From Candidatus Nitrosocosmicus agrestis (GTDB lineage: Archaea; Thermoproteota; Nitrososphaeria; Nitrososphaerales; Nitrososphaeraceae), in assembly GCF_008389435.1 (NCBI RefSeq), contig NZ_VUYS01000025.1, forward strand, positions 1 through 41,514: a DNA stretch of 41,514 bases. Direction: 5' to 3'. Below, piece after piece: positions 1 through 41,514 of this stretch. The position numbers and the translations under genes are program-made. Numbering within the stretch: position 1 is the first letter of the stretch; each line of letters begins with the position of its first letter. The notes beneath the pieces were generated by a model. That model saw only the letters and a program-made list of their open reading frames with translations. It was not told where the DNA came from and searched no databases.

Positions 1-217
1 CTATAAGGACTGGAGCTTGTTTATAAAAATCTGGTTTTGTCCCTATGACAATTGCCAAGACCTTATTAAAATTTGAATTTCTTGACAGCAAGGTATCCAC
101 ATTGTTATTATAAACCTCAATAGGAAGGAATCGTGAATCTGTTGTAATATCCTTAAAACGATTATTTAATCCGTATCTTAAATCTAAACATTTGCTGGTA
201 TTGGTATTCTCTTCCAT
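1..217 (-). CDS. UDP-N-acetylglucosamine 2-epimerase-like protein, N-terminal part (runs off the window)
   Basis: Reading the minus strand from an ATG at 217 gives 72 codons open to the window edge. After about 50 residues of extra N-terminal sequence comes a short hydrophobic strand followed by IGTKPDFYKQAPVLI. This matches the first beta-strand and loop of non-hydrolysing UDP-GlcNAc 2-epimerases (WecB/MnaA type, usually IGTRPE-IK-APV). Those enzymes interconvert UDP-GlcNAc and UDP-ManNAc for surface polysaccharides and N-glycans, which fits the glycosyltransferase genes downstream. The leader of about 50 residues is longer than usual for the family. Only the first fifth of the gene is visible, so catalytic residues cannot be checked. 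Confidence 0.7.
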   Translation of the reverse strand, partial: MEENTNTSKCLDLRYGLNNRFKDITTDSRFLPIEVYNNNVDTLLSRNSNFNKVLAIVIGTKPDFYKQAPVLI

Positions 218-341
218 ACATTCAAATTCACTCTACCTGGACTATTATTTGTATTTGCCTTGATAGCACAAACTAACTAAAATAACTTATTAAATGACGC
301 AAAACATGTAAACCTAAAAGGATTTAGACATATTTTTTTCC

Positions 342-1396
342 TTAAAACAACCTTGCAACTGCTTTGTTTCCTAATTCTTTGTACCTTAGTCGTGTCATTT
401 CGTAATTTTCTAGATTCTTCTAAACAGGTTATAGAGCGACACTTTTATCATCATCTCCTTTACCATGTTATTGAACTTGATGGCCGATACATACTCACCA
501 AATTCCTCTTTATTGTCGAAAAGGCTGTTTCAGCAATCCATCTATGACCGTACCTTCTTTTCTTTTTCCATTTTAGTAGGTCCCCTTTTGTTTGAAGTAT
601 CACTTCCTTATTTCTTAACCTGTTTTTTATAGGTGGAATAACTGAATTCTTTCTTACGGTTATTCCCGATCTAATCCTTTTTTCTGAAGATACTGAAAGT
701 ATGCATTGAAATCATAGGCTCCATCAGTTAAAGATGATTTGATCTTTATTACCACTTTCTTCTTGTTTGATTCACTGTAACTGGCTGTTGTTGTTGAAGA
801 ATCATCCAGAACTTGGTCAACCAGCTTCGTTAGCATTTTACTATCATGAACCTTCTCATATGTTACTTCTAAGGCAAGGATTTCTTTTGTTTTTATGTTT
901 ACTGCTATGTGAATTTTCGGATATCCTTTCTTCCTGCTTTGTACATTCTATCTTTTATCCAACCACTGGTCTCTGGTTATCTTGATTCCATTACTATCCA
1001 TTGATATTATGATGCATTCATCATCATCATCCTTTTTGGCTCTCTTTCCTATGTCAATATTTAACTTGTTAATTCTTTTGCAGATATGACTGTAACTTGG
1101 TTTTGAAGGCAGACTTTTTCCAGTGGCTCTAAGACACCTTCTGTTTTTCTATATGATAACTGATAAGCGGAACGTATGTAACCAACGGCCATGATAAAAA
1201 AATCCGGAAAGAGAAATGGCTTACCCTCTTTGTTTTCGTTCATCCGTTCTAACTAAAAATCCCAAGTGTCAAGAAAATCATATGAAAAGAGTATATCACC
1301 ACGCCTGACTAATGAGCGATTATGGGAAGGTCAATGAACTCAAAGAAAGATAAATTGGTTCAATCCCTGCCAAATAGTTGGAGTTAGACGATAAAT
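342..1396 (-). mobile_element. Decayed IS5-family insertion sequence, copy 1 (dead transposase)
   Basis: The minus strand carries recognisable but broken pieces of a DDE transposase. In order they are: an N-terminal part (RSLVRRGDILFSYDFLDTWD) ended by TAG; MNENKEGKPFLFPDFFIMAVG; a block around the first Asp (SMDSNGIKITRDQW); a block with KGYPKIHIAVNIKTKEILAL; a DGAYDF block holding the second Asp; and a C-terminal block with IAETAFSTIKRN. These read in more than one frame, so several frameshifts and stops are present. The order and motifs fit IS5-type (DDE_Tnp_1) elements. About 170 bases at its 5' end (1222-1396) are nearly identical, inverted, to 6412-6582. The element cannot make an active protein as it stands. 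Confidence 0.75.
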
Positions 1397-1567
1397 TACA
1401 AATAATATATTGTTTTACTAAAATTATATTTTGACCTTCATTTTTTAATACCAATGGGGCCAAATCTATAATTTATCTAGATAATGGTAAAAATGTTTAA
1501 TTTTCAAAAAAGATAAATTGGAAATTATGCCCAACACACATTACACTATTCATTGTATTAACTAGAT

Positions 1568-3418
1568 TTATTTTGAAAAATCCTGTGGATACATTATTTC
1601 AGGAGGAATAAGATAATAATTTGTCAAAGTGTATAATGAATATCCTATTATTAGGAGACAACAAGCCGTAAATAAGTATTTATTCCTTGTCCATTCATAT
1701 AGTAACATTAACCCTATCGCAGATGGGATTTGAAATGGAATGTTGTAAAGAATTCTTGTCTTAAACTCTATTCCACCTAAAAATACTGTTAAGACTGAAA
1801 GAGTAAGCAAAATTACTATTAGGTAAAGATATACATAATTATACTGTCTATTCAAAAAGTACAGAAATACAATACACAAAATGGGAATCATAACATTTGA
1901 GAAAGTTCCACCATGGGATACTAGAACTACAAAATTAAATAAATTAATAAAGGACTGGGAAAATGCCTGAAAATCATTATTATATAAATTCATAAAATTA
2001 TGAAGTCCTGTCAAATTTCCTAAAATCAGCCAAGGTAATAGAAAACCAATCGAAGAACCGGCTAACGTTATAAGGACCAAAATTTTAGTGCTAAAATTGA
2101 ATTTAACACTTTGATATTTTGGAATTAGGACGATATAAAAACCAAAACAGATTACAAAAAAAAACCAAGTGTATATATGAGTAAAGCACAATGCGGTCAA
2201 GCCTATCCCCAGCATTATAGCATTGAAGGGTTTGTTGAATTTACAATATTTTATAAAGTATATCATGGAGGTATAAGCGATGATAATCGCCATCCAATTG
2301 GAATAATAACCCGAATAAATTCCCATAGAAACCTGCACAGAAAAAGGGGTAAGAATAGACGATAATAATGAAACTCTGGAGTTTCCAGACATTTCAAATG
2401 TGAGTTTGTAAGTAACTATTGCGAGTAACGGTGACAAAATTGATGGCATGTATTCTATCAATGCTTCGATATTGATAGAAGTTATCCATTGGATACCGAG
2501 AATAAGTATTAGTGATAAAAATCTGTCTCCATTACTTTGATGGAATGCAATTGACAGAATTTCATTGATGCTTCCTCCTTTTTCAATTTCCTTCAGCCAT
2601 CTTATATAATATCCGGAGTCATAGCCTACAAACCGGGTTTCAGGACTAACAGTGGGCAAATGAGGAATCAGTGTTATTAATATTGATATGACGACAATAA
2701 TTGCAATGGCAATAGTCAACGTTTGCCTGTTAATGCCGTCTGATAGGTGTAAAGTACATTTCTCATCCTTTAATTGAGAAATTAAACCATGCCTGATAAT
2801 TTTTCGTGATAACTGGAATCCTGCCAAGAAAAATAGAATAATAAATAAATATGGAGTTAATTGCGAGACCATGGAGAACCAAATGGCAGTAAAATTTACT
2901 GGACGATCTTGAATGGATAGAATTCCAGAAATAGAAATAATGGAATAGCCAATTGAAATAGTTCCTATCACAATCAAACTTAAGTATAAGAAATTAAGAG
3001 AACCAACAAACGTAGATTTAAATAATGATTTATCATAAAAAAACCACAACAGCATCAGTAATGGTGTTAATACTATATTCAGCTCATGAATGGGTATTAA
3101 AGCTAATCGTAGAATTATTATAATTGCAATATAAATTATTTGAACAATGATCATTAAATTACGTCTTTTAAGAAACAATACTAAAAGCCAAGCAAACAAT
3201 AGCATTTCTATTACCCCGTCAAATGCGGTCCCCTGTATGTGATCTTCAATTTTATAAAGTCTATCATACATCACTCTATTTTCAAGGATTACATAATTTG
3301 GTGTGAAGACAAATAGGAAACTTAAAAAATAACATGTTTGGATAGCGAAAAGAATGAGAGCTAATAAGTTACTTTGAGTAATTTGCTTATTCAGCATTGG
3401 GGATATCCTTTTTTTCAT
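1568..3418 (-). CDS. Polytopic membrane protein, GT-C glycosyltransferase-like
   Basis: A 616-residue protein dominated by hydrophobic segments; I count about 15-16 possible membrane helices. The longest polar loop, around residues 260-300, contains GYDSGYYIRWLKEIEKG. An acidic residue in an outward-facing loop of this kind is typical of GT-C enzymes, which use lipid-linked sugars as donors. No clear match to a named family (PMT, STT3, ArnT) was recognised, so 'GT-C-like' is an inference from architecture. It is followed after 170 bases by a GT2 gene on the opposite side of its start (3587-4360, same strand, upstream). The two are probably transcribed together: the GT2 enzyme would make a polyprenyl-phosphate sugar and this protein could use it outside the membrane. 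Both lie between the inverted IS5 remnants. Confidence 0.6.
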   Translation of the reverse strand: MKKRISPMLNKQITQSNLLALILFAIQTCYFLSFLFVFTPNYVILENRVMYDRLYKIEDHIQGTAFDGVIEMLLFAWLLVLFLKRRNLMIIVQIIYIAIIIILRLALIPIHELNIVLTPLLMLLWFFYDKSLFKSTFVGSLNFLYLSLIVIGTISIGYSIISISGILSIQDRPVNFTAIWFSMVSQLTPYLFIILFFLAGFQLSRKIIRHGLISQLKDEKCTLHLSDGINRQTLTIAIAIIVVISILITLIPHLPTVSPETRFVGYDSGYYIRWLKEIEKGGSINEILSIAFHQSNGDRFLSLILILGIQWITSINIEALIEYMPSILSPLLAIVTYKLTFEMSGNSRVSLLSSILTPFSVQVSMGIYSGYYSNWMAIIIAYTSMIYFIKYCKFNKPFNAIMLGIGLTALCFTHIYTWFFFVICFGFYIVLIPKYQSVKFNFSTKILVLITLAGSSIGFLLPWLILGNLTGLHNFMNLYNNDFQAFSQSFINLFNFVVLVSHGGTFSNVMIPILCIVFLYFLNRQYNYVYLYLIVILLTLSVLTVFLGGIEFKTRILYNIPFQIPSAIGLMLLYEWTRNKYLFTACCLLIIGYSLYTLTNYYLIPPEIMYPQDFSK

Positions 3419-3586
3419 TTGGTTATACGGAATTAATAAGATAAACCAGCTGCGAAGTATATCAAGTTATAACTAATACCAAACAAGTCAACTGGTTTTA
3501 ATCGATAATAATTTATTTCTTCTTATTGATCCAAATTTGTATTCGCATATTATTTTTGAAATAATCTAAAAAAAGAAGAGGTATGA

Positions 3587-4360
3587 CTATCGTAAATTCA
3601 TTTGAATGGAATTGAAATTAAATTTCTCCTTTTGTATTTGAAGTTTTTCAATTTGTACAGATAGCCAAATCCTAAAAAGATCGGCACCCATACACCAAAT
3701 TTGCTTTGAAACATTTACTTTGGAATAATCTTTATGTTCCCATCGAACCGCGACCTCTTTAACTTTAAGTCCATGTATTTTTGAGTGAACCAGTAAATCA
3801 GTATCAAATGCGAATTTATTACTTTTAATTTTCGGTATCACTTCATTGATAAGAGCTGAATTCTTTCTCATCATTTTAAGTCCACATTGATAATCTTTGA
3901 TAGAAGACATAAACAGAGTTTGACATAAAAAAGAATAACATTCTGAAAACAATCTTCTAAAAAAAGGTCGATCAACTTTATCGAGATTTTCTCGGATTAA
4001 ACGGGAGCCAATTACAATGTCATTTGAGCCCAGATAAGGTGACATTCTTTCTATTTCGGAAATGTCTGAAGCCAAATCTACGTCAATATACATTATGATA
4101 TCCTTAGTAGCTATAGCCATAGCATTAACTATAGAACGTCCCTTTCCTAATTTTTGTTTAGAGGAATTTACTATTACTTTACTGTTTAATGTCGAATATT
4201 CTCGGGCTATGTCAACTGTATGGTCAGTACTGCCATCCTCAGCAATGATTATTTCATAGTCTATTTTACAATGGTTCATGTAATCTAGAATTCTGTCGAG
4301 ACATGGTCTGATTCTCTTTTCCTCATTATGTACCGGAATTATAATAGTTAAATTATCCAT
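3587..4360 (-). CDS. GT2 glycosyltransferase, dolichyl-phosphate glucose/mannose synthase type
   Basis: This 257-residue protein has the classic GT2 layout. TIIIPVHNEEKRI (residues 5-17) and IIIAEDGSTDHT (37-48) form the nucleotide-sugar pocket, KLGKGRSIVNAM follows at about 70-81, and the DVD metal-binding motif is at 93-95. A QCGLKMMRKN motif in the second half is shared with ALG5/DPM1-like enzymes, which transfer glucose or mannose from a nucleotide sugar to dolichyl phosphate on the cytoplasmic face. There is no C-terminal membrane segment, so it is probably peripheral. It lies upstream of the GT-C-like membrane protein on the same strand and could supply its lipid-linked donor. The exact sugar cannot be told from sequence. 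Confidence 0.8.
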   Translation of the reverse strand: MDNLTIIIPVHNEEKRIRPCLDRILDYMNHCKIDYEIIIAEDGSTDHTVDIAREYSTLNSKVIVNSSKQKLGKGRSIVNAMAIATKDIIMYIDVDLASDISEIERMSPYLGSNDIVIGSRLIRENLDKVDRPFFRRLFSECYSFLCQTLFMSSIKDYQCGLKMMRKNSALINEVIPKIKSNKFAFDTDLLVHSKIHGLKVKEVAVRWEHKDYSKVNVSKQIWCMGADLFRIWLSVQIEKLQIQKEKFNFNSIQMNLR

Positions 4361-4842
4361 TCGATTTAATCATAATTATTTTAACTAGAAAATAAGCATT
4401 TCGGATATTAGGTAATGTTTTACATTAATTGTGTGATTAGCCCATATTCCATCATAAAGGAACGTTCTTATAGTTAAAATGAAATATAATCGATTAATAT
4501 CTTTACTAATTATTTTAATATTTGTTTAATATTGGAATTCAATTTTAGATCTTGATTCATTTTTGAATATAATGGTCGTCTTATACATTTGAAAATTAAT
4601 TTGAACTTCAATGTAATTCTTAAACATATTTATCTTACAAAATTGAAGGAAAGGTACAAACTTCGGTTAGTTTGTGATTAGTTCCAATTATTTAGTAAGA
4701 ACCACATTTCATTTGGATTGCATATGATTAGTTGTGGAATTTCAGATAATTGGAAACTTATTACATAGATTTCAGGGACCTGACATAACCAATGGAGTGT
4801 AACTAAACTTAAATACCTGTATCTTTTTTATTATAGATAATA
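4361..4842. other. AT-rich intergenic region between divergent genes
   Basis: About 480 bases separate the divergent GT2 gene (minus) and the secreted repeat protein (plus). No protein-like reading frame or RNA structure was recognised. The only likely signal is the TATA-like box listed separately at 4808-4815. Confidence 0.4.
4808..4815 (+). promoter_or_regulatory. Archaeal TATA-like box for the secreted repeat protein
   Basis: CTTAAATA lies 28-35 bases before the ATG at 4843. This spacing places transcription start at or just before the start codon, as expected for a leaderless archaeal mRNA. There is no Shine-Dalgarno sequence before the ATG, which agrees with this. Confidence 0.4.
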
Positions 4843-5418
4843 ATGAAATCTAAAGGACTTAATATTTTTATAATAGCTGCACTGTCCATATCTCTCCTAG
4901 CAAGTAGTGCCCCAGTTTATGCGGCCACGAACTCGGTTTCACAAATTATATCACAGATACAGAATAGTTTGCAAAGATCAAGTTGTGCCTCTGGCGGTGA
5001 TACTGCCTTCTCATGTAACAATTTGCTTAGCCAAAGACAAACAAATTTCGGGGGTAACATTGGTGCCCAAGGCAGTGATAATAAGTGGGGTGGAAGTAAA
5101 GCGACTCAAATTCTCAGTCAACAACAATCCTCTAATCAAAGATCAAGTTGTGCCTCTGGCGGTGATACTGCCTTCTCATGTAACAATTTGCTTAGCCAAA
5201 GACAAACAAATTTCGGGGGTAACATTGGTGCCCAAGGAGGCGATGATAGGTGGAGCGGATACAGAGATGGTTATTGGAGTGGCGGATTCATAGGTCAATC
5301 TCAATCCTCAAACCAGCAGTCAAATTGTAATTCAGGAGGTTCTACTGTAGGTTCTTGCAATAACTTCAACGATCAGTCACAAGTCAACTATGGTAGTAAT
5401 TTGTTTAGTCAAAGATAA
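4843..5418 (+). CDS. Small secreted Gln/Asn/Ser-rich repeat protein
   Basis: A 191-residue protein with a clear signal peptide (about residues 1-28, ending APVYAA). It then has three repeat units of about 55 residues. The first two share the stretch SSCASGGDTAFSCNNLLSQR followed by QTNFGGNIGAQG; the third is diverged (SNCNSGGSTVGSCNNF, then QVNYGSNLFSQ). Each unit has two cysteines and ends in a Q-x-N-x-G-x-N-x3-Q pattern that resembles the repeat of curlin-type amyloid subunits. The first two units are identical over 101 bases of DNA. It is probably exported and may form a structured repeat fibre or surface layer component, but the amyloid idea is only a pattern match. A TATA box sits 28-35 bases upstream. 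Confidence 0.75.
   Translation: MKSKGLNIFIIAALSISLLASSAPVYAATNSVSQIISQIQNSLQRSSCASGGDTAFSCNNLLSQRQTNFGGNIGAQGSDNKWGGSKATQILSQQQSSNQRSSCASGGDTAFSCNNLLSQRQTNFGGNIGAQGGDDRWSGYRDGYWSGGFIGQSQSSNQQSNCNSGGSTVGSCNNFNDQSQVNYGSNLFSQR
4972..5237 (+). repeat. Direct repeat inside the secreted protein gene, 165-bp period
   Basis: Bases 4972-5072 and 5137-5237 are identical over 101 bases, including silent positions. The 64-base spacers between copies differ. The identity implies a recent duplication or gene conversion. Confidence 0.85.
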
Positions 5419-5457
5419 GAAAAACCATCATTTTAATTTTTTTTTAATTTTTAATTT

Positions 5458-5635
5458 TTAATTTATCTCTATTGCTGCTTTGACTGGCAGAGACACATTG
5501 TTGGAAAAGGTCTTAATATTAAAGTGATCAGCTTTCACATTGCAATCAGATTGACACTCAATTAAGCTATATTTGTCTGATACAAACGCAAACGATGAAA
5601 GATCATTCTCATAGTTAACTGCTCTGCTGGAAAAC
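5458..5635 (-). pseudogene. Possible 3' remnant of an unknown gene
   Basis: The minus strand is open for 58 codons before TAA at 5458-5460 and has no start codon near its upstream in-frame stop. The translated text (for example NYENDLSSFAFVSDKYSLIE, then NVKADHFNIKTFSNNVSLPV) is balanced in composition and unlike random AT-rich translation. It could be the end of a decayed secreted or beta-rich protein. No family was recognised, and confidence is low because short open frames are common here. Confidence 0.25.
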
Positions 5636-5639
5636 TAAT

Positions 5640-6411
5640 TTTTAAAGAATATGAGAATCGTCTCGCACTAAATTGGTTTGGATATGACAATTTAGCAAAC
5701 TTCAGTATTTATTGCAATTTCTATCGAACTCTTTGTTATGAATATATTCTAGTTCAAAGATAGTTTTTTTTCTGCTAAAAGGATGATCCAAGAGAAGTAT
5801 TCAACAATTATATAACAAAGAAGTTCTTGAAAATTTGTCTATTTTTTTACAAAATTGGGCACTATCAAAAATAATCTTGGGTCGTTTAAAGTGGTATCAA
5901 CTTTTTCATCCAGTTGTAATTGTAGAATCTAATGTCGTCACATTCTTCTGTTTAGAAGAATTCTTTCCTCCAATCACTCAAATATTTTAATTGCGAATTG
6001 TCCAAAATAATCATTTTTTTATTTAATGTTCGGAAAGCATGGCCATACTCGATAGAAATTTAATATTAATTTCTAAAAATGGTTCAATCGAAACTACCTC
6101 AAGCTATCATCATTTAATTCATTTTTCATACTAGTACAACAAATATAAGTCAAATTAAAATAGATGGTAAATCGCGAATGATTTTAATTCTATCTAATTC
6201 GTTGCTCGCCATCTAAGTATCCAATTTCGCATCAATTCTTCTGGAAAGAATACTGTCAGCCTGTTAATAGGATATCAGCAAATCCACAGAATCTGCATGA
6301 TTAAATTGATTTGTTTTTATTCTGATCTTCAGATTTCAATCTGTTCGAATTTATTTGATGTCATTCATGGCCTATTGACTCAAATGGTATTGATGTAGTA
6401 TATCACTACTT
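5640..6411. other. Gene-poor AT-rich stretch
   Basis: No convincing reading frame, RNA or repeat was found in these roughly 770 bases. The stretch ends where homology to the IS5-type remnant begins. Confidence 0.4.
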
Positions 6412-7184
6412 TGTCGTCTAACTCCAACTATTTGGCTGGGGTTGAACCAATTTACCTTTCTTTGTGTTCATTGACCTTCCTATAATCGCTCATTAGTCAG
6501 GCGTGGTGATATACTCTTTTCATATGATTTTCTTGACACTTGGGATTTTTAGTTAGAACGGATGAACGAAAACAAAGAGGGTACGCATAACATATTTCCC
6601 AATTGATTTATCATGGCCATTGGTTACATACGCTAAGGCTTGCATTTACCATACAGGCAGAAGGAAGGTATTATCAGTGCCGCTAGAAAAAGGTTACCTA
6701 ACAACATATCTATTTACGGTTACATTCACAAAAGAATCTGTTTTTGCTGACTCAGCCTATGCCTAAATGCCTACTTTAGGTATTTCCAAGAGAAAATGAT
6801 CACTCCGGCAATCAAAGCAGGAAAGAATTCTGTTCGTTTCATCTAAAATAGCGAGTTAAGAAACAAAGAAGGGATGCTATAACAGCAATGAAAGGATTTA
6901 CTCAATTGGAAAGCAAAAAGAAAGTACGCTTATAAATCGATTGCGCATGGGACATTCTCAACCATAAAGAGGAAGTTTGACGAATATGTATTTGGTATGA
7001 GATTTCAAAATATGATAAAAGAGATAATGATATAAGCGTTTTTGTATTATCTGTTCACTAGTTTATAAGGTAACAAGCATGTGTTAGATTAAAGGATAAG
7101 GAATTAGGATACAAAAAAGTAACTCATCACAATTTCTTTGAACATTATTCTGATTTTATTCATTCACATTTAAGTCTATCTAGT
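6412..7184 (+). mobile_element. Decayed IS5-family insertion sequence, copy 2 (inverted relative to copy 1)
   Basis: Bases 6412-6582 match the reverse complement of 1222-1396 with only a few differences, including the outer sequence TCGTCTAACTCCAACTATTT. The coding remnant begins RSLVRRGDILFSYDFLDTWD and then has the same TAG as copy 1. It continues with MNENKEGT and breaks down through many stops. The middle with the first two catalytic Asp blocks is missing, and C-terminal traces (VRLKDKELGYKKV, compare LRYKELGNKAV in copy 1) remain near 7085. It is an internally deleted, long-dead copy. An intact IS6 element is inserted just beyond it. Confidence 0.7.
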
Positions 7185-7192
7185 ATACAGAA
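7185..7192 (+). repeat. 8-bp target site duplication, left copy (ATACAGAA)
   Basis: ATACAGAA directly precedes the left inverted repeat of the IS6 element and recurs directly after the right inverted repeat at 7866-7873. An 8-bp duplication is the size made by IS6-family transposition, and its perfect state indicates a fairly recent insertion. Confidence 0.85.
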
Positions 7193-7865
7193 GGCTCTGT
7201 AAAGTTAATCTCTAATGTTATTGTTATGATGCCAAGCGAATACCGTAATCCATTGTTTGATATGTTCTAGTTTGCAGTTTTGTTTTCTACAGGGAAAGTA
7301 ATCATCAAAGCTTTCGGTTCGGTCCTTGACGTATTGAATTGTTCTTTCTATCAGGCTTTTTTCCAGAGAAGAATGAATATGGTGTTTGAGTTTAAGGAAT
7401 TCACAACCTTGTGGATACCATGTACCACCATCAGTGGATACCGGATGTTTCCCATAGTCTTTAATCAAGCCTGACAAGAATCTCTCTGTTATCAGCATGT
7501 TTCTTTCTCTGGATACGGTTACTGCGAGAATTTGCCTAGTTTCAGGCTCTATTGCAATCCATAGCCACACATATTCTGATCCTACCTTTATCAGAGTTTC
7601 ATCGACAATGAATTCTGCAATCTTTTTGCTTTTTGATAATAATCGCTGTGGTTTGTACTTTTCTATCCAATCCCTTATTGCTGTGGTATGGCTTCTGCTG
7701 ACGAATCTGGACAATGCTTTGGAAGTTTTTCTTAAGGACAAACCGTCAAAATATAGATTAACAGCAAATACGATATCTTCCATAGAAGTTCTATGTCTTA
7801 TTTGGTAAATCATGAATAGTAAGTGCAAATCAAAGCTATGGATTTTTCGTTAACTTTACAGAGCC
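7193..7865 (-). mobile_element. Complete IS6-family insertion sequence (673 bp)
   Basis: The element is bounded by perfect 16-bp terminal inverted repeats: GGCTCTGTAAAGTTAA at 7193-7208 and its reverse complement at 7850-7865. The GGCTCTGT start resembles IS26/IS240-type ends. An 8-bp ATACAGAA duplication flanks it. It contains one transposase gene (7205-7828, minus) that fills nearly the whole length. It sits beside an older IS5-type remnant. A related element begins at 41388. Confidence 0.92.
7205..7828 (-). CDS. IS6-family DDE transposase, apparently intact
   Basis: A 207-residue transposase with the usual IS6 layout. An N-terminal helix-turn-helix region (about residues 15-60, SLRKTSKALSRFVSRSHTTA) precedes the RNase-H-like catalytic core. 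The catalytic triad is visible as D76 in FIVDETLIKVG, D133 in STDGGTWYP and E161 in SLIERTIQYVKDR. Length is close to that of compact archaeal IS6 transposases (about 200-240). The stop codon overlaps the inner edge of the left inverted repeat. IS6 enzymes move by replicative cointegrate formation, so this copy can promote fusions and deletions with other copies, such as the one entering at the right end of the window. Confidence 0.92.
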   Translation of the reverse strand: MHLLFMIYQIRHRTSMEDIVFAVNLYFDGLSLRKTSKALSRFVSRSHTTAIRDWIEKYKPQRLLSKSKKIAEFIVDETLIKVGSEYVWLWIAIEPETRQILAVTVSRERNMLITERFLSGLIKDYGKHPVSTDGGTWYPQGCEFLKLKHHIHSSLEKSLIERTIQYVKDRTESFDDYFPCRKQNCKLEHIKQWITVFAWHHNNNIRD

Positions 7866-8840
7866 ATACAGAAGTATTTGACTTTAATATCACATTTCTT
7901 CTACCAAGATTCAGTTTGAAACTCATTATTATCGTAAAGATTGCTTAAAACATTCTGAATTTAGGCCTTGTCCTCATTTACCTTCCACTATCTGCCATAT
8001 GCTTTTCACCAATGTTGACGTTGCTAAGAATGGTTATTGCACCAGACTCAAGACTATTCTACATTCTTCACATGAAGGTATTTCAGCATTTTGTGATAAT
8101 GTCTTTGTATAAATTTTACCACATCGTTGGAGGGTTTTCTATTATTCTTATTCTAACAATTCTCCTCGCAAAAGCCATCTTATCCTTTCATTTATTTAAG
8201 CGAAACTAATAGTCACACTTAATTTCTAGCCCATTACTTTGTGTTGATTCTAAATACATTTTTAGCTATGAGAATCAATTTAATGATCAGTGATTTAAGA
8301 TAATTTGTGAATTAAAATTTTTTGATTGAACGGAGGCTACTCGATCTGATAAATCAATGTCGTTTAATATTATTAAACAAATAACAAAACTACTTTACCA
8401 TCTGCAAAATTAAAATGTATGTTATTCATTTATCAAAAAAACGATTATTTTATAAGTTAAAATGTTGCCGTAAAAGATAGTTCCGATTTAATCCTTTCTT
8501 GAATAGCCATCAGAATATTTCTGCATTTATCAAATTGGTGTCATTAACTTCTTTGGCAACAACAATATGGATGAGTAGTTAATGAGAAGTTGAATCATGT
8601 TACAACTTATATATGGAAAAAGGAATATAGCTGATTTTGAACTTGATTTGAAGAAATGAGTAGTTATATTTTTGCTAAACGCAAACAGAAATTTGATATA
8701 CTATCTAGTTACAATCGGAGAAATGGTTTAAAACAGCGACGTAATTACTTGGCAATTTGACAAAAAAATCCATATTGTAAATGCCTTAACAATTACATGG
8801 GGGGGGCAAATAATTTAATAAACCATGTTTCATCCTAGGG
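7866..8840. other. Gene-poor region right of the IS6 element
   Basis: This begins with the right target duplication (7866-7873). A stretch near 7888-8120 is open on the plus strand and reads protein-like (for example KIQFETHYYRKDCLKHSEF), but it has an upstream stop, no start codon and no recognised family, so it may be a gene remnant or chance. Nothing else is supported. Confidence 0.3.
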
Positions 8841-9470
8841 TTATCGGATGCTAAACTGGACCAATTCAGCTCTCTGAGCTGGAGTGTTTTCACCAGATGC
8901 TGATTGACTTTCCTCCTCTCCATAATTTATATCTACTTTGAACTCTGTTCCTATTGGCACATCATCAGATTTGAATGCAAAAGCCTTTGAGGTGGTTTCT
9001 TTTGCAGGGAAGTAGGTACTATATTCAGATTTTGTGAAATTACCACGATCCTGATCAACACTTACGATTATGTCGCCATATTTATCATTAAAAGAATTAT
9101 TTGTTACTTCTACAATGATTTTGAAAATACCGTTGGTGGAATTTGAAGATGCAGGATAATCATCGGCATCATAGCAATCATTGAATCCATCGTAGTAACC
9201 ACTCATAAATGAATCAGAGTGATATCCTACACCCTTACCGGGTTTACTGATATATCGATTATCGGGTTCGGTTATCTTAGCGTCATCGCAACCTTTATCA
9301 TAACCATACTGACTTTGACCGTTGACTTCTACCAAGCTAGATGAAAATAAAAATAAGGATATAAAAAGTACAGATAATGTTATAAAATACACAAAACAAT
9401 GTTGCCAGTTACAAACTTTCAAAACAGCATTACGAAAAGGTTTATGGTTTTCATTATCTCGTATCATCAT
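8841..9470 (-). CDS. Secreted or membrane-anchored protein, lineage-type GYDKGCDDA family
   Basis: A 209-residue protein. A basic N-terminus is followed by one hydrophobic segment at about residues 26-48, which acts as a signal peptide or anchor. The extracellular part starts with GYDKGCDDAKI...GYHSDSFMSGYYDGFNDCYD, where two cysteines and glycine-aromatic pairs form a pattern I associate with several secreted Nitrososphaeria proteins. The second half (about residues 115-209) alternates in a way typical of a beta-sandwich, with FKIIVEVTNNSFNDKYGDII and a conserved-looking FKVDINYG end. No enzymatic motif is visible. It stands alone on the minus strand in a gene-poor region. Function unknown. 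Confidence 0.7.
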   Translation of the reverse strand: MMIRDNENHKPFRNAVLKVCNWQHCFVYFITLSVLFISLFLFSSSLVEVNGQSQYGYDKGCDDAKITEPDNRYISKPGKGVGYHSDSFMSGYYDGFNDCYDADDYPASSNSTNGIFKIIVEVTNNSFNDKYGDIIVSVDQDRGNFTKSEYSTYFPAKETTSKAFAFKSDDVPIGTEFKVDINYGEEESQSASGENTPAQRAELVQFSIR

Positions 9471-11014
9471 TTCCTAAATCATATAAACTACTATTAATAT
9501 ATTAGTATCTTTTCACTGTGTAACAAAAGGAAGAGATAAACAAGGCTCCATTCTGCCTACCTCATCAGAGTAATATCAGGTGTAGGTGACATACGGATTG
9601 CAAGATCCTTATAGTTGAACCTAACTATTGTTATTTCTTTGATCACAGGATATATTAACTTCATGTAAATCATTTAGTTAATACTATATACGCAAGATCT
9701 TGATGGGTTCTTTGGTGATTGCAGAAATGTAATTAAATGTCGATAAAATATGGCTTTAATTATATATGTCTTAAAGTGATCGTGTTATGGAATTAGTATA
9801 ACATTCTATCCTCCATAACTATGAGTCTAAAGGGTTAGAGAGACAACTTCTACAGCTGAAATATTAACTAAGGTTGATAATTAAACACATCTATAATACC
9901 TGATGATTCTCCACCCGGAGATGTGCATAAATAGAAAGGATCGTCAAAACAGGATAAATGCAAGGACTGAATAGTCATAAAGATGTAGGATACAGCAGAT
10001 TTCGACACTTCAATCAAAAAAAAATAACATCAAAGCACAATAAGTAAAAACTGCAATGGATTATCCAGTGCTAGAGATTTAATAGCAGTCGGTTGAAAGT
10101 AAATTGAATTGAATATCACAAAATACCAAACCGTTTGTAGGATGCTTAAAAGAGTATTTCAACAGCCTTTGATGTCAAACAGAAAAAAGGGATATTTACA
10201 AAAGAACTTCTATTAAAAGTACAACGGCATAGTTCTAACAATATATGAGTTGGGATGATGTTGAACTTTTCTTATGCTACCAATTTAGCAAGTCGATCTG
10301 ATGGTAATTCCAAATGATAACGGAATATTCAGAAATAAATAAGACCGAAGATCAGATGACTGAATTAGGGATGAGATAATGATCAAATATAAAAACGAGA
10401 TCCATTTTAGTTTAATTGACCGGCATTTGAATGTTCATTCTAAAATAGACATTTCATAATCTATTAAAGATTTATTACAACAAAGCTGCCTCCTTTCTTT
10501 TTCCATTCGGTCAGCTATCTAATCTATTATGATGCGTCGTCTTTCCTTAACCAATTCTTATATGCTAAATGTTTTTCAGATTTTCTATGATTTTGCTGAC
10601 CCGGTTCAATATGTTGCTGCTAGCTTGTGAAGCTTGATATAATAAAGTTTGAAACGCACTTTAACCATAAACAATAAAAAAACAGGATAGGAAATTAGAT
10701 TATGAGTATAATATAAAATAAAAATAAATAATGCCGCCAAAAAGGGCGAATAGCAATTTTATCTAGCATCCCATAGCACAGCATGCTTGGGTGATTATTT
10801 TCAAGATATGAAATAAATGCTGAACCCCATGGGATCAGTTTATTTCTCTTGAGTAGTAATTTTTTTATAAAAATAACTTTGGTTGGTTGTTTAAAACTGC
10901 TCACATCATATCGGACGCAGTTAGTTCATGATTTGTAATCTCTAATGATGAATAAATTCTTGTTTCATATCGGTGTCGTAGTTGTATACTTTTTTTATAA
11001 AAGTAATGCTTTCC
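9471..11014. other. Long gene-poor region
   Basis: About 1.5 kb hold no confident gene. A 36-codon reading frame with two cysteines (9868-9978, minus) is listed separately. Near 10560-10680 the minus strand has two short protein-like stretches in different frames (one reads NILNRVSKIIENLKNI), which suggests a decayed gene. No RNA gene was recognised. Confidence 0.35.
9868..9978 (-). CDS. Possible small 36-residue protein or gene remnant
   Basis: From ATG at 9978 to TAG at 9868 the minus strand encodes 36 residues, including SCFDDPFYLCTSPGGESSG and then IIDVFNYQP at the end. The two cysteines, the SPGGESSG turn and the balanced composition look like the C-terminus of a secreted protein. The frame stays open for a few codons before the ATG and then hits a stop. 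It may be a tiny gene or the 3' end of a decayed one. No family was recognised. Confidence 0.3.
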   Translation of the reverse strand: MTIQSLHLSCFDDPFYLCTSPGGESSGIIDVFNYQP

Positions 11015-13681
11015 TCACCCTTGTTTTTGGCAAAGATGCCATCTAGGCACTCTAGAAAAGAATCTTGGCATATTAACTATTATTAAATACAATATGATGG
11101 TTCCGACTGAGATGAATATTCCTAAATCCAACCATTTCTGAGGCTCATATTTTATCGTAATGTCATAATTACCTTTGGATATTGGAAAAGCATTCACAGA
11201 TCCAAACATTCTGACACTGTCTAAAGATTGGTTTCCTATAATGGCCTTCCAACCTTTGTCGTATGTTTCTGGAAAGATCAATAACGACGGGGATGTAGCA
11301 TTGACTCTAACTTTAAGGGTAGTTGGATCCTCTCTGTGGTAAAGCACTGAACTGGCATTACTGACCATACCGTCTAAATTATAAAGTGCCATTGATATGT
11401 TGTCTTTGCCAAATAAAGTTTGAGCTGGGACAACAAATTTTATCTGTGTAATATTGTCTGGGACTTTGATTACCCTCCAATAGTCAGCAGAATAATTCTT
11501 ATATTCTAATGGTTCATTTTCTTTAAGATAAGTTAGCCTATTGTAAAAGTCGGTACCGCCAGTGATACCTTCTTGCCAAGCATTTTCTGATATATTGTAC
11601 CCTAGAACTTGAAGAAATGGGTTACGCGTAATATTGGATAATGGGCCGGCTTCAAAAAGGTACTTTTTCCCATTTGATATAAGAATTGGATTGCTCTCAG
11701 CAAACTGGTCATTCACTTTAAACCACCCGACCAGTGGCGTGGGCGCTGTAGCTTGTAACTGATCCCCTTGTCTTTTTAATGAAGTGTTAGTCAAAATATT
11801 ATGAAGTGATGATTTGACTGTATCGTTTATGATTGTTAATTTTACTATTGCATCAGCATTTTCTAGTTTGGAGTCAGTATCATTCAATGTTGCCACTGCA
11901 AGACCGGGAGAGGAAATCGGATAAATTTGTGGTATTGTATCCACTAAAGCAAGAGAGTTAACTAGATAAGGTTGGCTTTTATGACTATTTAGAATCTTAA
12001 ATAAGTACCAACCGTTTTTTGCGTATATTGTTGTTATCTCCTTCGACCTTAGTAGCATGTGAAGATTTTCCTGATCGATTTTTTCATTTCTATCATCATG
12101 GAAGACTATATATTGGGCTCCAAGTGAGGAAACCAGATCATAATATTCGGAAGAGGAAAAGAGATTGTTCTTATAAGGATAATCATAAAATACATTCAAT
12201 AGATAATTGTAGTTATTTGAAAATCGAAAAGTTGGAACTTGTGAAGTTTTCGCTTCATAAGGAGCTATATAATGACCCTGACTCCATTCGGTAGGGATTT
12301 CCCGATATAGAGGATAGTATAAAATCCGTAAATCTTTTTCATCTTGTCCTTTCAAAAGCTCGTTAATTTCATAATATTCATCTGGTAATTTTATAGGTTT
12401 GAATGTGAATACATTTGCATCATAAATTCCATAGGCTGAACTCCCAAGAAAAATGGGAATTACGATGAATAGAAATATTAAACTATTGTTACGCTTATTC
12501 AGAAATCTTTGGTTTAGTAACGCCAAAGAAATCATAAACAATGGTATGATAAAAAATAATTGGTACATCTGAAATTTTAATGGAGATCGAAATATCCAAC
12601 CTATTGATGAGCCGGCGATAAAATCGTAATAAGCGTCTCCAATTGGGCCATTATCCCCCATGGCCAACAAGGCATAGGCAACGAATCCAATGCTGAAAAA
12701 AATCAGTAAATAGCGAGTTCGCTTTGCTAATTTCCTATAGAAATTGGCAGATAACCCGATCAATACTAGGGCAGCCAAACAAATATAATGAATCAAATTG
12801 TTTGGAAAGTCGACAGGAGAAGTATTAGTATATAAAAATTTATCTCTCTCCAAAAGAGTAATTTTCAATGGATTGTTATGAGATATATCTTGAAATATAG
12901 GCCGTGCCAACATGGATTCTCTACCCAGGTCGATGGAAGAAATTGGATTGCTAATATATGGAAGAATGAACCAAGAAAATATCAAAAGGAAGGTGATTGC
13001 GGTTATTCCACCTTTAAAAATTAACCTCTTTAGACTAAGTTTATTTATATAAATGGCAAAAAGGAAAGCCCCGCCAATTAAAACATTCATGATTAGGTTA
13101 AAAGGATGAGCTACTGATAGAAGTAGAGCTAATGTTGCATAGAGAGGAAAATATTTAGAATTTATTTTTGTCAAGATGAAATAAAGCAATAATGAAAGTG
13201 CTCCTAAACTAATAATCAGGGATATCGACTGAGAGAAAAGCAGGCTTATTGGATTATAAGCAAAAATAAAGGCTGAGGCAAGGGGGATCAATTTATATCC
13301 TCCTGCAGAGAGATCTAACCGCTTAAGTAAGTTACTACCAAACAGGTACATTGCTGCCGTCAGGAAGGTAAATGTAGCAATTATTAAAATTTTTAGGATT
13401 AATGTGACCTCTATACCCAATGCAGCTAGGGTAATAAATGGGAGATAAATCAAAGTTCTTGGAAGATTTTCTATGTTCGACTGACTAGAAATGTGGTTCC
13501 AAATTGGATAATAAGCTGCTACAAAATTTTCACTAGTATAAGGAAAGTTGAAATCCCTTTGGATGATTACTCCTTCATTTACAAACAGAATATTACTCCA
13601 AATCAAAATATTAAGAACAATAATAACGGTAGGAACGAATATTACCGAATTGAGAAACTTGTTCATCCCGTATTCATCCAA
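11015..13681 (-). CDS. Large membrane protein, YfhO/GT-C glycosyltransferase-like
   Basis: An 888-residue protein with a membrane part and a large outer domain. Residues 1 to about 420 carry some 11-12 hydrophobic helices. Residues about 440-850 are mostly polar, and a last helix (about 852-872) precedes a basic tail. The first outer loop has QRDFNFPYTSENFVAAYYPI, comparable to the acidic loop-1 motif of GT-C and YfhO-like enzymes. The end has YDKGWKAIIGNQSLD followed by a segment ending KGNYDITIKYEP, which resembles the beta-domain that closes YfhO-type proteins. It may transfer sugars from polyprenyl carriers to a surface glycan. It is divergent from the NHL-dehydrogenase gene, with 57 bases between starts. 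The donor and acceptor are unknown. Confidence 0.65.
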   Translation of the reverse strand: MDEYGMNKFLNSVIFVPTVIIVLNILIWSNILFVNEGVIIQRDFNFPYTSENFVAAYYPIWNHISSQSNIENLPRTLIYLPFITLAALGIEVTLILKILIIATFTFLTAAMYLFGSNLLKRLDLSAGGYKLIPLASAFIFAYNPISLLFSQSISLIISLGALSLLLYFILTKINSKYFPLYATLALLLSVAHPFNLIMNVLIGGAFLFAIYINKLSLKRLIFKGGITAITFLLIFSWFILPYISNPISSIDLGRESMLARPIFQDISHNNPLKITLLERDKFLYTNTSPVDFPNNLIHYICLAALVLIGLSANFYRKLAKRTRYLLIFFSIGFVAYALLAMGDNGPIGDAYYDFIAGSSIGWIFRSPLKFQMYQLFFIIPLFMISLALLNQRFLNKRNNSLIFLFIVIPIFLGSSAYGIYDANVFTFKPIKLPDEYYEINELLKGQDEKDLRILYYPLYREIPTEWSQGHYIAPYEAKTSQVPTFRFSNNYNYLLNVFYDYPYKNNLFSSSEYYDLVSSLGAQYIVFHDDRNEKIDQENLHMLLRSKEITTIYAKNGWYLFKILNSHKSQPYLVNSLALVDTIPQIYPISSPGLAVATLNDTDSKLENADAIVKLTIINDTVKSSLHNILTNTSLKRQGDQLQATAPTPLVGWFKVNDQFAESNPILISNGKKYLFEAGPLSNITRNPFLQVLGYNISENAWQEGITGGTDFYNRLTYLKENEPLEYKNYSADYWRVIKVPDNITQIKFVVPAQTLFGKDNISMALYNLDGMVSNASSVLYHREDPTTLKVRVNATSPSLLIFPETYDKGWKAIIGNQSLDSVRMFGSVNAFPISKGNYDITIKYEPQKWLDLGIFISVGTIILYLIIVNMPRFFSRVPRWHLCQKQG

Positions 13682-13738
13682 TAATGTCCATATGAAAAAA
13701 CTTTATAAAACTTTTTCAAATACCATATTGTAAGTGAA

Positions 13739-15760
13739 TTGAGTAAGTTGTCGAACATTTATACCAAGATCTTGCATAGCAATATATTCATATCGATATT
13801 AATATTATTCACATTAATATTATCTGCCTCATTAGTCAATACGACATATGCCGTGAAATTTAATTTATTCACTAACGAGACTACGTATGGAACAGAAAAT
13901 GGTCAGGTTAAATTTCCACATGGTATAGCAATTGATTCCTCAGGTAAAGTGTATATAGCGGATACTGCCAATAATCGAATTCAGGTATTCTCAGAAAATG
14001 GCACTTTTATCAATAAATGGGGTAAAACTGGGAAGGCCGATGGTAACTTTAACACACCATCAGGTATAGCAATTGATTCCTCAGGTAAAGTGTATATAGC
14101 GGATACTGCCAATAATCGAATTCAGGTATTCTCAGAAAATGGCACTTTTATCAATAAATGGGGTAAAACTGGGAAGGCCGATGGTAACTTTAACACACCA
14201 TCAGGTATAGCAATTGATTCCTCAGGTAAAGTGTATATAGCGGATACTGCCAATAATCGAATTCAGGTATTCTCAGAAAATGGCACTTTTATCAATAAAT
14301 GGGGTAAAACTGGGAAGGCCGATGGTAACTTTAACACACCATCAGGTATAGCAATTGATTCCTCAGGTAAAGTGTATATAGCGGATACTGCCAATAATCG
14401 AATTCAGGTATTCTCAGAAAATGGCACTTTTATCAATAAATGGGGTAAATTTGAGTTAAACGACAATAAATTAAACTTTCCTTATGGCTTGGCTATGGAT
14501 AAGCATGGCGGAATGTATGTAACTGATGAAATAAATAATATGATATCATATACACCGCTGATTAGCTTTTCGAATAAAGACGGGCGAATTTTTGCATCTA
14601 ATTCCAGTCTTGTTTTAGAGCGAGTTATCGATGGTCTAGATACTCCTACGGCCGTGGCATTTTTGAAACCAGATGATTTTTTGGTTTTACAGAAGACGAA
14701 ACCTTTGATAGTGAGAGTTGTAAACGGTCAGATTCTAGATCAGCCTGTTTTAAACTTGACTAATTCAACTGTGATAAAAGGATGTATGTGTGATATTGCT
14801 ATTTCAAAACAGGAAAATGGATCGGCATATGTTTTCTTGTATTACTACATGGGTGAAGATAAGAATGGAGGTAATTTGACTGGAGATTTAGTGAACAGGT
14901 TATATAGATTCGAACTTGTAAATGAAAAATTAGTTAATCCTACCGTTTTACTAGAAATGAATTCATCCCAAAATGCACTTCATAACGGAGGGAAAATGGT
15001 GATTGGCCCGGATGATAATTTGTATCTTACAATCGGTGACATTGACGGTCGTACCACCTTAGCACAAAATATAAAAGATGGCCCGTTGCCTGACGGATCT
15101 AGTGGTATAATTCGAATTACACAAGATGGTCAGCCAGTGACCGATCCTATCACAAAAGACTTCTTGTTAGGATCTAGTTATCCTCTCAATCTATACTATG
15201 GTTATGGTATTCGCAATAGTTTTGGAATTGACTACGATGCGAATACTTCAGAATTCTGGATCACTGATAATGGACCAACGTATGGGGATGAAATTGATTT
15301 TGTAAAGCCCGCATTCAATGGGGGTTGGAAAAAAATTTCTGGAATGAGCAGTCTAAGTCCGAATTTTGATAAGAATAATTTAACCGATTTTGTAGGAATC
15401 GGCAAATATTATGATCCCGCATTTGTATGGCAAACACCAGTAGGAGTAACAGGTTTGGCTTTTGTGAATTCAGACATACTAGGTATAGAATATAAGAACG
15501 ATCTGTTTGTTGGTGATATAAATAATGGATATCTGTATCATTTTGATCTCGATCATAACAGAACTGGCTTAAAATTAGATGGCCTTCTATCCGATAAGGT
15601 AGCCGAGAATCAAAATGAAGTGATCAAAGCCGCCATTGCTCAAATATATGGAAAAGTAATTTCATTGGAGCTCGGTTCTGATGGACTATATATTACAACA
15701 GCTAATGGGAAAATACTGAAATTGACTGATGATCAAGAATCATCGACTCCGATAGGATAA
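13739..15760 (+). CDS. Secreted NHL-repeat protein fused to a glucose/sorbosone dehydrogenase-like domain
   Basis: A 673-residue exported protein; the start is TTG at 13739, since a stop lies just before it. A signal peptide covers about residues 1-38 (ends NTTYA). Residues about 45-270 are NHL beta-propeller repeats of 47 residues with the core GIAIDSSGKVYIADTANNRI, then QVFSENGTFINKWGK; four units are nearly identical. From about residue 300 to the end is a second propeller of the PQQ-type sugar dehydrogenase (GSDH) family. It shows DTPTAVAF, LHNGGKMVIGPDDNLYLTIGD around the expected catalytic histidine, YGYGIRNSFGIDYD, and GYLYHFDLD near the end. The enzyme family oxidises sugars outside the cell using PQQ; whether this protein binds PQQ is not shown. 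It ends at two hairpins with a T-run. Confidence 0.85.
   Translation: MSKLSNIYTKILHSNIFISILILFTLILSASLVNTTYAVKFNLFTNETTYGTENGQVKFPHGIAIDSSGKVYIADTANNRIQVFSENGTFINKWGKTGKADGNFNTPSGIAIDSSGKVYIADTANNRIQVFSENGTFINKWGKTGKADGNFNTPSGIAIDSSGKVYIADTANNRIQVFSENGTFINKWGKTGKADGNFNTPSGIAIDSSGKVYIADTANNRIQVFSENGTFINKWGKFELNDNKLNFPYGLAMDKHGGMYVTDEINNMISYTPLISFSNKDGRIFASNSSLVLERVIDGLDTPTAVAFLKPDDFLVLQKTKPLIVRVVNGQILDQPVLNLTNSTVIKGCMCDIAISKQENGSAYVFLYYYMGEDKNGGNLTGDLVNRLYRFELVNEKLVNPTVLLEMNSSQNALHNGGKMVIGPDDNLYLTIGDIDGRTTLAQNIKDGPLPDGSSGIIRITQDGQPVTDPITKDFLLGSSYPLNLYYGYGIRNSFGIDYDANTSEFWITDNGPTYGDEIDFVKPAFNGGWKKISGMSSLSPNFDKNNLTDFVGIGKYYDPAFVWQTPVGVTGLAFVNSDILGIEYKNDLFVGDINNGYLYHFDLDHNRTGLKLDGLLSDKVAENQNEVIKAAIAQIYGKVISLELGSDGLYITTANGKILKLTDDQESSTPIG
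13922..14449 (+). repeat. Four tandem 141-bp NHL repeats, identical in DNA
   Basis: Units start at 13922, 14063, 14204 and 14345. The first three are complete and I saw no base difference between them. The fourth is identical until about 14449 and then diverges into GTAAATTTGAG. Identity extends to silent codon positions, showing very recent duplication or homogenisation. Confidence 0.92.
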
Positions 15761-15761
15761 C

Positions 15762-15820
15762 ATGAAGTGATACTTCATTTTAAACCTCTGTTTACGATCA
15801 ATGAAGAGGTTTTCTTTTTT
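15762..15820 (+). terminator. Two hairpins and a T-run after the NHL-dehydrogenase gene
   Basis: ATGAAGT-GAT-ACTTCAT (15762-15778) forms a perfect 7-bp hairpin directly after the stop codon. A second stem, AACCTCT (15783-15789) with AGAGGTT (15805-15811), is followed by TTCTTTTTTTT. A T-run after GC-containing stems is a plausible archaeal terminator. Confidence 0.5.
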
Positions 15821-16005
15821 TTAACATTTTTAATTGATAAATATATGCAAATTCTAGAAATTATATCTGCTTATAATAATACGAATATTCAATTTTACAT
15901 CAAAAATGAATATATTTTCAAAAACTTTACTTTCATAGCCCAGTGTATTTATGATCAGAAAAGAGCTATACAAATGATGAACCATGCTACGATTATTGTA
16001 GCTTA

Positions 16006-17082
16006 TTATGTGTTATCCAACAATATTTTTTCAAATTGCTCCGTCGTTGAATCCCAATTAAATCGCTTGGAGTACTGCAAAGCAGTCTCAGTTAATCTTC
16101 TTAACTTTGATTCATCCTTTAGAAGGGAAATAGATATATTTGCCATTTCATCGGGCGTATTTTGGCTAAGCAATATACCATTAATACCATTTTGTACGGA
16201 ATCAACTAGACCTGGAACAGAATACGCAACTACTGGGACCCCCATTGCGTTTGATTCCACCACCACTAATGCCCATCCTTCCCTAACAGCAGGAATTAAT
16301 GCTAAATGAGACCTGCTTAGGATATTGAATTTCTCTTTGTTACTAATATGACCATGAAATGTGACATTTTCTATATTCATCTTTTTTAATTTGCGTAATA
16401 AATAACCATCCCCGATTACATTCATATGACTATTCGGGATCTGTTCTCTTATTTTCTTAAAAGCCAGAATTGCATGATCTGGTAATTTGTGTTTTTTTAA
16501 TCTTCCGAGAAATGTTATTGTAAACGTATCTTCTTTTCTCGCCGCCTCTTGAAGTGGGATAACACTCAACCCCTCAGTTATTACGGATACTTTTCTAAAC
16601 CCCAATTCAACTAGTGATTTACGCGTGGATTCGGAAACCGTCACAGTGCTTATGTTATTGTAATGTGATAACCATTTTTTTTCCAAAAAATATCTTCCAA
16701 TTATTCCAACAGGAAATGGAAGCTCATAGGTAAACTGCTCTGGAGAGATTTGATGAATCAATGCAATAATTGGCATTTCTTTAACGTATTTGGGTGTCAA
16801 GAATGGTTTTACGTTAATTTCATCGATAAGGATGTCGAAGTGATCTTTATTGTGCTTGTAATAGTTTTTAGCTTTACCATAAACACTATATTTTCCTCCA
16901 TCTCTAACAATATCCACATCATCTATATTTTCATGGCTCTCTGATCCTTGAAACCTAGATGTAAAAAGGGTTACCTTATGTCCTTTTTTTGCAAGTCTTT
17001 TTGCAATTTCATGGGTAAGAACTTCCGCTCCTCCAGCCTCATGGTTCTTAATGTCCCTCCAATTTAGCCACAGTATTCGCAT
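16006..17082 (-). CDS. GT4 family glycosyltransferase
   Basis: A 358-residue enzyme with two Rossmann domains (GT-B fold). The N-terminal domain starts MRILWLNWRDIKNHEAGGAE, where the GGAE loop binds acceptor or donor phosphates. The C-terminal domain has ITFLGRLKKHKLPDHAI (about residue 190) and REGWALVVVESNAMGVPVVAY, which contains the E-x7-E motif used by retaining GT4 enzymes to hold the nucleotide sugar. There is no membrane helix, so it should act on the cytoplasmic face in building a surface glycan. It converges with the NHL-dehydrogenase gene; about 245 bases lie between the two stop codons. The sugar specificity is unknown. Confidence 0.88.
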   Translation of the reverse strand: MRILWLNWRDIKNHEAGGAEVLTHEIAKRLAKKGHKVTLFTSRFQGSESHENIDDVDIVRDGGKYSVYGKAKNYYKHNKDHFDILIDEINVKPFLTPKYVKEMPIIALIHQISPEQFTYELPFPVGIIGRYFLEKKWLSHYNNISTVTVSESTRKSLVELGFRKVSVITEGLSVIPLQEAARKEDTFTITFLGRLKKHKLPDHAILAFKKIREQIPNSHMNVIGDGYLLRKLKKMNIENVTFHGHISNKEKFNILSRSHLALIPAVREGWALVVVESNAMGVPVVAYSVPGLVDSVQNGINGILLSQNTPDEMANISISLLKDESKLRRLTETALQYSKRFNWDSTTEQFEKILLDNT

Positions 17083-18223
17083 AGATTAAAACTTTATAAT
17101 TAATATTTATTGTTATGCTTAATATCCCTGCTCATCTTATATTTTCTTACCATTACTTTGTATTGAATTCTACAATATTGAGCTAAGATTCTGTGAACCA
17201 TGTGAATATTCTCAAGTTAACATACACGGTTAAAATTTCTAGATAATGTGCTTCTTATGTCTATATGGATATTGAATAAAAAATCCAATCATTTCTTTTA
17301 GTTTGGAACTTTAAATAGAATATAAATTTGTTCCTTGAATTTTATTCACAATCTCAACAAGATCTATTTTGGTATCTATTATTGTGATGGTTTAAAACAA
17401 AGATTGCTCTTTTATTGAGTGGGTGTATACAGTTGATGCCGTATCCGATCTTTCAAAGGTTATACTCTTTTCAATTAAATGGCTCTCTCGAGTAACCAAA
17501 TATAAAAAAAATGAGCCTTTGCTAAATTATTGCTGTATTTTCCATTACACAGTTTTTGATACCATTGGCAAAAGTCAAATTACTGGTTATTATATTAAGA
17601 TTATCGCTTTGATTTAAAATCTCTTCTTTCACAATCTACCTGGTAAAAAAAGAGTTCAACGAAACATTATATAAAAAGCCGATGCCTTTGTATTTCTGTT
17701 TTAAAACCATTTTCGTCATAATGCAATATTCGTTGTTTTCCAATTTTACCCTGATTTGGTGATACTGATTTTTTATTCATTCTTTTTTTTGTGACCTCAA
17801 TGTATAGTAATATTTTGTCTCTAGTAAGACATCTACATGATTTGACAAGATCATATTTGAGAATCATGGTTGTCTTTTATCATTCAACTTTTTCCACTGC
17901 TTTTATGTGTAGAATATATATTTACGATACTAATTCGTTTCTACTCTATTCACTAACGAATTCTCGAAAATGAGATTTACAAATCCTCTTGTTGTTTAAA
18001 GTGTGTTTGCAGGAAAAAAGATTCACTGATCTATTAAATTAATTGTCCAATATTTCTTGTATCAAATCCCTTATACTGCTGAGATAGTTGTTCAGATTTT
18101 ATCTATCCATTGCAAAATAAGATTTAAATCTTAATTGTCTTTTGGATTGCCTCATAGAACTATTATCAGTGGTCTCTCCGATTCAATGTAAAAACTAGCA
18201 ATAGGGTTTTAATTTCACTAGAT
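17083..18223. other. Gene-poor region between two glycan genes
   Basis: About 1.1 kb of AT-rich sequence. The only candidate is a 66-codon minus-strand frame at 17667-17867, listed separately. No RNA gene or repeat was recognised. Confidence 0.35.
17667..17867 (-). CDS. Possible small basic hypothetical protein
   Basis: From ATG at 17867 the minus strand encodes 66 residues, rich in lysine and arginine. It contains CRCLTRDKILLYIEVTKKR and ends GKIGKQRILHYDENGFKTEI plus eight residues. The composition is more protein-like than the other frames in this stretch, and a small nucleic-acid-binding protein is conceivable. No family was recognised, no Shine-Dalgarno site is present, and it may be chance. 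Confidence 0.3.
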   Translation of the reverse strand: MILKYDLVKSCRCLTRDKILLYIEVTKKRMNKKSVSPNQGKIGKQRILHYDENGFKTEIQRHRLFI

Positions 18224-20725
18224 TTACTTTTCAAATTGTTGTGTTTTTTTATCCTCAAACTTTGTTTTGACAAATCCTGTCAAATGTGCGCTGCTTATCT
18301 GAGTTGGTTCCAATATCGATATGTCCAACAGATCCTTCTTGTCTGACAAGTATTGGTATATTTTTTTTTCATAAGGAATACATAAGATGGGTTTTTTTGC
18401 TAAACTCGAAAATATTATTGAATGATAACGCATGCCAATAAAAATATCAATCAGATTGTCTATTGCGATAAACCATGAGAGCGGGTTCCCATGACTAATT
18501 CGAACAATATTTTCATTAGTCGAAACTCTATGCAAAATTTGGTCTATCATCCATTCATCGTTTTCTGTTTTTGAGCCAGTTTTAGCAAAGGGAAAAAATA
18601 CAAAAAGTATGGATCCATTCATGTCCTTATTCAAAGTATTCAAGGTATTGGAAAATTCGTCGACTATCTTAGAGGTCGATTCCTTGCTGTGAACCTCCTT
18701 TAAGGATATTCCAACAATAAATTTTCCTTGGAGTTTATGCTGTATGATGCTTTCGTACTCAGCAATCTTTGGAATATCTTCGATAGAATCTTTGTCGAAA
18801 CTGGTTATATAAGGCAAGGACAGATCTTCCACTACTTTTGTCTTCTTTTGAGAAGCTTTCCATAAGATAGAAAACGATTCTTCATCTCTAACAGAACTTG
18901 AGTTTGATACCAGTACTGCGGTATTAACTAATAATTTATCTATTGGCGAAGAGGTTGAATAGATACCAAAAGAAACAAAATCTACCCGTTTTAGCATTAA
19001 TCTTGCAAGTATAGCTATTAATGGGACAACATGTGCATACCTTCCTGTATATTTACTCCAAATTCCACCGCCACCTATTAAAACTCTGCTGCATTTTAGA
19101 AAAGAAACTAAAAGTTGATACAGATGATTAATTGGAATAGGGATGATCTTATTTTTTATCTCTTTGTGATAAATGTCAACAAAAAATGGATTTCTCGTGG
19201 CTATTAAGAAGTGCGGTGTATTAGAATCTAAATCTGAGGAATATCGTCTAATTACTTCTTTTAAGATAATTTCATCACCAATATTAAAATTGCCGTAATT
19301 TCCTATTACAAAAATCTTTTTTGTTCCACGAGGATCTATTGCCAAATTTACAAGTCCGCTAATTTCTTCAATAGATGTATTTTTCAGCTTGATTAAAACA
19401 AATGCTGAGAGAATCACAGAAATAATCATAAGAATGATTGGATTTAAATCGATAACATTCCTCAATAAGTAAACAGACCCCGAGCCTACTAAAATAGCGA
19501 CGCCTGAAACTAAAATATACTTGACGTTACTATGATCGGACTGCCTCAGAGCAATCAGGGAAGAAATTGTGAAAGCGGAAAGCATAGAAATTGCTGCTCC
19601 CATTATACCATATGTGGGCACAAGGAGGATAAATAAACATATAAAAACTAAAACTTGACAGGAACCTATAATTAGTAACTCCTTTGATCTTCCTTGGGTA
19701 TTATACATGGATATGCTTAACATTACCACAGATGAGGGAAGTATAGACAATGAGAGCATAATTAGAACGCCCGAGCCTGATACATACGCTGGACCCAAAA
19801 GAGACAATAAATATTCAGGACTTGCAATTAACGCAGCGATAATTGGGGCTGTTAATGTAAGGGCTAATCTAATACTTCCTGCAGAAAGATCTTTAATTGA
19901 CGTAGATGACGATGGTATCATCATATAAGCCATACTCGGAACAAAGCCACCAACGACGATAGTGATCATTAAAACCATATAGAATATTCCAACCTCGGCT
20001 GCATCTACTCCATATGAAGCAAGCATAACTACGCTTAAACTTATGATTAAAGTTCTTGAAAATTTTGCAGGAGTGTTTAGCAATCCTGTTTTTAAGATCT
20101 CAGTGAACTGTTCTCTATTTCCAATCTTAAAACCCAAATTCCTTCTTATAGGTGCTATGGCTATTGATGTCATAATGATAAATTGGATGAGAAATGCAAG
20201 TATAATACCTATAGTGCCTAACCCAATGAACGTTAAGAAAAAACCTACTACAAATCTTACAATCGCTCCTATGAGATCAATTATTAGTACTTGCTTAGTC
20301 TTGAAAATACCCAGTAAAACAAATCTGGTAATAAAACTTGTGGAGTAAAAAAATAACATCGTGACGGATAACCATGTGAACTCTTCTAAATCCTCGCTGT
20401 ACCATCCTCCTATAGCTAATACAAGCAATGGCGTAAAACATATTATTAATGCAATCTCTAAAAGAAGAGCAGTTGAAAACATGTGATCCTTGTTGGCTAA
20501 AACGTTTTTCAACAGAGGATATTCTAAACCTAACTGAGTAAATGTACCGATTAACATTATGAGACTATAAATGGATGTCGCGTTACCGATATCGGAAGCG
20601 GTTGTAATCTTAGAAATTAACAACCAAAAAATTCCGTTACTTAGTGCTACTAGTATTTGATCGAGGAAAAGAGTTAAGCTGGAACCTATGTACCTTCCAA
20701 CTGACGAAGTTGGTGAAAAAGACAT
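18224..20725 (-). CDS. Fusion of Wzx-like polysaccharide flippase and polysaccharide pyruvyl transferase
   Basis: One uninterrupted 833-residue frame. Residues 1 to about 445 are a polytopic membrane protein with some 12-14 helices, opening with SVGRYIGSSLTLFLDQILVA as in MOP-superfamily (Wzx/RfbX) flippases, which move lipid-linked oligosaccharides across the membrane. Residues about 468-833 are a soluble pyruvyl transferase domain (CsaB/PF04230 type). It starts KKIFVIGNYGNFNIGDEIIL, followed by RVLIGGGGIWSKY and, near the end, DIFIGMRYHSIIFSSLAKKP then ILCIPYEKKI. That family adds pyruvate from phosphoenolpyruvate as a ketal to sugars of surface polymers. Joining the two suggests pyruvylation of a lipid-linked glycan at the inner membrane face coupled to its export. 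No frame break is visible at the junction. Confidence 0.88.
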   Translation of the reverse strand: MSFSPTSSVGRYIGSSLTLFLDQILVALSNGIFWLLISKITTASDIGNATSIYSLIMLIGTFTQLGLEYPLLKNVLANKDHMFSTALLLEIALIICFTPLLVLAIGGWYSEDLEEFTWLSVTMLFFYSTSFITRFVLLGIFKTKQVLIIDLIGAIVRFVVGFFLTFIGLGTIGIILAFLIQFIIMTSIAIAPIRRNLGFKIGNREQFTEILKTGLLNTPAKFSRTLIISLSVVMLASYGVDAAEVGIFYMVLMITIVVGGFVPSMAYMMIPSSSTSIKDLSAGSIRLALTLTAPIIAALIASPEYLLSLLGPAYVSGSGVLIMLSLSILPSSVVMLSISMYNTQGRSKELLIIGSCQVLVFICLFILLVPTYGIMGAAISMLSAFTISSLIALRQSDHSNVKYILVSGVAILVGSGSVYLLRNVIDLNPIILMIISVILSAFVLIKLKNTSIEEISGLVNLAIDPRGTKKIFVIGNYGNFNIGDEIILKEVIRRYSSDLDSNTPHFLIATRNPFFVDIYHKEIKNKIIPIPINHLYQLLVSFLKCSRVLIGGGGIWSKYTGRYAHVVPLIAILARLMLKRVDFVSFGIYSTSSPIDKLLVNTAVLVSNSSSVRDEESFSILWKASQKKTKVVEDLSLPYITSFDKDSIEDIPKIAEYESIIQHKLQGKFIVGISLKEVHSKESTSKIVDEFSNTLNTLNKDMNGSILFVFFPFAKTGSKTENDEWMIDQILHRVSTNENIVRISHGNPLSWFIAIDNLIDIFIGMRYHSIIFSSLAKKPILCIPYEKKIYQYLSDKKDLLDISILEPTQISSAHLTGFVKTKFEDKKTQQFEK

Positions 20726-22348
20726 TAAGAATCAGGATAATGATCAAATATGTTGTCATTACACTTAAAAACAGTTTTAAAAAACCACCTAAAATCCAAT
20801 GAATCAGTGGTTTGATCAGAATTTGCTAAACTCAATGAAACAAACATTTACAATAATTCACGTAAAATCTTATTTATAAACCTTCTATACCCTCTATCTT
20901 GAGACAATTGGTTGTATGGATATCACGCCTAACTAAAATAAACAACAAATAAATCATTTCTGTTTCATAAAAATTTTCAATCTCTTAAATGGGGCTAAAA
21001 TTAACTATCAAATTTCTATAAATCATTAATTATGTAATGATTCAATATTTAATTTAGGGATGTTATATTTAAGATATGGATTGTTTTGATATTTATTGCC
21101 AATAGATTATTGGATGGCTCAATAATATCGATTTTAATTAAATGTTCCCTTACAGTTATGATCTTTTACACAAAAATTCGATAACAGAAAATTTGAAGTT
21201 AAGGACAGTACAATTACTTTTTAACTAATAATTAGGAATTCAAATTCATATCTATTTCGCCATTATTAATTTGCTGTTAAAATTCACCTATTATAGCCTT
21301 TATTTGGTTTCTCTTGATGAAACAGATTACTACCTTGGAGTCGGATTCTAAATTAAAACAAGTAATTACATAGAATAATGAGACTTCATTTTTACAATCT
21401 AGGAAGAATAAAATAACTTGACGCTATTGAATGTAGCGGGTCAGAAAACAGCCCTTGCAATACAATTAAAACCTCTAATGAAGAGGTGCTGTTTCTCTTT
21501 CTAGATATACCAGAAGTTAATTGTCTTTGATCAAAGTTAATCTAATATAGAAAAAGTCCAAATTAGAATATTAGAATCTGTCATTCTCAAGTTCGTCCTC
21601 TCATGATATTCACAAGTTTATCAGGGTTCATCGTCATCCTAATAGAATTTGAATGTGGACAGCCAATTCTTTAGTTAGTCTTTCCTCCCCATATTGTAAA
21701 AATGATATTGACACCAATAAAAATAGGCGTAAATGAAAGATCCTTTTTGGTTAGCCACAATCACTATTACAATTATAATAAAAGTTATTTTATTTGTCTG
21801 GGGAAATATGCAACATTTATCTATTTTTATTGACTTTAGCCAAATTCTAATGAATAATTCCCAATCTTTGGATAGTTTATGAAACATATCAAGTTCTCTA
21901 AACATGAATTATATTGTATTTAAGTGGTAGGTCTTATCCAATCATTTTTTGATCAATGATCAACAGACTAGGTATTTGTATTGATTTCCTCTCTGTTAAT
22001 ATCTCATGTAGATTAATTTTGAGCATTAGTTTCGAATTTAAAGTATTGTTTAAATCTTAATCGTAGAATAGAGCAAAACCAAAAATTTTTCCTCTTGTTT
22101 TCATTCAATAATAAATTTAATAGATAATATAGCAACTATTCATTCAGAAAGATATACACTAATTAATGATTATTATAATACCATGCAAAATTAGCACAAT
22201 AAGCCACCATAATTTGAATTCAATTGCTTTGGATAAGCCAATGACACTACATCTCTACGAACATAACACTTACGACAACTTTATTTAGAATAATTTTTGA
22301 TTAACCAAGTTTTTTTCTTAACATGCCTGCAGAGTTTTCACTTTTTCC
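20726..22348. other. Longest gene-free region of the window
   Basis: About 1.6 kb of very AT-rich DNA separates the glycan island from the alcohol dehydrogenase/ebo-like region. No convincing gene was found. A stem-loop at 21448-21492 is listed separately. Confidence 0.4.
21448..21492 (+). other. Intergenic stem-loop of unknown role
   Basis: An inner hairpin ACCTCT-aatga-AGAGGT (21471-21487) is enclosed by an outer pairing ACAGC (21448-21452) with GCTGT (21488-21492), followed by TTCTCTTT. Its core AATGAAGAGGT recurs in the terminator hairpin at 15800-15810. It could be a terminator or part of a small RNA; no adjacent gene explains it. Confidence 0.3.
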
Positions 22349-23416
22349 TTAAAATTCATTAACTACTGATTTTAGACCTACAAAATGCTCTGCCGCTGTC
22401 AATGCTTTTTCAAAATCTCCTAAGGAGAAGACCTGGGTTACCAGATGTTTGAGATCAACTTTGTTATTGGTAACCAAACTAATCGCTTCTTGCAAATTCT
22501 CAGGAACTGAACTAAAACTACCCTGAATCGAAATCTCATCATAATGTAGTGAATTTGGGTTTATTTTTGTAAAATTATCTGAATGATTATTAAAAGGTTT
22601 TTTAATCCCAGAAAAAATTACTATTCTTCCATTTTTGTTGACTAATTTAATAGCGAGATTTATGGAATCAGGGCTATTATTAGATACAAAAATCAAATTA
22701 GGTAATCTTTGACCACCTTTTTCCTTCAATGAAATCAAATCATGATCGGCAAGTTCACTAATCGAAATTGCATTATCTGCCCCTATTTTTTTTGCAAATT
22801 CTAACCTGTGATTAATTTTACCTATTATAGTCACGTATAGATCGGGAAATATTGTTTTAAGAAGCATTAGCTGCATTAGACCGATAGGTCCATCTCCAAG
22901 TATTAATGCTGTCTTGAACAATGAATACTTTATCTGGTTTATGCCATTTATACAACAAGCAAGGGGTTCAATTAATGATGCTTCCTCCTTTGATATTTTA
23001 TTCGGAATAGGTACGATCCCACCTATCTCAAAAATCTCTTTAGGGACTTGGATATATTTTGCAAAACCTCCATTAATGGTGGAACCGATTTCTTTCAAAT
23101 TTAAACAAAGATTGTATCTTTTGTTGGTACAGAACCAGCAACTAAAACAAGGTATTATGGGGTAAACCACTACTCTTGAGTTTGAATCTACTTTGAAGTT
23201 TTCTCCCTTGTAAGTAGTAATTGTCTTAGCACAAATTTCATGACCTAAAATAATAGGTGGTTTTACTTTAAAACTTCCATTACGAAATGTTCTAACATCA
23301 TAACTACAAACTGAGCATGATAATGTTTCCAAAGTTATTATATTAGGTAGATCAGGATTTAGATCCACATTTTCAATCCTAACATCGTTTGGTCCGTGAA
23401 AAACTGCTGCCCTCAT
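22349..23416 (-). CDS. Zinc-dependent alcohol dehydrogenase (medium-chain MDR family)
   Basis: A 355-residue member of the medium-chain dehydrogenase/reductase family. Catalytic zinc ligands are visible as C37 (SCSVCSYD) and H59-E60 (LGHE). The structural zinc site has four cysteines at about 90, 93, 96 and 104 (PCFSCWFCTNKRYNLC). The NAD(P)-binding fold begins at about residue 168 with ALILGDGPIGLMQL. It is closest in style to sorbitol/threonine dehydrogenases that oxidise polyols or sugar alcohols. It is transcribed away from the EboB-like gene with only 67 bases between starts. That shared promoter region suggests a functional link, perhaps oxidation of a sugar or cyclitol intermediate. 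The substrate is not known. Confidence 0.88.
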   Translation of the reverse strand: MRAAVFHGPNDVRIENVDLNPDLPNIITLETLSCSVCSYDVRTFRNGSFKVKPPIILGHEICAKTITTYKGENFKVDSNSRVVVYPIIPCFSCWFCTNKRYNLCLNLKEIGSTINGGFAKYIQVPKEIFEIGGIVPIPNKISKEEASLIEPLACCINGINQIKYSLFKTALILGDGPIGLMQLMLLKTIFPDLYVTIIGKINHRLEFAKKIGADNAISISELADHDLISLKEKGGQRLPNLIFVSNNSPDSINLAIKLVNKNGRIVIFSGIKKPFNNHSDNFTKINPNSLHYDEISIQGSFSSVPENLQEAISLVTNNKVDLKHLVTQVFSLGDFEKALTAAEHFVGLKSVVNEF

Positions 23417-23483
23417 AAATTATTCGATTTTTATATTTAATTTTTGTTATTGTATATATATTTAGTTTGCAATTCTAAATTCA
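23417..23483. promoter_or_regulatory. Divergent promoter region, alcohol dehydrogenase / EboB-like gene
   Basis: Sixty-seven bases between two divergent start codons hold a TATA-like tract for each gene. TATATATATTTAG at about 23453-23465 is some 20-30 bases before the ATG at 23484. On the minus strand TTAAATATAA lies some 20-30 bases before the ATG at 23416. Both genes are probably leaderless and could be co-regulated. Confidence 0.45.
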
Positions 23484-24320
23484 ATGACACAATACTTCGA
23501 TCCACATATTCATATGTATTCAAGAACAACCGATGATTATAAAAACATGGCTATAGCTGGGATTGAATTGGTAGTTCAGCCATCTTTTTGGCTAGGTAGC
23601 CCTCGTACCAATGTTGGCACATTTCTTGACTATTGGGAGCATATGATTACTTTTGAAACTCTCAGAGCTAGGGAATATGGAATCGAACACTATGTGTGTA
23701 TTTCAGTAAATCCAAAAGAGTCAGTTACTAGACCACTTGCACTCGACGCTTTTGAAGCCATGGTAAAAGACCGATATCCTCTAAGGGACAGAGTGGTAGG
23801 CATAGGTGAAATAGGATACAATTTGATAAATGACGAAGAAGAGGAACTTTTTGTAAAACAGCTAGACTTTGCCCATAATGAGAATCTCTTGGTAATGATC
23901 CATCTTCCCCATAATAACAAACCGGAAGGAATGAAGAGAATGATTGAGGTTTTTAAGAGTGGTAATTATAATTTTCAAAGAATTTTAATAGATCATAATA
24001 CTGAAGAAACAGTTAAAGACACTCTCGATATAGGGGCATGGGGAGGATTGTCTGTGTATCCTAAAACGAAATTATCCCCAGAAAGGGTAATTCGAATTGT
24101 CAAGAATTTTGGCAGTGAACGATTAATGGTAAATAGCGCTGCAGATTGGGGCGAGTCCGATCCGTTAAGTGTACCATTAACTGCACTTGAAATGAAGAAA
24201 CAAAGATGCGATAGCGCCGATATAGAAAACATAACTTTCAATAACGCCCTTAACTTTTACAAACAGTCTAGTAAATTTGATTGGACTTCCAAGGACAGGG
24301 AACAAGGAAATCACAAATAA
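23484..24320 (+). CDS. eboB: EboB-like TatD-family metal-dependent hydrolase
   Basis: A 278-residue amidohydrolase-fold enzyme. It starts with FDPHIHMYSRTTDDYKNMAI and continues with QPSFWLGSPRTNVGTF. I recognise this as the hallmark opening of EboB, the TatD-related hydrolase of the ebo cluster. Metal-site residues are visible: H8 and H10, E109 in GIGEIGYN, H140/H143 in MIHLPHNN, H171 in LIDHNTEE and D221 in NSAADWGESDP. The ebo cluster is known from cyanobacteria and other bacteria and is needed for export of the scytonemin monomer in Nostoc; the reaction of EboB itself is not known. Here it is divergent from an alcohol dehydrogenase and about 5 kb from an EboC-like gene. Confidence 0.85.
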   Translation: MTQYFDPHIHMYSRTTDDYKNMAIAGIELVVQPSFWLGSPRTNVGTFLDYWEHMITFETLRAREYGIEHYVCISVNPKESVTRPLALDAFEAMVKDRYPLRDRVVGIGEIGYNLINDEEEELFVKQLDFAHNENLLVMIHLPHNNKPEGMKRMIEVFKSGNYNFQRILIDHNTEETVKDTLDIGAWGGLSVYPKTKLSPERVIRIVKNFGSERLMVNSAADWGESDPLSVPLTALEMKKQRCDSADIENITFNNALNFYKQSSKFDWTSKDREQGNHK

Positions 24321-24942
24321 TGGAATCAATTATTTGTATATTTTAGATGAGATTATTCTTCTTTAACGATTATTATTAGAGACTGCTATGGTCAGTAAAT
24401 TTTTAAACTGTAAATCCTAATCTAATCTCAATTCTATTTATTTTCTTAAATGTCCCGTTATTATCTTTAAACCGTGGTTTTCAAGGTAAGCAAAAAAGTC
24501 CTTGATAGTAAATTTTTTTGGCCCTCCCTACGCCTAATAAGCATTCACATACAGAAACATATAGATGTACAGAAGCTCAGATAGATATTTCCACATAAAA
24601 TAGTGAAAAAATTAATGCCTCTGTCTTTGCTATTTTTCTTGGTTTACTATAACTTTTATCACATTGGAGCAGACATTAGAATTACTCATAAAACTCCCCT
24701 CCCTCCCCGACCTGCCTACCGAAACAAAAAAGTTATAATTTTTTTCAGACAAAAATATTCTTCACCTTCCTGTTAGACTGAGAATTTACTTTTTATTTGA
24801 CAAACATATCTTAATAACAATTTGTTTTGAACCTATTGCTAGTGTTACCTAACTTAGGTGCATAAAGATCACCTAATAAAAAATGTTCTGCCCAAACGGT
24901 ATTAGGAAAATTTGAAATGATTAAATATAATAAAATATTTAA
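24321..24942. other. Intergenic region after the EboB-like gene
   Basis: About 620 bases without a confident gene. At 24438-24527 the minus strand has a short protein-like end (KFTIKDFFAYLENHGLKI, then ITGHLRK and a stop) preceded by an in-frame TAG, so it may be a gene remnant. At 24847-24859 ACCTAA-C-TTAGGT forms a palindrome with a third ACCTAA at 24871. Confidence 0.35.
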
Positions 24943-25305
24943 CTAAATTTGCAACCTATCTAGCATTTGAATAAACCTAACATGCTCACATTCATGTTCT
25001 GAATTACGAGTATCATGAAAAGCACAGTATAATGTTCGCCTTCCTATCATAACCTCAACATTTTGTTTTAACCTATCATCCCCAATTACAAATACATGAT
25101 CATAATGGTATTTTAGATGATAGTCCTCTATAGTCATTTGTTGAGCATCCTGTTCTAATATATTCATCTCTTGCATTGAAATGTCTTTTAATTGACTATT
25201 AACAATATTTAGGTCACTGGTTGCAATTTTTTCTTCCGAAATTTTTGGAAACATCTCAATTTTTCCCAAGTTGTCTGTCATTCCTGTTTTTGTATGATCT
25301 TGCAT
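24943..25305 (-). CDS. Small hypothetical protein with a Cys/His cluster
   Basis: A 120-residue soluble protein. The first 60 residues are polar and probably helical. The second half carries YHYDHVFVIGDDRLKQNVEV, then an end with RTLYCAFHDTRNSEHECEH followed by VRFIQML. The C-x2-H ... C-x-H arrangement in the last 30 residues could bind one zinc ion, loosely like a SWIM-type finger. I believe similar proteins occur in other Nitrososphaeria, but no function is known. It stands alone on the minus strand. Confidence 0.65.
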   Translation of the reverse strand: MQDHTKTGMTDNLGKIEMFPKISEEKIATSDLNIVNSQLKDISMQEMNILEQDAQQMTIEDYHLKYHYDHVFVIGDDRLKQNVEVMIGRRTLYCAFHDTRNSEHECEHVRFIQMLDRLQI

Positions 25306-25833
25306 ACAGTTTGAAATAGATAAGTCTTCCTATATAATCTTATTGTACATTATTCTATTAAAAAAGAAATTGACCGGAGTAACGATTCAAAAGGCAAATT
25401 TTCATTCAGCTATGGCTGGATTCTCTATGAATATCCTGTAATCTTTCTCTTCCTTATCCATAGTAGCAAATTTAAAGCATTCAAAAAAATCTATTATGAA
25501 TCAAACAAAATTAAACAAAAAAAACTAATATTTTTCTTCTTCTTGCATATATTTTATTATCTTGTTTGCCAAATCAAACTCTAGGTTTCTCTTAGTTGTT
25601 TTCGAACTGGAATTGAAAGAGGAATCTGAGGTGGGATTCCTTATATTAATCTGGGATCTATCTTTATTTTTTTTCATATTTACATCTAATATATCAAACT
25701 ATAAAAATGACCGAAACTGGCTTTTTTTTGGCATACAATATGCTGTATAATACATCAGACCAAAAAGAATGATATTTTTAAATTTTTATCATGGGCATAT
25801 GCAAGATTCCTATTGGGTGTAATGAGAGAAAAA
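25306..25833. other. AT-rich intergenic region
   Basis: About 530 bases between two small minus-strand zinc-motif genes. No gene, repeat or RNA structure was recognised. Confidence 0.35.
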
Positions 25834-25971
25834 TTAGGATACTCCGCTTGGCTGTTTGTGCTCAGAGTGTTCTAATTTTATATGTTCCTCTTTTTCGTCC
25901 TGGTTTTGAAAAGTCAGTCCACATAAATTGCAAGTGTGTCTTCCGCTAGAAGAAGAATTTTCATTTGCCAT
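25834..25971 (-). CDS. Small C2H2 zinc-finger protein (45 residues)
   Basis: From ATG at 25971 to TAA at 25834-25836 the minus strand encodes 45 residues. A serine-rich start is followed by a single classical zinc finger: HTCNLCGLTFQNQDEKEEHI and then KLEHSEH. This has the form C-x2-C-x12-H-x4-H, with a further histidine close by. A TATA-like tract (TATATATATAAAATAGG as read on the minus strand) ends just before the ATG. Single-finger proteins of this size occur in archaea and are thought to bind DNA, RNA or partners, but their roles are mostly unknown. Confidence 0.75.
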   Translation of the reverse strand: MANENSSSSGRHTCNLCGLTFQNQDEKEEHIKLEHSEHKQPSGVS

Positions 25972-26387
25972 CCTATTTTATATATATAATACTACGAATA
26001 TAAGGATTATATTTCACTTTTTTTAAACTGGAAACGCCGTGAATGTGTCACCCTTCTTCTTCCATCCCCTCTACCGCCATTTTCTATCTCTCCCTTCTCC
26101 TCTCTTCTAGATTTCCTAGCGACTTCAACTGCCGTGGCTAACAAATAATATTTGGCTATTTATCAAAAATGACTCTTGCCCGTCTTGACAAAATAATTCT
26201 ACCATCGAGAATTCAAAGAAAACCTGTTTGTATTTCTTAAACACTACATGACATCACAACTTTTTTCTTTGCATTTATTTAACACCCTTACTAAACAAAA
26301 TAAAAATTAGATTTGAAAATTATTGAATCCAAATCGTGTATATACTAGTAGTTTAATTTCATATTAGAAAGGAAGGTAATCTATTAG
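25972..26387. other. Intergenic region with a start-less basic reading frame
   Basis: The minus strand at 26007-26159 is open for 50 codons and reads AKYYLLATAVEVARKSRREE, followed by an Arg/Gly-rich tail and QFKKSEI. Its base composition is richer in GC than its surroundings. In the place of a start codon it has ATA, right after a stop. It may be a small gene with a lost or unusual start. Nothing else is supported. Confidence 0.3.
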
Positions 26388-26978
26388 ATGGAGGAAAATG
26401 GATTTGATAAAGAAATCGAAGAGGAGGATACTACCACAATAAAAAAATTTGTGCTTGAAATCTCAGGAAAGTTAAGAAACTCATCCACAGTTGAATTTAC
26501 AAACTATGAGGATGCATTACAGTTATTTGATCAACAATCTAAAGATGGAAAAAACCTAATTCTATATGAAGTTCACAAATCACCTGTTGATGGAACCGTA
26601 GTCAAGAAGGTTCCAGTACTAAATACTTCAAAACATGTTGAGAGAATGAAGGCATTAGAAGAAGAAGCCAAAGCCAATGCTTTAACACAACCCTCTGTTA
26701 ATACCGGGCCAAGTATTTCATCAGTCGATTCTAATTCACAAAAAAATAAAATGACTTTTTCAAACATGAAGTATAAAATATTTATCTTGGTTGCAGTATT
26801 GGGTGGATTAATATTGACGTTGTTAATGATGAACATGATTGCAAGTATTGGCAGTGGTGGTACTATGGCAGGCCACTCAATCTTATATGAATCAATTCAA
26901 AGTTATTACAAGAGTCTAGCGGCCGAAAGTCAGCCAAACATTCATCAGAACTTGATTTCTGTCTATTTTATGATATGA
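26388..26978 (+). CDS. Single-pass membrane protein of unknown function
   Basis: A 196-residue protein. The acidic N-terminal half (about residues 1-85) forms a small soluble domain with KKFVLEISGKLRNSSTVEF and NLILYEVHKSPVDGTVVKKV, a mixed alpha/beta pattern. A polar linker follows, then one strong membrane helix at about residues 126-148 (YKIFILVAVLGGLILTLLMM) and a short outer tail. With no signal peptide, the N-terminal domain should be cytoplasmic. A purine-rich GGAAGG lies about 15 bases before the ATG, farther than a normal Shine-Dalgarno. No family was recognised. Confidence 0.65.
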   Translation: MEENGFDKEIEEEDTTTIKKFVLEISGKLRNSSTVEFTNYEDALQLFDQQSKDGKNLILYEVHKSPVDGTVVKKVPVLNTSKHVERMKALEEEAKANALTQPSVNTGPSISSVDSNSQKNKMTFSNMKYKIFILVAVLGGLILTLLMMNMIASIGSGGTMAGHSILYESIQSYYKSLAAESQPNIHQNLISVYFMI

Positions 26979-27162
26979 TAAAATCTATATCATATTTCTA
27001 ATACTTTTTTTTCTTTAGGTTTTGATTCAATATATTTAAAGCTATTAACGTAGATAATTTTCTATTAAAATTTCAAATTAAATTATATTGTAAATAAATT
27101 AAATTAATAGTAATTGTGGTATATTCCCAATTATATAAAAGTTAAATTCCAAAGTAATTCTT

Positions 27163-28245
27163 GTGAGCAAGATAAGTAGTAATTTAATCTTATTTATCGT
27201 TATATTTTCTGGTTTGGGTGGTATGGTGATTATTCACACTTTCAACAACTATTATTTTCCATCTTTAACAATAACTCTTTCCCCATTTCAAATTGCAAAC
27301 GCCCAATCTTCAGATTTACAATTGTCAAATTCACCTAATTTTGCCGATCTTTATTCTGATATGCCTTCTGACTTTGGACAGACCTATTCCGATCTGGGCT
27401 CAATAGGAGATAGCGTTACAACTTCAATTAAAAACAAGTTTACTGATGCTAGTGGTTCAAAATTAAAAGAGACGATAATTGATGACCAATTTCAAAAATC
27501 AGGCAGTCCTGATAACCAAATAAACAATTCTATTAAAAACAAGGTGTATGTAGTAGATTATAGCAATGTCCACGTCCAAAAGTTTGATAACAGTGGAGAT
27601 TTCATCTCAAAGTGGGGAACAAAAGGCAAGTCAGATGGCCAATTTGGTGTGCCTCATGGTATAGATGTGGATAAACAAGGAAATGTATATGTTGTTGATA
27701 TGGCTAACTTTAACGTTCAAAAGTTTGATAGCGAAGGTAACTTTTTACTAAAATGGGGTAGTATGGGTACAGGAGATGGACAGTTTAACTCACCTGAAAG
27801 CGTATCAGTAGACTCAGAAAACAATGTTTATGTTACAGACACAGATAACAACAATGTACAAAAGTTTGATAGCGAAGGTAACTTTTTACTAAAATGGGGT
27901 AGTATGGGTACAGGAGATGGACAACTAAAAAGACCATCTGGTTTAGATATTGATGACAATAACAATGTTTACGTTACTGATGTTGGAAACAATAGAATTC
28001 AAAAGTTTAGTTCTGATGGTGAGTTTTTAAATAGTTGAGGCTCAAAAGGCTCTGGTATCGGGCAACTGTCAAGTCCTCATGATGTTGCAGTTGATTCAGA
28101 TTGCAATTCATATGTAGTTGAACAAGGAAACTACAGGGTGCAAGTTTTTGATCCCGAAGGTCACCCTCTAACTACCTGGGGCACTCAAGGTAGTGGTGAT
28201 GATCAGTTCCTTGACCCACACAGTGTGGTTGCTGCTCCAGTATAG
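27163..28245 (+). pseudogene. Secreted NHL-repeat protein interrupted by an in-frame TGA
   Basis: The frame starts at GTG 27163 with a signal peptide or anchor (about residues 1-47, ending ANAQSS). A linker of about 85 residues follows, then NHL propeller repeats of 47 residues (GIDVDKQGNVYVVDMANFNV; SVDSENNVYVTDTDNNNVQK). At 28036-28038 the frame meets TGA exactly where the repeats have Trp (FLNS-stop-GSKGSG versus FLLKWGSMGTG). The same frame then stays open for 68 more codons, with two further NHL units (SSPHDVAVDSDCNSYVVEQG ... LTTWGTQGSG), to TAG at 28243-28245. So a TGG codon has become TGA. The truncated product would be 291 residues; the full one would have 360. Bases 27721-27782 and 27862-27923 are identical. 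Confidence 0.8.
27721..27923 (+). repeat. Identical 62-bp direct repeats, 141-bp period, in the NHL gene
   Basis: Bases 27721-27782 and 27862-27923 are identical and encode KFDSEGNFLLKWGSMGTGDG twice. The 141-bp period is that of one NHL blade, the same as in the unrelated-sequence repeats of the gene at 13739. Confidence 0.85.
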
Positions 28246-28371
28246 GATAGGAAATAAAGTGGTGTAATACCCCTCTAACTTAGCCATACGTAACAAAATA
28301 GCGCACAAAAAATGACCAATTTAGAAAAAGTCATCGAATAGATTTTTAAATTGATATAACCAATTTGCCAT

Positions 28372-29202
28372 ATGCAGTTTGCCTTTAGCTCAAATGCTTT
28401 TACTAATTTTACTTTGATTGAATCAATTTCACAGATAGCGCAAATTGGATATCAAGGTGTTGAGATCATGTGTGACAAACCACATGCATATCCTCCCGAC
28501 ATTAACCAAGAATCACTTTTAAAAATCAAATCTAGTCTCAGCTCAAACAATATTCAGATATCAAATCTTAACGCTTTTACCTTGTTTGCATTAGGTGATA
28601 CCTATCATCCCTCATGGATTGATTTAAACCCAGAAAAAAGAAAGGAAAGGATTAACCACACCAAAAATTGCATAGAACTTGCCTCTCAACTAGGGGCCAA
28701 GACAATTTCACTTGAACCCGGTGGTCCACTTTACCCTGGTATCAATCAAAATCGTTCAGAACTGTATCAGATATTCGCAGACGGAATCAAAGAGGTGATT
28801 CCATTTGCAGAAAAAAACAAAATAAAATTGCTAATAGAGCCTGAACCAGGACTACTATTGCAAACGTCTAAAGAGTATTTGGAATTTATGAAAAACTTTG
28901 AATCTGAATTTTTGAAATTGAATTTTGATATTGGTCATTTTTATTGTGTAAGTGAAGATCCGGTTGTTTTAATAAATGAATTAGCAGATTACATAGAGCA
29001 TTTTCATTTGGCAGACATAAAAGGCCGTGTTCACAATCACCTAATCCCGGGGCTTGGTGATATCAACATTAAAGATATTTTGTTTGCCATTAAAGATTCA
29101 AAATACAAAGGTTTTGTTACAATAGAGCTTTACCCATATAAGAACGATCCAATTGGAGCAGCTACTCAATCACTTCAATATGTAAGAAACTTAGTTACTT
29201 AA
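28372..29202 (+). CDS. Xylose-isomerase-like TIM-barrel sugar (phosphate) isomerase/epimerase
   Basis: A 276-residue AP-endonuclease-2/xylose-isomerase-like TIM barrel. Metal-site and catalytic candidates are E156 in LLIEPEPG, D186 and H189 in NFDIGHFYC, H212 in HFHLADIKG and E252 in VTIELYPYK. The order E-D-H-H-E fits sugar isomerases, inosose dehydratases and epimerases that act through an enediolate. It lies 45 bases before the EboC-like prenyltransferase on the same strand and is very likely co-transcribed with it. A TTTTTAAAT box lies about 25 bases before the ATG. It is a different subfamily from the TIM barrel at 36970. The substrate is unknown; supply of a sugar or cyclitol precursor for the ebo-like pathway is an inference. 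Confidence 0.8.
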   Translation: MQFAFSSNAFTNFTLIESISQIAQIGYQGVEIMCDKPHAYPPDINQESLLKIKSSLSSNNIQISNLNAFTLFALGDTYHPSWIDLNPEKRKERINHTKNCIELASQLGAKTISLEPGGPLYPGINQNRSELYQIFADGIKEVIPFAEKNKIKLLIEPEPGLLLQTSKEYLEFMKNFESEFLKLNFDIGHFYCVSEDPVVLINELADYIEHFHLADIKGRVHNHLIPGLGDINIKDILFAIKDSKYKGFVTIELYPYKNDPIGAATQSLQYVRNLVT

Positions 29203-29247
29203 GATAGGAAAAAGATTGCAATAGAAAAAAAACAAAAGATTGATAAC

Positions 29248-30237
29248 ATGCTAAACAGCCCATACCTTCGCTTATTAAGAATACCCAATATTTTTACAAT
29301 ACCGTCAAATATTATCTTGGGCTATCTTATTGCAATTTCACTTACAAATGTCTCAAATTTGGAAGAAGGTAGGAATGTATTTACACTATTAATACTCATA
29401 ACTTCCTCTATTTTTTTGTATTTAGGTGGTCTAGTCAGCAACGATTACTTTGACGAGAAGATAGATTCAGTTGAAAGACCCGGTAGACCTATCCCCTCTG
29501 GTAGTGTCTCTAAAAAAAATGCGTTATTGATTCTTGTCTTTTTCTTTTTGATTGGCCTATCCTTATCAACGATTGCAGGTGCTGCTTCATTACTAGTATC
29601 AGTATTGTTAATAATTGGCATCTTGACATACAACTACAAAATAAAGAATGGATTTTTCAGACCATATCTGATGGGCCTGATAAGAGGGCTAAACATACTA
29701 TATGGTTTTAGTTTTGTCTTTGGTAGTTCAATTAATTTTCAAACACTATCCGATAATTTTTTTATGAATTATCAAAACACAGAATACCACAATCTATTTT
29801 GGATAGTGGTCCTTGTTACTATGGCAATGTTTTTTCATGTTTTGCTGTTAACCCATATTAGTAAAAAAGAGGCTATTGACGCTGCCGAAGGACGAAATCT
29901 AGTTTCAGGTATGCGCAAACATTGTTATTTTTATCTAACATATGTTGCCACTATAGGGTTCTTTGGTTGTGTGTTGTTACCACATGTAATTGAATTTTTA
30001 TTTTTTATCTCTTTTTATGTTGTTATTATATCATTAGTCTTTCAGACGGCTATCAAAAAGGCAAAAAAACTGGAAATAAGCGAGTCTGTACAATTTCTTG
30101 TCAAAAATATGATCTTAATTATTATTCTTTTGGATTCTGTATTCATTGCAGGTGTTTCTGGGTTTATCCCTTCCCTTTTGACTTGTCTATTGATTATTCC
30201 ACCAATAGTATTGAGCAAAAGATTTAGCATGACTTGA
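29248..30237 (+). CDS. eboC: EboC-like UbiA-family prenyltransferase
   Basis: A 329-residue membrane enzyme with about eight or nine helices. The first Asp-rich motif of UbiA prenyltransferases is at residues 65-73 (NDYFDEKID) and is followed by SVERPGRPIPSG. A later segment PYLMGLIRGLNILYGFSFVF matches the MGLCRGLNLLLGMS-like signature I associate with EboC rather than with UbiA, heme O or GGGP synthases. The second polar loop has KKEAIDAAEGRN, likely the second Asp motif. Such enzymes attach a prenyl group from a prenyl diphosphate to a small acceptor within the membrane; the EboC acceptor is not known. It follows the TIM-barrel gene closely. The other ebo-like genes are within 6 kb on each side. 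Confidence 0.82.
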   Translation: MLNSPYLRLLRIPNIFTIPSNIILGYLIAISLTNVSNLEEGRNVFTLLILITSSIFLYLGGLVSNDYFDEKIDSVERPGRPIPSGSVSKKNALLILVFFFLIGLSLSTIAGAASLLVSVLLIIGILTYNYKIKNGFFRPYLMGLIRGLNILYGFSFVFGSSINFQTLSDNFFMNYQNTEYHNLFWIVVLVTMAMFFHVLLLTHISKKEAIDAAEGRNLVSGMRKHCYFYLTYVATIGFFGCVLLPHVIEFLFFISFYVVIISLVFQTAIKKAKKLEISESVQFLVKNMILIIILLDSVFIAGVSGFIPSLLTCLLIIPPIVLSKRFSMT

Positions 30238-30387
30238 CCCTGTATGAATAGATTCTGATTCGTTTAGACATGCTGAAATCATTTGATGGTTGATTTTTCT
30301 ACCATTTATTTGGTTTTGGCTATCGAAGAACTGTGGAATGCAATAACTTATTATGACGAACCTCGTCATCAATACCTTATTAAAATT

Positions 30388-30972
30388 ATGACAAGAAAAA
30401 CAACAACTAATTTGATAACAAGAAGAACTTTACTTCCCTTTCCTTTAATATTTCTGATTACCTTTTCAATAATGCTTTATTTAGGTCATTTAGAAACTCC
30501 AGTACATGCAAGTATTGAAAACATAACAGATGAAAAAAATTCTACTCTTTCAACAGCCGATTCAAATGCAATGGGTGATGAAGTTGGGATGACTTTTGTT
30601 ATTACCAATGCTAACTCAAATGGTAACTCTACCTTGGCCCAACCCAATGTATCTTCAGATTTTTCGCAAAGCTCTGAAACTAACTTGAAGCCATCCTCCT
30701 CACCATCCTCCTCATCATCATCACCATCCTCCTCATCATCATCATCACAAAAAGATAATCAGTCAACCAAATCTAATGACCAAGGTAAAAACAATACTTC
30801 CTCTACTAAAACTACTCATACCAACAATATGCAGCGAGGAGAGTACAAGGTAGATGATAATGGGATCCACTATTATAATATTAACAATTGCAGTGAAGTA
30901 AAGGGCTCTTCTGGAATCGGTGATCTTTCCGAATGCGAAGATGCAGAAAGGGAAATGTTAAAGGAAAGGTAG
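30388..30972 (+). CDS. Secreted Ser-rich low-complexity protein
   Basis: The frame is open from 30283, but the ATG at 30388 puts a good signal peptide at the N-terminus (basic start, then PFPLIFLITFSIMLYLG, ending VHA), so I prefer it; the product is 194 residues. The mature part is rich in Ser, Thr and Asn, with a serine run encoded by TCC/TCA triplets at about 30691-30749. The C-terminus is different and conserved-looking: GEYKVDDNGIHYYNINNCSE, then SSGIGDLSECEDAEREM with two cysteines. The Ser/Thr stretch may be a glycosylated spacer to a small folded C-terminal domain. No function is known. Confidence 0.65.
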   Translation: MTRKTTTNLITRRTLLPFPLIFLITFSIMLYLGHLETPVHASIENITDEKNSTLSTADSNAMGDEVGMTFVITNANSNGNSTLAQPNVSSDFSQSSETNLKPSSSPSSSSSSPSSSSSSSQKDNQSTKSNDQGKNNTSSTKTTHTNNMQRGEYKVDDNGIHYYNINNCSEVKGSSGIGDLSECEDAEREMLKER

Positions 30973-31154
30973 ATTCCACTCTATTTATCTTTTTTTTATA
31001 ATTTAAACATTAACTATTTTTGATTATAGATTTTTTTTTCAAAAAGAAATTACTTGCAATGTAGGTTATTACTCTAAAAAGAAATAACTAGATATTAATA
31101 AAAAAATAAATTGCATTTACTGCTTTTTAAAAAAAGAAAAGAAATTAAAAAAAA

Positions 31155-31529
31155 TCAGGTTTGTTTAAATTTTTCCGATAGGTTGGAAATACCATTCTTA
31201 TCCTTGTTTCTAAGCGCCATTATACCTGCTATAACGAATAATACAAGCGCAGGGACTGCAAACCACTGGATAAGAAGAAACAGCAAAACACCACATACGA
31301 TGAGAATTGCACCTACAAATTTCGTATTCTTTATTTTAAATGCCGCAACAATGGCTCCTATATTGATTGCAATAATTCCAACAGCAATTAACATAGCCCA
31401 ACCGACAAATAATGCGAGCAATGGAATACCAATGATGCTGTTGATAAAAAAATACAAAAAAAGCCCTATAAAGGGTAGGATAAGACCCAAAATGGCAGTG
31501 ATTATTGTTAATTTTTGATAGTTTTTCAA
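31155..31529 (-). CDS. Small membrane protein with four predicted helices
   Basis: A 124-residue protein almost entirely made of four hydrophobic helices (LTIITAILGLILPFIGLFLY; LALFVGWAMLIAVGIIAINI; FVGAILIVCGVLLFLLIQW; VPALVLFVIAGIMALRNK), with a short charged tail in the cytoplasm. It resembles generic DUF-type four-helix archaeal proteins and has no catalytic motif. Its promoter region contains a 47-bp alternating purine-pyrimidine tract (31562-31608), 33 bases before the start codon. Confidence 0.65.
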   Translation of the reverse strand: MKNYQKLTIITAILGLILPFIGLFLYFFINSIIGIPLLALFVGWAMLIAVGIIAINIGAIVAAFKIKNTKFVGAILIVCGVLLFLLIQWFAVPALVLFVIAGIMALRNKDKNGISNLSEKFKQT

Positions 31530-31561
31530 TACTAGACGTTATTATACTTCATGATTAAATA

Positions 31562-31608
31562 ATATGTGTATATGTATGCATGCGTATGCGTATGCGTATG
31601 CGTATGTG
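31562..31608. repeat. Alternating purine-pyrimidine tract with (GTATGC)n
   Basis: All 47 bases alternate strictly between purine and pyrimidine, including about four GTATGC units (31584-31607). Such tracts can adopt Z-DNA and are prone to length change. It lies directly upstream of the minus-strand gene that starts at 31529. Confidence 0.85.
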
Positions 31609-31761
31609 AACACCTATACCTTGTGATTTGATTATTTGTAAGGTATAAATCAATCAAGCAAAAACCTTTCAGTTTTCTATTAAATGATAATCAAAACAAA
31701 TGGTGGATGAATTATTGAAAGTTGGAAATTGGGTGACAGGCTCTTTTTCTAATATCAATTA

Positions 31762-31857
31762 TCAGATTTTGGGCCAGCCAATCGAGTGTTCTATTATGTC
31801 ACCCTTTTTGACAACTTCCAGATTTTCCAGATGTGTATTGGATTGAAGGTAAGTCAT
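31762..31857 (-). CDS. Possible 31-residue protein or 3' gene remnant
   Basis: From ATG at 31857 to TGA at 31762 the minus strand encodes MTYLQSNTHLENLEVVKKGD, then IIEHSIGWPKI. The wording is strikingly protein-like. The frame is open for 13 more codons upstream (IIPNPSLDIS) to a stop at 31897, without a better start. The plus strand of the same stretch also has a 48-codon frame (31700-31846), which I consider less likely. It may be a small gene or the end of a decayed one. Confidence 0.35.
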   Translation of the reverse strand: MTYLQSNTHLENLEVVKKGDIIEHSIGWPKI

Positions 31858-32066
31858 TGAGATATCAAGCGAGGGATTTGGAATTATTTTGCTTGATTAC
31901 AATGCTTTTATTAGATGCAACATTAGGTTCACCTAACTTACATATAAACAAATGTATTATTCTCTGATTTAATAATAGTGAAATTTCTATTTACTTTATC
32001 TTTGATTTTTAAACGTAGTATTTTGTGCTATTATACTTCTTTATCTTTTAGTCATTTCATCATAAA

Positions 32067-32074
32067 TTTAAATA
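32067..32074 (+). promoter_or_regulatory. TATA-like box for the zinc-ribbon gene
   Basis: TTTAAATA, 24-31 bases before the start codon at 32098, consistent with leaderless archaeal transcription. Confidence 0.4.
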
Positions 32075-32097
32075 TAAACGCGTATTTGTAATATTAA

Positions 32098-32244
32098 ATG
32101 GCAAAATGTCCATATTGTAAAGAGTCTATAAATTTAAGTCAGCTTAAAACAGAAGAGTTCGAAGATGGCGATCTCTTGTTTAAATTCTTGGGGCTAAGTT
32201 GCCCAAGTTGCGAGGTTCTGTTAAAGATTCAAAAAATAGATTGA
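32098..32244 (+). CDS. Small zinc-ribbon protein (48 residues)
   Basis: From ATG at 32098 to TGA at 32242-32244 the plus strand encodes 48 residues. MAKCPYCKESINLSQL opens it and LGLSCPSCEVLLKI closes it, giving two C-P-x-C knuckles 31 residues apart, the form of a single zinc ribbon. TTTAAATA at 32067-32074 lies 24-31 bases before the ATG, so the gene is probably leaderless. Such mini zinc ribbons are common in archaea; the partner (nucleic acid or protein) is unknown. Confidence 0.8.
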   Translation: MAKCPYCKESINLSQLKTEEFEDGDLLFKFLGLSCPSCEVLLKIQKID

Positions 32245-32605
32245 GCAGATACTTTCGCCTTATTTTAAAAAAAATAACAAATTTTATGTTTTGAATAATA
32301 AAATGAAGATGAAAATGAGAATCTTTTGATACCAATAGATACTAGTTTTTCTTTTATGAAATTGGATTTGATTTGATTTTATATCAAAGTAAGGTGAGTA
32401 TTTTTTTATCTGTTTATCTATATATCTATCAATCTTTGGTTTGACTTTAAAAGTAGTATCATTTCAATGCAACATAATTTAATTTAATTTAATTTAATTT
32501 GATATAATGTAACCCAGGTAACAAAATCCAAATTCAGTGTGTCTAAATCGATTGAAGCGACTCTTCAAATACATGTTCAAAGTTCAGAAAAAAAGGAAGA
32601 ATTAT
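32245..32605. other. Intergenic region with an AATTT tandem repeat
   Basis: About 360 bases between convergent genes. Bases 32475-32500 are about five tandem copies of AATTT. The reverse-complement unit is repeated again at 40385-40407. No gene was recognised. Confidence 0.5.
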
Positions 32606-35179
32606 CTAGCAGCCAAAGAAACTTCGCCATTCGGGTCGTGAACTGAGGAAACCACACATTCCGTTGTTATTATTAGGTTCGTTATTTGATACAGGCTTTA
32701 TCGTAATTGTTGTGCTATCAGGCTCGCTTGATACTCCCAAATTATTTGTAACTACAAGCTGGAATTTAAGGACAATATTATTTGATGTAGTTTGTGGTGC
32801 TGTAAAGGTGGGTTTAGACGAAGATGAGCTGCTCAAGGCTACAGCAGGTCCTGAGGTTTGAGTCCAAGAATAAGTAAGCGCAGAGTTGTTTGGATCCGAA
32901 CTGCCACTACCGTCAAGTTGTACTGTAACACCGCTGTCTACTGTCCGGTCAGAGCCTGCGTCTGCTGTTGGCTTACTAATAGGAATAGGATTAACAGTTA
33001 TTCTGACACTATCAGGCTCACTTTTTACACCATTGTTGTTTGTTACCTCTAGTTTAAAGACAAGGTCTGTTTTTGCGGATGTTTGTGGTGCTGTAAAGGT
33101 GGGTTTAGACGAAGATGAGCTGCTCAAGGCTACAGCAGGTCCTGAGGTTTGAGTCCAAGAATAAGTAAGCGCAGAGTTGTTTGGATCCGAACTGCCACTA
33201 CCGTCAAGTTGTACTGTAACACCGCTGTCTACTGTCCGGTCAGAGCCTGCGTCTGCTGTTGGCTTACTAATAGGAATAGGATTAACAGTTATTCTGACAC
33301 TATCAGGCTCACTTTTTACACCATTGTTGTTTGTTACCTCTAGTTTAAAGACAAGGTCTGTTTTTGCGGATGTTTGTGGTGCTGTAAAGGTGGGTTTAGA
33401 CGAAGATGAGCTGCTCAAGGCTACAGCAGGTCCTGAGGTTTGAGTCCAAGAATAAGTAAGCGCAGAGTTGTTTGGATCCGAACTGCCACTACCGTCAAGT
33501 TGTACTGTAACACCGCTGTCTACTGTCCGGTCAGAGCCTGCGTCTGCTGTTGGCGGGCTGACTGTATTACTAGTCTGACCAGGATCTTTTACATACAATA
33601 GAGGTTCTCTTGATTGGTCTTTATCGCCTGTAAAATACCCATGACCCATTCCATCACAAACTATCCCTGGTAAAGATCCGTGGGATAATAATGCATTACG
33701 AACTTCAGATGGAGAGGCGCCAGGGTTGGCAGCCATATAGAGTGCAGCAGCTCCTGCTACGTGTGGTGAAGCCATGCTAGTTCCGCTCATAGTTGCGTAT
33801 GAATTACCCTTGTAAGTTGAATAAATTTTAGTTCCAGGAGCAGCGATATCAACGTCTGATCCATAATTGCTAAAGCTGGCCAAAGCATCGTCACTTCCAT
33901 AACCAGTGGCAGGTCCTTTTCCGCCGCACTTTCCGTCACTGTCTCCTATGGCTGATACTGCAATAGCATTTGGGTTGTTAGCAGGTGAAAAAGTACGGGC
34001 ATCTTTTGCACCATTTCCAGCAGCTACTACAAAAACAATTCCGGCTTTGACTGCGTTATTTATGGCCGAATCAAAAGCAGTGGATTTGCATTCACAACCA
34101 AGGCTAAGATTGGCTACCTCAATCTGATTTGCGTATTGAGTGACATAGTCTATACCTTTTATGACTGTGGATAGGGGACCTGAGCCGTTACTGTCTAATA
34201 CTTTAATAGCCCATAATTTGGCACCTGGGGCAACCCCCACTGTTCCAATTGAGTTGTCTTTGGCGGCTGCAATACCAGCAACATGGGTCCCATGACCATT
34301 GTCATCATCTGCAGTGCTTGAGCCCGAACCGAATAATGAGTTAGAAACAAATGATTTCTGATGGTATACATTTAAGTCAGAATGATCCAAATCAATCCCA
34401 GAGTCTATAATAGCAATATCTGCATTCGTGGTTCCACTGCCGTCACCAGATTTTGCGGAACTTTGATCTGCGTCAATTCTGTTTATTCCAGTAGGTATCG
34501 ATTGAGCAAATGATTGAACCATAACGTCTTTTTCAACGTATGCCACAAGAGGACTTTTTTTAATTATATCTATTATTTTTTCATTGGGAACATGGATTGC
34601 AAAACCGTTTAAAACATTTTCATACTGTTGTAATAAATCCATGTCTTTAAGGTTAATTTTGCTTGCTATATCGGAGAAAAAGTCTGATTTGTCTGTATTA
34701 TGGCTTTTTAAAACCACGATATATTGATTTGGAATTACTTTATCGTCAGAACTTTCAGGCGAGGTAAGAAAAGACGACGGAAAATCAGCATAATCTTTAA
34801 TTAAAGGCAAGAAATTTTGCTGAGTATACTTTGAAAAACCATCTGATTCATCATTCTTGGGATTTGATGACAAATCACCTGTTTCTCCCGTTCCTTCTTC
34901 ATTAACTTCATCTTTGTCTTCATCTTCATCTTCTTCTTCTTCTGTCACTCCTACTCCAGGTTGGCTATAATCTGGTATCGCACTTAATTGATCACCTAAT
35001 AAGGTTCCACCAATCTCATTATCAATTATAGAATTAAAACTCAATGATGATGGCGCATTATCTGAAATTTCAAATTTAAAAGCATTGATATCAGTTTTTG
35101 ATCCAAACCCGTAAAAAGTTGGAATAATTAGCAAAAGCACAATCCATAACTTGATATGCCGATTATTCTTGCTGGACAT
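32606..35179 (-). CDS. Secreted subtilisin-like serine protease with three PKD-type domains
   Basis: An 857-residue S8-family protease. A signal peptide covers about residues 1-27. An acidic linker (EEEDEDEDKDEVNEEGTGET) follows, then an I9 inhibitor propeptide at about 148-225 (IPNQYIVVLKSHN ... VAYVEKDVMVQSFA). In the catalytic domain the triad is D259 (IAIIDSGIDLDHSDL), H296 (DNGHGTHVAGIAAA) and S468 (MSGTSMASPHVAGAAALY), with N389 as oxyanion residue (AAGNG). From about residue 543 there are three PKD/REJ-like beta domains of 97 residues (ADAGSDRTVDSGVTVQLDGS, then YSWTQTSGPAV). A short tail holds two cysteines. It should act outside the cell, possibly on surface proteins or as a scavenging protease. 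Confidence 0.93.
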   Translation of the reverse strand: MSSKNNRHIKLWIVLLLIIPTFYGFGSKTDINAFKFEISDNAPSSLSFNSIIDNEIGGTLLGDQLSAIPDYSQPGVGVTEEEEDEDEDKDEVNEEGTGETGDLSSNPKNDESDGFSKYTQQNFLPLIKDYADFPSSFLTSPESSDDKVIPNQYIVVLKSHNTDKSDFFSDIASKINLKDMDLLQQYENVLNGFAIHVPNEKIIDIIKKSPLVAYVEKDVMVQSFAQSIPTGINRIDADQSSAKSGDGSGTTNADIAIIDSGIDLDHSDLNVYHQKSFVSNSLFGSGSSTADDDNGHGTHVAGIAAAKDNSIGTVGVAPGAKLWAIKVLDSNGSGPLSTVIKGIDYVTQYANQIEVANLSLGCECKSTAFDSAINNAVKAGIVFVVAAGNGAKDARTFSPANNPNAIAVSAIGDSDGKCGGKGPATGYGSDDALASFSNYGSDVDIAAPGTKIYSTYKGNSYATMSGTSMASPHVAGAAALYMAANPGASPSEVRNALLSHGSLPGIVCDGMGHGYFTGDKDQSREPLLYVKDPGQTSNTVSPPTADAGSDRTVDSGVTVQLDGSGSSDPNNSALTYSWTQTSGPAVALSSSSSSKPTFTAPQTSAKTDLVFKLEVTNNNGVKSEPDSVRITVNPIPISKPTADAGSDRTVDSGVTVQLDGSGSSDPNNSALTYSWTQTSGPAVALSSSSSSKPTFTAPQTSAKTDLVFKLEVTNNNGVKSEPDSVRITVNPIPISKPTADAGSDRTVDSGVTVQLDGSGSSDPNNSALTYSWTQTSGPAVALSSSSSSKPTFTAPQTTSNNIVLKFQLVVTNNLGVSSEPDSTTITIKPVSNNEPNNNNGMCGFLSSRPEWRSFFGC
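32681..33553 (-). repeat. Three tandem 291-bp repeats encoding PKD-type domains
   Basis: Units lie at about 32681-32971, 32972-33262 and 33263-33553, one 97-residue domain each. The two upstream units appear identical in DNA over nearly their full length. The 3'-most unit changes only in its last third (TSNNIVLKFQLVVTNNLGVS). Confidence 0.9.
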
Positions 35180-35462
35180 GGCATAATATAAAATTTTTTT
35201 TATTTATGAAATACTAAAGACTTTAGCGCTCTATGGTTATAGTTACAGATCATGTTAAGTTATCAGGCAAGTAGAATCTGAATTAATCTTAGTGTAAATA
35301 ATTTTTTAGCTGATACTCTCCAAGAAGATAGATAACCAAAGATTTCAATTTAAAAGTTGCAACTAGCGATTTTTTTAACCTTTGCTTAAAATAAATCATC
35401 ACTAGCGGACCTTGAGTAAGAGTCTTCCAATAAAGATTAAATGATATATATAATAATACAAT
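35180..35462. promoter_or_regulatory. Divergent intergenic region, protease / EboF-like gene
   Basis: About 280 bases between the divergent starts of the protease and the EboF-like gene. TATA-like tracts are present on both sides (for example GATTAAATGATATATATAA at 35435-35453). No other element was recognised. Confidence 0.35.
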
Positions 35463-36923
35463 GTGATATTGTCACATTCTAGAAATTTATCAAAATACGT
35501 TGTTGTTTTAGACATAGTGGGTTTAGATGTGAAACATCTTTTATCTTCTTATAATTCTGCTTCTTCAGATTCAAAAATTCCAAACATCTCTGGTTTAGTG
35601 CAACAAGAAGGAGAATTTGGTTATCTGAAACCAGTATTTCCATCAGTAACTTGTACAGTTCAATCAAGTATATTGACTGGAAAATATCCAAACGAACATG
35701 GAATAATATCAAATGGAATGTTTGATAGGGTAAACCTTCAGACTTTGTTTTGGGAACAATCTACTAATCTGGTTCAATCAGAGAAAATATGGGATCATAT
35801 CAAACAAAAGAATCAATCTGCTAAGACTGCTCTACTTTTTTGGCAGAATTCAATGTATTCAAATAATGATCTTGTGATATCGCCACGACCCATTCATTTG
35901 GAAAATGGCCAGATGGATATGTGGTGCTATTCAAAACCAGTAGATTACTATGAAAGACTAGCACAAAAAATTGGCGAATTTAATTTGCTAAATTATTGGG
36001 GACCATTTGCATCATTCAACTCCTCTGATTGGATAACAAAATCTGTTGAATATACAATAGAGAACAATCGACCCCAACTATTATTTGCATATTTTCCACA
36101 AATTGATTACTCTGCCCAAAAATTTGGTAAATCAAGTCCAGAAGTAACTAATGACTTGCAAAAAATTGATGAAAGTGTCGGAAAAATAATCAACGCAGTT
36201 AAAAGTGCAGGAATATATGATGAAACAGAGTTTATACTTATCTCTGAGTATGGCTTCAATGATGTTAATGGGGCTGTTCCAATAAACAGGATACTGAGAG
36301 AAAAGGGCTTGCTAAAAGTCAGGACCATTAAAGGTAAAGAATACATTGATTTTGAGTTTAGTCATGCTTTTGCCATGGTCGATCATCAAATAGCCCATAT
36401 TTATCTAAATAATGAGGGCAAAGAATCAAAAGAAAAGATCAAAAAAATTTTAGCTGATATCTCAGGAATTGAGACGGTATGCGATCTTGATGAAAAAAGA
36501 AATCTACACATTGATCACGAAAGAAGTGGTGAGCTTATTGTTATCGCAGAGAAAGACAAGTGGTTTAGTTATTATTGGTGGTTTGAAGAAAATACTGATC
36601 CTTCTCTTAGCAATCATGGTACTAAGGAATCAAATGCAGGTGAAGGCAGTGATAAGGCGCCAACTTTTACTAAAACTGTCGATATTCACAGAAAACCAGG
36701 TTATGATCCTCTTGACCTTTTCTTTGATCCTATAAAAAAATCCATATCTACAAACACCTCGTTGATCAAGGGATCTCATGGAAGGCCATGCAATGTTGAA
36801 ACCAAAGAAGGGTTATCGGCATTTGTCTCATCCAGAAAAATTAACAAACCGGGTCAAACTTTAGATGGGTTACCGCTTATGGATTGTTTGGATATATTTG
36901 GTATATTAAGCAGTAGATTTTAG
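35463..36923 (+). CDS. eboF: EboF-like alkaline-phosphatase-superfamily phosphodiesterase
   Basis: A 486-residue protein beginning at GTG 35463 (an ATG two bases earlier is followed by a stop in frame). It belongs to the nucleotide pyrophosphatase/phosphodiesterase branch of the alkaline phosphatase superfamily. D17 lies in VVVLDIVGL, and the nucleophile region is FPSVTCTVQSSILTGKYPNE with T63 as likely nucleophile. KIWD, LFWQNSMYSNNDLVISPRP and YWGPFASFNSSDW follow the EboF pattern that I recognise. Two usual metal motifs are altered: the D-x-x-G-H site reads IDYSAQKFG (D215), and the S-D-H-G site reads SEYG (261-264). No signal peptide is seen, so it is probably cytoplasmic. It is followed by a TIM-barrel gene after 46 bases. 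Confidence 0.83.
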   Translation: MILSHSRNLSKYVVVLDIVGLDVKHLLSSYNSASSDSKIPNISGLVQQEGEFGYLKPVFPSVTCTVQSSILTGKYPNEHGIISNGMFDRVNLQTLFWEQSTNLVQSEKIWDHIKQKNQSAKTALLFWQNSMYSNNDLVISPRPIHLENGQMDMWCYSKPVDYYERLAQKIGEFNLLNYWGPFASFNSSDWITKSVEYTIENNRPQLLFAYFPQIDYSAQKFGKSSPEVTNDLQKIDESVGKIINAVKSAGIYDETEFILISEYGFNDVNGAVPINRILREKGLLKVRTIKGKEYIDFEFSHAFAMVDHQIAHIYLNNEGKESKEKIKKILADISGIETVCDLDEKRNLHIDHERSGELIVIAEKDKWFSYYWWFEENTDPSLSNHGTKESNAGEGSDKAPTFTKTVDIHRKPGYDPLDLFFDPIKKSISTNTSLIKGSHGRPCNVETKEGLSAFVSSRKINKPGQTLDGLPLMDCLDIFGILSSRF

Positions 36924-36969
36924 CTTTAAATATTTTCATTTATGGTAATGGAGTATTGAGAAAGCTTTT

Positions 36970-37818
36970 ATGAATTCTTTGTTTTCGTATTCTATAACAT
37001 TATCTTCGTTTCAAAAGATGAATGAAAGTGATACTAAAACACTTGAAAATATTTCTAGCTGCGGCTTTAAGAATATCGAAATGTTTGGAGAACCTGAGAA
37101 GATTGATTTGCAATATTACAAAGAAATGCTTTCAACTTTTGACTTGAATGTATCAGGTATAACCGGGATGTGGGGAAAATCGAGTCAAAGTGGTTGGAAA
37201 AGAAGATTGCTAAGCAAGGACCACTGTATAGTAAAACACGCGGAAAAATATGTAAGGTCTTGCATAGATATGTGTGGATTCATTGGTGGCAAAGTATTTA
37301 ATATTTGCTTATTTTCTGACCCTATAGAGTATTTAGATGTTACTCATAACAATATCATAAAAAATGAAAAGGATATTTTATTAAAAAGATGTGTACCATT
37401 ATTAAGATTATTATCAGATTATGCAATGGAGCAAGATGTGAAAATAGTTTTGGAACCATTAAACAGGTACTCAACCCCATATTGCTGCAATTGTGAAGAT
37501 GCGAAAATTATATTACAAGATTGCGACAATTTGTTTCTCATGTTAGATACGTTTCATATGAATATAGAAGAAGATGATTTTGTCAACACCATCGTTAAAT
37601 CCAAAGATAAATTATCTCATATGCATTTTGCAGATAACAATAGAAAGATGCCAGGGGAAGGACATATAGATTTTAAAAATATTATTAGTGCATTAAAGTC
37701 AATTAATTACGATCATTTTATCAGCTTTGAGCCTACCATTTCTCAAACAACAAACTATAATGAGAAAATTAGAGCAGGCTTTGACTTTATAAAAAATTTA
37801 GATTCAACAATTAAATAA
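36970..37818 (+). CDS. Xylose-isomerase-like TIM barrel, ketose 3-epimerase type
   Basis: A 282-residue TIM barrel close in motif to the D-tagatose/D-psicose 3-epimerase group. E162 lies in VLEPLNRYSTP, D193 and H196 in MLDTFHMNIEE, H219 in HMHFADNNRKMPGEGHIDF with R225, and E254 in ISFEPT. These are the expected metal ligands and the two catalytic glutamates. It starts 46 bases after the EboF-like gene on the same strand and is probably in its operon. It has several extra cysteines (a YCCNCED stretch at 171-177). The likely chemistry is epimerisation or isomerisation of a sugar or cyclitol; the substrate is unknown. Confidence 0.85.
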   Translation: MNSLFSYSITLSSFQKMNESDTKTLENISSCGFKNIEMFGEPEKIDLQYYKEMLSTFDLNVSGITGMWGKSSQSGWKRRLLSKDHCIVKHAEKYVRSCIDMCGFIGGKVFNICLFSDPIEYLDVTHNNIIKNEKDILLKRCVPLLRLLSDYAMEQDVKIVLEPLNRYSTPYCCNCEDAKIILQDCDNLFLMLDTFHMNIEEDDFVNTIVKSKDKLSHMHFADNNRKMPGEGHIDFKNIISALKSINYDHFISFEPTISQTTNYNEKIRAGFDFIKNLDSTIK

Positions 37819-37913
37819 TGAAAATATTAGTCGGGCCATTGATATTTAGCTAAGATAAAGTTTCTTTACATCAAGATTTATTAACAAAACCTAAGACCAT
37901 TAATTTAGTAAAG

Positions 37914-38144
37914 TTGAGCGAAGCCTATGTTTTATTAAATGTTAATCATAAAAATCAGGCAAGTATAATCGATCAAGTAAAGTCACTTGCTGGTGTAAAA
38001 GCTGTGAAATCAGTATATGGTATTTACGATATTCTTGTTATTTTTGAATCGGATGATTTGCAACAAATAAAAAATGAAATTGATAACAATTTACATTCAA
38101 TTGGTGGCATTGAAAATCTTACTACTTTGATTTCTGTCGCTTAA
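37914..38144 (+). CDS. Stand-alone Lrp/AsnC ligand-binding (RAM) domain protein
   Basis: A 76-residue protein from TTG 37914 (MSEAYVLLNVNHKNQ). It is a single alpha/beta RAM domain: AYVLLNV, VKSLAGVKAVKSVYGIYDIL, then ENLTTLISV. There is no helix-turn-helix, so it does not bind DNA by itself. Domains of this kind bind amino acids or other effectors, form rings, and can partner with full Lrp regulators. They are frequent in Nitrososphaeria. It lies 55 bases before the thioredoxin-reductase gene on the same strand. Confidence 0.9.
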   Translation: MSEAYVLLNVNHKNQASIIDQVKSLAGVKAVKSVYGIYDILVIFESDDLQQIKNEIDNNLHSIGGIENLTTLISVA

Positions 38145-38198
38145 GAGTGGAAGCAGAAGAATTTATAATATACAACAAAATTTTGAGTGATTTGAATT

Positions 38199-39182
38199 AT
38201 GGTTGTTGAAGAATATGAAGTTATAGTAGTAGGTGCTGGACCATCAGGATTATCGGCAGGTATCTTTATTGCTCGACAAAGAGCAAAATGCTTACTTATT
38301 TCAAAGGATCTTGGAGGACAGTTAAATCTTATTCCCAAGTTAGAGAATTACCCTGGAACAATCATGTCTAGTGGACCATTACTGGCAAAGACTTTGGAAA
38401 ATCAGTATTTGACTTTTAATGGCGAAATGGTTTACGATACTGTAGTTAAGGTTGACGAGATAGAGGGTAGTACAGATTTGTCTGTTAAAACAACAAGGAG
38501 TGAGTACAGAACCAAAGCATTAGTCTTAGCTCCAGGAAAAGTTCCTAATAATTTAGGCGTTGAAAACGAAATAAAGTTTCAGAATAAAGGAGTACATTAC
38601 TGTACCAAATGCGATGCTCCCTTTTACCAGGGTAGGATTACTGCCACAGTTGGCGTTGGTGGATATTTGCTTGAGTCTGGAATTTTGCTTTCCAGAATGG
38701 CTTCGAAGGTATATCTAGTTTATAGAGGCGGACAATTAGGTGGAGACAAAGACATGATAGAGTCTTTGAAAAAAAAGAGTAACGTTGAACTGGTGCCAAA
38801 TAGCTCAGTAACGTATGTGAATGGGGATAACTACTTGCAGGAGATTAAATTAAAAGATAATAGCGGAGTTGAAAAAGCGATCAATGTAGATGGTTTGTTC
38901 ATCGAGATGGGATCAAAAATTAATCTTGATTTTATCAAACATCTGATTAAAATCAATACCAAGGGTGAAATAGAAGTAACGGAAGGAGGCAAGACTACCC
39001 ACCCAGCGGTTTTTGCTTCAGGTGACGCTACAAACATTCCATATAAGCAAATAGTGGCAGCTTGTGGTGACGGTGCAGCAGCGGGAATTTCTGCCTTTAA
39101 TTACATAGAGAAGTTAAAAGGCAAACCAGGTATTAGGTCTGATTGGAAGAAAACTATTGGTGATACAGTATTTCATTATTAG
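38199..39182 (+). CDS. Thioredoxin reductase-like flavoprotein with an atypical pyridine-nucleotide site
   Basis: A 327-residue member of the low-molecular-weight thioredoxin reductase family. The first FAD motif is VGAGPSG (11-17), the redox pair is C135-T-K-C138 in VHYCTKCDAPFY, and the final FAD motif is VFASGDATNIPYKQIVAACG. The family's NADPH motifs are changed: GGGDSA-like becomes GVGGYLLES (152-160), and HRR-x3-R becomes YRGGQLGG, losing the arginines that hold the 2'-phosphate. It may therefore use NADH or another electron donor; this is an inference. It should reduce thioredoxin-like proteins in the cytoplasm. It probably shares a transcript with the Lrp-type domain gene. Confidence 0.88.
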   Translation: MVVEEYEVIVVGAGPSGLSAGIFIARQRAKCLLISKDLGGQLNLIPKLENYPGTIMSSGPLLAKTLENQYLTFNGEMVYDTVVKVDEIEGSTDLSVKTTRSEYRTKALVLAPGKVPNNLGVENEIKFQNKGVHYCTKCDAPFYQGRITATVGVGGYLLESGILLSRMASKVYLVYRGGQLGGDKDMIESLKKKSNVELVPNSSVTYVNGDNYLQEIKLKDNSGVEKAINVDGLFIEMGSKINLDFIKHLIKINTKGEIEVTEGGKTTHPAVFASGDATNIPYKQIVAACGDGAAAGISAFNYIEKLKGKPGIRSDWKKTIGDTVFHY

Positions 39183-39255
39183 TATCCAACTTTAACAGTA
39201 TGTTTGCAGGCACAGAATAAAGTTGATGGCATACTATAGTCGGTGTTGGATAATC

Positions 39256-39519
39256 TCATGGGAATTGGGATTCCATATTTTTGCTTTTTAAATAATTTTG
39301 TAAATTGGCTTTGTAAAATTTACCGATAGATTCCTTGTTTTTGTCATACTCATCAAATACAATAAACAACGTGAACTTTAAAAATTCCTCAATTTCAGGC
39401 GATTCGAGAGCGGCTCCTTCATACAAATCCTCTATAATTGTTATTAACTTCTTGTGCTTGGCTTTATCTATCTTGATTTTTAATTCAGAATTCTGTGACA
39501 AATTTACTTCAACTACCAC
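39256..39519 (-). CDS. Small hypothetical protein, helical
   Basis: An 87-residue protein starting with GTG at 39519 (MVVEVNLSQNSELKIKI). A short beta start is followed by amphipathic helices (KLITIIEDLYEGAALESPEI; FLKFTLFIVFDEYDKNKESI) and a basic end. A conserved GAALESPEIEEFL segment suggests a true gene. A (CTA)n-like triplet tract (39526-39541) sits just upstream, so the start is uncertain. No function was recognised. Confidence 0.6.
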   Translation of the reverse strand: MVVEVNLSQNSELKIKIDKAKHKKLITIIEDLYEGAALESPEIEEFLKFTLFIVFDEYDKNKESIGKFYKANLQNYLKSKNMESQFP

Positions 39520-39718
39520 TAATAATAATACTACTACTACTACCTTATTAGACTAAGTCTTGTCTTTAAAATTTTGGATTTCATTTGTCTAAAATTTATG
39601 GAGTCGATACCAAAGAAGAATAAGATGGTACAATTAACAATCTAATTTAGTTAGCAATTTTTTACTGCAACATTATTCAAATTCGATATAAATTATAAAA
39701 CTAAAATCCTTTAAGTCT

Positions 39719-40339
39719 ATGACCAGTACTAAAATTTTTCCTGCGAAAAAAACAAGTATTCTAGTAGTAGCAGTATTTACCTTGGCGTTCACTATTGGGA
39801 TGGGTCCGATATCTTCTTCTATGGCAGTAGCTGATTCTATAAATTGCAATACAAAGGGTGACAGTGACTCTTCTGACGGTAAAACAAACACAGTGACGAC
39901 GTGTCATAAAGACGCAAGCAATGGAACCGATGATTCGGATGATAAATCCAGTGCAGCAGCAGCAGCATCAACCTCAAACGACGACGAAGATGATGAAGAT
40001 CAAGCAGACAATGATGTGGGAAATAATGTAGATTTAGTTAAAGGCACTCCTCAAAATATTGCTTCAAATGCACCTGCATTTGCTTCACCACCAGATAACA
40101 TCATAAAACCAATCAATCTAAATAAAGGATTTACTTCAGACAAGCCACTTGAAACAAATAATGTAAATCACGTAACCAGTAGCGGTGATGACGACGATGG
40201 CAGCGAAGACAAAATTCATTCTAAAAAGGTAATTGAAGATAAAATGCCAGGTTTCAACAATAAATTGGACAAATCATCCACAAGTGTATCTGAGCTTTAC
40301 GAATCTTTCAACCTTCCATACACTGCACTATACAACTAA
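39719..40339 (+). CDS. Secreted acidic Ser/Asp-rich protein
   Basis: A 206-residue protein with a signal peptide (about residues 1-37: basic start, ILVVAVFTLAFTIGMG, ending MAVA). The mature part is highly acidic, with Asp/Ser-rich tracts (DSDSSDGK; SNDDEDDEDQADND; SGDDDDGSEDK) and two cysteines near the N-terminus (SINCNTKGD, TTCHKD). The middle has KGTPQNIASNAPAFASPPDN. The C-terminus ends VSELYESFNLPYTALYN. It is probably exported and disordered; the acidic tracts might bind cations. No family was recognised. Confidence 0.65.
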   Translation: MTSTKIFPAKKTSILVVAVFTLAFTIGMGPISSSMAVADSINCNTKGDSDSSDGKTNTVTTCHKDASNGTDDSDDKSSAAAAASTSNDDEDDEDQADNDVGNNVDLVKGTPQNIASNAPAFASPPDNIIKPINLNKGFTSDKPLETNNVNHVTSSGDDDDGSEDKIHSKKVIEDKMPGFNNKLDKSSTSVSELYESFNLPYTALYN

Positions 40340-40384
40340 TTCTTTTTTTGTTTTTGTAATTCTTGTTTGATAACTTGGACTATT

Positions 40385-40407
40385 TTAAATTAAATTAAAT
40401 TAAATTA
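40385..40407. repeat. (AAATT)n tandem repeat
   Basis: About four and a half copies of AAATT between the convergent acidic-protein and nitroreductase genes. The unit is the reverse complement of the AATTT repeat at 32475-32500. Confidence 0.7.
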
Positions 40408-40607
40408 ACCTTTTATTACTGTTACACCTTTTCCTCTAAACATATAATTTCTAATATTTTAGTCGTAGTTTTGGTTTTCAAAATATATGTAGAGATTCTC
40501 TGATTGATTACCAAAAAAAATTCTTCTTCTTTTTTAAATTTTCAATACATAATTTATTTACGTTGATAAATCCATCCCAAGTTTTACCAAAGGAAAAAAC
40601 ATCACCC

Positions 40608-41225
40608 CTATATGGTATGGATAAGATCCGTTAGGTTTCTTTTTGGCTTTGGTAAAAGGATTTTTTTAGGATAGCCTATGCAAAGAATAGAAGAGGGTTG
40701 TAAATTTGTTCCAATACTTTCTTTTACCATGTTTTCATTTATCATCCCAATCCATATTGAACTTAAAGCCAAGGCATGAGCCGCAAGCTGGGCATATCCT
40801 GCTGCAAGTGTTGCGTCTTGAATTGAAAACTTGTGAAGGATAGTTGAATCGAATTTTAATTTAATTCTAGCGGGGTTTATACAAAATACTAAAACTAATG
40901 GTGCGTTAACATAAGGTTGGTTGTTAGCCCCCTTCACTAGTTGTTGTTTTGTTTCACTTTTTGTAACATGGAATATTTCAAATCCTTGAAATCCTCCAGC
41001 AGTTGGAGCAGTATCAGCTGCAGCAAATATTATATCTAATTTCCATGGTTCTATTTCCTTGTCCTCAAATTTTCTTTGTGACCTCCTATTGAGCATCACG
41101 TTAAAAATGTTACTATTTAAGATATCGTCAGCCTCTGATTTGTCCTGCGGGTCAAACTCTTTTGGGTATACTTTAGGGAGTATGTCAGAAGGAAACATTC
41201 TATCTAAAATACGATTATCTTCCAA
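40608..41225 (-). CDS. Nitroreductase-family FMN oxidoreductase
   Basis: A 205-residue nitroreductase-like enzyme. RRSQRKFEDKEI (about residue 43) is the FMN-phosphate loop, PTAGGFQGFEIF (about 75) the second FMN segment, and PLVLVFCINP the central strand. IQDATLAAGYAQLAAHALAL, then SSIWIGMI, forms the long helix that shapes the dimer and active site. The end has ILCIGYPKKILLPKPKRN. Such enzymes reduce nitro compounds, quinones or other substrates with NAD(P)H, and some have specialised roles such as F420 or flavin chemistry. The physiological substrate cannot be told here. It stands alone on the minus strand. Confidence 0.88.
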   Translation of the reverse strand: MEDNRILDRMFPSDILPKVYPKEFDPQDKSEADDILNSNIFNVMLNRRSQRKFEDKEIEPWKLDIIFAAADTAPTAGGFQGFEIFHVTKSETKQQLVKGANNQPYVNAPLVLVFCINPARIKLKFDSTILHKFSIQDATLAAGYAQLAAHALALSSIWIGMINENMVKESIGTNLQPSSILCIGYPKKILLPKPKRNLTDLIHTI

Positions 41226-41387
41226 TAATACTATAAGATAACCGTGTCATACTAAAAGATTGCATAATTAAATATTATGTATATAAATATATTTCTATTT
41301 TAACCAAACAACTATTTCAAAAATTGATTTAGGTGGAATATAACTTATAATTTAAATCAAATATAAAAATGTTCTATTTAAAATTTA

Positions 41388-41514
41388 GGCTCTGTTCAGT
41401 TAACAGGTTTTATCTTTTTGTTATGATAGTCGGCAAATAACCGTAGCCAATTCTGTACATGCTTTAACTTACAATTCTTTAACCTGCACGGAAAATAATC
41501 ATCAAAGTTTTCTG
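41388..41514 (-). mobile_element. Second IS6-family element, left end (runs off the window)
   Basis: GGCTCTGTTCAGTTAA at 41388-41403 matches 14 of 16 bases of the inverted repeat of the element at 7193. Inside it the minus strand encodes the C-terminus of a related transposase. Orientation is the same as the first element, about 34 kb away. Confidence 0.85.
41396..41514 (-). CDS. IS6-family transposase, C-terminal part
   Basis: The minus strand is open for 38 codons from the window edge to TGA at 41396-41398. It reads ENFDDYFPCRLKNCKLKHVQ, then NWLRLFADYHNKKIKPVN. This aligns with the end of the transposase at 7205-7828 (ESFDDYFPCRKQNCKLEHIK, then QWITVFAWHHNN) at about half of the positions, so it is a related but distinct IS. 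The catalytic residues lie outside the window. Confidence 0.88.
   Translation of the reverse strand, partial: ENFDDYFPCRLKNCKLKHVQNWLRLFADYHNKKIKPVN

Follow-up and report, generated by a model that had tools for sequence, protein, structure and literature searches.

Does a single protein of 'Ca. Nitrosocosmicus agrestis' both decorate a lipid-linked glycan with pyruvate and turn it outward? The question is raised by one long reading frame in a window of 41,514 nucleotides (the whole stretch of DNA analysed here, contig NZ_VUYS01000025.1), which an initial annotation made from the DNA letters read as a Wzx/MOP-type flippase joined to a CsaB-type polysaccharide pyruvyl transferase.

One reading frame and its junction

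The frame proved as uninterrupted as had been claimed: on the minus strand of 18224-20725 it runs from an ATG start to a TAA stop, with 833 codons and zero internal stops (Table 1). The domain boundaries first proposed, at residues of about 1-445 and 468-833, were right to within a few residues, as profiles built in this analysis cover residues 7-466 (flippase) and 468-825 (pyruvyl transferase); both profiles contain the fused protein itself and their scores are therefore inflated. Aligned with stand-alone relatives, each half is complete. At the level of sequence we consider the two-domain architecture confirmed; it is rare, and its parts are already known while the combination is new. An AlphaFold2 prediction from the single fused sequence had a pLDDT of 38, and neither half, nor profile A1, found a meaningful match among PDB sequences.

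The residues that span the junction, 455-485, are ISGLVNLAIDPRGTKKIFVIGNYGNFNIGDE. The closest stand-alone flippases end 3-4 residues past the position equivalent to residue 465 and the first transferase strand begins at about residue 469, indicating that there is almost no linker between the two domains. Among possible start codons (ATG, GTG or TTG), the 20 codons before the transferase domain contain a single TTG, at residue 461. Stops are abundant in both alternative frames across the junction, and a frameshift was therefore rejected as an explanation for the fusion. The two halves are alike in G+C content (0.36 and 0.33). A comparison with related genomes, which the initial annotation had proposed as a check for halves encoded by separate genes, gave a mixed answer: the N-terminal half does occur as a separate gene, but none of the relatives examined has a C-half gene adjoining the flippase, which gives no indication that two neighbouring ancestral genes were merely run together by a missed stop. 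The genome assembly consists of 43 contigs and 3,224,501 bases. These figures agree with those of a 'Ca. Nitrosocosmicus agrestis' genome recovered from a metagenome (3.22 Mbp, 43 contigs; PMC8573960), and the assembly that carries the fusion is thus probably metagenome-derived.

Table 1 Features of the window that bear on the fused gene
Feature	Position	Strand	Basis
Fused gene, 833 aa: MOP-type flippase and CsaB-like pyruvyl transferase	18224..20725	minus	open frame and profiles
Flippase half, residues 1-465; 14 predicted membrane helices, both ends predicted cytosolic by loop charge	19331..20725	minus	36-39% identity to stand-alone flippases; hydropathy; positive-inside count
Junction, residues ~448-472: short tail after helix 14 straight into first transferase strand; no ATG/GTG start	19310..19384	minus	codon and three-frame reading
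CsaB-like pyruvyl transferase half, residues 466-833; R613, R766, H768 and K788 kept, loop-1 Arg replaced by K676	18227..19330	minus	PF04230, 44.3 bits; TIGR03609, 88 bits; alignments
GT4-type glycosyltransferase downstream of fused gene, likely same glycan island	16006..17082	minus	PF00534, E 1.1e-31
GT2-type glycosyltransferase; 43% identical relative beside stand-alone flippase in G008	3587..4360	minus	PF00535; synteny
Dehydrogenase (minus) and TatD-like (plus) pair beside fused gene	22349..24320		kept in four other genus genomes

The two halves and their relatives

The flippase name of the N-terminal half rests on its relatives, because alone it matches no flippase model: neither Polysacc_synt nor the MurJ/MatE profiles gave a direct match, even at a permissive E-value. 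Over its whole length it aligns, at 36-39% identity, with stand-alone MOP-type flippases from four Nitrososphaeraceae genomes (G059, G066, G008 and G016), which differ from it in being only 466-486 residues long and stopping just past the point where the transferase is joined. PF01943 (Polysacc_synt) is matched by 11 of the 16 members of the N-half alignment, PF13440 by 6, MurJ by 3 and MatE by 2. A domain search of the two halves therefore gave a direct match for the C-terminal half, to PF04230, and an identity by way of homologues for the N-terminal half.

Fourteen membrane helices fit the hydropathy, both averaged over the family and in the fused protein alone, consistent with a protein of 12-14 helices with both ends in the cytosol. 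With helix limits set by hand, 16 Lys or Arg residues fall in the even-side loops and the two tails and 1 falls in the odd-side loops. Taken with the positive-inside rule, the 14 helices predict that both ends are cytosolic and that the enzyme domain lies on the side where PEP is found; the placement of the transferase at the cytoplasmic face, as first proposed, is in this respect supported. In its own genome the flippase profile matches the fused protein and nothing else, and PF01943 has no match, which leaves this protein as the one MOP-type glycan flippase detected there. ABC-type lipopolysaccharide exporters, which are invisible to a flippase-profile search, have been reported for this organism (PMC8573960).

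The assignment of the C-terminal half to the pyruvyl transferase family held up: PF04230 matches residues 481-785 with 44.3 bits against a cut-off of 25.3 and covers profile positions 1-278 of 280. The CsaB equivalog model TIGR03609 aligns over nearly its whole length with 85-88 bits, below its cut-off of 213.1, and we therefore call this half CsaB-like rather than CsaB. PEP binding by Paenibacillus alvei CsaB depends critically on R148, H308 and K328, and docking implicates R306; Y14 and F16 lie on the acceptor side and the R207D mutant is inactive (PMC10435577). By alignment, all four PEP-site residues are kept, with R613, R766, H768 and K788 corresponding to R148, R306, H308 and K328. On the acceptor side Y477 preserves Y14, while the F16 position is changed to N479, and the loop-1 Arg (R207 in CsaB) is a Lys here, K676, and an Arg in five aligned relatives. 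Residues were mapped through Acetoanaerobium and Haladaptatus proteins that score above the TIGR03609 cut-off, rather than directly on P. alvei CsaB, which makes the equivalence of K676 and R207 likely, short of proven. With its PEP site kept and changes at N479 and K676, the domain is probably an active enzyme whose acceptor pocket has been altered.

The C-terminal half sits on a long branch (2.41) of a tree of 29 homologues and is at most 25% identical to any other row. Closest to it are stand-alone enzymes found elsewhere in its phylum, in other families. K676 and the long branch suggest that its activity or its acceptor may have changed. The half thus shares with CsaB-type transferases (PF04230/TIGR03609) a full-length domain and the four matching PEP-site residues, and differs from them in its position behind a membrane flippase, its score under the equivalog cut-off, the Arg to Lys change in loop 1 and its identity of about 25% to relatives.

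Distribution and genomic neighbourhood

The two activities had been described as normally separate proteins, and they are encoded by separate genes in every other genome examined. PF04230 was found in 2 of 70 genomes of the family, fused here and alone in a 400-codon frame of the other (G036). Among 400 sampled Nitrososphaeria genomes, 10 have PF04230 matches, and every frame except the fused one is of at most 441 codons. Similarly, frames matching the flippase profile in 300 Nitrososphaeria genomes do not exceed 569 codons, with the fused frame, at 835, as the sole exception. In 398 Thermoproteota genomes we found two other long frames with a PF04230-type domain (813 and 856 codons, in G564 and G665). 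These resemble the fused gene in carrying this domain in a frame of more than 800 codons; they were rejected as flippase fusions since their partners look like FrhB-type, F420-hydrogenase-beta-like iron-sulfur domains, a likeness recognised by eye and not with a profile. In the two Thermoproteota genomes, at L071:7064-9499 and L072:5663-8182, the PF04230-type and FrhB-like domains are fused in opposite orders, in proteins of 811 and 839 aa.

A second flippase-pyruvyl transferase fusion appeared neither among the 400 Nitrososphaeria genomes nor among the 398 of Thermoproteota, which makes the fusion rare and, within these archaeal samples, unique. Scans of genome contigs, using P0001 and the alignment A2 (two rows) as queries, gave no confirmed relative, nor did a scan of viral contigs with A2. 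Tblastn searches of plasmids with P0001 and the Acetoanaerobium and Haladaptatus CsaB proteins gave no sign of a flippase fusion in the matches or feature names, frames being read only at H1 and H2. We found no description of a natural fusion of this kind in the open-access literature. A comparable arrangement is in Haladaptatus pallidirubidus (NZ_CP085303.1), where both functions are likewise adjacent in an archaeal glycan cluster, but as two separate, divergently oriented genes, a flippase and csaB.

The dehydrogenase-TatD pair beside the fused gene seems to mark one border of a variable glycan island, because four other genomes of the genus share the pair and have flippases at varying distances from it: in G007, G005, G008 and G006 the nearby flippase lies ~4.5, 13.5, 16 and 32 kb from the dehydrogenase. 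These flippases are of another subtype (23-27% identity). A closer relative of the N-terminal half in G008 (37% over 404 residues) is in a second island, together with a GT2 enzyme 43% identical to that of the window. Such a border provides a landmark for comparing surface-glycan loci among Nitrosocosmicus genomes. The best relative of the window's dehydrogenase in another genome of this genus, at G016:C102:17601-18575, has 12 in-frame stops and is apparently a decayed copy or a product of poor assembly. On either side of the fused gene, 17083-18223 (1.1 kb) and 20726-22348 (1.6 kb) lack a convincing open reading frame and could be gene remnants or regulatory DNA. Further along the window, 28372-37818 encodes two xylose-isomerase-like TIM barrels, a UbiA prenyltransferase and a type I phosphodiesterase, which may be a metabolic cluster, broken by an opposite-strand subtilase with PKD domains.

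The initial annotation had also suggested a role in S-layer assembly, and this part was not supported. S-layer genes and a visible S-layer are reported to be absent from the genus, which may carry a glycocalyx instead (PMC11559005), and no SLH domain (PF00395) was matched in the genome, making an S-layer role unlikely. For the same reasons, anchoring of an S-layer or SLH protein by a pyruvylated polymer was considered and rejected. A role in a glycocalyx, exopolysaccharide or N-glycan fits better.

Pyruvylation beside the exporter and competing readings

We hypothesize, with a probability of about 0.57, that the gene genuinely unites two complete parts, a MOP-superfamily oligosaccharide-lipid flippase and a CsaB-like ketal-pyruvyl transferase, the latter pyruvylating a lipid-linked glycan beside its exporter. 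Hanging on the cytosolic side, directly beneath the flippase, the transferase domain would use cytosolic PEP as its pyruvate donor and form a ketal on one of the sugars of that glycan. The joined flippase would then turn the pyruvylated glycan outward, for a surface glycocalyx, an exopolysaccharide or an AglB-type N-glycan, and tethering could raise the chance of pyruvylation before export. This modify-then-flip account is supported by work on the ketal-pyruvyl transferases of P. alvei and Bacteroides fragilis, where pyruvate appears to be added to the undecaprenyl-linked repeat ahead of its export (PMC10435577, PMC6801904). Furthermore, the adjacency of flippase and csaB in Haladaptatus, the glycosyltransferases nearby, the lack of another MOP-type flippase and the presence of one STT3/AglB in the genome all support the reading as a pyruvylating exporter. 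A stronger version, in which the sole MOP-type flippase carries its own pyruvylating enzyme, so that pyruvylation and surface-glycan export are obligately coupled and the former may even license the latter, seems doubtful to us. The 'quality gate' of the initial annotation goes beyond the evidence, and both coupling and a dependence of flipping on pyruvylation are putative.

The same protein could be a real fusion with both domains working, linked for co-expression or membrane tethering only, which would serve general membrane-proximal pyruvylation of glycans with flipping neither coupled nor gated. The sequence carries no signal of coupling, the two functions have separate genes in every other genome examined, and the occurrence of the fusion in one genome gives no sign of long-term selection for it. 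We nonetheless regard this as unlikely, since the near-absent linker after helix 14 sets the enzyme domain at the cytosolic face of the flippase, which favours a shared substrate. Less probable again is that the C-terminal half no longer makes pyruvate ketals and is inactive, a glycan-binding module or an enzyme of some other transfer, leaving a flippase with an accessory domain. Its branch length and low identity to even the nearest relatives, the loss of the loop-1 Arg and the Asn at the F16 position would all agree with such a change, and a review urges care with function calls in the pyruvyl transferase family (PMC6801904). However, the CsaB PEP residues tested by mutation, and R306, are all kept in an open domain of 365 residues, and the Arg to Lys change is conservative.

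Finally, an assembly or sequencing error might have removed a stop between two adjacent genes. That the fusion is seen in a single genome, by its figures recovered from a metagenome, speaks for such an error, and translation of a separate C-terminal half might conceivably begin at the TTG of residue 461. We think this very improbable, given that there is no ATG or GTG near the junction, the other frames there are too rich in stops for a frameshift, the halves have a similar G+C content, and in none of the relatives examined does a C-half gene adjoin the flippase.

If the reading as a fused, pyruvylating exporter is right, it bears on the order of events in glycan assembly. The stage at which the pyruvate ketal is added, relative to export, is unsettled for some polymers, for example xanthan (PMC6801904), and finding the two steps covalently joined in a natural protein would point to pyruvate addition before flipping. 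The fused protein also makes coupling testable by mutation within one protein. Furthermore, were the reading true, it would point the way to acidic glycans bearing pyruvate, carried by ammonia-oxidising archaea.
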